NCBI GenBank assembly: GCA_903828695.1
Contig: CAIKNE010000100.1
Span: 1-48,947, forward strand
Length of the DNA: 48,947 nucleotides
Source: an uncultured Burkholderiales bacterium
Lineage (GTDB): Bacteria > Pseudomonadota > Gammaproteobacteria > Burkholderiales > Burkholderiaceae_C
Direction of reading: 5' to 3'
This document shows, one piece after another, positions 1 to 48,947 of the stretch; position 1 is the stretch's first letter; every line of letters begins with the position of its first letter. A program made the position numbers and the translations under genes. The notes under the pieces are model-generated. The model searched no databases. It saw nothing but the letters and a program-made list of their open reading frames with translations, and had not been told where the DNA came from.

Positions 1-149
1 ACCAGTAAACACGGGTCTAATTGACCTGGTTTTGCATCAGTTTCATATTAAAAAAACATCATCGGCTAACTTTACCGGTTGTGGATTTAACGGTTGTGGA
101 GCTAAAGGGACACCCCACCAAACATCACCGTGTTATTTAGGTTCTGGGA

Positions 150-1640
150 TCATTCAACCCATAGGCGAGAGAAACTAGCAAGCGCTGCCAGTCCAGCAAA
201 CCCCGCTCCAATTGCCAAAGCAATGAGTGGGCCCATTGAATCACCCCACAACCCCAAGCATAAAGCTACGACTGCTGCTCCAGAGGTTTGTCCTATCAAG
301 CGCCCCATCGCAATCACCCCACTCGCGCCGCCACTCCTGTTGGGGGGTGCGCTTGACATAATCGCTTTAAGATTGGGCGATTGAAAGCCCCCAAACCCAA
401 CGCCACAAATAGCCATACAAATCACAATATGCAAGACGCTTGGATTGCTGGGCAACATGGCCAGTAAAACAAATCCAAAGGAGAGAACACTCAGCCCAAT
501 GCCACCTAGTAATCCGGGCGGGTACTTATCAGACAGTCGCCCCGCGATGGGTGCAGCAATAGCGACCAAGATTGGCCATGTTGTAATCAAAAACCCAGTT
601 TCGACTGAGTCCCTGTGCAGCGTTTGCTCGAAATAAAAAGGCAGTGCAACAAAGGCCAAACCTTGCGCGGCAAAGGACGTGATGGAGGTTAGCGTTGACA
701 GCGCAAACATGGGGCGTTTGAGCAGGTCTACAGGCAGCATGGGTGCTGGGTGTGAACGCTGGCGACGCAACAAATAAATAAGCGCTATGAGTCCTAAAAC
801 TACAAACGGCACCAATTGGTACGAGCTGTGTCTTTGCGCTGCAGCGGTGAGCGCATAAATTAAACAGCCAAAGGTGAGCGCAGTCGCTATTGCAGTTAGG
901 GGATCAAACGTGTGATCTGTTGCACTCTTTGCCCCTCCAACTTTCAAGCCGTGCTTGTCAACTTCTTGGCTGCCCTTGTGCATCCGCGGTATGGCGGGCC
1001 AAGCAAACCACAACGCCAATAACCCGAGCGGCACATTAAGTCCAAAGAGCCACTGCCAAGGCGCAACCAAAAGTACCAAAGAAGCTACTGTCGGACCGAG
1101 AGCCGAGGAGACACCCACCACCAAGGCATTAAATCCAACCCCTCTTCCCAAGCGCTCCTTGGGAAACAAAACCCGAATCAAAGCGATGTTAACGCTCATA
1201 ATGCCAGCGGCACCAAAACCTTGTCCCCAACGGCAAAGGGCAAGCGTTTGCAAATCGCTAGATAACGCACAAGCTAAGGAGAATGCGGTAAATATTCCCA
1301 AGCCCCACAAAAATACGCGCCTGGGACCCCACAAGTCACCAAGCGCAGCGAGGGGCAGTAAAGAAGCGACGATGCTCAGTTGGTAGGCATTGATGACCCA
1401 AATGGACGCTGATGCAGGAGCGTGCAAATCAGAGCCAATGGTTGGCAAAGCAGTATTTGCAATAGCGGTGTCCAAAGCACTAAGAGCCACAGCCAGTAAT
1501 ACGGCTAGGAGAGCCCGAAGGTCAATACCGTCTTGGACGGACACAGGATGGTTATGAGAATCAGGCACTTGTTCGAATCTTCGTTCAGGGTTAAAGCTTG
1601 TTATGGGACTTGAGCGTTCAAGTCTTACACAATGGATCAT
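150..1640 (-). CDS. MFS drug exporter, DHA2 (14-helix) family
   Basis: Inner-membrane proton-driven exporter of the major facilitator superfamily, probably for drugs or toxic metabolites. The sequence is a long run of hydrophobic segments. The first helix carries the DHA2-type pattern ALDTAIANTALPTI, a motif A-like loop (GDLWGPRRVF) follows helix 2, and a motif C-like GPTVASLV lies near helix 5. The length of about 496 residues fits the 14-helix EmrB/QacA group. I use the ATG at 1640. A TTG at 1700 would add 20 residues, and a GTG near 1572 would start just before the first helix; none has a strong ribosome binding site. It stands alone without membrane-fusion or outer-membrane partners, unlike the exporter at 8341-9972. 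Substrate unknown. Confidence 0.85.
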   Translation of the reverse strand: MIHCVRLERSSPITSFNPERRFEQVPDSHNHPVSVQDGIDLRALLAVLLAVALSALDTAIANTALPTIGSDLHAPASASIWVINAYQLSIVASLLPLAALGDLWGPRRVFLWGLGIFTAFSLACALSSDLQTLALCRWGQGFGAAGIMSVNIALIRVLFPKERLGRGVGFNALVVGVSSALGPTVASLVLLVAPWQWLFGLNVPLGLLALWFAWPAIPRMHKGSQEVDKHGLKVGGAKSATDHTFDPLTAIATALTFGCLIYALTAAAQRHSSYQLVPFVVLGLIALIYLLRRQRSHPAPMLPVDLLKRPMFALSTLTSITSFAAQGLAFVALPFYFEQTLHRDSVETGFLITTWPILVAIAAPIAGRLSDKYPPGLLGGIGLSVLSFGFVLLAMLPSNPSVLHIVICMAICGVGFGGFQSPNLKAIMSSAPPNRSGGASGVIAMGRLIGQTSGAAVVALCLGLWGDSMGPLIALAIGAGFAGLAALASFSRLWVE

Positions 1641-1829
1641 GACACTGTCCAAAGTGCAATCCACTATTATCACTGACAGCCCCCTGGCACTGAGAGCCAA
1701 ATGAAGCCAATAGTAAATCGAAAAGTGTACTTAAATCTCAGTATTGGATTGGACGCATGGCTCTTCAAACCCAACCTTACCCCTAATATTACAACCTAGA
1801 TATGTTTGGGGATAAGATGTGGTAAATGG

Positions 1830-1851
1830 CCTGAGCAATACCCTGAGCAAT
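1830..1851. repeat. Two direct repeats upstream of the HD-GYP gene promoter
   Basis: CCTGAGCAAT occurs at 1830-1839 and again at 1842-1851, so the copies are 12 bp apart. They end six bases before a possible -35 box. The position suits an activator or response-regulator site; this is inferred from placement only. Confidence 0.45.
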
Positions 1852-1856
1852 GCCAG

Positions 1857-1886
1857 TTTACATTAGAATAGAACGCACCGTATCGT
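1857..1886 (+). promoter_or_regulatory. Possible sigma70 promoter for the response regulator/HD-GYP gene
   Basis: TTTACA at 1857-1862 and TATCGT at 1881-1886 are separated by 18 bases, about 80 bases upstream of the ATG at 1967. The match to consensus is moderate. The paired direct repeats lie immediately upstream. Confidence 0.4.
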
Positions 1887-1966
1887 GGCTCCGAACACGA
1901 CTTCAGACCGGTTAAGACTGATCCTAAAACACTACTCTACTGACCACTTAAGCATGGTTAAATTTT

Positions 1967-3475
1967 ATGAGCAATGCAGTTTTACCCAACTCACCGTCAG
2001 CCCTCAAAGAACCTAGCGAATATAGTGTTTTGTGTGTGGACGATGAGTCCAACATTTTGTCCTCCCTTCGCAGAATGTTTAGCCTGGTGGGATATAAAGT
2101 TACAACTGCAGAAAGCGGTGCGCAAGGTCTGGAGATCCTGGCCAAACAAAAAATTGATGTCATCGTCTCAGACATGCGCATGCCCAACATGGACGGGGCT
2201 CAGTTTTTTGAGGCGGTTAGAGCTCGCTGGCCCCAGACCGTTCGAATCTTACTGACCGGCTACTCAGACACAACGAGCGCAATTGCCGCAGTCAATCAGG
2301 GCGAGATTTATCGCTACCTGTCAAAACCTTGGGTTGATGATGAGCTTTGCGCAACGGTCAAATCAGCGCTTGAATATGCTGAGCTGAAACATGAGCGAGA
2401 AAGACTCCTAGAGTTGACGCGCAAACAAAACGCAGAGTTAGAGGAGAAAGTAGAGGAGAGGACTGCGCACTTGAGTGAAGCAAATGCGAAACTACGCGGT
2501 TCCTACGTCTCATCGATCAAGGCTTTTTCAAACTTGCTTGACCTAAGACAACCTAATCTTTTGGTTCACTCGCGAAAGGTTGCTTTTTTAAGCATGCGGA
2601 TGGCCAAGCTAGCTGATTTCGATGAGAAACACATTCAAGAAATATTTATCGCCGGGCTGCTTCATGATATTGGCAAAATAGGCATGTCTGATAGGGTGCT
2701 TAGAACCAATATCGCAGAACTTCCCGTCAGTGATTTAGACCTTTATAAAAGCCATCCAGCCCTGGGCTCGACTTGCTTGAGCGCGCTAGATGATATGAGT
2801 GATGTTGCTGCCATGATCCGAGCACACCACGAACGCTACGACGGCAAGGGATTTCCGGACGGTCTGGCGGGAGACGAAATCCCGATGGGCGCTAGGATCA
2901 TCTCCATCGTCGAGACGTACGAAGAGTTGATGAGTGGGGACGTGACCAAAGCCCCTCTTGATAAAGACAAAGCTCAAAAGACAATTGCCAGTTTGAGTGG
3001 AAAGTACTTTTGCCCAGACGCTACGAAGTTATTTTTTAAGGCCCTAGCAGGGCACAAAGACTCAGGTGCTAGTAACCCTACCCCGAGTGCCTCCCCTAGC
3101 AGGACTCAAGCAGCTCAGGCCAATAATGCAGCCCCGCCTGACGACGACGATATTATGGACGCGCCCACCAAGCATTTACCTACTCAAGACAGCAATGGAT
3201 CTGGCAAAAATACCCTAAAAACCAATGCAGCGGGCAAGCCGTCCAAGGTCGGCTCAGACCTCATGTCGGGACCCAGTTACCAAGAATTCGCCGCATTCTT
3301 GAAAAAATTTCCAAATGCCGTCATCAAGGATCTAAGAGATGATCCAAATGGATTTTTATGGGTGTTCGAGGGTATGAAAAGATACAACGAAGACGACCAA
3401 TTAGCAAAATGGTTAAAGGGGCATAAGTTTGTTTGGTCCGATGCTGAATCAGCTTGGTACTTCCCCATCATTTAA
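1967..3475 (+). CDS. Response regulator with HD-GYP phosphodiesterase-type domain
   Basis: A cytoplasmic two-component output protein. HD-GYP domains usually hydrolyse cyclic-di-GMP. Residues 20-135 are a receiver domain with acidic pair D25/D26, phosphoacceptor D69, T97 and K120. A coiled linker (about 136-178) follows. The HD-GYP domain (about 180-330) has H201, H233-D234, H263, H287-H288 and a GFPDG version of the GYP loop. The usual VADxYD segment reads VETYEE, so a normally metal-binding Asp is Glu. After a low-complexity linker (about 350-430), the last 70 residues form a separate aromatic-rich module I do not recognise. No histidine kinase lies nearby. A glutathione peroxidase gene starts 23 bases downstream and is probably co-transcribed. 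Catalytic activity is likely but not certain because of the substitutions. Confidence 0.88.
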   Translation: MSNAVLPNSPSALKEPSEYSVLCVDDESNILSSLRRMFSLVGYKVTTAESGAQGLEILAKQKIDVIVSDMRMPNMDGAQFFEAVRARWPQTVRILLTGYSDTTSAIAAVNQGEIYRYLSKPWVDDELCATVKSALEYAELKHERERLLELTRKQNAELEEKVEERTAHLSEANAKLRGSYVSSIKAFSNLLDLRQPNLLVHSRKVAFLSMRMAKLADFDEKHIQEIFIAGLLHDIGKIGMSDRVLRTNIAELPVSDLDLYKSHPALGSTCLSALDDMSDVAAMIRAHHERYDGKGFPDGLAGDEIPMGARIISIVETYEELMSGDVTKAPLDKDKAQKTIASLSGKYFCPDATKLFFKALAGHKDSGASNPTPSASPSRTQAAQANNAAPPDDDDIMDAPTKHLPTQDSNGSGKNTLKTNAAGKPSKVGSDLMSGPSYQEFAAFLKKFPNAVIKDLRDDPNGFLWVFEGMKRYNEDDQLAKWLKGHKFVWSDAESAWYFPII

Positions 3476-3498
3476 CACCAACCTTCAGGAGTTTTGAT

Positions 3499-3972
3499 TT
3501 GTTACCCGATATTGAACTAAAGACGAATGATTTAAAAACTCAAAACCTCAAAGACTACGAGGGCAAAACGCTCCTTGTTGTGAACGTTGCTTCAAAATGT
3601 GGATTCACCCCGCAATACAAGGATCTGCAAAGTTTGTATGATGAATTCAAGCAAAAGAATTTTGAGATCCTTGCTTTTCCGTGCAATCAATTTGGAGCAC
3701 AAGAGCCTGGCACCTCTGAGGAGATTGCCGCCTTTTGTGAAACAAACTACGGCGTTCGGTTTCAGCTCTTAGAGAAAACAGATGTAAACGGACCCCATGA
3801 GCACCCGATTTACACATTTTTAAAAGCCCGAGCCCCTGGAATACTTGGAACTGAATCCATTAAATGGAATTTCACGAAGTTTTTGATTGATCAGACAGGA
3901 CAGCACATCAAACGCTACGGCTCCAATGACAGCATCAGCAAAGTAAGAGAAGATTTAATCAAATTACTTTGA
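3499..3972 (+). CDS. Glutathione peroxidase (BtuE/GpxA family)
   Basis: Thiol peroxidase reducing hydrogen and organic peroxides with glutathione or thioredoxin. From a TTG start at 3499 the protein has 157 residues, the usual bacterial length. The start is chosen because AGGAG at 3487-3491 sits seven bases upstream; a start at 3454 would overlap the previous gene and lacks such a site. The catalytic tetrad is visible: C34 in the VASKCGFT motif, Q64 in FPCNQFG, and W123-N124 in IKWNF. The active residue is an ordinary cysteine, not selenocysteine. It directly follows the HD-GYP regulator and may share its transcript. Confidence 0.9.
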   Translation: MLPDIELKTNDLKTQNLKDYEGKTLLVVNVASKCGFTPQYKDLQSLYDEFKQKNFEILAFPCNQFGAQEPGTSEEIAAFCETNYGVRFQLLEKTDVNGPHEHPIYTFLKARAPGILGTESIKWNFTKFLIDQTGQHIKRYGSNDSISKVREDLIKLL

Positions 3973-4037
3973 TTAAAAATTGGGGTCAAATCAATTAACT
4001 TCCGCCCGTTCAGCTCAGGCATTGAACAAGGATCACT

Positions 4038-4439
4038 ATGACGTACAACAACTTAAGAATCTTCATTTTCCTGATATTCACCTCTCACCTGGTGATGGCA
4101 CAGACTTATCCTAATGTAAATAATGTCAATAATATCAATAACCACAATAATGCAACTCTCACCAATAATCAGTCCAATATTAATTTAATTCAAAATAATA
4201 ATCAAAAATCACAACCCAACATTATGGTTGCATACCCCCCAACTTCGGTGGGTGTCCCCAGCAGCAACCCAAACGCTGGGATGAACAACGCCCTTAGACA
4301 GCAAGGCCAAAGACCGCCCGCTTCCCCTCCCGTAAATCCAGGTTATGACACATCTTCATCCCTTGGGGGCCCCTCTAATTCACAGGGAAGCATCACTTAC
4401 AGCTCCAACGGCAGCATCAAAACTCAGAACTCACGTTAG
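4038..4439 (+). CDS. Asn-rich exported protein of unknown function
   Basis: No family recognised. A signal peptide (about residues 1-22, ending in VMA-QT) is followed by a strongly Asn-rich stretch (about 23-58) with repeated NN and NI patterns, then a Pro/Ser/Gly-rich, probably disordered tail to residue 133. There are no Cys residues. AAGGA lies a few bases before the ATG, which supports expression. It precedes the H-NS-like gene but is separated from it by about 220 bases. Such sequences can be surface-exposed or amyloid-prone; that is speculation. Confidence 0.6.
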   Translation: MTYNNLRIFIFLIFTSHLVMAQTYPNVNNVNNINNHNNATLTNNQSNINLIQNNNQKSQPNIMVAYPPTSVGVPSSNPNAGMNNALRQQGQRPPASPPVNPGYDTSSSLGGPSNSQGSITYSSNGSIKTQNSR

Positions 4440-4627
4440 AGAGCGCTCAACTTTTGGAGCTGGTGCTTTGAGGGTTGAGATGATTAACATCGGTATCATT
4501 CACACCCCAACTAGAAAGCATGCCCGCTCAGTATTAATACAAACAATAATAATACGTTCACATTCAACATCAAAAGTTAGTCAATCACCATTTATTATTA
4601 ACTGATTATTAATTCCAATAATTAATT

Positions 4628-4633
4628 TATAAT
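4628..4633 (+). promoter_or_regulatory. Consensus -10 box upstream of the H-NS-like gene
   Basis: A perfect TATAAT lies about 27 bases upstream of the GTG start in a very AT-rich stretch (about 4550-4645). No good -35 box is present. AT-rich DNA of this kind is the preferred target of H-NS proteins, so autoregulation is plausible. Confidence 0.4.
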
Positions 4634-4659
4634 CCAATAAAATATTTAGGAGATTATTT

Positions 4660-5040
4660 GTGGCTAAATTAACTGTTGCTGAATCCCTCGCCCTTATTCA
4701 CAAAGAAAGAGAAGCCCTTGATAAACGAGAGAAAGCTCTTTTGTCACAAAACCGAAGTGCCGCGCTCGCACAGATTGTACAAATTGCCAAGGACAACGCA
4801 TTGAGTAGCGCCGACATAAGCTCGGCGTTAAAGGAGATCAAAGATTTAAAAGATTTAAAGCCGCTGAAGAGCAAAGTTAAATCAGGGACTTCGAAAAAAG
4901 CCTTCAAACCCAGAGGCAAGGTAGCTGCAAAATACAAAAATCCGATCCACCCCAACCAAACCTGGACGGGTAGGGGCAAAATGCCGGCATGGGTCAAAGT
5001 CCTCAGCGAGCAAGGCGAACTGGCTAGTGCCCTCGTTTAA
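4660..5040 (+). CDS. H-NS-family nucleoid-associated protein
   Basis: DNA-binding architectural protein that silences AT-rich, often horizontally acquired genes. Residues 1-60 form a charged helical oligomerisation region. Residues 70-90 are a basic linker. The C-terminal DNA-binding loop (about 91-111) has the family signature KNPIHPNQTWTGRGKMP, centred on W102-T-G-R-G. At 126 residues it matches the short H-NS proteins of Bordetella and Burkholderia. The GTG start at 4660 is fixed by AGGAG at 4648-4652. Dimer and filament formation are expected from the family. Confidence 0.92.
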   Translation: MAKLTVAESLALIHKEREALDKREKALLSQNRSAALAQIVQIAKDNALSSADISSALKEIKDLKDLKPLKSKVKSGTSKKAFKPRGKVAAKYKNPIHPNQTWTGRGKMPAWVKVLSEQGELASALV

Positions 5041-5369
5041 TCCCTTATCGACAGTTTTTAAAGCACAGCATAGCCTCAAGATTAAATCAGTGGGTCTTCG
5101 CTTCTTTGGGCTAAGAGATGTTTGGGCTACCAGGTATTTATACCCATTAAATTTCTTCTCTACGCGTTTTTTAAAATACTAAAATGCGTGACACAGCAAA
5201 CCGTTCTTAAACTAAGCCGAACCCGCTAAAAATCCAACTGCGACACAACATTGCATTGGAGCCTTTTTAACCTCTTTAATTTCATCGAGGCGATATAGAT
5301 CGGGCAGGGTCATGCCCGTTCAGTTTATGTTGAGAGCGCAAAAACAGACCAATAACTGGAGAATTTCTA
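5041..5369. other. Intergenic region upstream of the binding-protein gene
   Basis: No gene is seen in these 329 bases. A short hairpin is present at 5301-5318 (CGGGCA, six-base loop, TGCCCG), about 50 bases before the ATG. It lacks a T-run, so it is more likely a leader RNA structure than a terminator. I could not settle a promoter. Confidence 0.4.
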
Positions 5370-6509
5370 ATGAAACGTTTAATCAACTTGGCTCTAATTG
5401 GAGCATTTTGCTTTGCAGGATTAACCTACGCCGCAGATACGGTCAAAATTTACGGACTCGTGGAGTTAAGCGGTACTGGCACCACCTCTGGCACCAACTT
5501 TAACAACGGCGTCAAATTGGCGGTCAAAGAGATCAATGCAGCTGGCGGAATTTTGGGTCGCAAAATTGAATACATTGCCGAGGACACGCAGTCCAACCCT
5601 GGAGTTTCCAAAGGGTTGGCACAAAAAGCAGTCGACGAAGGCTCCTACGTTGTCATGGGACCCGTTTTCTCGGGCTCTATTTTGGTGAGTATGGCTGAGA
5701 CCAAACGCGCAGAGATTCCCAATTTTGTTGGCGGCGAGGCGGCAGCTATCACCCAGCAAGGTAACCCCTATATTTTCAGAACCTCCTTTACCCAGTCCAC
5801 AGCGATGCCCAAGGTTGCCAACTACATAAGCGACAAAATCAAAGCCAAGGTCATTGACATCATTTACACGAACAACGACTTTGGCAAAGGTGGTCGCGAT
5901 CTAGCCATGAAATCCTTTGAAGCCAGGGGCATCAAAATGGGCGCAGACATCTCCACTGATGCAGGTCAGGTGGACTTTAGTAGCGCGGTATTAAAAGCGC
6001 GTCAAAGTGGCTCTGATGCACTATTTGTTTATACCAATGAGGAAGAAGCCGCTCGTCTATTAAAAGAACTTCGCAAACAAGGCTATACCAAACCCGTCAT
6101 TGGTGAGACAGTGCTGACCAGTCAAAAAGTGATTGAGCTTGCAGGGGACGCTGCAAACGGTGCGATCGCCCATGTGGGATTAACTGCAGATGCGCCTCAA
6201 GCAACTGTCAAGAAATTTGACCAAGCTTACCAAAAAGAATATCAAAGCCGCACGGATCATAACGGTCTTAAGGGTTATAGCGCCATGTATATCGTAAAGG
6301 CTGTAACCGAGAAAATTGGTAAATTTGACTCGAAAGCTCTTGCTCAGGCTATGCATGGCATCAGTTTCTCGGCTAAACAGTATCCTGGCATTTTGCTGGA
6401 TGTGAGTTACGATGCAAATGGGGACCTAGACCGCGAAAGCTATATGACTAAGGTTGAAAACGGTAAACAAGTTGTGATCGAAACGCTTGCAAGTATCAAC
6501 AAAAAATAA
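5370..6509 (+). CDS. ABC transporter periplasmic binding protein, branched-chain amino acid (LivJ/LivK) type
   Basis: Type 1 periplasmic binding protein that would deliver a small organic ligand to an ABC permease. Residues 1-21 are a signal peptide ending AYA before ADTVK. The mature part has the two-lobe family patterns, including GLVELSG near the N terminus, GVKLAVKEINAAGGILG, and GPVFSG. A good Shine-Dalgarno (TGGAG) precedes the ATG. No livH, livM, livG or livF permease or ATPase genes are in the window, so it is an orphan subunit. Proteins of this group in Burkholderiales often bind aromatic acids instead of amino acids. The downstream shikimate dehydrogenase and aromatic-acid hydrolase make a shikimate, quinate or aromatic ligand a reasonable guess. 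Confidence 0.9.
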   Translation: MKRLINLALIGAFCFAGLTYAADTVKIYGLVELSGTGTTSGTNFNNGVKLAVKEINAAGGILGRKIEYIAEDTQSNPGVSKGLAQKAVDEGSYVVMGPVFSGSILVSMAETKRAEIPNFVGGEAAAITQQGNPYIFRTSFTQSTAMPKVANYISDKIKAKVIDIIYTNNDFGKGGRDLAMKSFEARGIKMGADISTDAGQVDFSSAVLKARQSGSDALFVYTNEEEAARLLKELRKQGYTKPVIGETVLTSQKVIELAGDAANGAIAHVGLTADAPQATVKKFDQAYQKEYQSRTDHNGLKGYSAMYIVKAVTEKIGKFDSKALAQAMHGISFSAKQYPGILLDVSYDANGDLDRESYMTKVENGKQVVIETLASINKK

Positions 6510-6546
6510 GCAAGCCCGCAGCAAAGTAACACAATGAGGTATTGAT

Positions 6547-7386
6547 TTGTCTTCTCAAAAATTCATCTTAGCCGGAGTCATGGGGCATCCAGTTGCTCAC
6601 TCCAGATCCCCTGTGATCCACAATCACTGGATCTCGCAGTACAAACTCAAGGGCTCTTATGTTTTATTGCCCGTTGAGCCTGAGAATTTGCATGACGCAT
6701 TAAAGGGATTAAAAGCACTTGGTTTCGCAGGATGCAACGTAACGATTCCCCATAAAGTAGAGGCCATGAAGGCGATGGATTGGCTGCACCCGGTTGCAAA
6801 GCAAATGGGGGCAATCAATACCATCGTCGTGCAACCCGACGGCGCACTGCACGGCTATAACAATGATGGATTTGGTTATATTCAAAGTATCAAAGACGCA
6901 AAACCGGACTGGCGCGCCGATGCGGGCCCCATTACTGTCTTGGGTGCAGGGGGTGCGGCGCGTGCCATTGTTCTTAGCTTGATCAACGAGGGTGCCAAAG
7001 AGATCAGACTCATTAACCGTACTAAATCGAAGGCAGAGGATTTAGCACATGAATTTGGATCGGTTGTTCGCGTGACGGATTGGAGTGAACGCGCCAACGC
7101 ACTGAGCGGCGTTGCGATGCTTGTGAACACGACCAACCAAGGTATGCACGGCCAACCCGAGCTTGATCTGCAGTTGGAGGAACTACCGACCACTGCGTTG
7201 GTCTCGGACGCAATTTATATTCCCCTGGAAACTCACCTGCTGGCTCAGGCAAAAAAGCGTGGAAACACAACGGTAAATGGACTCGGGATGCTGCTTAACC
7301 AAGCAAGGCCCGCCTTCCAGGCTTGGTTTGGTGTCTTACCCGAGATCACGCCTGAGTTGCACAAGGCGATAGCGGCAACTTTTTAA
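6547..7386 (+). CDS. aroE: Shikimate/quinate dehydrogenase (AroE family)
   Basis: Reversible NADP-dependent interconversion of 3-dehydroshikimate and shikimate, or the quinate equivalents. The substrate domain shows S19-R-S-P, catalytic K70 in NVTIPHK, and N91. Residues 104-108 read YNNDG where AroE usually has xNTDG. The Rossmann domain has GAGGAARA (133-140) and NRTKSK (157-162), the latter favouring NADP. The TTG start at 6547 is supported by GAGG at 6536-6539. The gene is 37 bases downstream of a binding-protein gene and 29 bases upstream of an amidohydrolase, so a catabolic paralogue is likelier than the biosynthetic aroE. The symbol names the family; the physiological role is inferred. 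Confidence 0.88.
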   Translation: MSSQKFILAGVMGHPVAHSRSPVIHNHWISQYKLKGSYVLLPVEPENLHDALKGLKALGFAGCNVTIPHKVEAMKAMDWLHPVAKQMGAINTIVVQPDGALHGYNNDGFGYIQSIKDAKPDWRADAGPITVLGAGGAARAIVLSLINEGAKEIRLINRTKSKAEDLAHEFGSVVRVTDWSERANALSGVAMLVNTTNQGMHGQPELDLQLEELPTTALVSDAIYIPLETHLLAQAKKRGNTTVNGLGMLLNQARPAFQAWFGVLPEITPELHKAIAATF

Positions 7387-7415
7387 AAATCGGTTTCTAC
7401 ACGCAGGGCACTATT

Positions 7416-8237
7416 TTGAGTATTTTTGATGAACCCAAAATTGACACGCACTGCCACGTTTTAGATCCTGAGCGGTTCCCCTATTTCCCCGGTGTGGCTT
7501 ATCAACCTGCGGGCCAAGAGATGGGAGGTGCTAAATATTTTTCACACCTCATGGACGCTTACGGCGTTCAACACGCGTTACTTGTTGGGCCTAATTCGGG
7601 CTATGCAACCGATAATCGCTGCTTACTGGACGCAATCGAGAACGGGAACGGTCGCTTTAAAGGTATCGCAGTTATCGCAAACGACTGCGATACATCAACC
7701 CTTTTAAAGTTAAAGTCCAGGGGTATTGTCGGAATCGCATTCAATGTTGCCCTGCACGGAGTAGCGTATTACGCTGATATCGAATCCTTACTCTTTAGGC
7801 TCAAAGAGTTGGATATGTTTGCACAGTTCCAAGTCGAGGGCAACTTACTCTTAGCAGTTTCGCCGATGATTGCAAAAACAAAAGTCAAAGTTCTCATTGA
7901 TCACTGTGGGCGTCCCGTAATGGCAGATGGGATTGATCAAGAGGGCTTCAAGGCGCTGCTTGAGCTGGGGTCAGAAAAGCGGGCTGTCGTCAAGCTCTCA
8001 GGGTTTGCTAAATTCTCACAAACTGGTTATCCCTTTGAAGATACGAACCCCTATGTGGAAGCACTCATCGCCGCTTTTGGGCTTGAGCAGTGCATCTGGG
8101 CATCCGACTGGCCCTATCTAAAGGCTCCTTACAGGGTAGATTACGGTCCGATGTTGAAATGGGTTGAAAAGCGTTTTACGGCAAATGAGCGAAGAGCACT
8201 CCTATGGGACACGCCGCAAAGGCTTTTCAACTTCTAA
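7416..8237 (+). CDS. Amidohydrolase-superfamily hydrolase, 2-pyrone-4,6-dicarboxylate hydrolase (LigI)-like
   Basis: A TIM-barrel metal-dependent hydrolase. Near the N terminus DTHCHVLDPERFPYFPG carries the H12-x-H14 pair and the FPY segment typical of the LigI-like group. Later landmarks are LIDHCGRP and the catalytic Asp in IWASDWPY. The 273-residue length fits the family. LigI-type enzymes open the lactone of 2-pyrone-4,6-dicarboxylate in protocatechuate meta-cleavage; related members act on other lactones. The TTG start at 7416 follows AGGG. It is last in the apparent three-gene unit with the binding protein and AroE homologue. Exact substrate not determinable by reading. Confidence 0.82.
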   Translation: MSIFDEPKIDTHCHVLDPERFPYFPGVAYQPAGQEMGGAKYFSHLMDAYGVQHALLVGPNSGYATDNRCLLDAIENGNGRFKGIAVIANDCDTSTLLKLKSRGIVGIAFNVALHGVAYYADIESLLFRLKELDMFAQFQVEGNLLLAVSPMIAKTKVKVLIDHCGRPVMADGIDQEGFKALLELGSEKRAVVKLSGFAKFSQTGYPFEDTNPYVEALIAAFGLEQCIWASDWPYLKAPYRVDYGPMLKWVEKRFTANERRALLWDTPQRLFNF

Positions 8238-8333
8238 GGCGAAGGTTCATGGCCTTCATATTGGCAATGCTATTGAAGTCGATGGAAACTAGATTCTCTA
8301 GGGATAATATGGCGACACAACTTGCCCCATTCA

Positions 8334-8352
8334 GGCGCGATCAATGCGCGCC
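8334..8352. terminator. Stem-loop across the end of emrB
   Basis: GGCGCG at 8334-8339 pairs with CGCGCC at 8347-8352 around a seven-base loop, and it overlaps the stop codon of the efflux gene. There is no T-run on either strand, so it may be a transcript-end stabiliser rather than an intrinsic terminator. Confidence 0.35.
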
Positions 8353-9972
8353 GCCCCCATCTTTTACCAAGCTTGGCGCCATCTTCTTAGGCCTTTTAGT
8401 CAACCAAATCAGAGCAATCAACAACACAAAAAGCACCGCAGAAGCCAAAAATATATCAGTCGCAGCTTTCGTAAAAGCTTGTTGATCGATGACGCGGTTG
8501 ATTTGAGTGAGAGATTGGCCAAAATTCATACCGCTGTTTTGCATAGAGCTTAAAGTCCACGGCAAATTTCCATCCACCTGGCTCAGGGGCTCAGTGAGAT
8601 GAGCGTGGTGCAAAGCCGCCCTTCTCTCCCAAACGGTTGTAACAACGGATGTGCCCATTGCGCCGGCCATGATACGTACAAAGTTACTCAGTCCTGCAGC
8701 AGCGGGTATGCGCGCAGGAGGCAACCCAGCCAGGGTCAGTGTGGTCAGGGGAATAAAGAAAAACGCCATCGCAGCACCCTGCAACAAGGTAGGAAACAAG
8801 ATGTGGTTGAAATCTGTGTCTGTGGTGAACTGGGCTCTAAGCCAAAGCACAATGGCAAAGACAATGAACGCACCGGTGGCCATCATTCTGGGGTCCCATT
8901 GACCCACTTTCTTACCCACAAGTGGCGTGAGCAAAATAGCGAACAAACCAACCGGTGCAAGCGCCATGCCCGCGGACGTGGCCGTGTAACCCATGAACTG
9001 TTGCAGCCACAAAGGCATCAGCACAACGTTGCCAAAAAACAGGCCGTATGCAACCGATAAGGACAGCGCTCCAAAAGCAAAATTACGCCCCGTGAACAAA
9101 CGGATATCAACGACGGGATGCTCCTCCGTTAATTCCCAGATCAAGAAAATAACGAAAGCTACTGCTGCGACACACGCTAAGCCAACAATAACGTTAGATG
9201 AGAACCAGTCTAATTCTTTACCCTTGTCGAGCATCAACTGCAATGCACCAACCCATATCACAAGGAGGGAGAGCCCAACCGTATCAATGGGCAGTTTGCG
9301 CACCGTCGTCTCGCGCGTTTTGTAAATATTCCAAGTCAATAATGCTGAGAAAATGCCAACCGGCAAATTGATATAGAAAATCCAGGGCCAAGAAATATTA
9401 TCCGTAATCCATCCACCCAACAAAGGACCCGCAACAGGTGCAACGAGTGTCGTGACCCCCCATAGCGCAAGCGCAGTCCCCGCTTTCGCGCTTGGATAGC
9501 TCGCCAGCAATAGCGTCTGAGACAACGGTATCATGGGCCCGGCGACCAAGCCTTGTAAGATTCGGAAAAAAACCAAGAGTTCAAGCGACGGGGCAAAACC
9601 ACACAAAAAACTGGTGATGACGAAAAGCGCGATGCTCGTCGTGAAGAGTCTTACAGCACCAAAACGCTGGGTTAACCAGCCCGTCAAAGGAACGGAGATT
9701 GCATTGGCAACACCAAAACTCGTAATCACCCAGGTCCCCTGATTGGGACTGACCCCTAAGTCCCCAGCGATTGCGGGGATAGACACATTGGCAATGGAGG
9801 AGTCCAACACGTTCATGAACGTCGCAAGGGAGAGGGCAACAGTGCCCCATATAAGTTGGGCACCTGTCAGCGGCGCTGGTGCAACGTGTTGAGGTGGCGT
9901 AGGTTGGGAAGCTGATGGTACTGGTACAGCTTTAGATTCACCGCCCACGTCTTGGTGTTCAGAAGAACTCAT
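8341..9972 (-). CDS. emrB: EmrB-type MFS multidrug exporter (DHA2 family)
   Basis: Inner-membrane 14-helix proton antiporter of a tripartite efflux pump. The N terminus (about 1-40) is Pro/Gln-rich and cytoplasmic. The first helix holds the DHA2 signature TFMNVLDSSIANVSIP. A motif A-like GWLTQRFGAVRLF follows, and a motif C-like VAPVAGPLLGG lies near helix 5. The large loop about residues 455-520 before the final helix (VLFVLLIALIWL) is typical of EmrB. The length of 543 is slightly over the usual 510. It is the last gene of the marR-outer membrane factor-emrA-emrB series and starts about 100 bases after emrA. Substrates would be hydrophobic or acidic toxicants, inferred from the family. Confidence 0.92.
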   Translation of the reverse strand: MSSSEHQDVGGESKAVPVPSASQPTPPQHVAPAPLTGAQLIWGTVALSLATFMNVLDSSIANVSIPAIAGDLGVSPNQGTWVITSFGVANAISVPLTGWLTQRFGAVRLFTTSIALFVITSFLCGFAPSLELLVFFRILQGLVAGPMIPLSQTLLLASYPSAKAGTALALWGVTTLVAPVAGPLLGGWITDNISWPWIFYINLPVGIFSALLTWNIYKTRETTVRKLPIDTVGLSLLVIWVGALQLMLDKGKELDWFSSNVIVGLACVAAVAFVIFLIWELTEEHPVVDIRLFTGRNFAFGALSLSVAYGLFFGNVVLMPLWLQQFMGYTATSAGMALAPVGLFAILLTPLVGKKVGQWDPRMMATGAFIVFAIVLWLRAQFTTDTDFNHILFPTLLQGAAMAFFFIPLTTLTLAGLPPARIPAAAGLSNFVRIMAGAMGTSVVTTVWERRAALHHAHLTEPLSQVDGNLPWTLSSMQNSGMNFGQSLTQINRVIDQQAFTKAATDIFLASAVLFVLLIALIWLTKRPKKMAPSLVKDGGGAH

Positions 9973-10073
9973 GGCTTAGTCATTTCTATTAATCTTCAAA
10001 AATCGCAGCACTGCTACTACTGCTGCGAACAACTCACCCCGTTAAAGCCTATCCACAAAGTGAGTTGGATTTT

Positions 10074-11294
10074 TTACTTAGAACTCTTTCCCTGGACGCC
10101 GCTGCGACTGAGTTGGGAGGCGATAATTTTTGCGACTTCAGCATCAGCTTGTGTGCTTTGTATGTCGTAAACCGAAGTGGCGGAAGTCGGAGCTGTACGG
10201 GGCATATCCGCTAATGCTTTGCCGCTTTGGTCCTTCGTCTCGATGTTCACATCCATTGACAAACCCACTCTGAGTGGATGCTGCGCAAGCTCTGCATCAT
10301 CGAGTTTGATACGCACAGGTACGCGTTGAACCACCTTGATCCAGTTACCGGTTGCGTTTTGCGCGGGAAGCAAAGAGAAAGCGGAGCCAGTTCCAGCGCC
10401 TAGGCCAGCAACTTTGCCGTGGAAAACTGTTTTTTGGCCATAAACATCAGCCACTAACTCAACCGGTTGACCGATACGAATATCTTGTAATTGGCTTTCT
10501 TTGAAATTTGCATCTACCCATAATTGATTCAATGCTACGATGGTCATCAAAGGCGATCCGGCCTGAACTCGCTGTCCTACTTGAACACCTCGTTTGGCGA
10601 TGTGACCATCTATGGGGGAGACGAGCTCGACGCGCTCAAGAGCAAGATACGCCTCACGGTAGCGCGCTGCAGCGCGCTCAACGTTAGGATGGTGCTCAAC
10701 GCTTGTTCCCTCCGTTTGAGTTAAAGACGCTTGGAGTTGCTCTTTGGCTGCGAGGACTGCTGACTGAGCAGCCTGGGCCATACTTTTAGCAGAAGCCAAT
10801 TGCGCGTTCACGTGATTGAATTCTTCTTGACCAACGGCGCCGCTATTTAAAAGCGGAGTTCTGCGTTTCACATCATCCTGAGCTCTTGCCAGTTCTACCT
10901 CTGCTTTGGTGAAATCAGCTTCGCGCAAATTCACCTGCGCACGCAGTGCTTCATTATTGGCAAAAAGTGTTCTCACATCACGTATCGTTTGCTCAAGCTG
11001 AGCGCGCGCTTGCTCCAGCGCTACTTTTGCATCTGTTGGATCTATTTTGACCAACAACTCTCCCGCCTTCACAAAATCTGTTTCATCTGCTTGAATAGAG
11101 ACGACTGTGCCACTGACTTGTGGGGTAATTTGGATGACGTTTCCGGCAACATATGCATTATCAGTACTGATATGGTATTTGCCGTAAAACCACTGGTAGC
11201 CTCCCCAAACAATGGCTACGCTGCCCACTGCAATTCCAACCATCATGAGTCCACGTTTTCTGGTTGAAGCCTTGTTGGATTGATTTTCAGACAT
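10074..11294 (-). CDS. emrA: EmrA-type membrane fusion protein (HlyD family)
   Basis: Periplasmic adaptor joining the EmrB exporter to the outer-membrane channel. A short basic cytoplasmic tail precedes one transmembrane anchor (about residues 15-32). The biotinyl-lipoyl half-motif around STDNAYVAGNVIQITPQVSG follows. A long helical hairpin (about 85-205), the second lipoyl half (VSPIDGHIAKRGVQVGQRV) and the beta-barrel domain complete the protein. Its 406 residues fit the family. It lies between the outer-membrane factor and emrB on the same strand, which fixes its role in the complex. Confidence 0.92.
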   Translation of the reverse strand: MSENQSNKASTRKRGLMMVGIAVGSVAIVWGGYQWFYGKYHISTDNAYVAGNVIQITPQVSGTVVSIQADETDFVKAGELLVKIDPTDAKVALEQARAQLEQTIRDVRTLFANNEALRAQVNLREADFTKAEVELARAQDDVKRRTPLLNSGAVGQEEFNHVNAQLASAKSMAQAAQSAVLAAKEQLQASLTQTEGTSVEHHPNVERAAARYREAYLALERVELVSPIDGHIAKRGVQVGQRVQAGSPLMTIVALNQLWVDANFKESQLQDIRIGQPVELVADVYGQKTVFHGKVAGLGAGTGSAFSLLPAQNATGNWIKVVQRVPVRIKLDDAELAQHPLRVGLSMDVNIETKDQSGKALADMPRTAPTSATSVYDIQSTQADAEVAKIIASQLSRSGVQGKSSK

Positions 11295-11365
11295 GTTTTT
11301 CTCGCTAAATTTAGGGTTGTGTAAGGTTGATATTAAAGATTAAATGATGACTGGAACTAGCCAGA

Positions 11366-13051
11366 TTATTTGTTTGAGCTCAGCAACACGTTGTCCACGG
11401 GCTCAGAGGTATCAGCGTCAACTCGTGCGTATAGCTTGTCACCTTCGTCAGCTGCGTCCTTGCTCTCTTGTTTCTCTAAAGTCATGAGCGGGGCATCTTG
11501 ATTGACCTGATGAGTTGAAATTTTTGGAGCAACATCCTCAGCCTTTTTATCTTGCTTTGGTGCCTGGGTAGCTCCAGCACTAAATCCGCCGCCCAGCGCG
11601 CGAACCAGTGCCACCCGCGTATCGAGCTGCCTAGCCTGCAAGTCAACAAAGAGTCTTTGCTGAGAGAGCCATTGACTCTCGGTATTGAGCACAATCAAAT
11701 AGTTACCCAGTCCCGCCTTGTAACGCTCAAGGGATAACTCATAAGCAGTTCTTGCACTTTGCAGAGCCTCTTGTTGCTCGGTTCTTTGTTTCAAGATGGA
11801 CTGGGTAGAGGACAACACATCGCTGCTCTCTCTTGCGGCTTGTGTGATCGTTTCGTTGTACTGCGCAATCGCAGCGTCTAGCTCTGCTCTTTTAGAGCCC
11901 AGTTGTGATCTGAGTCGCCCACCATCAAAAATCGGTAACGTAATAGCAGGATCAACACCGAACTGTTTGCTATTTCCGTTGATCAAGGGATTTGACTTCA
12001 GTGCGTTGTAGCCTGCGTAAGCGTTTAAGTTGATGTTGGGGTAGAACTGTTTTCTAGCAGCACTAACGTCATGTGTTGCCGCCTCCACTCTCCAACGGGC
12101 AGCAACAATGTCGGGGCGTCGACCTAGCAAATCAGCACCAACAACAACAGGGATTTCGCTAAACTTTAACTGATCTAGTCTTGGCGATACTTTATCCAAG
12201 GCACTCATGGGCTGCTCCGTTAGAGCCGCCAACTGGTGACGAATAAGCTCCATTTGTTCAAGCACTATTTCTCGCTGCACGCGGGCTTCATAATAAAAAC
12301 TCTGTGCCTGGGAGACTTCAACTTTAGTGTCAAGACCAACTTGGAGTCTTGATTTGGTCAAGTTATAGATTTCTTGACGTTGCTCCATCGCGCGCTCAGC
12401 AACGTCGAGTTGTGTGCCCATTTTGGCAAGACTAATGTAGCCCTGCGTTACCTGAGCTGCGGTGAGAAGTGCTGCGGTTGCCAAATCTGCCTCAAGTGCT
12501 TTGGTCTCCCCAATAGCGGCCGCGGTCTGCGCAGCGTGCATACCCCATAAATCAATATTCCAATTCAAACCAGCTTGAAAGGTAGATGATGTTGTGGTTT
12601 GCAAACGCGCTTGCTGCAACAGTCCTCCAAAGAGCCCGTTGGTGCTATAACTTTGACGGTTGCGATCTAAACCTAAACCAAGCTGGGGCATGCTGGCGGA
12701 CTCACTGAGCTCGGTCAGCGCCATCGCTTTGTAGACTCTTGATTTTGCAATCTGCATGGTGGGCCTGTCTTTAAGGGCTGCGCCAATCAGATTGTTCAAA
12801 GTCTCATCGCCCAACTCTCTCCACCACTGAACAGAGACATCTGTCGACTGCTGAACACCTAGACCCACTTGCTTTGCGCTCACTGTGTTGAGTTGAATGT
12901 GATCAGGACCTGGCGTTGCACACCCTCCAAGTGCAAGAGCAAAGACCAAGGCCGTTAATGCGCAGGGCACCCCAGAGCGAGCGCTTACCCTGGATAACCG
13001 AGGGGGCATTTGACTCAGAAGAAATTGGGTGTCGATTAGTGGGTTCATCAT
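11366..13051 (-). CDS. Outer-membrane efflux lipoprotein (NodT/OprM family)
   Basis: TolC-like channel that completes the tripartite pump. The N-terminal signal ends in the lipobox ALGGC with lipidated C44, so an outer-membrane lipoprotein is expected. Two tandem outer-membrane-efflux repeats follow (about 75-265 and 285-470), with typical phrases such as NWNIDLWG and GRRPDIVAARWRVEAA. The last 70 residues are a charged tail absent from typical members. A start at an internal ATG (residue 15) is also possible. It sits between marR and emrA on the minus strand, about 70 bases from emrA. Confidence 0.92.
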   Translation of the reverse strand: MMNPLIDTQFLLSQMPPRLSRVSARSGVPCALTALVFALALGGCATPGPDHIQLNTVSAKQVGLGVQQSTDVSVQWWRELGDETLNNLIGAALKDRPTMQIAKSRVYKAMALTELSESASMPQLGLGLDRNRQSYSTNGLFGGLLQQARLQTTTSSTFQAGLNWNIDLWGMHAAQTAAAIGETKALEADLATAALLTAAQVTQGYISLAKMGTQLDVAERAMEQRQEIYNLTKSRLQVGLDTKVEVSQAQSFYYEARVQREIVLEQMELIRHQLAALTEQPMSALDKVSPRLDQLKFSEIPVVVGADLLGRRPDIVAARWRVEAATHDVSAARKQFYPNINLNAYAGYNALKSNPLINGNSKQFGVDPAITLPIFDGGRLRSQLGSKRAELDAAIAQYNETITQAARESSDVLSSTQSILKQRTEQQEALQSARTAYELSLERYKAGLGNYLIVLNTESQWLSQQRLFVDLQARQLDTRVALVRALGGGFSAGATQAPKQDKKAEDVAPKISTHQVNQDAPLMTLEKQESKDAADEGDKLYARVDADTSEPVDNVLLSSNK

Positions 13052-13154
13052 GTTTTAGATAGATAAAAGTATTGTTTATGAATCAATCGTTAAGCTTTTG
13101 TTACTTCGTCTTTACTTTTTAAGCGGATCAAGATCAGAGAAAAATGGGCTAGTT

Positions 13155-13649
13155 TTAAGAGACATTCTCACGCAGCGCATCCCCGTTTTGCAGCATGCGT
13201 TTTAGCAACCCGAGCATAGTGGTCCACTCCTCTACGCTGAAGCCTTCTAAGTGATCATTTAAGACGTCAGCGAGCACGCCCTTTACGTTCTCTGCAATTT
13301 CACGCCCCTCAACGGAGAGTTCAAGATGCACGACTCTTCTGTCTTGAAGGGATCTTTTTCGGTGTATCAAACCCTTTGACTCTATGCGGTCTAGTGAGCG
13401 CGACATGGCTGCAGGATCAATTTGGAGATCCCTGGACAAAGACGCTAAGGTGATGTCTTCGTCTTGGGCTAGTTTGTAAAGTGGTAACCACTGAACATAA
13501 GTTAAATCATAGGAGGCTAATCTTCGATCAGCCTCGAGTAAAAAAGAGGAGACAACCTTATTCATGAGGTAGCCCACGCTTTGCTCAGGCTTGTATTGGC
13601 CGGGCACATAAAAGGGGAAACTCGCGGTGCAATCTAAGGGTTGACTCAT
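13155..13649 (-). CDS. MarR-family transcriptional regulator of the efflux operon
   Basis: A winged-helix dimeric repressor whose DNA binding is normally relieved by phenolic or drug-like ligands. The core shows the MarR order: a helical dimerisation segment, LTYVQWLPLYKLAQ, the recognition region LASLSRDLQIDPAAMSRSLDRIESKGLI, and the wing RKRSLQDRRVVHLELS. I take the ATG at 13649 (164 residues). A TTG at 13676 would add nine residues but lies inside the palindromic operator at 13665-13691. It is the first gene of the efflux series, with the outer-membrane factor about 100 bases downstream, so autoregulation plus control of the pump is expected. Confidence 0.9.
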   Translation of the reverse strand: MSQPLDCTASFPFYVPGQYKPEQSVGYLMNKVVSSFLLEADRRLASYDLTYVQWLPLYKLAQDEDITLASLSRDLQIDPAAMSRSLDRIESKGLIHRKRSLQDRRVVHLELSVEGREIAENVKGVLADVLNDHLEGFSVEEWTTMLGLLKRMLQNGDALRENVS

Positions 13650-13664
13650 AGCCCCGTAATTTAC

Positions 13665-13691
13665 TTGATTAGACAACTATTGACTAATCAA
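13665..13691. promoter_or_regulatory. Palindromic operator of the MarR regulator
   Basis: TTGATTAG at 13665-13672 and CTAATCAA at 13684-13691 form a perfect 8-bp inverted repeat around an 11-base centre that is itself partly symmetric. It lies 16 bases upstream of the marR ATG, overlapping where a promoter or early transcript would be. Length and symmetry suit a MarR dimer site. Confidence 0.7.
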
Positions 13692-13758
13692 GCTATGATT
13701 TACCCTTCAATTTAAAGGGTTTATCCTATGATTTCAAGGATTAATTCAAATATTTTAT

Positions 13759-13771
13759 TACTAAAGTAGTA
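13759..13771 (-). terminator. Weak hairpin after the small exported-protein gene
   Basis: TACTA, a three-base loop and TAGTA directly follow the TAA stop at 13772-13774 on the minus strand. The stem is short and AT-rich and the downstream tract is only A/T mixed, so termination efficiency is doubtful. Confidence 0.3.
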
Positions 13772-14212
13772 TTATTTTGGCAAAACACATTGACCCGTCA
13801 AAACCAATCGGACCATTTGCTTTTGTACCTCGATATCGTTGTACCCAGTTAAGGTCACGGTTTTTTGGTCAATAACAAGCTCGCTTTCTTGGCCTGTCTC
13901 TTTGTTTTTAGCCCTTACACCGAGGTGCTTGGGATTGGTGAGGTTGGTCCCAGACATCACCTTTGTAGCTAAGGTACTGACCTTCATGTCGTAGGGGCTA
14001 GGACCTACGATTTGAATGAAGATGTTGTTTCCCAGTGTTTGAATCACGAGTGCCACACGCGCCGGTGGAAAAGTTTTGTCCACCATGACCGGAACCGTAC
14101 CTTGGACATCACAGTTCATTTTGAAGTCGTCTGCAAAAGAAGACGGCCCCCAAAGAGTCAAGACCAAGGGGATCCCAAGTAAACCTAGCCTTTTTGCAAA
14201 ACTGCTAGACAT
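13772..14212 (-). CDS. Small exported protein of unknown function
   Basis: No family recognised. From the ATG at 14212 the product has 146 residues; GAGG about ten bases upstream supports this start over longer ones reaching 14317. A signal peptide (about 1-27, ending SSFA before DDF) leads to a mature domain of about 119 residues. It has two Cys residues, one near each end (in KMNCDVQG and TGQCVLPK), probably forming a disulfide. The alternating hydrophobic pattern suggests a periplasmic beta-sandwich. It lies just upstream of the marR gene on the same strand but is probably a separate unit. Confidence 0.65.
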   Translation of the reverse strand: MSSSFAKRLGLLGIPLVLTLWGPSSFADDFKMNCDVQGTVPVMVDKTFPPARVALVIQTLGNNIFIQIVGPSPYDMKVSTLATKVMSGTNLTNPKHLGVRAKNKETGQESELVIDQKTVTLTGYNDIEVQKQMVRLVLTGQCVLPK

Positions 14213-14355
14213 TATTGAAACCCTCTGATTTGAATCCATCAGTCGCCGTAAAGTCGTACACATCCAATTGCTCCTATTTTTAGTCATATTGTGCCTGTTT
14301 ATAACCTGCAGTTTCACGGCAATAGATTAATCAATGGTTAGAATTAGATACCAGC

Positions 14356-14448
14356 GGAAAGATGGCAGAGTGGTCGAATGCACCTGACTCGAAATCAGGC
14401 ATACGGTAATATTCCGTATCGAGGGTTCGAATCCCTCTCTTTCCGCCA
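14356..14448 (+). tRNA. tRNA-Ser (anticodon CGA)
   Basis: A complete class II tRNA including an encoded CCA. The acceptor stem GGAAAGA pairs with TCTTTCC, discriminator G is followed by CCA at 14446-14448. The anticodon stem CCTGA/TCAGG encloses loop CTCGAAA, giving anticodon CGA, which reads UCG. A long variable arm (CATACGGTAATATTCCGTATCG) and a T-arm with GGTTCGAATCC identify it as serine-specific. Confidence 0.97.
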
Positions 14449-14639
14449 TACACACCAAGGCGTATTTTCAATACACAGATTGCCCCGTGTTAGCAACAAG
14501 TTTCGCTTTAAATAATACTTAATACGCAACTGCCGACGTCAGTAATTCATAAATCTCATTTTGCATTCATCCAATTAAATTATTCTTTATTATGAATAAT
14601 ATTAATATGAATTTATTCATGAACAACTAGGGACAACTT

Positions 14640-15203
14640 ATGAAAGCTGTATTGATCATATTTGCTTTTTCAACTCTATTGACCAGTGCGAACGCAGACA
14701 TAATCTACGCCCTAGGCACAAGCAATACAAACTGCAAAAATGCGGCACAGGCCTACACAAAAAAGCTTGGCGAGATACTCCCGCAACATGAGTTTATCAA
14801 TGGCGGCGTCGACGGTGATAAACCAAAATGGATGCTCAACCGGTTAAAGCAAACTTTAGAGAATATACCCAACATCAAATTGGTAATATTTGAGCCAGGT
14901 CCCAATGAACCCAATAAAGAAGAAAATCTTGCTGGCGCAGAAACAGTCCTCTTATTTTTAAAGAGCATCAACATGAAGACAATTTATGTGTCTAATGGAG
15001 TCATTCAAAATAAGGAGAATGCTGCCGCCCTTGCAGAAAAATATGGAGCGACTTATTACGGCCCCTGGACTATGAATGTACCAGTTGACAGGGAGCACCG
15101 ACAATACGACATGCAAGGACCCGGTCATATGACGGTCAAAGGTTGTGAGTTATGGGCTCAGTTCATGGCGCCAGTCATATCCCAAGCACTAGAGAACAAG
15201 TAA
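14640..15203 (+). CDS. Exported SGNH/GDSL-like hydrolase
   Basis: Probably a periplasmic esterase or acyl-transfer-type enzyme. Signal peptide at 1-19 (SANA before DII). Weak versions of the SGNH blocks are visible: ALGTSNT with S28 as candidate nucleophile, GG at 55-56, GPNE at 87-90 in place of the GxND block, and GPGHMT with H163 as candidate catalytic His. The length of 187 residues is typical of single-domain SGNH proteins. AGGGA seven bases before the ATG supports the start. The upstream DNA is very AT-rich. It is followed by a glycosyltransferase, so modification of a surface glycan is possible but unproven. Confidence 0.65.
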   Translation: MKAVLIIFAFSTLLTSANADIIYALGTSNTNCKNAAQAYTKKLGEILPQHEFINGGVDGDKPKWMLNRLKQTLENIPNIKLVIFEPGPNEPNKEENLAGAETVLLFLKSINMKTIYVSNGVIQNKENAAALAEKYGATYYGPWTMNVPVDREHRQYDMQGPGHMTVKGCELWAQFMAPVISQALENK

Positions 15204-15340
15204 TACTTTTTATCAAAATCTTTACGTTCAATTTATGTACACCCAACTAAACTCGAATGAACTAACTTAGCATTTAATACCAATAGGATATGATCGACCT
15301 ACACAGCTAGCATTTTTTAATTCAGGACCGTAATTTACAG

Positions 15341-16456
15341 ATGAAACTCACCCTTCGAAATGTAGAAATCCAATTTATATCTGGCATTAAGGTAACGGGA
15401 TATACGGGTGACACGGATTTGATACAAGTTTGGTCCTCACGCAGTATCAACAAGAGCAATTGGCAGCCAATGGGGATCCGGTGTGAGCGGTTTGACCAAG
15501 ATACATATGTTTTGTTCAATAGCCCCACAAACGCTCATGATTACTCCCTTGATATTGCGGTTGAAGATACGCCGCTGGGTCGAGAACAAATCAGTACAAC
15601 TTTTATCCTGGCTGAGAAGTTTTCTCAACAGAGCACTGAGTCCAATCTGAAGGATAAATCGGTAGCCTTTGTGGGATGCGCCAGAAACATAAAAGAACAG
15701 GCCATCAAGACAATTATCAATCTTGAGGCTCTTAAGAAATATTTCAAAAATTCTGTTATCGGTGTATTCGAAAATGACTCCACAGACGGCACAGATGTGA
15801 GTTTAAGAGAGTTGCATGATCAAAAGATCATTCACTTAATTCAAAAAACCAATTTGGATAAAGACCTCCCCCTACGCACAGCGCGACTGAGTTACGGCAG
15901 GAACTTACTTCTTCGCTGGGCCTTGCTACACGATATAGACTATCTCTGTGTGATTGATTTTGACTCAGCCATAAATGAAGGAGTTTTAACTGATGGGTTT
16001 CTAAGTAACTTTGCGCTGGATTCGGTTTGGGACGCAGTATTTCCGGTCAACCATCACTTCTACTACGACATTTACGCGCTTAGACATGCAGACTTCTTTA
16101 ATTATGACTTTAGCAGCGCCTTGCAAAAAGCAGACGCCTCACTCGGCTCCAACAATGCTTTATGGCTTCACGCCTTTAGTCGTCAAATGGATCTTAAAGG
16201 GATGGCGGGTTGGTTACCTGTTGACTCAGCTTTTGGTGGCGTCGGCATTTACAAGGTTGACAAGATCCGTCAATCCAAGGCCTTTTATCAAGGGTTAGAC
16301 CACGAGGGCCACGAGATATGTGAACATCTCTCATTTCACAGCGTGCTCAAGCAAAACGGGGCTCGCCTGTTCATCAATCCCAAATTTATTGTAGGACCCC
16401 TGACGGATGATTACACCAAGAATGTGTTCCCAACCGGCATTTGGTCCTCCAATTAA
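15341..16456 (+). CDS. Glycosyltransferase-like protein (GT-A fold, GT69-like pattern)
   Basis: The first 100 residues form an N-terminal domain of unknown function. From about residue 107 a GT-A nucleotide-sugar-binding fold begins (VAFVGCARN), followed by VFENDSTDGT and the metal-binding D206-F-D208 in CVIDFDSA. Later segments VNHHFYYDIYALRH and FGGVGIYKVDKI resemble the pattern of fungal capsule mannosyltransferase-type (GT69) and collagen-type transferases. There are no membrane segments, so it is cytoplasmic. Acceptor unknown. AGGA is about 14 bases from the ATG, so the ribosome site is weak. Confidence 0.7.
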   Translation: MKLTLRNVEIQFISGIKVTGYTGDTDLIQVWSSRSINKSNWQPMGIRCERFDQDTYVLFNSPTNAHDYSLDIAVEDTPLGREQISTTFILAEKFSQQSTESNLKDKSVAFVGCARNIKEQAIKTIINLEALKKYFKNSVIGVFENDSTDGTDVSLRELHDQKIIHLIQKTNLDKDLPLRTARLSYGRNLLLRWALLHDIDYLCVIDFDSAINEGVLTDGFLSNFALDSVWDAVFPVNHHFYYDIYALRHADFFNYDFSSALQKADASLGSNNALWLHAFSRQMDLKGMAGWLPVDSAFGGVGIYKVDKIRQSKAFYQGLDHEGHEICEHLSFHSVLKQNGARLFINPKFIVGPLTDDYTKNVFPTGIWSSN

Positions 16457-16549
16457 CTTATGAGATGTAGGGACGACTTGGTCCATATTGCATAAATAAA
16501 AGCAATAGGTTTTCCGATATTATTGCGATAAATCTACACACACGGTCAT

Positions 16550-17482
16550 ATGGCAAAGCTAACATGCTCATTTTGTAGGCAGCACATCATTTGGGATGGT
16601 CCAAGACCTACCATTTGCCATCATTGCCACTCCCCTATTCCACCAAAGTCCTCGAACACGCTACGAAATGCGGTGTGGCTATTTCTGGCTATTCTTTTAA
16701 TCATTGGTTGTGATTTTGCTTTTCTAAAAGATGCACCCAAATCCAAAGAAATTCAGCCCAGTATGGCCCCCTCAATTGATACTAATTTCGAATCAACTCA
16801 GCTCAAGACACCAGAAGAGAAATTAGGCCTTGGTTTTAATGAGGAAATTGTGTCGCCTACTATACCTGCACCTGCACCTGCAGCCATGCCAGCACTGAAT
16901 ACCCAAACAAGCGCCCCGGCGATAGCCGTGCAGGCCTCACAGCCAATACGATCTACATCACCCACCACCAATGGTGTCTCTACAGCTCTGGAAACCGCTT
17001 CCAATCCATCAACACCTTCAACGACTACGCCCTTTGCAACTCCCGGGACTTCTGCGGTATCACATCCTCCAAAAGAAACTAAAGAGGTGAATGAACAAAA
17101 AGAGGCGGCGCGGGCTTTGCTAGGTGTTACACCCCCGTCTAATATGAGCAGCCCAACCATGAGCGGCGCACCTACAGCGCTCACCTCTTCCTCAGAACAA
17201 ATCAAGCCAACCCAGGACGCGGTAAAGGCTCCTTTTGCACCAAGCTTTGATTGCCTAAAGGTAAGCTCAAACGCGGACTTCATGGTCTGCAATGACCGAG
17301 AACTATCCAATCTTGATCTTCAAATGAGTCACTTTTACAAACTTGCGCGAGAAGCAACCCAGGATAAACTCCAATTAAGAGCGGAGCAAATTGCTTGGAT
17401 TAAAACCAAAAAAGCTTGCGATACCAATGCTTGCCTTGAAAAAGCCTACCACCTAAGAATTACGCAACTCTCGAATAGATAG
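16550..17482 (+). CDS. Zinc-ribbon membrane protein with C-terminal LprI-like domain
   Basis: A three-part protein. Residues 6-26 form a zinc ribbon with C6-x2-C9 and C23-x2-C26. Residues about 39-57 are a single transmembrane helix. Residues 60-225 are a Pro/Thr/Ser/Ala-rich spacer. The last 80 residues (from about 230) match the LprI/DUF1311 lysozyme-inhibitor-like pattern: paired Cys, FMVCNDRELSNLDLQM, QRxWIKTKKAC-like text, and CLEKAYHLRITQL. The predicted topology puts the ribbon in the cytoplasm and the LprI domain in the periplasm. The combination is unusual; LprI proteins are normally secreted or lipid-anchored. No ribosome site is evident before the ATG. Function unknown; envelope protection or sensing is a guess. 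Confidence 0.68.
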   Translation: MAKLTCSFCRQHIIWDGPRPTICHHCHSPIPPKSSNTLRNAVWLFLAILLIIGCDFAFLKDAPKSKEIQPSMAPSIDTNFESTQLKTPEEKLGLGFNEEIVSPTIPAPAPAAMPALNTQTSAPAIAVQASQPIRSTSPTTNGVSTALETASNPSTPSTTTPFATPGTSAVSHPPKETKEVNEQKEAARALLGVTPPSNMSSPTMSGAPTALTSSSEQIKPTQDAVKAPFAPSFDCLKVSSNADFMVCNDRELSNLDLQMSHFYKLAREATQDKLQLRAEQIAWIKTKKACDTNACLEKAYHLRITQLSNR

Positions 17483-17573
17483 TCACACCTACACGTGGCG
17501 GATTCAATTTAGACTCAAAGTAGATTCAATGATAACCATTGCACCAAAGCGGTCCGAGTAGGTGGTCGAATGC

Positions 17574-17612
17574 ATTTGATCTAACGGATGATTGAACCAG
17601 TGAAGATCAAAT
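17574..17612 (+). terminator. Inverted repeat between convergent genes, possible terminator
   Basis: ATTTGATC at 17574-17581 and GATCAAAT at 17605-17612 are a perfect 8-bp inverted repeat around a 23-base loop, followed by ATTTTGTT. It lies downstream of the zinc-ribbon gene and upstream of the end of the convergent glycosyltransferase gene. The long loop makes it a weak candidate. Confidence 0.35.
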
Positions 17613-17641
17613 ATTTTGTTCGCAGCGCTTAGGTATTTTTT

Positions 17642-18832
17642 TTAAATCGATATTCGTAGCCACTCGGGTATTTTTTCAGCATCCTTGAGCAATGTCTCAA
17701 TTTCAATTTTGATGCGCTGCTCAAATTGGGCCCTATTTTCTACCCTGTATTGCCCAGTCTTTGGATCTAAATAAGGTATTCCGTCTTGTCCCTCAATTTT
17801 TTGAGGTGCTAGGGAATGCTTGAGTGATCCGAGCTGCTGGGGGCTGAATTCATTGGTTTGCCTGATAAATCGCTGATCGACCATTTGTTTAATCGAGATG
17901 TGCTTCATATGAAGCAGCCACAGACCCGGAATTGTTTTCGTTTTGTAATCGTTCAAACAGTAATGAAACCCTGGACCCCAGTAAGCAGGAATAGAGGCTA
18001 TGGCAGGCTTGATATAACTGACATTTTTAGAAAAGTACTGCCTTTGGGCGCAAATATTCAAATGCCCTTCCAACTCAGCATCTTCACTTGGATGGTGCAA
18101 GATCTCTACGCCAAATTCGGGCGAAAAAACAACCCCTTCAGGCTCCGAGAAAAGTACCTCCCTGAAGTGCTGCATTCCTTTTTCGTGAACCAGCATTTCA
18201 TCAATATCGACGTGTATGACCCACTCATATTGGGTAAGCAAGAAACGCTGAAAATACTCGCAGTACTGTTTAATGTTGAAATCATCTCTCGCTGTTTTGG
18301 GGAGATAGATGATTTGACAGCTGTTGGGGATGACGTCTACCGCCTTAACCGTATCTGAGCCGTGATCTATGACATAAATATCGCTTGGATCGGTCAACTG
18401 GGAGTAGTGGTCACGAAATATTTTTAAATGCAGACTCTCATTAAAGGAATGTGCAAATACGGCGATTCTGCGTTGCTTCACAAAACCTTCAGTGTTCCAC
18501 TGCTGAAAATTGGGATGCACTGCAAAATCTATACTTTGCGAAACCATTGAGCCGTCCAAAGCAATTGACTCATCTAGCACTATCGCTCCGTTGGGTGCGA
18601 GTATCAATAAGTTGGGAGACTTGTTGAAGGCCTTGATACTTCGGAGCAAGATATAAGCATCATCTAAGAAAAATAGCTCACTGCTAATCAAGGCGAACTT
18701 AGGGATTTGCCAGTTGGTTTGCTCAGTAACGATAAAGGCGCGAAGATCTGCCGAGGGAAAGCCTACGAGCCCACTCACATCTGAGAGTTTTAGTTGGGTA
18801 ACGGTATCTTTGCGTCTAAAAGCAATGGCCAT
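17642..18832 (-). CDS. Glycosyltransferase family 2-like protein
   Basis: Cytoplasmic glycosyltransferase of the Glyco_tranf_2_4 type. The N-terminal 120 residues are an unassigned domain. From about residue 121 the text RRIAVFAHSFNESLHLKIFRDHY begins the transferase fold. The metal-binding D209-I-D211 lies in WVIHVDIDEMLV, and KHISIKQM is near the C-terminal third. At 396 residues it is typical. It is convergent with the zinc-ribbon gene and not obviously co-transcribed with the lipoprotein gene upstream. Acceptor and sugar unknown. It belongs to a different family from the transferase at 15341-16456. Confidence 0.75.
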   Translation of the reverse strand: MAIAFRRKDTVTQLKLSDVSGLVGFPSADLRAFIVTEQTNWQIPKFALISSELFFLDDAYILLRSIKAFNKSPNLLILAPNGAIVLDESIALDGSMVSQSIDFAVHPNFQQWNTEGFVKQRRIAVFAHSFNESLHLKIFRDHYSQLTDPSDIYVIDHGSDTVKAVDVIPNSCQIIYLPKTARDDFNIKQYCEYFQRFLLTQYEWVIHVDIDEMLVHEKGMQHFREVLFSEPEGVVFSPEFGVEILHHPSEDAELEGHLNICAQRQYFSKNVSYIKPAIASIPAYWGPGFHYCLNDYKTKTIPGLWLLHMKHISIKQMVDQRFIRQTNEFSPQQLGSLKHSLAPQKIEGQDGIPYLDPKTGQYRVENRAQFEQRIKIEIETLLKDAEKIPEWLRISI

Positions 18833-18913
18833 CAGCGATTCTTCACGTTCTGTTTAAGAATGACTTTACAGTGAATACTGAGTTAAGCACACTTAGCTAA
18901 AAAATACTCGCCT

Positions 18914-19537
18914 TTAATTACGACTCGTACCTGTTGGGCCGCTGGGTGCAAGGGGTAAGTTAGTCACGCTGGGAGGGGGCTGTGGGACTGGGGCAATCAC
19001 AGGAGAATTAAATCCACTTGAGCCCACTCCACCTGCACTTGACTGGGATGAAGACACTGAAGCCCTGGGGGTCACTGTTAGCACCGCAGTTGCCCCAACA
19101 GCTAATGAGCCATCCCGAATCTCTATGGTTGCATTGCGGTCTTGTTTGTTAAACACGATCAAACTGTTGGCGCCGCGCACCGCCGAGACCAGTATCCAAC
19201 CTTGTCGGGGGTACTGATCTAAGAAGAACGAATAAGCTGTGTTTGTGTCCTTGCCAATTTCCATAGTTATACGACCCACCCAAGAGTCTCCTGCACCCAG
19301 TATGAGAGTGCGCTCATTGATAATTCTCGCCCCCGTTGGTAATTGCAGTTGACCCAGAAGTTCGACGTTGGGGACTTGCTCAGCGCCAGAGCTGGAGCTT
19401 GTATCCGCAGTGTGCGAGGGCGCTGTAGAGCAACCCGCCATCAAAACAGAACCAAGCGTGAAACCAAGCGCAGTAATGGGGGTTAGTAACTGAGCTTTTA
19501 AATTGAATAGTTGAGAAATTTTGTATTGACGCTTCAT
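18914..19537 (-). CDS. Lipoprotein of unknown function
   Basis: From the ATG at 19537 (AGG seven bases upstream) the product has 207 residues; a longer frame to 19672 would overlap serS. The signal peptide ends in lipobox LMAGC with lipidated C36. Residues about 55-150 form a compact domain with the phrases YSFFLDQYPRQGWILVSAVRG and SLIVFNKQDRNATIEI. This is reminiscent of BamC/NlpB-like helix-grip segments, but I do not claim homology. The last 50 residues are Ser/Pro-rich. It follows serS on the same strand after 115 bases and may be co-transcribed. Confidence 0.7.
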   Translation of the reverse strand: MKRQYKISQLFNLKAQLLTPITALGFTLGSVLMAGCSTAPSHTADTSSSSGAEQVPNVELLGQLQLPTGARIINERTLILGAGDSWVGRITMEIGKDTNTAYSFFLDQYPRQGWILVSAVRGANSLIVFNKQDRNATIEIRDGSLAVGATAVLTVTPRASVSSSQSSAGGVGSSGFNSPVIAPVPQPPPSVTNLPLAPSGPTGTSRN

Positions 19538-19652
19538 AATTAAACCTAATAACGAATGAATGAATAATGATTGACTGTTAACCTTGAAAAGAGATGTGCC
19601 GTTTAGCAGATTAGGCATCTTAACCGATTCTGTTTTTTTGACAAAATGAGCC

Positions 19653-20978
<1,326 letters not shown>

Positions 20979-21114
20979 CTATTTAAGGTTTATGAATAAC
21001 TTGGACAAACTGGGAAAAAATGAAATCAACGCAACTTAGATGCTATCAACCCAACGCTTGGTGAATGATTAGATGCAATACACAGTCTAGATTTTCGTTC
21101 ACCCAAGATTTAAA

Positions 21115-22080
21115 TCAATCTAACTTTAAGCCCTTGGGCAGAGGAAATTTTAACGTCTCTTGAATGCCGTCTAGTTTACGCACAGAGACAGCTCCAAACT
21201 CCCGCAAACGGGCAATCACTTCTTGAACCAATACGTCTGGTGCAGAGGCGCCAGCAGTCAAACCGACTTTGGCTTTACCAATAAACCAATCCTCTTTTAA
21301 CTCAGACGCGTCATCCACCATGTAACTAAGCGCACCTAAATTGGCGGCTACGTCCCTGAGGCGGTTGCTGTTAGAGCTTGTGGGACTGCCCACTACAACC
21401 ACCACATCCACCTTGGAGCTCAGCATTTTTACTGCGTCTTGCCTATTTTGAGTCGCATAACAAATATCTTGTTGTTTAGGACTTCGAATATTGGGGAACT
21501 TTGCTTCTATGGCGCTAGAGATCTCTTTAGCATCGTCAACACTCAAGGTGGTTTGAGTTACAACTGCTAGCTTCTCAGTTTGCAAGGGTCTCAGACGCTC
21601 TACATCGTCCACATCCTCTACCAAATGAATACCGCTTGCAAGTTGGCCCATGGTTCCTTCAACTTCGGGGTGTCCTTTATGACCAATCATAATGAACTCA
21701 TAACCCTCTTTGTGCAACTTAGCCACCTCGACATGCACTTTCGTTACTAGGGGACAGGTGGCGTCAAAAACGCGAAACCCACGTCTTGCTGCTTCAGCCT
21801 CAACGGACTTAGGTACGCCGTGAGCACTAAATACGAGGGTGGAATCTGCAGGAACATCATCCAAGGATTCAATGAAGACTGCACCTCGAGACTTAAGATC
21901 TGCAACGACGTGAGTGTTGTGCACAATTTCATGGCGCACATAGATGGGGGATCCAAATTTTTCTAACGCGCGCTCAACAATCTCAATGGCACGGTCAACT
22001 CCTGCACAAAACCCCCTTGGCTCGGCGAGGATAATCTCCTGGGGAGCGAGTGAGGGATTTAATTGCGAGCTTGTGTTCAT
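21115..22080 (-). CDS. ispH: 4-hydroxy-3-methylbut-2-enyl diphosphate reductase
   Basis: Last step of the MEP isoprenoid pathway, making IPP and DMAPP from HMBPP in the cytoplasm. The three cluster-binding cysteines are C25 (EPRGFCAGV), C109 (DATCPLV) and C207 (QDICYAT). The conserved TQTTLS and SSNSNRL segments are present. The length of 321 residues is normal. It is about 90 bases downstream of the FKBP-type isomerase gene on the same strand, the same pairing as fkpB-ispH in enterobacteria. Confidence 0.97.
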   Translation of the reverse strand: MNTSSQLNPSLAPQEIILAEPRGFCAGVDRAIEIVERALEKFGSPIYVRHEIVHNTHVVADLKSRGAVFIESLDDVPADSTLVFSAHGVPKSVEAEAARRGFRVFDATCPLVTKVHVEVAKLHKEGYEFIMIGHKGHPEVEGTMGQLASGIHLVEDVDDVERLRPLQTEKLAVVTQTTLSVDDAKEISSAIEAKFPNIRSPKQQDICYATQNRQDAVKMLSSKVDVVVVVGSPTSSNSNRLRDVAANLGALSYMVDDASELKEDWFIGKAKVGLTAGASAPDVLVQEVIARLREFGAVSVRKLDGIQETLKFPLPKGLKLD

Positions 22081-22173
22081 GGGGACTGAATATTTTGTGA
22101 CTCAAAAATAAAAGTATTACGGGGCAACAACGATTGCGCTTAGAGCGTGGCCCGATATCTACATTGCATGGGT

Positions 22174-22665
22174 TTACAGCACCCCGATAACATGAACCTC
22201 AAAAGTCAAGGCTTGATCCACAAGGGGATGATTGAAATCAAACAAGACCTCAGCGTCTTTAACTGCCTTGACCACGCCAGCATAAGTCCCTTTGCCCTCA
22301 GGTGCGGGAAACTCCACAACCTCACCAACAGAGTACTGATCCCCCTGTGTCCCCATCCTGTCAAGGAGATCTTGACTCACCCACTGAACCATTTGTGGGT
22401 TGTGAGTGCCAAAGGCCTCGCCCGCCCCTAGAGTAAACACCTGCCTTTGACCCTCTGCCATCCCGATTAAGCAGTTCTCCATGGGCAATGAGAGTTCCCC
22501 AGTACCCAAAGAGATAGTGGCGGGTTGCCCACCAAACGTATTGATCACATCTCCACTCGTGCCTGACAGGCGGTAATGAAGGGTTAAAAAAGAGTCCGCT
22601 TTAACGGTCTGAGGCTCTTTGGTGTCAGGGGTTTGACCGGGGTTGGGGTGGGTAGTTGAATTCAT
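22174..22665 (-). CDS. fkpB: FKBP-type peptidyl-prolyl isomerase (FkpB/SlpA type)
   Basis: Cytoplasmic proline isomerase and chaperone of the SlyD/SlpA group. After a 22-residue polar N-terminal tail, the FKBP half-domain begins with DSFLTLHYRL. The inserted-flap domain lies around residues 85-135 (FGTHNPQMVQWV to PAPEGKGTYAGVV). The closing part holds DFNHPLVDQALTFEVHV, a hallmark of this group. Length 163. It lacks the His-rich metal tail of SlyD. It directly precedes ispH. Confidence 0.92.
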   Translation of the reverse strand: MNSTTHPNPGQTPDTKEPQTVKADSFLTLHYRLSGTSGDVINTFGGQPATISLGTGELSLPMENCLIGMAEGQRQVFTLGAGEAFGTHNPQMVQWVSQDLLDRMGTQGDQYSVGEVVEFPAPEGKGTYAGVVKAVKDAEVLFDFNHPLVDQALTFEVHVIGVL

Positions 22666-23005
22666 AAATCAGTTCTTATTCCCCCCATTGTAGAAGTTCT
22701 CTAGCTGAGAGGGTTAGGGCGTCAATTTGAACTCAGCGTGGAGGCCCGTCTGGACACTTTAATAAAGTCAACCGTGGCTGGGTAAATCCCCACACGCTCC
22801 ACTTTGGGAGGATGTATTGACCAAAGATGAACCGAAGTCACTCTTTTTTACAACAAAGTAGTTGGTATTTAGCAACACCCATTTGACAGATTCTATAAAC
22901 CAGTTAGCATCCATCTCCCCGCGGTCGATTTTAATAAATTTTTGAATTTTTATTAAGGTAAATCAGGCACTTGCAGGTGAAACTTGTTATTCGAGGTTAA
23001 TTGCC
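22666..23005. other. Divergent intergenic region before the parA-like gene
   Basis: No gene seen in 340 bases. It holds the parA promoter at 22883-22910. It also has complementary short segments, AGCGTG near 22731 and CACGCT near 22791, which could pair, but I cannot identify a known RNA family. Confidence 0.5.
22883..22910 (+). promoter_or_regulatory. Sigma70-type promoter of the parA-like gene
   Basis: A consensus -35 TTGACA at 22883-22888 and a -10-like TAGCAT at 22905-22910 are 16 bases apart, about 95 bases upstream of the ATG at 23006. Confidence 0.5.
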
Positions 23006-23962
23006 ATGACATTTAAAATTCTAGTCACCAGTCAAAAAGGTGGCGTTGGTAAAAGTACTCTGTCCGCCAATTTGGTTGCATATTTCAGTCGTCAAATGCA
23101 ACTAAAGACAACGCTCATAGACTGGGACCCACACGGCTCATCCAGCAACTGGTTGCTACACGCTCCAAACGTGGGTGTCGTCGTTCAACATTTAAGCTTA
23201 CCTGTTGATCAGGGCGGCAATCGACCCATTTTTGAAGCAAGACTCCAACTCAGACATGCCACCAAAACGAGTGACATCGTGCTGTGCGACTTAACTTGGT
23301 CAGACTCTTTGGCTGGTGAGTTGATGTTTGAGTTTGATATGGTTTTGGTACCTACTTCAGTGTCTGAGATCGAACTGGGTGCGACCTCTGGATTTTTAAG
23401 TAGAAACAGATGGGTTTTTGATTCTGCAGCAGCCAGACGTCCCATGCTACTGGTATGCCCAACCCGCGTACTACCAGAGCAATTAGCCTCTAATATTTTC
23501 ACGAAACAACGCTTCCCGGTTAGCTTCATGTTGGCGCCTCCCGTTCAAGAATCCCAAACAGCGCGGGATCTGTACGAACGAGGATTCCTCATGGACTCTG
23601 AGGACGTGTGCGGTTTCTCTTTCCTGCAATTTGCCCAAGCCGTCTGCGCAGCTCGTGAGATGCGCATGGCACAAAACAACCAGGCCGCCAAGGCCACTAC
23701 GCTATCGAATAACGTCGGCGCGACGAGCTCAGACCGATTCGCAAATGCAACGACTCCGCGCTCAAGCGTGCTCGACGGCGTCGTCAGCTCAGCTCAGTAC
23801 TCTATTTTGGGACGTCATAGGCAACGTAAATTAGCCGAGGCTGAGCAGGCTTCAAATACTACAGCAGCCGCATCGACGGATACTTCCCGCTCTATGTCCT
23901 CCCTTGGTATTCCTGAGTTCATAAGACGCATGTCACGCGGTACCTCCCCAGCAAAAAATTAA
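23006..23962 (+). CDS. ParA/MinD-family ATPase with extended C terminus
   Basis: A deviant-Walker ATPase of the type that positions DNA, protein clusters or envelope machines. The A' motif is SQKGGVGKST, with signature K11 and K16. The switch I region reads DWDPHGSSSNW (D39, D41), where most ParA proteins have DPQ. A Walker B-like DIVLCDLTW and the VLVPTSVSEIELG strand follow. The core ends near residue 215. The remaining 100 residues are Ser/Thr/Ala-rich and probably disordered, ending in a short basic helix (PEFIRRMSRG). There is no parB homologue next to it. The next gene, 12 bases on, encodes a coiled-coil protein that is the likely partner. This is not the chromosomal soj gene by context. 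Confidence 0.85.
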   Translation: MTFKILVTSQKGGVGKSTLSANLVAYFSRQMQLKTTLIDWDPHGSSSNWLLHAPNVGVVVQHLSLPVDQGGNRPIFEARLQLRHATKTSDIVLCDLTWSDSLAGELMFEFDMVLVPTSVSEIELGATSGFLSRNRWVFDSAAARRPMLLVCPTRVLPEQLASNIFTKQRFPVSFMLAPPVQESQTARDLYERGFLMDSEDVCGFSFLQFAQAVCAAREMRMAQNNQAAKATTLSNNVGATSSDRFANATTPRSSVLDGVVSSAQYSILGRHRQRKLAEAEQASNTTAAASTDTSRSMSSLGIPEFIRRMSRGTSPAKN

Positions 23963-23974
23963 GCGGTTTTTATC

Positions 23975-24622
23975 ATGGCAGAAGACAAATTCCTCGCCTT
24001 CAAGGGCCTCAAACAGTACGATCCTGATTCAGGATGGGCAAGCGTTGCGCCCGCTGATAATGTCCCCGACTTCAGCGGGGAACAAGAGGAATCATTCGAT
24101 CACGACCACTACGAACACCTTCAAGGTCATACCTACAACCATGATGAAGGCTTTTACGTAGATCCTGCATTTGAAAAAGATTTGAATGATTTATCCATGG
24201 ACTTATCCAAAAGTCATGACGCGAATCAACACTCAAGAAGAAATACCAATACCTATTCGAACTCGAATCAAAGAGATCACAAGGAGAGATTCCAAGAGGA
24301 CATAAACCTCTCGGACCCTTTGCTTTCAGAACTGTTTGAGCAACTGCATCAGCCCCCGCAAGATGAGTTGACACAAAATTGGAAGATCATTGCTACAAGC
24401 GTTAATATTTTGAGCCAGCGAATGGCTCAGCGACGTGATTTAAAAGAACGCTTGACTAAGCTCGACCAAGAGCTTGAGATACTTAGGTCAAACATATTGC
24501 ATGATTTGGAAGATATCCAAAAAGCTGCCGACCAACAGCTCTCTATGGCCCGCCTTCGCGCTGAGGTCTCAACGCTAGCCCAGGCGCGCCTGGCCTCTCG
24601 TTTGAAACAAAAGAACGGTTAA
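23975..24622 (+). CDS. Coiled-coil protein, probable partner of the ParA-like ATPase
   Basis: No family recognised. Residues 1-120 are acidic, His/Asn-rich and low in hydrophobics, so probably disordered. The segment INLSDPLLSELFEQLHQPP (about 110-128) looks like a short interaction helix. Residues about 135-215 form a continuous amphipathic helix with heptad-like spacing (RDLKERLTKLDQELEILRSNI), ending in a basic tail. It begins 12 bases after the parA-like stop, so the two are surely co-transcribed. ParA-type ATPases usually need an activating partner with a basic tail; by position this protein would fill that role. Confidence 0.68.
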   Translation: MAEDKFLAFKGLKQYDPDSGWASVAPADNVPDFSGEQEESFDHDHYEHLQGHTYNHDEGFYVDPAFEKDLNDLSMDLSKSHDANQHSRRNTNTYSNSNQRDHKERFQEDINLSDPLLSELFEQLHQPPQDELTQNWKIIATSVNILSQRMAQRRDLKERLTKLDQELEILRSNILHDLEDIQKAADQQLSMARLRAEVSTLAQARLASRLKQKNG

Positions 24623-25094
24623 CGCAACTGCTGAATTCAAGTACGCCTTTGCTACTGATTTTTTACATCAACGAATAAATCCGCGTCATATTTGTGCGCC
24701 TAAACCATGCGTATCTAAGGGTTTGAGTTGGGTCGGTTGAATGAATGATCCTTTAATGCACTCGCACGAAATTCTTAGAACCTGAGCAATAGACACCTAG
24801 GTGACTGGTGCGTCGATTGCGCATCGCTTGTACGTCACTTGTACGTCACTTGTACGTTACTTGTACGCCACTTGGATACTGCTTTCTCAACTCAGGTTGG
24901 AACCACAAAATTTGACAAAAAAATTCTTAACTCTGACTCTCCTCTGCTAAAACTCCAGGTATAGTCTCTCAAGAAAAAGCACATTGTTAGCTAGGTAGAT
25001 TCGCTATCTTTTGTGGAGATTTATTCAGATAAGATCATCCTTAATTTTGCAATTTAACAGACTTCCTTCATTTTGAAATAACAAGAGAACGCCA
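24623..25094. other. Long intergenic region with tandem repeats
   Basis: No gene is visible in 472 bases. The only clear structure is the 11-bp repeat array at 24827-24870. The stretch 24910-25090 is AT-rich and presumably contains the promoter of the glutamate-synthase-domain gene. A TTGACA is seen near 24912 but no matching -10 box at normal spacing. Confidence 0.55.
24827..24870. repeat. Four 11-bp direct repeats (iteron-like)
   Basis: The unit CTTGTACGTCA occurs at 24827-24837 and 24838-24848, then with one change each as CTTGTACGTTA (24849-24859) and CTTGTACGCCA (24860-24870). A degenerate fifth start CTTGG follows. The 11-bp period is about one helical turn, which places repeated binding faces on one side of the DNA. 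They lie about 205 bases after the parA-like pair and about 225 bases before the next gene. Confidence 0.8.
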
Positions 25095-26771
25095 ATGTTT
25101 GATCGTTTGAACTCAGTTTTCCCCATCCGCTACACCACCTTCTTTGTAGCATTGGCAGGTTTTTGCTTAACCTTACTCATCACAGTTGTGACGGGACACG
25201 GCATATTTGAGCTGTGCGTATTTGGACTACTAACAGGCATCGGTGTCTACGATTTGCAGCAAAAGCATCACTCCATATTGAGAAACTATCCCATTTTGGG
25301 ACACTTACGCTTTATGCTGGAATTTATTCGCCCTGAGATTAGGCAGTATTTTTTTGAAAATGAAACCGAGGCCTCTCCCTTCTCGCGCGCCCAGCGAAGT
25401 CTCGTCTACTCCAGAGCTAAGGGTGAATCAGATAAACACCCCTTTGGTACCGATTTGGATGTGCGCGCAACCGGCTACGAGTGGATCACTCACTCCATTG
25501 CTCCGTCCACCATCGAGTCCCATGATTTCCGAGTACACGTGGGGGGCGATCAATGCAAATTACCTTACGATATAAGCCTATTTAATATCTCAGCGATGAG
25601 TTTTGGCGCGCTCAGTGCTAACGCTATTTTGGCGCTTAACAAAGGCGCAAAATTGGGTGGCTTCGCACACGACACCGGTGAGGGCTCCATCTCAACGCAT
25701 CACCGTGTGCACGGGGGGGATATTATTTGGGAGGTCGCATCCGGTTACTTTGGATGCAGGGACGATACTGGGCACTTTAGTCCTGAACAATTTAAAAAGA
25801 ACGCCCTTAGCCCGCAGGTCAAAATGATTGAGATTAAACTCAGTCAAGGAGCTAAGCCCGGGCACGGAGGCGTACTCCCAGCCTCTAAAGTCACACCCGA
25901 AATTGCTGAGGCGCGAGGCGTACCCCTCGGTGTGGACTGTGTATCCCCCTCCTCACACTCCAGGTTCTCAACTCCCCTAGAGATGATGGACTTTGTCGCT
26001 GAGTTGCGAGAGCTCTCAGAGGGGAAACCAGTAGGCATTAAACTTTGTATTGGCCACCCTTGGGAGTGGTTTGCAATTGTGAAAGCGATGCTCGAGTCCA
26101 AGATAAGACCCGACTTTATCGTGGTCGACGGCGCTGAAGGGGGCACGGGCGCAGCACCCCTGGAATTCTCAGACCACTTGGGCATGCCACTTCAAGAGGC
26201 GCTTAGACTGGTCCATAACACCTTAGTGGGTGTTGGCCTGAGGGAGCAGATCAAGATCGGTGCCAGCGGCAAAATCATCAGTGGCTTTGATATCGCAAGA
26301 GCCCTCGCACTCGGAGCCGATTGGTGTAACAGTGCACGTGGTTTTATGTTCGCTGTGGGCTGCATCCAAGCGCAGACCTGTCACACCGGTAACTGTCCAA
26401 CAGGCGTAGCAACTCAAGACCCCGTTAGGCAAATCGCCCTCGTAGTTCCCAGCAAAGCTGAGCGTGTTTACGGATTTCACAAACACACACTAGAAGCGGT
26501 GAAGGAAATTTTAGAAGCTGCGGGGCTGCACCACCCCAAAGATCTAAATCTGCATCACATCATACGCAGAATCAGTGAGCATGAAACAAAACCCTTATCT
26601 ACGCTCTTTCCTGATGTGGAAAAAGGAATCTTGTTGACCTTAAAAGACAGAGCTGACGAGAGTAACAAAAGCGAAGTTGCAGCCCAGGTTATTCAAAAAG
26701 AAATTTTTCACATCTTTACGGTTTATTGGCCTTTGGCTCAGGCCAATAGCTTCGCTATGAAGAAACATTAA
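25095..26771 (+). CDS. Membrane-anchored FMN-binding glutamate synthase domain protein
   Basis: Carries the synthase domain of glutamate synthase without the amidotransferase part. Two hydrophobic segments (about 15-33 and 37-50) anchor the N terminus. The FMN-binding barrel follows (NISAMSFGALSANAI, HGGVLPASKVTPEIAEARGV, FIVVDGAEGGTGAAPLEF). The 3Fe-4S-type motif C423-x5-C429-x4-C434 is intact in CIQAQTCHTGNCPTGVATQDP. Length 558. Proteins of this stand-alone class are common in bacteria, but their reaction is not established; some electron-transfer oxidoreductase role is likely. It stands alone and shares a terminator-like hairpin with the convergent gene. Confidence 0.88.
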   Translation: MFDRLNSVFPIRYTTFFVALAGFCLTLLITVVTGHGIFELCVFGLLTGIGVYDLQQKHHSILRNYPILGHLRFMLEFIRPEIRQYFFENETEASPFSRAQRSLVYSRAKGESDKHPFGTDLDVRATGYEWITHSIAPSTIESHDFRVHVGGDQCKLPYDISLFNISAMSFGALSANAILALNKGAKLGGFAHDTGEGSISTHHRVHGGDIIWEVASGYFGCRDDTGHFSPEQFKKNALSPQVKMIEIKLSQGAKPGHGGVLPASKVTPEIAEARGVPLGVDCVSPSSHSRFSTPLEMMDFVAELRELSEGKPVGIKLCIGHPWEWFAIVKAMLESKIRPDFIVVDGAEGGTGAAPLEFSDHLGMPLQEALRLVHNTLVGVGLREQIKIGASGKIISGFDIARALALGADWCNSARGFMFAVGCIQAQTCHTGNCPTGVATQDPVRQIALVVPSKAERVYGFHKHTLEAVKEILEAAGLHHPKDLNLHHIIRRISEHETKPLSTLFPDVEKGILLTLKDRADESNKSEVAAQVIQKEIFHIFTVYWPLAQANSFAMKKH

Positions 26772-26790
26772 CCTTAATCTCAGGTTAATG
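26766..26790. terminator. Hairpin containing the stop codons of two convergent genes
   Basis: CATTAACCT at 26766-26774 and AGGTTAATG at 26782-26790 form a perfect 9-bp inverted repeat with a seven-base loop. The TAA of the glutamate-synthase-domain gene (26769-26771) and the TGA of the minus-strand gene (26780-26782) both lie inside. On the minus strand it is followed by TTTCTT, so it could terminate that gene; on the plus strand there is no T-run. Confidence 0.6.
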
Positions 26791-27412
26791 CTCTGACGGA
26801 AAGACGAAGTGGCCATGGATAGATTCCTGCTTGAACATCTGAATGCAAATAAAAGCGAAAACTCAACTCATGCGGGGTATTTTTGAGTACCAAACCTCGC
26901 TGAGCGACAGTCCCACCGTCAGCACCCAGTTGAACTGTATCTCCAAGTCCCCTGATCTGTACGCCGTCAAAAAGGAAACCAACTGGTGTAAATTCCAGAA
27001 GATATCCAGCAGAACTGTTGGTTGAGACCGAATAATTCAATGCAAATGGCACATCTACATAACCACGAGCAACATCTCTTTGACTTATCTTGAGTTGCTG
27101 CGGATCAGATAGGCTACTGAAAATGGCGTTGGCAATCACATTAACAGTGACCGGAATGGAGGTCATGACCTGTCCTGCATAAGCGGCCCCTAGCAGTGGT
27201 GGAAATCCAGGCAGGCCGACTTTATGTAAGTGTGTGAGTGCCCCAGGCAGGCTGTCGGCAATTGAAGTTGATGGATCAAACCAGCTTTGGGTGCTTGTGA
27301 TGGATAAACACTCCAGTATCAAACCTAAATACAGAAAGCGTAATATGCGTTTGATAGATGGGGGGTGTTGATCGAGAGTCATTGAATAGCCTTGACTATT
27401 GACTCGGCTCAT
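26780..27412 (-). CDS. Small exported protein, paralogue of the protein at 43247-43840
   Basis: Family not recognised. Residues about 20-45 are a hydrophobic signal or anchor segment. The conserved domain is the last 125 residues, from IPVTVNVIANAIF to YPWPLRLSVRALT, with beta-strand-like alternation and motifs DVARGYVDVP, TNSSAGYLLEF and GGTVAQRG. Hand alignment to the other copy gives about 58 identities over 125 residues without a gap. A closing strand ending in YPWPL with small residues recalls pilin- or adhesin-type beta-sandwich domains. The gene stands alone, convergent with the glutamate-synthase-domain gene. An upstream start at 27412 is used; one at residue 11 is possible. Confidence 0.7.
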   Translation of the reverse strand: MSRVNSQGYSMTLDQHPPSIKRILRFLYLGLILECLSITSTQSWFDPSTSIADSLPGALTHLHKVGLPGFPPLLGAAYAGQVMTSIPVTVNVIANAIFSSLSDPQQLKISQRDVARGYVDVPFALNYSVSTNSSAGYLLEFTPVGFLFDGVQIRGLGDTVQLGADGGTVAQRGLVLKNTPHELSFRFYLHSDVQAGIYPWPLRLSVRALT

Positions 27413-27494
27413 CGCCTGATTTCTTGAGGAGCACTCCCCCGCTTATCCACGTCCAAGCGAATAATCCTTATTTCAAGCGTTATAAAAGTCAGTG

Positions 27495-27513
27495 ATTGAT
27501 GATTAGTATCAAT
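27495..27513. promoter_or_regulatory. Inverted repeat in a divergent promoter region
   Basis: ATTGAT at 27495-27500 and ATCAAT at 27508-27513 flank a seven-base centre, between the minus-strand exported-protein gene and the plus-strand CBS gene. The half-sites resemble FNR halves, but the spacing is seven rather than four, so a different dimeric regulator is likelier. Confidence 0.35.
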
Positions 27514-27686
27514 ACACGCAAAATGTAGTACGTTAGTTAAAGAATTTTTGTAACACTGGTTTTCACATAATGGTTTATGCAGTTGACGAGCACCAAAAAC
27601 AGGTCTACATTCAACTCAGGCTATCGAGACTAAGTTTAGCCTTATCAGGTCCAAGCTCCCTAAATTTTTAAGTGTGGAGGAAAATC

Positions 27687-28115
27687 ATGAAGACCATTAA
27701 AGAGTTTATCAAGGAAAACCCAAAGGAAGTTCACTGCGTCAAAGCAGAAGACTCCGTCATCGATGCCTTAAGGCTAATGGCGCGCGTAAATATTGGCGCA
27801 GTCATTGTGAATTCCAATGATCGCTTGGTAGGCATCTTATCTGAACGGGACTATGCAAGAAAAGTTGTGCTGATGGGAAAAAATAGTACTGAGTCATTGG
27901 TAAGCGACATAATGACACAAAAAGTCATCACCGTTTCTCCTGATCAGAAAATAGATGACTGCATGAAAATCATGTCAGACCACCATATTAGACACTTACC
28001 AATCGTTGCAAATGAAATTGTTATCGGAATAATTTCGATTGGCGACGTGGTCAAGGAAATGATCAAGACGCAGCGAATGATGATTGAGGATTTGCAGAAG
28101 TATATTTCTGGTTAA
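27687..28115 (+). CDS. Two-CBS-domain protein
   Basis: A stand-alone pair of CBS domains (about residues 10-65 and 76-134) that would bind adenine nucleotides such as AMP, ATP or NAD(H). Typical elements are VIDALRLMARVNIGAVIV, GILSERDYARKV and the second-domain HHIRHLPIV plus GIISIGDVVKEMI. GGAGG at 27676-27680 sets the ATG at 27687 as the start (142 residues); an upstream GTG lies before that site. Stand-alone CBS proteins of this kind act as energy or redox sensors for partner proteins. It has no operon partner here. Confidence 0.9.
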   Translation: MKTIKEFIKENPKEVHCVKAEDSVIDALRLMARVNIGAVIVNSNDRLVGILSERDYARKVVLMGKNSTESLVSDIMTQKVITVSPDQKIDDCMKIMSDHHIRHLPIVANEIVIGIISIGDVVKEMIKTQRMMIEDLQKYISG

Positions 28116-28135
28116 TCACATCCAAATCTAGATCC

Positions 28136-29140
28136 TTACTTCAAATCGTTTAAATGGCAAGCCGATAGATGGCCGGGCGAGATCTGAATCAAAGCGGGAA
28201 CAACCTCTGAACAGCGTTTTAGAGCATGAGGACACCGCGGATGGAAATGACAACCAGACGGCGGGTGCATCGGAGAAGGTATCTCACCCCTGACCGGATG
28301 AAAAGTTTTGCGCTCTGTACTAATGACAGGCATCTCACTGAGTAGGGCTGTTGTGTAGGGGTGATTGGCATGCGCAAAAATCTCCTCCGTAGCCCCCTCT
28401 TCTACGACACGCCCCAAATACATAATAACGACCCGGTCAGTTAAGTGGCGAACCACACCCAAATCATGACTGATGAATAAATAGGTCAGATTAAGGTTCG
28501 CACGCAAGTCCATGAACAAATTCAACACCTGTGCTTGAATAGAGACGTCTAGTGATGCTACGGCCTCATCACAAATCAAAAATTCAGGATTCACTGCAAG
28601 CGCCCTTGCAATTCCAAGCCTGCTGCGTTGTCCACCTGAGAGTTGGTGAGGGTACCGCTCCATCATCTCGGGATTTAGACCCACCCGCTCAAAAAGCGAT
28701 TGAGCAAACTCTTGTCTATTTCGTTGATCAACCAAGCCGTGATAAATGGGCGCTTCAGTCACAGAGTCGATTGCCCGCAGACGTGGATTAAGGGAGGCAT
28801 ACGGGTCTTGAAAAATCATTTGTATCGACAGCCTGACACTGCGCCGCTCCTCAGGTGTCATTGCAGTAAGGTCCTTACCCCGCCAAGTACGTGCCCCCCT
28901 CTCGGGGCTGAGTAGGCCAGCAGCAACCCTGCCAAGGGTTGATTTACCGCAACCCGACTCACCCACCAAACCAACCACCTCTTTACTGGCTAATTGAAGA
29001 TTTATATCGCTAACTGCATAAATATACTCGTCTGTATACGTTCCACCCAACTGATTCATCAACAGATTGACTTTACTGAGAGGTTTGCCGAATCGTTTCG
29101 AAACGCCCGTTAGTGTTAGCAAAGAGTTTTGATCGCTCAT
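28136..29140 (-). CDS. Peptide/opine-type ABC transporter ATPase (DppF/OppF-like)
   Basis: Second ATPase of an oligopeptide-type importer, peripheral on the inner membrane. Walker A GLVGESGCGKST, signature LSGGQRSRLGIARAL, and Walker B FLICDEAVASLDVS are present; the usual DEPVSALD reads DEAVASLD. The C-terminal oligopeptide extension with PSGCHFHPRCPHALKRC holds the conserved Cys residues. It overlaps the other ATPase gene by four bases (ATGA-type junction), indicating translational coupling. It is last of five genes. Substrate cannot be fixed; peptide, nickel or glutathione-type importers share this layout. Confidence 0.93.
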   Translation of the reverse strand: MSDQNSLLTLTGVSKRFGKPLSKVNLLMNQLGGTYTDEYIYAVSDINLQLASKEVVGLVGESGCGKSTLGRVAAGLLSPERGARTWRGKDLTAMTPEERRSVRLSIQMIFQDPYASLNPRLRAIDSVTEAPIYHGLVDQRNRQEFAQSLFERVGLNPEMMERYPHQLSGGQRSRLGIARALAVNPEFLICDEAVASLDVSIQAQVLNLFMDLRANLNLTYLFISHDLGVVRHLTDRVVIMYLGRVVEEGATEEIFAHANHPYTTALLSEMPVISTERKTFHPVRGEIPSPMHPPSGCHFHPRCPHALKRCSEVVPALIQISPGHLSACHLNDLK

Positions 29141-30126
29141 CTCGTGAGCTCCAGCGGTTCTAGGTAAGGGTGAACACAGCGCAGTTTATGGGTAGGACTC
29201 AAATCGGTGAAATCTGGTTTCTTCAAGCATTCCAGGCTTGATCGTTCGCACCTAGGATTAAAAGCGCAGCCCATGGGTAAGAGCGCCAGGGAGGGAGCTG
29301 TACCAGGAATCTGATACAAACGCTCGTGGGGGTGATTGACAGAGGGAACTGATCGAATCAAGCCGCGAGTGTAGGGGTGTGCGGGTTGGCTCAGGACGCT
29401 CGCGCTTGGACCTTGCTCCACAATTCGACCAGCGTACATCACACTTATTTGATCAGCTAGACCAGAAACCACAGATAAGTCATGAGTGATCCAAATGACA
29501 GAAGTTCCGGTTTGACGACATATATTTTGAATCACGCCCAGTATCTGCCCCTGAATGGTGACATCTAAGGCTGTGGTTGGCTCGTCTGCAATGATCACGT
29601 CAGGTTTATTGAGCAGCGCAATTGCGATTGCTACGCGCTGGCGCATTCCGCCTGAGAACTGGTGGGGGTAGGCATTGAGTCGTTCCTCTGGGGAGGCAAT
29701 ACCAACCATCTTAAGAGCTTGTAAACACTCATCTATGGCTTGGGTGTTTGAGATTTGGCGATGCGCCCGGATGGTTTCAATCATTTGAACTGAGATTTTC
29801 ATAACCGGGTTAAGAGTCATCATGGGGTCCTGAAAAATCATCGCCATACGGTTACCCCTGATCTGCCTGAGCTGCTCTGCATTTATCAATCTTAGGTCCT
29901 TATTTCCTAGCATGATTCTTCCAGAGCTGACCCTACCGGGGGGATCAAGGAGTCCCATGATCGAGAAGCCAGTCAATGATTTACCACTTCCAGATTCGCC
30001 AACCAATCCCATGATTTGGCCTGGATGCAACTCAAAACTAATCTCATCTAAAGCCCGCACAACGCCATGTCTCGTCACGAATTCGGTGACGAGATTTTCA
30101 ACTCTTAAATGGGCGTGAGCGTTCAT
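29137..30126 (-). CDS. Peptide-type ABC transporter ATPase (DppD/OppD-like)
   Basis: First ATPase of the importer. Walker A is [17 protein letters not shown]; the Q-loop segment is [13 protein letters not shown]; the signature is [16 protein letters not shown]; Walker B is [14 protein letters not shown]. The C-terminal domain has [16 protein letters not shown]. Length 329 is normal. It starts 18 bases after the permease gene and overlaps the next ATPase gene by four bases, so the two ATPases are probably made in equal amounts as a heterodimer. Confidence 0.94.
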
Positions 30127-30144
30127 AGAGACGGTACTTGAGTT

Positions 30145-31044
30145 TTATTTTTGTAATTTAGGATTTAAGGTATCTCTTAATCTATCTGCAACTAGGTTGA
30201 TACTGACGATCATGACAAGCAGCGCTAAACCGGGATAAAAACTGATCCAGTATTTACCAGACATCAAGTACGAGTATCCGTTTGAGATGAGGAGTCCAAG
30301 AGAAGGCTCAGTAATGGGTAGTCCCAAACCTAAGAATGATAAAGTCGCCTCCAGCGCAATAGCTGCAGCAATTTGCATCGCGGCAACCACAATAAGCGGG
30401 GCAACGCAGTTGGGGAGCAAGTGATTGAAAATGATTCGACTGTGCCCTAGCCCCAAACACCGAGCTGCCTCGATATACTCTTTCCCCATCTCAACGAGTG
30501 CAGCCGAGCGCACCGTTCTTGCGTAATAGGCCCATTGAACCGTGATCAGTGCAATGATGATTTTGCCCAGTCCCTGACCAAACACTGCAAGCAAGATCAA
30601 TGCGATCAAAATAGCTGGAAATGACAATTGGATATCAACAATGCGCATGACGAGGCTATCCGCTTTATTACCTAGATAAGCCGCTGTCAAACCCAGTATC
30701 GTTCCTGTCATCAAAGCACCGAGAGTGGATACAAGACCTACACCCAGTGAGATACGCATGCCGTAAATAATGGCAGAGTAAATATCCCGCCCTTGATCAT
30801 CTGTACCTAGTAGGTAATAGATCTTCTCATCAAAGGAGAAAGCGCCTGGAGGCAGACGAGCGTCAAGGATATTGAGTTGGGCTAAATCGTATGGGTTTTG
30901 AGGGACGAGAAAGGGAGCAAACAGCGCTGCTAATATAAGAACACTTAAAACACATAATCCACCCAGAGCTATGTAGTCGCAGGAAAACGTCCTCCATATC
31001 CTTTGTGTTGGAGACTCAATAGTACTAGACTGAGCTTGACTCAT
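30145..31044 (-). CDS. Peptide-type ABC transporter permease (DppC/OppC-like)
   Basis: Inner-membrane permease. It has an N-terminal OppC-type helix and periplasmic loop (residues about 25-95, with LGTDDQGRDIYSAIIYG), followed by a five-helix permease domain. The ATPase-contacting EAA loop reads YIEAARCLGLGHSRIIFNHLLPN. The C terminus RLRDTLNPKLQK is the family ending. Its start overlaps the end of the other permease gene by four bases. Confidence 0.94.
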   Translation of the reverse strand: MSQAQSSTIESPTQRIWRTFSCDYIALGGLCVLSVLILAALFAPFLVPQNPYDLAQLNILDARLPPGAFSFDEKIYYLLGTDDQGRDIYSAIIYGMRISLGVGLVSTLGALMTGTILGLTAAYLGNKADSLVMRIVDIQLSFPAILIALILLAVFGQGLGKIIIALITVQWAYYARTVRSAALVEMGKEYIEAARCLGLGHSRIIFNHLLPNCVAPLIVVAAMQIAAAIALEATLSFLGLGLPITEPSLGLLISNGYSYLMSGKYWISFYPGLALLVMIVSINLVADRLRDTLNPKLQK

Positions 31045-32018
31045 CTTACTGAGTCTCCAATACGCACCCGCGGATCAAGTAAAGCGTAGCTAAGATCCAC
31101 AACCAGATTAATAATCACAAAGAACACAACGATCAAACACAGATAAGCAACGATAACAGGTCTATCCAAGTTGTTAATAGAGTCAATTAATAATTTGCCC
31201 ATTCCTGGCCAAGCAAAGATTGACTCCGTCACTATGGAGAAAGCGATCACCGATCCAAACTCCAAACCGATCACAGTGACGATGGGGATCATGATATTCT
31301 TTAATACATGAACACCGATGATGCGACTTGGACGGAGCCCTTTAGCCCGCGCAAATCTGACGTAATCTTGCATAAGGGCCTCTTGGGTGCCCGCGCGCGT
31401 TAGACGAATAATCATCGCCAGTTTGAAGAGTGCCAAATTTAGGGCTGGCAATAAAAGATGTTTGAGCCCCTCCCAAGAAAGAAAACTAATCGGTATTCCA
31501 AATAAAACCGTTGTGGGTCCACGACCACTCGAGGGGAGCCAGCCTAGTTCGACTGAGAAAAACATAATCAATACAAGTCCAACCCAAAATGTTGGCAATG
31601 AGAAACCTAAAATAGAGACGCTCATGATCGTCTTACCCATCCAATTATCTGCATTCATACCAGCGATGAGGCCAAGCGGAATCCCAAGCACTGAGGCTAT
31701 TAGCATAGCTGCCACTGCGAGCTCCATCGTTGCGGGCATTTTGCTGATCAACAAATCAATCGCAGGCGTACTGAACATGAACGATCGCCCAAGATCGCCT
31801 TGAAGCACTTGCCTTAGGAAATAAAAGTACTGCTGCCAAAGGGGGAGATCCAAACCCAGCGCTTTTGTAACTTGCGCAATGTCTTCGGGGGTCGCGTCTG
31901 GTGAAATTAACAGATCGACAGGATTACCTATTGCATAAACACCCACAAATACAAGGAGTGACATTGCCAGTAAGACAAAGAAACTCTCGCTTGTTCGCCT
32001 TAATATGAAGGTCAACAT
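31041..32018 (-). CDS. Peptide-type ABC transporter permease (DppB/OppB-like)
   Basis: Inner-membrane permease with six predicted helices. The N terminus MLTFILRRTSESFFVLL and the first-loop segment GNPVDLLISPDATPEDI are the standard OppB opening. The EAA loop is YVRFARAKGLRPSRIIGVHVLKN. The end YALLDPRVRIGDSVR is the usual DPR ending. It lies 63 bases after the binding-protein gene and overlaps the second permease gene by four bases. Confidence 0.94.
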   Translation of the reverse strand: MLTFILRRTSESFFVLLAMSLLVFVGVYAIGNPVDLLISPDATPEDIAQVTKALGLDLPLWQQYFYFLRQVLQGDLGRSFMFSTPAIDLLISKMPATMELAVAAMLIASVLGIPLGLIAGMNADNWMGKTIMSVSILGFSLPTFWVGLVLIMFFSVELGWLPSSGRGPTTVLFGIPISFLSWEGLKHLLLPALNLALFKLAMIIRLTRAGTQEALMQDYVRFARAKGLRPSRIIGVHVLKNIMIPIVTVIGLEFGSVIAFSIVTESIFAWPGMGKLLIDSINNLDRPVIVAYLCLIVVFFVIINLVVDLSYALLDPRVRIGDSVR

Positions 32019-32081
32019 GGGTTAGGGAGCGGTACAGGGACGCCTACCCGCACAAAACAATTAGGCGTGCCTTTATACACA

Positions 32082-33653
32082 TTATTTAGGCTGAAACTCT
32101 TGAGCGAGTGTGTATTCATCCGTGCGAGGTGTGTAGGCTACGCCTTTTCTAGTTGCCCATGTATTAATCTGGTGGTGCAAAGGCACCAAGCCTATATCTT
32201 TAAGAGCCATAGTAGCCGCCCTTTGTAACAATGATTCGCGCTCTTTATCTTCAATCGTAGCCATCGCTTTAGCGAGCACTGCGTCCATCGCTGGGTTGGA
32301 GTAACGCCCCCAGTTGAAGCTTCCCAGTCCCTTGTCAGGCGCGTAGGTCGCTAATAAGGGACGCAAAGCGGAGGATGACTCGCCCGTAGAAGCACCCCAA
32401 CCTAGCATTGCAAACGAGTACTCAAGTTTAGATGCGTGGCCCAAATAAACACCCATGGGCATCGTCACGACTTTTGTTGTGATGCCAGCACGCGTCAACA
32501 TCTGAGCAACAGCTTGTGCAATCTGGTCGTCGTTCACATAGCGGTTATTTGGCGCGTGCAGTGTGAGATTGAATCCATTGGGGTAACCGGCATCGGACAA
32601 GAGTTTTTTAGCACCCTCTAAATCGTATTTGTCAGGGGTTAAAGCGGGCACATGCCCAAACATGGGGGCAGGTACCAAGTTTCCTGTTGGCAGGGACAAG
32701 CCCTCCATGACTCGGGTATTGATTGTTTCGCGATCAATCGCCTTGGAGATGGCTTGGCGGACACGAAGGTCTTTGAACGGATTTTTGTCTAATACTTTTC
32801 CGTCCTTATCCGTCACAAAAGGGGTTTGATCGCGGAGTTGATCCAAGTGAAAGAAAATGATACGGTGTGAGGTTTTGGTAAACGTAGAAAGACTCGGGTT
32901 TGCCTTGATCTTGGCCAAGTCAGGGGTCGGAATATTTTCTATAGCATCCACATCACCCGATAAGAGCGCGGCCAGGCGGGTTGGGTCATTGGGGAGAATT
33001 CGCAGGGTAACTTTCTCCCACGCAGGTTTTTTGCCCCAATAGCTATCGTTACGCGCCAACTCAACTCGGTCTCCGCGTTTGAATTCTACAAACTTAAAGG
33101 GACCTGTACCGATATTGACTTTCCCGGCATTGAAATCCTCTGTCGTTGCATTTGCTGCTACCTTCTTGGAGAGGATATAGATGGTGGACAGATCGTTGGG
33201 GAGTAAGGGGTAAGGGGAAGCTGTCTTAAAGCGAATGGTGTAATTGTCAACAACTTCGCTTGAGACGATCGCTTTTGTATAAACAGTAAATGGGCCAGGG
33301 CTATTGGGTATTTTCCCAACTCTGTCATATGAGAATACAACATCGGCTGCGGTGAAATCACCACCATCATGAAACTTAACACCCTTGCGAAGCTTGAATT
33401 CCCATGTTGTGGGATCAATTGTTTTCCAAGATTCAGCCAAATCAGGTATCAAACGGGAGTCAGAGTCGAGTGTCACGAGCTTATTGTAAATATGCTCTGC
33501 TACGCCGTTGTTAGGGAACAAATTCACGTAATGGGGGTCCATTGAAGTGATATCAGCCCCAACGCCAACTCTTAAATCTGCGGCATGGGAGGAGAAAAAT
33601 CCAGCAGTTAGAAGGGAGAACAGAAAAATGGCTGTCAGTCGGCGTAATTGCAT
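32082..33653 (-). CDS. Peptide-type ABC transporter binding protein (SBP_bac_5 family)
   Basis: Periplasmic ligand-binding protein for the five-gene importer. The signal peptide covers residues 1-24 (SSHA before ADLRVG). The mature part follows the family order: TSMDPHYVN, then LAESWKTIDPTTWEFKLRKGVKFHDGG, GTGPFKF, and the late LVPLHHQINTWA. It has 523 residues. AAAGGA seven bases before the ATG supports the start, and a TATAAT lies about 85 bases upstream (33738-33743, minus strand). It is the first gene of the unit. GXW-type text suggests small peptides or related solutes, but specificity cannot be read. Confidence 0.93.
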   Translation of the reverse strand: MQLRRLTAIFLFSLLTAGFFSSHAADLRVGVGADITSMDPHYVNLFPNNGVAEHIYNKLVTLDSDSRLIPDLAESWKTIDPTTWEFKLRKGVKFHDGGDFTAADVVFSYDRVGKIPNSPGPFTVYTKAIVSSEVVDNYTIRFKTASPYPLLPNDLSTIYILSKKVAANATTEDFNAGKVNIGTGPFKFVEFKRGDRVELARNDSYWGKKPAWEKVTLRILPNDPTRLAALLSGDVDAIENIPTPDLAKIKANPSLSTFTKTSHRIIFFHLDQLRDQTPFVTDKDGKVLDKNPFKDLRVRQAISKAIDRETINTRVMEGLSLPTGNLVPAPMFGHVPALTPDKYDLEGAKKLLSDAGYPNGFNLTLHAPNNRYVNDDQIAQAVAQMLTRAGITTKVVTMPMGVYLGHASKLEYSFAMLGWGASTGESSSALRPLLATYAPDKGLGSFNWGRYSNPAMDAVLAKAMATIEDKERESLLQRAATMALKDIGLVPLHHQINTWATRKGVAYTPRTDEYTLAQEFQPK

Positions 33654-33737
33654 ATTTAAATCCTTTGAATCTGATTAAGTCCCAATCGCAAGTATGCCAT
33701 GTTTAAGCATTCGATTGAATTTCCCTTAGATTTTTAG

Positions 33738-33743
33738 ATTATA
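33738..33743 (-). promoter_or_regulatory. Possible -10 box of the ABC importer operon
   Basis: TATAAT on the minus strand lies about 85 bases upstream of the binding-protein ATG. I see no good -35 box at normal spacing. Confidence 0.35.
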
Positions 33744-33891
33744 TGGATAGCTCACATTTCAGTGGGATGCCCCCTAAAAACCCAAGGGGCAACCCTGATG
33801 AGCGTAATTCAGATAAAGCGATTCAATCAAATAAATCAGGGTATCAGAACTGAAACTACAGAGTTCATTTGACATTCCCCCGGTGATTGAT

Positions 33892-34371
33892 TTAGAAATT
33901 AACCGTAACCGTCAAAAAATCACCATAATACCCAACACCTGCATCTTGACCAGGACCGATTTGTCCATACAAACTCAGTATATTGGTGGTGCTTGATTGC
34001 ACAGTCACAGCACTGCCTTGCCCTTTTCCATCGCCCCAAACTATAGTTCTGGCGGCGTCAGTAAAGATGTTGTACCCAAGCTTGTCCGGGCTAGTACTGC
34101 TTGTCATGAACCTTTGGGTAGTACTGCTGTGTTGGCCAGTCGTTAAAGTAATCACGGGAAACACTTCGCCACCAGTGCAAGTGACGGTGACAGTCCCTAC
34201 CCCACTGTTGTTAGGAAGTGATTGCAACGCACTATAGGGACTGAAAACCACCCCTACGCTATTGATGGTACAGGCAGCAATTGCACTTTTGAAGCTAGGC
34301 AGCAAACTCATCAAAATCAAAACGAATTGAAATGCATTGATATTGACATTACTTCGAAATCTGTTTTTCAT
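33892..34371 (-). CDS. Csu-type pilus subunit, single spore-coat-U domain (tip-like)
   Basis: Exported pilus subunit of the archaic chaperone-usher class. Signal peptide about 1-33 (KSAIAA before CTIN). One SCPU domain follows, with the early Cys of ACTINSVGVVFSPYSAL, a second Cys in VTVTCTGGEVFP, and the terminal strand YGDFLTVTVNF. It is last in the operon and overlaps the usher gene by 23 bases. The place of CsuE tip adhesins is filled, but CsuE usually has two domains (over 300 residues) and this has one (159 residues). Confidence 0.85.
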   Translation of the reverse strand: MKNRFRSNVNINAFQFVLILMSLLPSFKSAIAACTINSVGVVFSPYSALQSLPNNSGVGTVTVTCTGGEVFPVITLTTGQHSSTTQRFMTSSTSPDKLGYNIFTDAARTIVWGDGKGQGSAVTVQSSTTNILSLYGQIGPGQDAGVGYYGDFLTVTVNF

Positions 34372-36865
34372 TTTTTATTCCCTTACAAATGACTACTCCA
34401 AGATCAGGGAGTGGATCTGAGCTAGGTTGAAATTTAACTGTGAACTGACAAACTCTGTGATTCCAAAATGCTTTCAGTTTTGTGATACGACTCAGGTGAG
34501 CAACATAGACTTGTCCACCTTCGCCTACCGTATATTTATCGTCTAAGGTATCTATTTTTACCTCGGAACCGGCAGGTAAATATCTGCCGTCTTCTAACTT
34601 AATGGTGAAAGTTGCTGCGTTGGACTGTTCAATTGGGAACTTAACCTCTAGTCCACTTCGGTAGTACGGGATCGCTTCTACTTTAACGCCTAAAATCTTT
34701 GCATTGAGCGGAAAATCAGATGGACGAACCGTGATTTCATTTTTATCATAAGCTCTAAGGCGAGGTATCAATGCCTCCCCGTTGCTATCCGTCTTTGCTG
34801 CGGGTTGATTGTCAACAAGTACCGTTATATTTGGATAATCTGGAACCACAGCCAAAGCAAAGCTTTGATCTAAACGACGACTCATAAAGAAGTTGCTCCC
34901 TATGATTGCAATTCCTCCACTCGCATCTAGGCTTGTAGACGTTTGTCCTTGATCGCTGGCTACGGCTGCAGTGTATGTTCCAACATTCGTTTGTAAAGTG
35001 TAAGCTCCTAAGCTCGATCCATCGTTTCTTGCTTGAAATAAGTAGCCGAATCCCTCTCCAAGCGGAACACTCTTTTGGAGCGTAGCTGCAAAATCATTGC
35101 TATTGCTATTATTAGCACCCCCACCGTGCTTTGACTGAGCAGTAACGCTTGCATTGACAGTCGACCCCAGAGGGATACTGAAAATTGTGAAAAATGTTGT
35201 TCCATTCTCGCTTGCTAAATCACGCAAAGCGGAAATACTCAAAAAACCGTACCCCCCCAAGGACATCCCCCAACCCAGGGTTACTATGCGCGAACTTGCC
35301 ATGTCTCGGTTTATTTGACTTATATAGGCAAGATTCACGGAGCCTGCGTCAACTGTTGTATAACTGATATTGCTTGTAACCAAATTTGCTGGTGAGAACT
35401 GTGTGGTTTGTTGCCCTACTTCGGTAAACCCACTACTGGCCCATTGCGAACGAAGTCCCATACTCCAAGGTCGGGAGAGTCTATCAAAACCAATTAATAC
35501 GAGACCACCGTTGGTAGTAGAGGTGCCGGCGGTAAGGTTCGTTGATGGAAGGTATGGGTTGAGCGAGTTAGATTGAGCTGAGATATAGTCTGCTCCAGTT
35601 TTGCCGTGACTGGCGGCGACGTAAGTGCTGAGAGTCCCGATTTGAGGAATAAGATAATCACCGCCCAAACCAGTGGTCAGGTGCTCTGCCATTACTTCTG
35701 TGTGCACTTCACCTGTAAAAAAATCATTGAGCCCTCTTCTGTAATTCTCAGAAGCGATCCAGGAGCTGTAGTTGTTGCTGTCTGTTCCGTAATTATTTCT
35801 AACAAAACCAAGATCGTAAGAAAATACTTCTAAGTCCTTTTTGAGCAATATCTGACTTGCATAGAAAGGCTCAACAATAAGTTGTTCACGTCCGAGCAAA
35901 TCTCTAATGACCAAGTTAACTTCACCAGAACCGGAAACAATTGGGAGATTACTGATTGAGAAGGGTCCAGGCGGCACATTTTGACGAGAAACTAATGCAT
36001 TGTTAATAAAAACATCGACAGTAGATGGCAATAGTGCCTCACCCCTCGCACCTTGCATTGGATAGGCAATAAATCCTGGCTGGGTCGTAAAGTTAGTTCC
36101 AAATTGGATGCCTCCAAATCGAACTGAGCGCCCCCAAGTACCAGGACTGCTGATATCGTCACCAATTCGTATGGACTGCATTTTGTCGGGCAAATCAATA
36201 GTCCACGTTGTATCGAGTCGCGTATTAGTCGTTCCAGTATCAGTGTTGCGAACTAAGAAACTGTTTACGCCGACACCGTAATGATTAAAATACCCAAGCT
36301 CGAATTGCCCTGAATGCTGGGAATATCCGAATGTGTTGGATGTGAATAGGTCGTAATTCACAAATCCCCCAGGCCCGGTGCGCACTGGAGCCGGTAGAGC
36401 GCTGTAGCGACTAGAGCGGATTGTCTGAAAAAATGCTTGTGGTTTTGCCTGAATTGTTAAAGTCGATCTAACCTTATCAACTAAGGGCGGTAATTCTGCA
36501 ATCGAGCTGATAGGGTAATAGGTCTGCTCCTCATACACAATAGCGGTGCTTAAAGGTGGTGTTTGGAGTCTCCAACGTTTCAAGTCTTCAGCCCAGAGAT
36601 AAAACACCCCTGAATTGTCTTCTAAGACCAGTGCTGTTTGGTTTAATTTTTGTCCGTTTATCTCAATCTCTAATAAGATTGATGTATAGACACTCAATCC
36701 TTGAGAAGCACTATTACCGTAAGTTATAGCAATTGGTAACCCTGGAAAAAGAGAGTTTGTTGAATCCTTAACGGGTATATTCTCACCCGCCCAAGCCACT
36801 GAACAGAATGAGAATAATACCCAACAAAAGGGGACGAAGAAAGGATTACGGTTTATCCACAACAA
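34349..36865 (-). CDS. Outer-membrane usher of archaic chaperone-usher pilus (CsuD type)
   Basis: Outer-membrane 24-stranded barrel that assembles and exports pilin. Signal peptide about 1-26 (VAWA before GENI). The N-terminal chaperone-binding domain is residues about 45-150. The barrel begins near GGFVNYDLFTSNTFGY and includes the plug region around PGPFSISNLPIVSGSGEVNLVIRD. The C-terminal domains follow YPNITVLVDNQP, with a Cys pair near the end (CQFTVKF, VVICKG). The 838 residues are normal for the class. The TTG at 36865 overlaps the chaperone gene by 20 bases. Confidence 0.93.
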   Translation of the reverse strand: MLWINRNPFFVPFCWVLFSFCSVAWAGENIPVKDSTNSLFPGLPIAITYGNSASQGLSVYTSILLEIEINGQKLNQTALVLEDNSGVFYLWAEDLKRWRLQTPPLSTAIVYEEQTYYPISSIAELPPLVDKVRSTLTIQAKPQAFFQTIRSSRYSALPAPVRTGPGGFVNYDLFTSNTFGYSQHSGQFELGYFNHYGVGVNSFLVRNTDTGTTNTRLDTTWTIDLPDKMQSIRIGDDISSPGTWGRSVRFGGIQFGTNFTTQPGFIAYPMQGARGEALLPSTVDVFINNALVSRQNVPPGPFSISNLPIVSGSGEVNLVIRDLLGREQLIVEPFYASQILLKKDLEVFSYDLGFVRNNYGTDSNNYSSWIASENYRRGLNDFFTGEVHTEVMAEHLTTGLGGDYLIPQIGTLSTYVAASHGKTGADYISAQSNSLNPYLPSTNLTAGTSTTNGGLVLIGFDRLSRPWSMGLRSQWASSGFTEVGQQTTQFSPANLVTSNISYTTVDAGSVNLAYISQINRDMASSRIVTLGWGMSLGGYGFLSISALRDLASENGTTFFTIFSIPLGSTVNASVTAQSKHGGGANNSNSNDFAATLQKSVPLGEGFGYLFQARNDGSSLGAYTLQTNVGTYTAAVASDQGQTSTSLDASGGIAIIGSNFFMSRRLDQSFALAVVPDYPNITVLVDNQPAAKTDSNGEALIPRLRAYDKNEITVRPSDFPLNAKILGVKVEAIPYYRSGLEVKFPIEQSNAATFTIKLEDGRYLPAGSEVKIDTLDDKYTVGEGGQVYVAHLSRITKLKAFWNHRVCQFTVKFQPSSDPLPDLGVVICKGIKNEKQISK

Positions 36866-37595
36866 TGACTGTATCTACGTTGACGGAATCGGTATAGGCT
36901 TTTAGGTGCAAAGGCTCGCCCGCTATAGTTTCTGATCCAGAGGGTTTAAGGATCCAAGCATGCGACTGCCCAGAGAGGATGTAATTTGCACCAGTATCAT
37001 TAACGACGGAGTGCTCTGCTCCGACTGACAACAGCGTAAAGTCAGTAATTTTCACGTGTGCATTGCCCTCGTTATGAAGCTCAATTTTGATCATACTATC
37101 AGGCGCAGAGCTAACCTTCCAAGTCAGTTTGGGTTCTGCTTTGCCTGTTTGAGGTTGAATGAAAACTGGAACACTCACTCTCATCGCAACCTCGACAGCA
37201 GTCACATTCTCCGAAATTGAGGGAGATATTTCTTGCAGATTTATACGGTAGGTCAACTCCTTAGATTTGTCTGCCGGTATGCGCAGTGCCATACGAATAA
37301 TTTGAGATGATTGAGCAGGGATAGTAACGATCGGAGGAGTAACCAATAACTCCCTTGTAGGCAAGTAAACATCCTTGCCGTCAACTTGGGACCATGCAAT
37401 GGGTTGAATTTGAATGGTTGTCAATTTGTTTGAAGCGTTGGTGATAGTCATAGCTGCAGTTTTTTGTTTTGGCGAGAGATCTATCCTAAGTGGATCGATA
37501 TTCCAGCCTGCTGCTTGAGACGCGAAAGAAATCAGGGCTAAAGCGAAGAGACTAAAGAGGCGCTTTGAATTTTTGAGGATGGGTATAGTTTTCAT
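36846..37595 (-). CDS. Periplasmic pilus chaperone (CsuC type)
   Basis: Two-domain immunoglobulin-like chaperone that donates a strand to pilus subunits. Signal peptide about 1-28 (ASQA before AGWN). The family opening WNIDPLRIDLSPKQKTAAMTITN is followed by the G1-strand alternating hydrophobics near PAQSSQIIRMALRIP. The second domain covers about 150-249. I start at the ATG at 37595, eleven bases after the pilin stop; a longer in-frame form would overlap pilin. The next gene is the usher. Confidence 0.92.
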   Translation of the reverse strand: MKTIPILKNSKRLFSLFALALISFASQAAGWNIDPLRIDLSPKQKTAAMTITNASNKLTTIQIQPIAWSQVDGKDVYLPTRELLVTPPIVTIPAQSSQIIRMALRIPADKSKELTYRINLQEISPSISENVTAVEVAMRVSVPVFIQPQTGKAEPKLTWKVSSAPDSMIKIELHNEGNAHVKITDFTLLSVGAEHSVVNDTGANYILSGQSHAWILKPSGSETIAGEPLHLKAYTDSVNVDTVIVVDKP

Positions 37596-37606
37596 TCTAT
37601 TAATTC

Positions 37607-38155
37607 TTAAAAGTAAATTGTTGCGGTAATGGTATCTGTATAGGCATCGGCTGCAACGCTCTGCCCCCCCGGAATAGTTCCGCAAATGTTATAAAGCTGA
37701 ACAAGTGAATTAGCAGCTACAGGTATGGGCAAAGTTGTACCTGTACTTGGTCCCCAAGCGGTAGATGCCGGGAATGTACAGGGTGCACCCGGTACATTTG
37801 TTGAAGGTTGAAAAACGTTATAGAGCAATAGACCTGCAGAGGTTGTCCCTACCATCGCTCTTTGACCGCCAGTATTCTTTTTCCCGTAATCAAGTCCTAC
37901 CAATACGCTAGTAGAGCCTTTTGTGCATGCGATGCTAATTTGACCCACCGAATTTAAAGCAACGGTAGCGTTAATGCTCACTGGATCGTAAGTTGCAAAA
38001 TTGAGACCCAACGATGTTGCAATCGTACAGGCTTGCGCAACTCTTGCATTGACTGGTATGGGTGTTGTTACACTTCCCCCGGATAAGCCTTGTGCAAATG
38101 CTGAGGATAAAAATACCTGCGAGATGAGAGTTGCAATGATTGTGTTTTTATTCAT
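37607..38155 (-). CDS. Csu-type major pilin, spore-coat-U domain (CsuA/B-like)
   Basis: Structural subunit of the archaic pilus. Signal peptide 1-21 (SSAFA before QGLSGG). The SCPU domain has the first Cys in VAQACTIAT, another in SIACTKGS, a third pair in GAPCTFPAS and YNICGTIPG, and the closing strand YTDTITATIYF used in donor-strand pairing. It has 182 residues. It is the first gene of the pilus set, 92 bases after the TpsA gene on the same strand. Confidence 0.92.
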   Translation of the reverse strand: MNKNTIIATLISQVFLSSAFAQGLSGGSVTTPIPVNARVAQACTIATSLGLNFATYDPVSINATVALNSVGQISIACTKGSTSVLVGLDYGKKNTGGQRAMVGTTSAGLLLYNVFQPSTNVPGAPCTFPASTAWGPSTGTTLPIPVAANSLVQLYNICGTIPGGQSVAADAYTDTITATIYF

Positions 38156-38247
38156 TTTGAATACTCAATTAAAGATGAATGATGACACTCTTCGCTTTTA
38201 TTTACTGTGCGTTGGCAAACACGTCTTTGAATTTACCGAATGTCCTG

Positions 38248-41200
38248 CTAAAGCGGTCGTACAGTTAGGACTCCATTCACGTACTTGACTGTATAGTTTG
38301 AAGCATTGAATGAGCCCCCAGACACAGGTGATGCTGTAATCACATAGGGATTACCTGCAATGGTAGCGCTTGCTGCGCCGCCAGGACTTGACAATGAAAG
38401 TTCGGCAATCGTATCTCCGTTCACTAGTCCATCTAAGCTAAATGCAGTGGGTGTGAGGGAAGTGCCTAATGGCTTCCAAACATCTGCTACTGTAATGAGG
38501 AGTGCAACGGGCAAAACATACAACGAACCGTTTATATATGTAATGTTGTAATTCGATGCTTGAAATGTCCCGCCCGTAGCATTGCTAGGTACTACGGCGT
38601 ATGGTGATAGATTGACTCCAGCACCTGCAATAGAGCCCGCGCTTAACATTACAACTCCCCCTATTGTTTCGCTGTTCACGAGGCCTGCCTGGGTAAATTG
38701 AGTAGGCAGGGCGATTTGTCCATAACTCTTGCTTAGATTTGAAGCCTTAACAGTCAGCGGTGCTTGAGTGATATTGCCCGAAGTTAGGGCAGTTGAGGCC
38801 ACTTTGTAATTTCCTGCACTGGGACCCGACACGGTGATACCTGCTACGTTAACTGTTATGCCTGCACCAACATTGGGACTTATGAAGTTACTAGTGCCTG
38901 CTGATAATGCAACCACATCTCCAGCGAAAGGGGCATCATTGAAGCTCACAGTTGCAGTAGTGGTGCCGTCGTAGATTTTATTGACCCCCTGCGTTGTAAA
39001 AGCCAAAGGCGCGGGGGTGATATCTGCTGTTGTTAATCCCTGATTGGACACAAGAGAAAACCGGGATGAATTGATCCCACCAAGACTGTAACCGCTGTAA
39101 TTTAGCGCGATACCTGTTCCTGCATTTGCCGAGACAAACGCGCTCGTTCCTGAAAGTAATGTAACAAGGCCACCAAGAGCGGGGTTTCCCATCATCAAAA
39201 GTGGTCCAGCAGTAGTTGTTCCGTTGTAAACTTTATTGGTACCAACAAGATAGATGAGTGCTTTTGCATTGGAACCTACGGGATACCCAGCAATGTCTGC
39301 GACTGTATTTGCGTAACCATCCGGATTAAACAAAATTGAGACACTGGTACCCGTAACTGCTGCGTTTAGGATCACTGTTCCTGCAGCCAAGCCTGGACCA
39401 ATGCCAGCCATTCCGGAGTACAACTCTACGGGTGAGGTTGCGCCTACCGTTGAAACTGCAGCACCAACAGTTAGATTTCGTCCAGCTATTAAATAAACAT
39501 TTGTTCCAGCACCAGTCGTGGTAATAACGCTAGCACCAGAGGTCGTTATATCTCGTCCTGAAATCACATTAATGCTAGTGGTTGCACCAAGTCCCGAGAG
39601 GGAAGAGTTGATCTGAGTATCCTGGCCAGAGTTAACATTAAACTGAGCTGATACCCCTGCTATATTGACTCCCCCTCCTATAACTGCATTATTCTGAGCG
39701 TTCAAGGTAATTTGACTTGTAGCCGCGGCAACGGAGCTGATTAAAGCTGTCGTTATTATGTTTTGTTTGGCAGAAATAGTCAGCCCCGCGCTGACGCCGT
39801 TTATGGTGATGGGTGAATTTATGTTGACATTATTACCGGCGTTCAAATTAATGGCCGTACTTACTGCGTAACTTGATATGGGGGCATTGATGTTGATGTC
39901 ATTACCAGCATTGAGAATCAATTTTGAGCCCACAGCATTTTCAGTAATGGGCTGAGAAACAACAATGTTATTGACTGCGTTCAAGGTAAGCGTTGTTGCT
40001 GCTAACCAATTAATACCTTGGTTGACCTGAATATTGCCAAGAGTCCCGCTTTTACCGTTAGCACTGGATATGACCACATTGGAAGTTGTTAAATTCAAGT
40101 CAAGTGTATTGGCGGTCACATCACCACCATTCGCAGCACTGTCAATAATAAAGTCAGTTGGATCAAGTGTCCATATTCCAGTGAGTCCTGTGGGCGCCGT
40201 AGTATTAACCGTTGCAGAGGCTGCGATATTGAGCACCCGACCAGAAGTCTCAACATTTCCCCCATTACCGCCCATGCTCCCAGCTTGCGCAGATATATCT
40301 CCTGTCACATTCGTTTGACTAGTTGGGTTATTCAAGTCGGCAATTATCGATACCGTTCCACCACTGGCATTGCTATTTGTTGCGGCATCAGCCCTTATGG
40401 ATCCCCCGGCATTGATAGCTTGGGAAGCTGTTAGTCGAATGACGCCTCCATTAGAGATCATACCCGTAGCATCCAATAAGCCTGAATTGCCAACTATGCC
40501 ACTCTGTATTTGATGAACGCCTTGGGCAGAGAGAATGATGAGTCCACCTGGCGCATATACCGCGTTGCCATTCGTAACTAAGGTTGCTATTGTTGCTGGA
40601 GTTACGCTTATTGAGTTCAAGTAGTTTCCGCTGAACTGGAGAATATATTGATTGCCAGCGGCTAATACGACAGTTCCCATCCGAGCAATAATGACGCCGT
40701 TGTTGCGCACTGTAGGGGCTAATAGTGCAATATATCCGCCAAGGCCAGACTGGAGAGATCCGTCGTTCACAAGTTTTGCACTCATCCCCTGGCTAGTGAA
40801 GGTTGTAACTGCGGCCATAAAATCGGAAGCACTAAGAGTGTTGGTTGTGGCGACCAGTCCCCCCGCAATTACACTTGCACTAGGAGAGAAATAGATGCCA
40901 CTTGGGTTGGTTAAGAATACCTGTCCGTTCGCATTTATATGTCCAAATATCTGTGTTGGATTATTACTAAGCACTTGATTTAGTAAAATGCTAGAACTAG
41001 AGGGTTGCGTGATGTTTACTGTAGCAGCGCTACCTACATTAAAACTATTCCACGATAGCGCAGCTTGAGGTGTAGTTTGATTAATCGACATAATCTGACC
41101 AGCTTGACGAACAGATACCTGCCCCCCCATCAATGCACTCCCAGTAGGCAATTGACTCGCAAGAGGAGGGGGCAATGGTGGGGCGGCTTCAGCAGGAAAG

Positions 41201-41307
41201 CTCATTGCGATTGCCGTGATCAACATACCTATGGCTAATAGGATGATTGCAGCTGCGATTAGTTTAAATATTTTCACGATCAAAACCCAACGATTGCTGT
41301 GAGCCAT
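38248..41307 (-). CDS. Two-partner secretion exoprotein (TpsA, FhaB/HecA-like) with YDG/MBG repeats
   Basis: Large secreted or surface-retained adhesin. The N terminus holds a long signal sequence (about 1-42, PAEA before APPL). The secretion domain is about residues 45-170, with the FLTNPSGIYF motif at 131-140 (the usual NPNGI reads NPSGI). Residues 390-650 are short beta-helix repeats around NAGNxININ and NVNSGQD. The final 330 residues contain two YDG-type units (VYNGTTTAGPLL and IYDGTTTATVSF) and two MBG-type units (KSYGQIALPTQF and the C-terminal FSLDGLVNGDTI). Length 1019 is short for such proteins. The gene overlaps the end of its transporter gene by 28 bases. Confidence 0.9.
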   Translation of the reverse strand: MAHSNRWVLIVKIFKLIAAAIILLAIGMLITAIAMSFPAEAAPPLPPPLASQLPTGSALMGGQVSVRQAGQIMSINQTTPQAALSWNSFNVGSAATVNITQPSSSSILLNQVLSNNPTQIFGHINANGQVFLTNPSGIYFSPSASVIAGGLVATTNTLSASDFMAAVTTFTSQGMSAKLVNDGSLQSGLGGYIALLAPTVRNNGVIIARMGTVVLAAGNQYILQFSGNYLNSISVTPATIATLVTNGNAVYAPGGLIILSAQGVHQIQSGIVGNSGLLDATGMISNGGVIRLTASQAINAGGSIRADAATNSNASGGTVSIIADLNNPTSQTNVTGDISAQAGSMGGNGGNVETSGRVLNIAASATVNTTAPTGLTGIWTLDPTDFIIDSAANGGDVTANTLDLNLTTSNVVISSANGKSGTLGNIQVNQGINWLAATTLTLNAVNNIVVSQPITENAVGSKLILNAGNDININAPISSYAVSTAINLNAGNNVNINSPITINGVSAGLTISAKQNIITTALISSVAAATSQITLNAQNNAVIGGGVNIAGVSAQFNVNSGQDTQINSSLSGLGATTSINVISGRDITTSGASVITTTGAGTNVYLIAGRNLTVGAAVSTVGATSPVELYSGMAGIGPGLAAGTVILNAAVTGTSVSILFNPDGYANTVADIAGYPVGSNAKALIYLVGTNKVYNGTTTAGPLLMMGNPALGGLVTLLSGTSAFVSANAGTGIALNYSGYSLGGINSSRFSLVSNQGLTTADITPAPLAFTTQGVNKIYDGTTTATVSFNDAPFAGDVVALSAGTSNFISPNVGAGITVNVAGITVSGPSAGNYKVASTALTSGNITQAPLTVKASNLSKSYGQIALPTQFTQAGLVNSETIGGVVMLSAGSIAGAGVNLSPYAVVPSNATGGTFQASNYNITYINGSLYVLPVALLITVADVWKPLGTSLTPTAFSLDGLVNGDTIAELSLSSPGGAASATIAGNPYVITASPVSGGSFNASNYTVKYVNGVLTVRPL

Positions 41308-42974
41308 AACTGTGTACTACCCGTAGAACCATTTTGGTAAGTTCCTGTGCTGCTTAGGTTTGAATCTGTACCTACACGTTTCGCCCAAGTCGTTTTAATG
41401 TCCACGCCAGCCAAGAGCTGCATCCCAACCGATAACCCAACACCTTTTTGGTCATAGCTATTGAGATCCCCCTTTACTGCATAAGCATTATTTGGATTAA
41501 CCTGAACGTGCCCATAGTCGTAGAACAATGCAAGATTTGTGTTTTGAGTGAGTGCCTTTCTAAGTTCAAGATTAAGTAATTGACCTTGACTCCCTGCACC
41601 TTCATTAGTTGGATATGCCCTGACTCCGTTTAATCCGCCTAAATAGAACATCTCAGACGGGTCCAAGTTGGCTCCACTCGCTTGACCACTGAGGCCTGTG
41701 TAAATGCTTAGGCCGTCATGGTCTAAGTAATGGGTTCGGTTTGCAATGTATCTGGTTTTAGTGAAACCGCCCTGCGCATTGTTATAACTTGCAACTGAGA
41801 ATTGATTGGGAGAGCCATCTAAATTAGTATTCCCATTTGTAACTATTAGGCTAAAGTTACTTGCACCGGTACCGCCAAATCTATCAAAAGTATTTAAAAA
41901 CAGTGCAGCAGAATAATCCATTACTGAGTACCGACTGACTGATCCACTCAAAGCATTGCTATTGCCAAATACATGGTAATCGGAATTGAATCCTACATAG
42001 AGATTATTTGTTTTTGAACGTATGACTGGGTAGAGTGTTTCAAATCCTTCAGAAGATCCGGATCCTGCTGCGCCCAGACCTGCAAACTGAACAGCCACCA
42101 GTTTGTAAGACATCGTGGAAGCATTTACACCCATTCTCAACCCGTCGTCACCAATAGGTAAGGTATAGCTTAGTCGAGCGTAGTCACTTCCATCTGAGCG
42201 AAGATAAACGACCGAGATCAGGTCTCCTATACCCAGTGGACTGTTGACACCTAGATTACCAACCACTCGATTTGCGCCGATTGAGGAAGGTCCAGAATTA
42301 TCCGCCTGCAAACTTCCCGAATAAAGGGGTTCATCTGCAAGGGTAGCGATTACATCAGTTCTTAAAGCAACTGGACTTTGGGAGTAGATGGCATCAACCT
42401 TTATACCTGGTAGGTCATCGGCCAATAACACTGCGCGTTCTAATGTCTTAAGATTAACCAGTTGTCCGCTAATTTGTGATGCATTTATAGCCTGACTTAT
42501 TTGCTGTGAACCAACCCTAGTACTTATGCCCAACAACCTCACTGAACCCCACCTTGACTCTTCAATTTGAACCCTGAGCGTATCATCTATGATGATTTGC
42601 TCTGGAATAACTACCCGAGCTATTGCACCTGAAGTTCGGTATGCCTCTTCAATGGAATTGGCAAGTGCCTGTAACTGTCCAAAATCGATGGACTTATTGA
42701 GATACGGCGCTAGCAATAATTCAATCTGGGGGTTTGAAAGTAAAGTATTTCCAGCATAGACAATCTTCCTCAGCCTAAAGCTTATTCCAACGAGTGCTTG
42801 CCCCTTTGGCTCGATGATTGTGTCTGCCCTGTCCTTGTTGGGCAAAGGTGATTGATGTAAGGTATTGTCAATATTTTGCTGCAATGAGCCTGCACTGGGA
42901 ATTTGACCAAAACACGTTGCGACTGCGAAAAATGCGCACCACGGAATTAATTTGAGTGGAGCGTAAACTTTCAT
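41280..42974 (-). CDS. Two-partner secretion transporter (TpsB, FhaC/ShlB family)
   Basis: Outer-membrane Omp85-family barrel that exports the TpsA protein. Signal peptide about 1-23. POTRA-like repeats lie at about 65-145 (FRLRKIVYAGNTLLSNPQI) and 148-220 (VRLLGISTRVGSQQISQAI). The barrel begins near GSLQADNSGPSSIGANRV. The conserved family segment GLNGVRAYPTNEGAGSQG (loop L6-type) and the C-terminal barrel strand LWLTAIVGF are visible. Length 564. It precedes tpsA in the same operon. Confidence 0.92.
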   Translation of the reverse strand: MKVYAPLKLIPWCAFFAVATCFGQIPSAGSLQQNIDNTLHQSPLPNKDRADTIIEPKGQALVGISFRLRKIVYAGNTLLSNPQIELLLAPYLNKSIDFGQLQALANSIEEAYRTSGAIARVVIPEQIIIDDTLRVQIEESRWGSVRLLGISTRVGSQQISQAINASQISGQLVNLKTLERAVLLADDLPGIKVDAIYSQSPVALRTDVIATLADEPLYSGSLQADNSGPSSIGANRVVGNLGVNSPLGIGDLISVVYLRSDGSDYARLSYTLPIGDDGLRMGVNASTMSYKLVAVQFAGLGAAGSGSSEGFETLYPVIRSKTNNLYVGFNSDYHVFGNSNALSGSVSRYSVMDYSAALFLNTFDRFGGTGASNFSLIVTNGNTNLDGSPNQFSVASYNNAQGGFTKTRYIANRTHYLDHDGLSIYTGLSGQASGANLDPSEMFYLGGLNGVRAYPTNEGAGSQGQLLNLELRKALTQNTNLALFYDYGHVQVNPNNAYAVKGDLNSYDQKGVGLSVGMQLLAGVDIKTTWAKRVGTDSNLSSTGTYQNGSTGSTQLWLTAIVGF

Positions 42975-43119
42975 AAATCCAATCTAGACTAAAAAGGGGC
43001 ATCCTCCTCTGTTTTGTCCTTAAGCTCTGTACGCTGACTAACATCCCTAACATTCAAAGCTCCATTAGTTTCGTGTATTTGTAAATGATACGAATACCAA
43101 CCACTCTGTTTCATCACAC

Positions 43120-43133
43120 TTGATGTAGATCAA
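43120..43133. promoter_or_regulatory. FNR/ANR-type binding site
   Basis: TTGATGTAGATCAA matches the consensus TTGAT-N4-ATCAA with no mismatches. Toward the plus-strand gene, a TAGACT -10 box at 43155-43160 would put a start near 43168, which is 41.5 bases from the site centre, the classic class II activator position. Toward tpsB (minus strand) the same distance gives a start near 43085 with TATTCG or TATCAT nearby, so control of both is possible. Confidence 0.7.
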
Positions 43134-43154
43134 GTACAACCTATTCAAATCCAA

Positions 43155-43160
43155 TAGACT
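43155..43160 (+). promoter_or_regulatory. Possible -10 box of an FNR-dependent promoter
   Basis: TAGACT lies about 87 bases before the ATG of the small exported protein and is aligned with the FNR site so that its centre would sit at -41.5. Confidence 0.4.
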
Positions 43161-43246
43161 TAAATATCAAGTCTGTATACGGTGAGTTGAATAAAGTACT
43201 TAGACAGTGCCTTGGTATTTGTGTCATCAAAAATTTGAGTAACAAT

Positions 43247-43840
43247 ATGTCCAAAATTGAATCACAACATCAAAGTGATAGACTCATTACACAAGAATAT
43301 CAACGTAGTGTAAGCAATGAATTACTCACGACAAGAAAGGCCAGCCAAGCTCAGGCCGATGATGCAACGAGTCTCCAAAATAAACTCATAAACTGCACCT
43401 TAGCAGTTGCAATTGGGGTTGGCCTGCTTGTCTGCGCTAAGGCGGCAGAAATATTTACGGCCGTGCCGGTCTCTGTTAATGTAGTTGCCAGTGCAAAACT
43501 ATTCGTAGCCTACCAGCAAACTGAACTAATTATTACCGAAAAAGATATAGCCCGTGGTTATATTGCTGTTCCTTCTGCACTTCGATTTTCTGTGATCACG
43601 AATAGTCAATATGGGTTCTTGGTGAACTTCTACCCTGTCGGTCATATTTTCGAATCTGTAGAGGTAGGAGGTATAGGATCCTCTGCCCACCTCGACGAAT
43701 CTGGGGGCACTATTGTTCAAAGAGGCCAATCTCCACAAAACTCTAAATATGAGTTAGGCTTTCGCTTCAAACTTCAACCCAGCGTACATCCAGGAACGTA
43801 TCCTTGGCCCTTACAAATCTCGTTACAAGCACTTACTTGA
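43247..43840 (+). CDS. Small exported protein, paralogue of the protein at 26780-27412
   Basis: Family not recognised. A polar 48-residue N-terminal tail precedes one hydrophobic segment (about 49-66, ending AKAAE), then the same 125-residue domain as in the other copy (VPVSVNVVASAK to YPWPLQISLQALT). Shared motifs include DIARGY, the TNS segment, PVGxxF, GGTxxQRG and YPWPL. I use the ATG at 43247; a TTG at 43187 would place the start next to a GGTGAG without spacing. It is divergent from the two-partner/pilus block, with a perfect FNR-type site between them, so coordinated expression with surface adhesion genes is possible. Confidence 0.68.
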   Translation: MSKIESQHQSDRLITQEYQRSVSNELLTTRKASQAQADDATSLQNKLINCTLAVAIGVGLLVCAKAAEIFTAVPVSVNVVASAKLFVAYQQTELIITEKDIARGYIAVPSALRFSVITNSQYGFLVNFYPVGHIFESVEVGGIGSSAHLDESGGTIVQRGQSPQNSKYELGFRFKLQPSVHPGTYPWPLQISLQALT

Positions 43841-43924
43841 CACTGGTTTATATGCATAGCTGAATCAATAGTTGTCGATCAGAAAATTGAGTCACTACTT
43901 AAGAAATTGCAGATTCATTTTTTC

Positions 43925-43949
43925 AGTTGACGGACGTATTTTCTCAACT
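43925..43949 (+). terminator. Weak hairpin between convergent genes
   Basis: AGTTGA at 43925-43930 and TCAACT at 43944-43949 flank a 13-base loop and are followed by TTTAAA. It lies downstream of the small exported protein and beyond the stop of the convergent Bug gene. Weak evidence. Confidence 0.3.
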
Positions 43950-43964
43950 TTTAAAGCATCTGAA

Positions 43965-45038
43965 TTAGTCTTGTTTCTTAAAATCAATGTCTTTGGAAAT
44001 ACCAATCCATTGATTACGTTCGATATCCAAAAAGCTAACAAATTGAGATGATGAGTTACCGACAGACTCGATTCCATCGGTAGTAATCTTTTTCTTATTT
44101 TCACTTACCTTTGCCGAAGTATTCAGTGAGCTCGAGATCTTTTGAACGACTGATGTAGGCATATTTTTGGGCCCAATCAACCCATACCAATTACCAAACA
44201 CAACACCATTAACCTCTTGCTCTTTGAACGTCTTGATATCTTGAGCCAAAGGGGATCTTGCGCTGGAGGCTACGCCTAAAGCTTTTAATCGACCAGTTTT
44301 TAGATATTGCATAGCTGCCGGTAAGGTCGAGAATGTCAGTTGGACACGGCCGGCAAGCAAGTCTATGATGGCTGGACCGGTTCCTTTATAGGGAACATGG
44401 ACTGCAGATATCTTTGCTTTGCGCAAGAAAACCTCCATACACAGGTGAGTTAGTCCACCACTCCCCCCAGAGGAATAGCTGAGCTCATTCGGGTGAGCTT
44501 TTGCGTATTCAACCAACTCCTTAACGGAGGAGAATCCTGATTCAGGATTTGTAAGAAGCACCATCGGCGAAGTAGCAACCAGCGTAATTGGGGTAAAGTC
44601 TTTATTAGAATCAAAGGCATATTTTTGCAATAAGATTGAGTCAATAAACTGTGAAACACTGATGAAACCAAGTGTGTATCCATCTGCGGGAGAGTTGGCT
44701 AGACTATCAAGTCCAATCATCCCTGACGCACCAGGTTTGTTGTCGACTACGACTGATTGATGCCAACTCTCTGTTGCAATCTGAGCAAACAATCTTGCAG
44801 CTAAATCTGTCCCGCCACCCGCACCTGCAGGCACAATCCAACGAACGGGTTTACTAGGAAAATTAGAGGCCAAGACGTTTACAGTAGCCATCTCATTGCT
44901 CGACAGGGTTGGCGCAGAATCTGCGCGAACAAGGGTCGCCTTGGAGCAGAGCAAGACGAGACTCAATAACAATAAGCCCCGTGAGAATTGCTTTACATTA
45001 GATCCGGTGCTAATCATTGAGTTACGAATGGATGTCAT
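43965..45038 (-). CDS. Bug-family (TctC) periplasmic carboxylate-binding protein
   Basis: Substrate-binding subunit of a tripartite tricarboxylate-type transporter. A signal peptide (about 15-40, VRA before DSAP) precedes the family opening FPSKPVRWIVPAGAGGGTDLAAR. Other landmarks are VVDNKPGASGMIG, PADGYTLGF, VPYKGTGPAIIDLLAGRVQ and KALGVASSARSPL. There are no TctA or TctB genes in the window, as is common for Bug proteins. It is divergent from the lyase-LeuC-LeuD unit, so its ligand is probably a substrate of those enzymes (a methyl-branched di- or tricarboxylate). Confidence 0.93.
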   Translation of the reverse strand: MTSIRNSMISTGSNVKQFSRGLLLLSLVLLCSKATLVRADSAPTLSSNEMATVNVLASNFPSKPVRWIVPAGAGGGTDLAARLFAQIATESWHQSVVVDNKPGASGMIGLDSLANSPADGYTLGFISVSQFIDSILLQKYAFDSNKDFTPITLVATSPMVLLTNPESGFSSVKELVEYAKAHPNELSYSSGGSGGLTHLCMEVFLRKAKISAVHVPYKGTGPAIIDLLAGRVQLTFSTLPAAMQYLKTGRLKALGVASSARSPLAQDIKTFKEQEVNGVVFGNWYGLIGPKNMPTSVVQKISSSLNTSAKVSENKKKITTDGIESVGNSSSQFVSFLDIERNQWIGISKDIDFKKQD

Positions 45039-45126
45039 TTAGTGAATAGTAATTGAAAAATTATGTCTAAAAATATGCGCCGTAATGGTGTATATTGCAA
45101 TTCTACGTCGATTTGAATTATTTTTT

Positions 45127-46023
45127 ATGACTCCCACTTTCCATAAAGCTCCGCAAAGCCTACGCCCATTTATATACGGGAACTCTCTAACTCGAATTCC
45201 CTGCGTTTATGACGGCTTATCTGCGAGAATCGCTGAACAGGTTGGATTTCCCGCAATTGCATTTTCTGGCAATGCAGTTTCAGCCAGTTTGCTGGGCCTT
45301 CCAGACTTAGGTATTTTAGGTATGCACGAGAGTGTGCAACATGCGAGTAGAGTTGCTCAGAGTCTCTCAGTGCCCCTGCTGTGTGATGCAGACACTGGTT
45401 ACGGTGGTGTCATGAACGTCATTCGTACGGTTCGCGAGTATGAGGCGTTTGGAATTGCTGGTATTTATATTGAGGACCAGGTCACCCCTAAACGATGTGG
45501 ACTACTTCCAGATGGAATACCCGTCATCACCAAGCAGGAGCAACTCATTAAGTTAAAAGCGGCTGTTGAGGCCAGGCAGTCCAAAGAGTTTATGATTATC
45601 GCTAGGACAGACGCAAAATCAATGTTCGGATTAGAGGAGGCAACGCTTAGGGCACGCTCTTATATAGAGGCTGGAGCCGACGCTGCTCTCGTGATGGGTG
45701 CCTGCACCCCACAGGAGCTCAAGTACGTAGCTTCAATTGTCAAAGCTCCACTAGTTACTGTCATTCAAGAAACACCTCCTACAACTGAATTGACGGATGA
45801 ACTCCTAAATGAGGTCGGATGTACATTGGCTATGCACGCGGGCATTGCTAGATATGCAGTAGTGCGAGCGTTGAAAGACGTCTTTAGTGCACTACACAAA
45901 GACGGTAGCACGTCATCTGTAAGATCGAAAATGGCGTCATTTGATGAATACAACCAAGTCCTTGATCTAAAGCGTTGGCTAGAAATAGAAGACCACTATT
46001 TAAACAATCAAGCAAAAGACTAG
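45127..46023 (+). CDS. PEP mutase/isocitrate lyase family carbon-carbon lyase
   Basis: Likely cleaves a branched hydroxydicarboxylate to a keto acid plus a second acid. The TIM-barrel opening IPCVYDGLSARIAEQVGFPAIAFSG is typical. The metal-binding CDADTGYGG and the IEDQVTPKRCGL segment follow; the family active-site loop KRCGH ends in Leu instead of His, which is unusual. A frame up to 45085 is also open and ATG-initiated, but it lacks a ribosome site, so I use the ATG at 45127 with low certainty. It precedes the LeuC-like gene by 25 bases. 2-methylisocitrate, dimethylmalate and oxaloacetate-type enzymes share this fold; the exact reaction is not determined. Confidence 0.85.
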   Translation: MTPTFHKAPQSLRPFIYGNSLTRIPCVYDGLSARIAEQVGFPAIAFSGNAVSASLLGLPDLGILGMHESVQHASRVAQSLSVPLLCDADTGYGGVMNVIRTVREYEAFGIAGIYIEDQVTPKRCGLLPDGIPVITKQEQLIKLKAAVEARQSKEFMIIARTDAKSMFGLEEATLRARSYIEAGADAALVMGACTPQELKYVASIVKAPLVTVIQETPPTTELTDELLNEVGCTLAMHAGIARYAVVRALKDVFSALHKDGSTSSVRSKMASFDEYNQVLDLKRWLEIEDHYLNNQAKD

Positions 46024-46048
46024 ATCCTTAAAGAGCTAATGATCGAAG

Positions 46049-47449
46049 ATGACAAGTAAAACACTATTCGACAAAATTTGGACCAATCACTCAGTTGGTT
46101 TCCGATCAGATGGGAAGGAACTCCTGTATATCGATCGACACGTCATTCATGAGTTACACGTTCCTCATGCTTTTTCGAGGCTATCTAAATCGAATCATCA
46201 GATCCATCGCAAAGATTTAACAGTTATCGTTCAGGATCACACCGTTCCGACTCGTGAGGGCCTCGAATTGATATCCGAGCACATCAAGATAACACGCGAG
46301 CATGCTAGAAATTACGGACTCCAACTGATTGATGTTCATTCCAAAGAGCACGGAATAGTGCATGTCGTTTCGCCGGAGTTGGGTTTGGCCTTACCGGGAT
46401 TTACTTTGGCTTGCCCTGACAGCCATGCATCTACTGTTGGGGCGATTGGGTGTTTAGCATTTGGCTGTGGAACATCTGAGCTTGAACACATTTTGGTTAC
46501 TCAAACCATGGTGCTAAACAAGCCAAAGCAGATGCGCATCAATCTGATCGGCTCATTACAACGCGGTGTGGGTGCAAAGGATGTTGCACTGAAAATAATT
46601 GGACTGCTCGGCGTAGACGCAGGCAAGGGATACGCTGTTGAGTTTGCAGGAACCGTCATTGATCAGATGAGTGTTGAAGAAAGAATGACGCTTTGCAACA
46701 TGAGCATCGAATGGAGTTGCAGAACCTGCATCATAGCTCCGGATCAAAAAACAATCGATTGGTGCTCGAACCGCAGTCAAACACCCAAAGGGGCAGATTG
46801 GATTCAAGTTCTGAATTATTGGCAAGCACTAGGCTCAGATGGAGATTGTCAGTTTGACCGCGAACATACGATTGAGTGCTCTGCACTGGTACCTCAAATT
46901 ACGTGGGGCACTGATCCTTCGCAAGTCTTGGATATTGGCGCCTTGGTTCCCAGCGCTCCCTCGTCACAAGATAATGCGCACCTCCAGTCCATCAAAGCGA
47001 TGGAGTACATGGGAGTAAACCCAGGCCAGGATTTGAATGGACTGATGGTCAATCGTGTTTTTATTGGCTCTTGCTCAAACAGCAGAATTAATGATCTGCG
47101 CGAGGTGGCTCAATTGGTAAAAGGCAAAAAAGTAGCGAACCATGTAAAAGCATTAATTGTTCCTGGTTCAACTGCAACGAAAGAACAGGCCGAATTGGAA
47201 GGTCTCGATATTATTTTTAAAGATGCTGGATTTGAATGGCATAAATCTGGATGTTCCATGTGCGCAGGAGCCAATGGGGAGATTGGTCAAATGGGAGAAC
47301 GCTGCATATCTACATCAAATCGAAATTTCGAGAACAGGCAAGGAAGAGGTGTTAGAACTCACCTTGCAAGTCCACAAATGGCCGCTGCAGCGGCACTAGC
47401 AGGACATATTGTGGACTCTAGAGATTTCTTACCCATTACCGAGCATTGA
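46049..47449 (+). CDS. Aconitase-family dehydratase large subunit (LeuC-like)
   Basis: Binds a 4Fe-4S cluster and performs dehydration-hydration of a malate-type acid with the small subunit. Cluster cysteines are visible in GSCSNSR and SGCSMCAGANGE. Standard LeuC text is retained (LLYIDRHVIHEL, CPDSHASTVGAIGCLAFG, CISTSNRNFENRQGRG). Two regions differ: HELHVPHAFSRL where leucine-pathway enzymes have HEVTSPQAF, and SIEWSCRTCIIAPDQ where they have SIEAGARAGMVAPDE. With a lyase upstream and a LeuD-like gene overlapping, a catabolic dehydratase such as 2,3-dimethylmalate dehydratase is plausible; 3-isopropylmalate dehydratase is the generic alternative. Confidence 0.88.
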   Translation: MTSKTLFDKIWTNHSVGFRSDGKELLYIDRHVIHELHVPHAFSRLSKSNHQIHRKDLTVIVQDHTVPTREGLELISEHIKITREHARNYGLQLIDVHSKEHGIVHVVSPELGLALPGFTLACPDSHASTVGAIGCLAFGCGTSELEHILVTQTMVLNKPKQMRINLIGSLQRGVGAKDVALKIIGLLGVDAGKGYAVEFAGTVIDQMSVEERMTLCNMSIEWSCRTCIIAPDQKTIDWCSNRSQTPKGADWIQVLNYWQALGSDGDCQFDREHTIECSALVPQITWGTDPSQVLDIGALVPSAPSSQDNAHLQSIKAMEYMGVNPGQDLNGLMVNRVFIGSCSNSRINDLREVAQLVKGKKVANHVKALIVPGSTATKEQAELEGLDIIFKDAGFEWHKSGCSMCAGANGEIGQMGERCISTSNRNFENRQGRGVRTHLASPQMAAAAALAGHIVDSRDFLPITEH

Positions 47450-47451
47450 AC

Positions 47452-48081
47452 ATGCAACCTTTCACAACCCTTAGCAGCATAGTCACTCCGCTGACGGACG
47501 ACGAAATCAATACAGATCAGATCATTCCCTCACAGTACTTAAGGGATGTTCATGCGGATCTTGGATACGGCCTATTTGCGTTTTTGCGTAGAACACCTGA
47601 TAATGAAATTAAATCCAACTTCCCATTAGAGGATGCGCGTTATAAAGGATCACAAATTTTATTGGTTGGTAATAATTTTGGTTGCGGAAGCTCAAGAGAA
47701 CATGCAGTGTGGGCATTACAAGATTTTGGTTTCAAATGCCTCATCGGTTTAAGCTTTGCAGAGTTATTTAGAGAAAATTGTTTAAAAAATGGACTGCTCC
47801 CTATTACTTTGTCATCAGTGTCGATGAGCCTCCTAATGAAGTACCTTACTTCTAATGAAGCGCCGCAATTGATTCGTATTGAATTACACAGTTGCAAGCT
47901 TATTGGGGCTGATGGAGCTGAAATACTCACATTCTCAATGAACGAAAATGAGCGTCACATGTTAATGAATGGGTTAGATGATATTGGGCTAACACTTGAA
48001 GGGATGGGGCAGATTCGGAATTGGGAGAAAAATACTCAAATCAATAAGCCATGGCTCATCTCGCCCATCAACCTAGTTTAA
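47452..48081 (+). CDS. Aconitase-family dehydratase small subunit (LeuD-like)
   Basis: Small swivelling subunit partnering the large subunit. It carries the family marks NTDQIIPSQYL near the N terminus and GNNFGCGSSREHAVWAL (the GSSREHA loop). The ATG at 47452 lies two bases after the LeuC-like stop; a TTG at 47446 would overlap it. At 209 residues it is close to the LeuD length. It completes a lyase-large-small subunit unit on the plus strand and is convergent with the PfkB-family gene. Confidence 0.9.
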   Translation: MQPFTTLSSIVTPLTDDEINTDQIIPSQYLRDVHADLGYGLFAFLRRTPDNEIKSNFPLEDARYKGSQILLVGNNFGCGSSREHAVWALQDFGFKCLIGLSFAELFRENCLKNGLLPITLSSVSMSLLMKYLTSNEAPQLIRIELHSCKLIGADGAEILTFSMNENERHMLMNGLDDIGLTLEGMGQIRNWEKNTQINKPWLISPINLV

Positions 48082-48091
48082 TAAAACGATT

Positions 48092-48947
48092 TTAGGCAGC
48101 ACCTCCTAGAACAACCAATTCAACTTTATTAACCAGGTCAAGAACTGCCCCACGTTGACAAAGAGAAGTACCGCTATTGAGTAGCGCAGCTGCTCCTCCA
48201 GCCATACCATATGAAAAGGCCTTTGGCACGTCGTGTCCCTGTAGCAAACTCCAAGTCATAGCACCAACAAAGCTATCTCCGGCGCCAATAGTTGTTTTAA
48301 TTTCGACTTTGATCGGTGCAGCGTATAAAGATTGGCTTTGAGTCACCAATATGGCCCCTTCCTCTCCAAGAGTCAAAGCGATCACTTCTGCTTTTTTTTG
48401 CTCAATCAATGATCGACAAAACAAGACATAGTCCTCTTGAGCATTTAACACTTTAGGGCTTAGCGAATTTAATTCGCTCAAACTGGGTTTAAACAAATAA
48501 ACCCCCGCGCTAAGTGAGGGCGCCAGGGCTGGGCCGTTGGTATCAAGTATTACTTTGACGCCGCGCAGCTTAGCCAAACAAATTAAATCTAAATAAAAGC
48601 TGTCTGGCATCCCAGGTGCCAATCCACCGCTTAGGACTAAATATTTAGAAGGCCAATTAGAGGTTACGGCCTTCAAAAGCGCATCAGAATCCCTAAGTGT
48701 CAGGGTTGGGCCCGGTAGAATAAAACGGTAATCTTGCGAAGTAGAGGTCTCATGGACCGAAAAGCTCTCCCGAGTCTCCCCTTCAATTTCGACTGCCTGA
48801 GTGTTAATCCCCTCCTCTTTCATCAGTGATTCATGCCAACGACCGGTAACACCGCCAACGGGATATAAAGCTTTAACATTAGATCCTAAGCGGTGCAAGA
48901 CTCGGGCAACATTCACCCCCCCTCCTCCTGGGTTTTCAATTGAGCGG
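48092..48947 (-). CDS. PfkB-family sugar-phosphate kinase, 1-phosphofructokinase-like, truncated by window end
   Basis: Ribokinase-type kinase for fructose-1-phosphate, fructose-6-phosphate or tagatose-6-phosphate. The reading frame stays open to the end of the window; the N-terminal part is missing. Visible features are the substrate-binding ENPGGGGVNVARVLHRLG segment, LVLSGGLAPGMP, ILDTNGPAL and the catalytic-base motif TTIGAGDSFVGAM. The LSGG pattern and PGGGGVNVA opening fit the minor 6-phosphofructokinase/1-phosphofructokinase branch. It is convergent with the LeuD-like gene, so it belongs to another unit. Confidence 0.88.
   Translation of the reverse strand, partial: RSIENPGGGGVNVARVLHRLGSNVKALYPVGGVTGRWHESLMKEEGINTQAVEIEGETRESFSVHETSTSQDYRFILPGPTLTLRDSDALLKAVTSNWPSKYLVLSGGLAPGMPDSFYLDLICLAKLRGVKVILDTNGPALAPSLSAGVYLFKPSLSELNSLSPKVLNAQEDYVLFCRSLIEQKKAEVIALTLGEEGAILVTQSQSLYAAPIKVEIKTTIGAGDSFVGAMTWSLLQGHDVPKAFSYGMAGGAAALLNSGTSLCQRGAVLDLVNKVELVVLGGAA

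Follow-up and report, generated by a model that had tools for sequence, protein, structure and literature searches.

The window analysed here, a stretch of 48,947 nucleotides, is the entire contig C100 of the genome (3.0 Mb, 161 contigs) of an uncultured Burkholderiales bacterium. It carries a gene encoding an ATPase of the ParA/MinD type and, beginning 12 bases after the end of that ORF as the preliminary description had noted, a second gene on the same strand encoding a small partner protein (Table 1). The pair is followed by a short tandem repeat and by a gene encoding a glutamate-synthase-domain protein, which is probably outside the system; beyond position 26771 the window holds unrelated genes.

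Table 1. Features of the ATPase–partner locus and its immediate surroundings (positions in the window)
Feature	Position	Strand	Basis
ParA/MinD-type ATPase, 318 aa	23006..23962	+	ORF; Pfam CbiA/ParA/AAA_31; AF2 model, PDB fold matches
Deviant Walker A QKGGVGKST, residues 10-18	23033..23059	+	Sequence, 11-row alignment
Switch region DWDPHGSSS, residues 39-47	23120..23146	+	Sequence, 11-row alignment
Walker B variant CDLTW, residues 94-98	23285..23299	+	Sequence, 11-row alignment
ATPase tail, residues 232-318	23699..23959	+	pLDDT <50
C-terminal basic amphipathic segment IPEFIRRMSRG, candidate membrane-binding helix	23909..23941	+	Similar across genus alignment rows
Partner (proposed adaptor), 215 aa	23975..24622	+	ORF; matches in same-genus genomes
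Partner N-terminal motif FLAFKGLKQYDPDSGW, proposed ParA-contact peptide	23990..24037	+	Alignment A2; survey of homologues
Partner variable acidic linker, residues 23-112	24041..24310	+	Mostly pLDDT <50
Partner conserved C-terminal domain, proposed dimer and cargo-binding part	24311..24619	+	Alignment, model, periodicity
11-bp tandem repeat, 4.4 copies	24827-24874		Just downstream of the pair
Glutamate-synthase-domain protein	25095..26771	+	PF01645 5.1e-87; synteny

The ATPase matches three Pfam families over their cut-offs (CbiA, 3.5e-11; ParA, 9.6e-9; AAA_31, 3.2e-7) and lies below every NCBIfam cut-off, the top model there being ParA_partition with 45 of 180 bits. An AlphaFold2 model of modest-to-low confidence (mean pLDDT 60.0, four-row alignment) predicts a ParA/MinD/NifH-like fold, with the TP228 ParA-ParB complex as top PDB match (E 8.8e-8) and nitrogenase-type Fe proteins, MipZ and Soj also among the best; by sequence profile the closest solved proteins are those of Soj (6iub, 8.3e-11), over only ~45 N-terminal residues. 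The Walker A motif is of the deviant type KGGxGK[ST], with the signature lysine, and residues 10-17 are invariant in an 11-row alignment, T18 nearly so. By its predicted fold and its deviant Walker A the protein can be placed in the ParA/MinD superfamily, in agreement with the preliminary description, which was also right that the usual DxDPQ is replaced in the switch region. In the latter D39, D41 and S46 are invariant, the variants in the other rows being DPHGSSS, DTHGSSS, DSQGSST, DSQASSS, DRQATSS and DKQASSS, and in the Walker B variant D95, T97 and W98 are invariant. Among class-level ParA relatives (19 scanned), DTPA replaces DLTW in four of six among the matches listed.

The tail of the ATPase, about 90 residues, is probably disordered according to the model, as had been described. 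It is not featureless, since it ends in a basic amphipathic segment conserved among the aligned genus rows. The hydrophobic moment of this end, compared with shuffles of the tail, gave values of <=0.01 in 7/8 genus rows and below 0.05 in 4/16 non-genus rows, in a test that missed MinD's own membrane helix (control value 0.856), which makes the membrane reading of the C-terminus a weak one.

Searched against profile databases, as the preliminary description had suggested, the partner gave no match above cut-off in Pfam and no family in NCBIfam. Its pI is 5.08 and its acidity sits in the linker (net -13), the first 22 residues having a net charge of -1 and the last 20 of +3. Within the N-terminal motif G11, P17 and W21 are invariant (alignment A2, 15 rows). 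The rows of L181 and L094 in this alignment start one residue late; a further alignment, A4, contains L094 in full. The AlphaFold2 model, built on four alignment rows (mean pLDDT 65.3), predicts two short strands in the motif (14-16 and 20-22, with low confidence), one short helix (64-77) in the linker, the length of which differs widely among homologues, and a single 84-residue helix comprising residues 131-214 (pLDDT block means 81-98). The hydrophobic period of this long helix peaks at 3.5 residues, and a coiled coil is therefore likely, consistent with the earlier description of an acidic coiled-coil protein with a basic C terminus. Residues L120, F121, W136, A140, R171, L178, L189, A192, R195, S199 and A202 of the C-terminal domain are invariant in the same 15 rows.

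The distribution of both genes was surveyed in 81 same-genus genomes (Limnohabitans-like, a tentative name based on the JirII-31 match given below), drawn evenly and with completeness from 57%, by means of a ParA profile (A1, E <= 1e-20) and a partner profile (A2, E <= 1e-5). ParA was matched in 68 genomes and the partner in 67; both are present in 65, which rules out chance, ParA only in three (G444, 59% complete; G462; G467, 69%), the partner only in two (G011 and G031, the latter 62% complete) and neither in 11 (Fisher 2e-9, with kinship ignored). In 63 of the 65 two-gene genomes ParA and partner share one contig and strand with the partner downstream, and in G013 and G019 they sit on two contigs. 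This evidence from genome comparison supports the view that ATPase and partner are a dedicated pair. The conservation of the pair in relatives, which the preliminary description had proposed to check, is thus documented in those 63 genomes, with the partner linked to ParA and the pair outside a parABS locus; its proposal of a self-contained pair with an undescribed cargo stands as regards the dedicated pairing and proved too narrow in view of the flagellar and wider-family links presented below. In a sample of the order (399 genomes), ParA (E <= 1e-12) was found in 15 genomes and the partner in 8, the window's genome included in both counts; the seven other partner-bearing genomes are all members of family f18, and each also carries such a ParA. 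At class level 187/369 genomes match the ParA profile at E <= 1e-10. The best match outside the order reaches only 85 bits, over model positions 4 to ~165, and those found there are therefore taken as ordinary ParAs. Within the genomes drawn, the close ParA lineage does not seem to extend beyond a few families of the Burkholderiales.

In the genus the pair lies close to flagellar genes. A total of 40 genomes have ParA and FlhB (>270 bits) on one contig, without exception on opposite strands and 5.3-9.3 kb apart; another 23 have them on different contigs. In 11 of the 13 same-genus regions compared the pair adjoins all or part of a convergent operon tail, fliP-fliQ-fliR-flhB-c3-c12-c6, from which it is separated by the glutamate-synthase-domain gene; as to the other two, G011 has the operon and the partner without ParA, and in G027 the contig ends after the partner. 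The flagellar cluster was read by eye in G006 (flgE to flgL, fliD, flagellins, fliE to fliR). Its fliF, fliG and fliP and the fliR of G016 exceed NCBIfam cut-offs, by which a type III secretion system instead of a flagellum was ruled out; for FliI only the cut-off of the FliI/YscN subfamily is exceeded, and no flagellin match reaches its own. Concerning the small proteins encoded in the operon tail, c3 consists of a cytoplasmic domain, a transmembrane segment and a C-terminal SPOR domain (PF05036, 24.4 bits in the copy tested, cut-off 21) and c6 is a transmembrane coiled coil. The window's own genome carries the flagellar operon on a different contig, C31, which stops just behind c6; the separation of operon and pair is either a rearrangement or an assembly error. 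Since the pair adjoins the flagellar export operon in relatives, the flagellum or the small envelope proteins encoded with it are the leading candidate cargo.

The pair is optional for this locus, as evidenced by 10/81 genomes that have FlhB (>270 bits) without ParA (the FlhB rows of G017 and G435 being a divergent and a partial match, respectively). In G023 and G450 the operon tail, c6 included, and the glutamate-synthase gene are present and the pair is absent. A strict dependence of flagella on the pair was ruled out by the same 10 genomes. Eight genomes lack an FlhB match >270 bits. Among them, G032, G438 and G461 still show c6 at contig ends (c3 too in G032 and G461), the contig of G455 ends after the partner and G031 is the incomplete genome mentioned above; the other three, G020, G462 and G469, have no intact ParA (hypergeometric 0.004, for a count made post hoc). 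G020 and G469 have neither an FlhB nor a ParA match. In G462 (99% complete) ParA breaks off at ~residue 199 and is followed, as the next gene recognised, by fliK (PF02120, 62 bits); profile searches of this genome found no partner and no FlhB, for which a deletion that removed the flagellar side is the simple explanation. The distribution of the genes fits a pair that would need flagella.

The relation between the N-terminal motif of the partner and ParA was illustrated by G011, a complete genome (100%) with no ParA match that retains the partner next to c6; the glutamate-synthase gene is also absent at this locus. In a comparison of the whole G011 gene with that of G461, which among the ParA-bearing genomes compared has the closest partner, the motif was 57% identical (dN 0.30, dS 0.35; 12 nonsynonymous and 4 synonymous differences over 21 codons), whereas the coiled coil was 94% identical (dN 0.047, dS 0.76; 10.5 nonsynonymous and 34.5 synonymous differences over 101 codons), a contrast with Fisher values of 0.0005-0.0007. 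In 8/8 pairs with G011 conservation is lower in the motif than in the coiled coil, and in 10/11 pairs without it the motif is equally or more conserved, the exception being G461/G033 (76% and 77%). In this genome, which lost ParA, the motif decayed and the coiled coil stayed under strong selection. G011 represents one single event, and some motif decay may be older, since G461 has T at the first lysine of the motif.

A survey of homologues, with the window copy as locus L009 and leaving out L001-L008, L096-L172 and L278-L296, extended this observation to 65 distinct coiled-coil domains, most of them from one genus and therefore not independent. The motif, whose pattern was widened for L095 once that sequence was known, is present in 60/65, and in 56 the motif and ParA occur in the same locus. 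It occurs without ParA in the locus in four: L052 (G025), where the ParA frame has three in-frame stops, L054 (G013), split over contigs, L068 (G031), at a contig edge, and L270 (G369), with ParA ~6 kb away. Motif and ParA are both missing from the locus in five, namely L042, a partner cut by the contig end and not counted, and four motif-less homologues in G011, G183, G281 and, as a paralogue on a 5.6-kb contig, G028. Thus, in the loci surveyed the partner motif and ParA come and go together, which would be expected if the motif is the ParA contact.

Partner homologues were also found at other envelope-related loci. In the f18 genomes G311, G340 and G369, motif-bearing homologues lie directly before tssB-tssC with ParA in the same type VI cluster, within 7 kb. 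Two homologues without the motif have similar neighbours: that of G281 precedes tssB (no ParA in the 12.0 kb read), and tssC is the first type VI gene recognised beside that of G183 (no ParA in the 14.9 kb read); both genomes carry ParAs of this lineage elsewhere. The type VI identity was verified in G340 (VipB 7.7e-124; Hcp, TssF, VasE, IcmF and VgrG domains) and G311 (VipA 4e-54) and was assigned in other genomes by similarity or by eye. A second f18 ParA clade is convergent with the partner (L083-L089; also L094), and a small membrane protein is adjacent in several of these cases. In addition, ParA paralogues sit beside bactofilin genes (L069, L071, L091 and L092; L080 and L081 of f32; L222 of the same-genus G465), and at L095 a ParA occurs together with a partner homologue in the company of four bactofilin-like and two M23-type peptidase genes; one of these bactofilin calls was checked in Pfam (2.5e-22) and the others joined it by BLAST clustering. 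A ParA tree of 39 rows comprises a convergent clade, an f18 type VI and bactofilin clade, and a same-genus clade, inside which the same-genus paralogues fall; its deep joins are unsure because several branches are long.

The presence of partner homologues at type VI and bactofilin loci, together with ATPase paralogues by bactofilins, indicates that the pair belongs to a wider family. It may tentatively be proposed, at chances slightly short of even, that this is an undescribed adaptor family in which an N-terminal plug for the DLTW-type ParA is combined with a coiled coil whose target has shifted from one envelope machine to another. Limnohabitans-like bacteria would direct it to the flagellum and one Burkholderiales family with small genomes to the type VI apparatus, with bactofilin/M23-peptidase assemblies as a possible target elsewhere. 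That ParA should place a type VI apparatus would, to our knowledge, be new. A literature search gave no report of ParA placing type VI machines by title or abstract start among the matches listed, and, likewise by listing, nothing naming this ATPase-partner pair.

The partners of ParA/MinD ATPases are described, in the available part of one source, as using a charged stretch at the N-terminus to contact the ATPase and the remainder to contact the cargo, and as so diverse that many such ATPases count as orphans (PMC10241942); N-terminal contact stretches are also treated in the accessible text of a second (PMC12462528). The layout of the window partner fits this description by analogy, and the term orphan used in the preliminary description is only partly apt for an ATPase whose partner appears to have such an N-terminal stretch and cargo part. 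In common with positioning pairs such as ParA-ParB, MinD-MinE, McdA-McdB, ParC and FlhG, the window shows an ATPase fold with a deviant Walker A and, next to it, a small partner in which a putative N-terminal contact stretch would be distinct from the part for the cargo, as far as these are set out in PMC10241942. It differs from such pairs generally in the DLTW and DPHGSSS motifs, in the disordered tail and in a partner outside the Pfam and NCBIfam families, and from many partners, which have a positive stretch, in the slightly negative charge of its first 22 residues. Like the Myxococcus xanthus bactofilin-organised ParABS, in the portion seen of its report, a ParA-type ATPase is linked to bactofilins, although here the link is held by paralogues and not by the window copy (PMC5703909).

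Other ParA/MinD systems of the same genome, read by eye, comprise soj-parB on C148, minC-minD-minE on C59, flhF-flhG with a fliA-like gene on C136 and three small ParA-like genes (L001 to L003 and L004-L006, respectively). The names flhF and flhG rest on similarity and gene order because the NCBIfam scores are below cut-off (FlhF, 112 bits against 174; FlhG-like, 118 bits to the MinD model against 202). The window ATPase resembles FlhG in being of the ParA/MinD type and tied to flagellar genes, and differs from it in having an adjacent adaptor and no FlhF neighbour, the flhF-flhG pair being elsewhere; unlike MinD, it has no minC or minE neighbours. The possibility of a misannotated FlhG or MinD was rejected because both kinds lie elsewhere in this genome. 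The window ATPase shares with Soj-ParB-parS the fold, the closest solved sequences being those of Soj; in contrast, the partner has no ParB domain and no parB is adjacent, the latter as had been claimed. McdB is a small, largely disordered partner with a helix. The window pair is alike in combining a ParA-like ATPase with such a partner, but the latter gave no McdB match in Pfam or NCBIfam; no carboxysome or microcompartment genes were recognised by eye in the window ORFs and the neighbouring regions read. Membership in any named ParA/MinD subfamily is not supported.

Genome comparison, which established the conservation, linkage and sequence anatomy of the pair and the coupling of motif and ParA, is by itself enough to give the ATPase a partner, to distinguish in that partner a motif that likely contacts the ATPase from a part for the cargo, and to propose possible cargos. 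With moderate confidence, the two genes can be interpreted as encoding an ATPase of the ParA type and an adaptor dedicated to it, the cargo of which would most likely be flagellar or c3/c6. By analogy with known systems, ATP-bound ParA dimers would coat a surface, which may be the nucleoid or, via the basic amphipathic C-terminus, the membrane, and a partner borne by the cargo would stimulate their release, giving rise to a ParA gradient. The N-terminal motif of the adaptor, in which a Y-x-P-x-x-G-W turn comes after aliphatic and lysine residues, would bind the ATP-bound dimer directly and stimulate hydrolysis, like the partners of other ParA/MinD ATPases; the flexible acidic linker would tie this motif to the long coiled coil, a putative dimer that would bind the cargo, and the adaptor-bearing cargo may be placed by following or clearing ParA. 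In the genus, the cargo could be the flagellar basal body or export apparatus, or c3/c6 from the end of the flhB operon. If true, the flagellum would have a second ParA system in addition to FlhF-FlhG, and the placing of type VI secretion machines by the same kit would be suggested as well.

Against a flagellar role, it was observed that the pair is dispensable for the locus, that flhF-flhG, the usual flagellar positioning pair, is in the genome and that in this genome the flagellar operon and the window pair lie on different contigs. Limnohabitans australis is described as non-motile in the consulted part of PMC3031073, and the corresponding part of PMC3591437 says nothing on motility.

Among the alternatives to the adaptor reading, the pair might position a small c3/c6 envelope complex marking septal or polar peptidoglycan, flagella being mere neighbours, which we consider unlikely. 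The SPOR domain of c3 is in line with this, as is the likeness of its N-terminal 150 residues to a protein next to ParA in the G340 type VI cluster (27% over 157 aa, E 6e-9 in a comparison of 15 sequences), from which c3 and ParA may recur together without flagella; moreover, with ParA and the glutamate-synthase gene missing in G011, c6 is there the immediate neighbour of the partner. However, c3 and c6 persist in G023 without ParA or partner, and the c3 similarity is weak, the best genus match for the G311 copy having only E 0.003. FleN/FlhG acts on gene expression too, and the linkage of ParA to FlhB in the genus would agree with the ATPase being an FlhG/FleN-like regulator of flagellar number or expression and the partner its regulatory target. 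FlhG controls the number and place of flagella, according to the part available of PMC10241942. This second reading appears quite improbable, considering that the genome has an flhG-like gene with flhF and fliA-like genes as neighbours, that the window ATPase is far below every NCBIfam cut-off and that type VI and bactofilin loci also contain relatives of the pair.

ParA homologues are also described, in the same portion of PMC10241942, as positioning chemoreceptor arrays in other flagellated bacteria, and the pair could serve such arrays in a ParC-ParP-like manner, with genes elsewhere; visual inspection of the regions read revealed no chemotaxis gene, though, and this role is very improbable. 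Hardly credible at all is a DNA partition cassette made of parA and a small centromere-binding partner, with the downstream 11-bp repeats as centromere. The ParA-like ATPase, the small partner and the tandem repeat recall such a cassette, but no exact copy of the repeat unit is found in the regions of five relatives, including the close relatives G012 and G027; in addition, the partner has no DNA-binding family match in Pfam or NCBIfam and the pair is flanked by conserved genes in relatives. A parABS cassette was similarly disfavoured by the missing ParB match and by the absence of the exact repeat unit from those five regions.

A scan of genome contigs seeded with generic ParA motif peptides, from which only L093-L095 were used, provided the best named ParA match among the matches listed, that of Limnohabitans sp. 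JirII-31 (L093), with 57% identity in the best segment; this organism also has the partner.

Bactofilin genes adjoin paralogues of the window ParA lineage in L186, L189, L196, L199, L203, L204, L222 and L095, the last also carrying a homologue of the partner, and M23-type peptidase genes are present in five of these eight regions. The association between ParA and bactofilins seems to be recurrent across regions.

In genomes of another Burkholderiales family (G311 and G340; regions L194, L197 and L275), ParA is found in a type VI secretion cluster together with a c3-like membrane protein and regulator-like genes, and the partner homologue is located immediately 5' of tssB. In G281, of the same family, two genes close to a ParA paralogue resemble by eye a MotA/ExbB-type and MotB-type pair, which would be ZorA/ZorB-like.

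With regard to the flagellar neighbourhood, c3 is an undescribed SPOR-domain protein encoded immediately 3' of flhB, followed in most regions read by the small acidic protein c12 and then by the transmembrane coiled-coil protein c6. The flagellar cluster of the same-genus genome G006 encodes a very long flagellin-like protein (1419 aa).

No exact copies of the 11-bp unit CTTGTACGTCA were detected in regions from five relatives; in the window, it forms a tandem repeat of 4.4 copies downstream of the partner gene.

Coordinates of features in the window and in the regions compared
Feature	Region	Position	Basis
Tandem repeat	Window	24827-24874	
Chaperone-usher fimbrial cluster	Window	33892-38155	By eye
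Two-partner secretion pair, adjoining the fimbrial cluster	Window	38248-42974	By eye
c3, 3' of flhB, with the genes after it (c12 and c6 in most regions)	L185 and equivalents in regions read	2322-5566 (L185)	
MotA/ExbB-type and MotB-type pair	L193 (G281)	2483-4460	By eye
Flagellin-like protein	L206 (G006)	4083-8342
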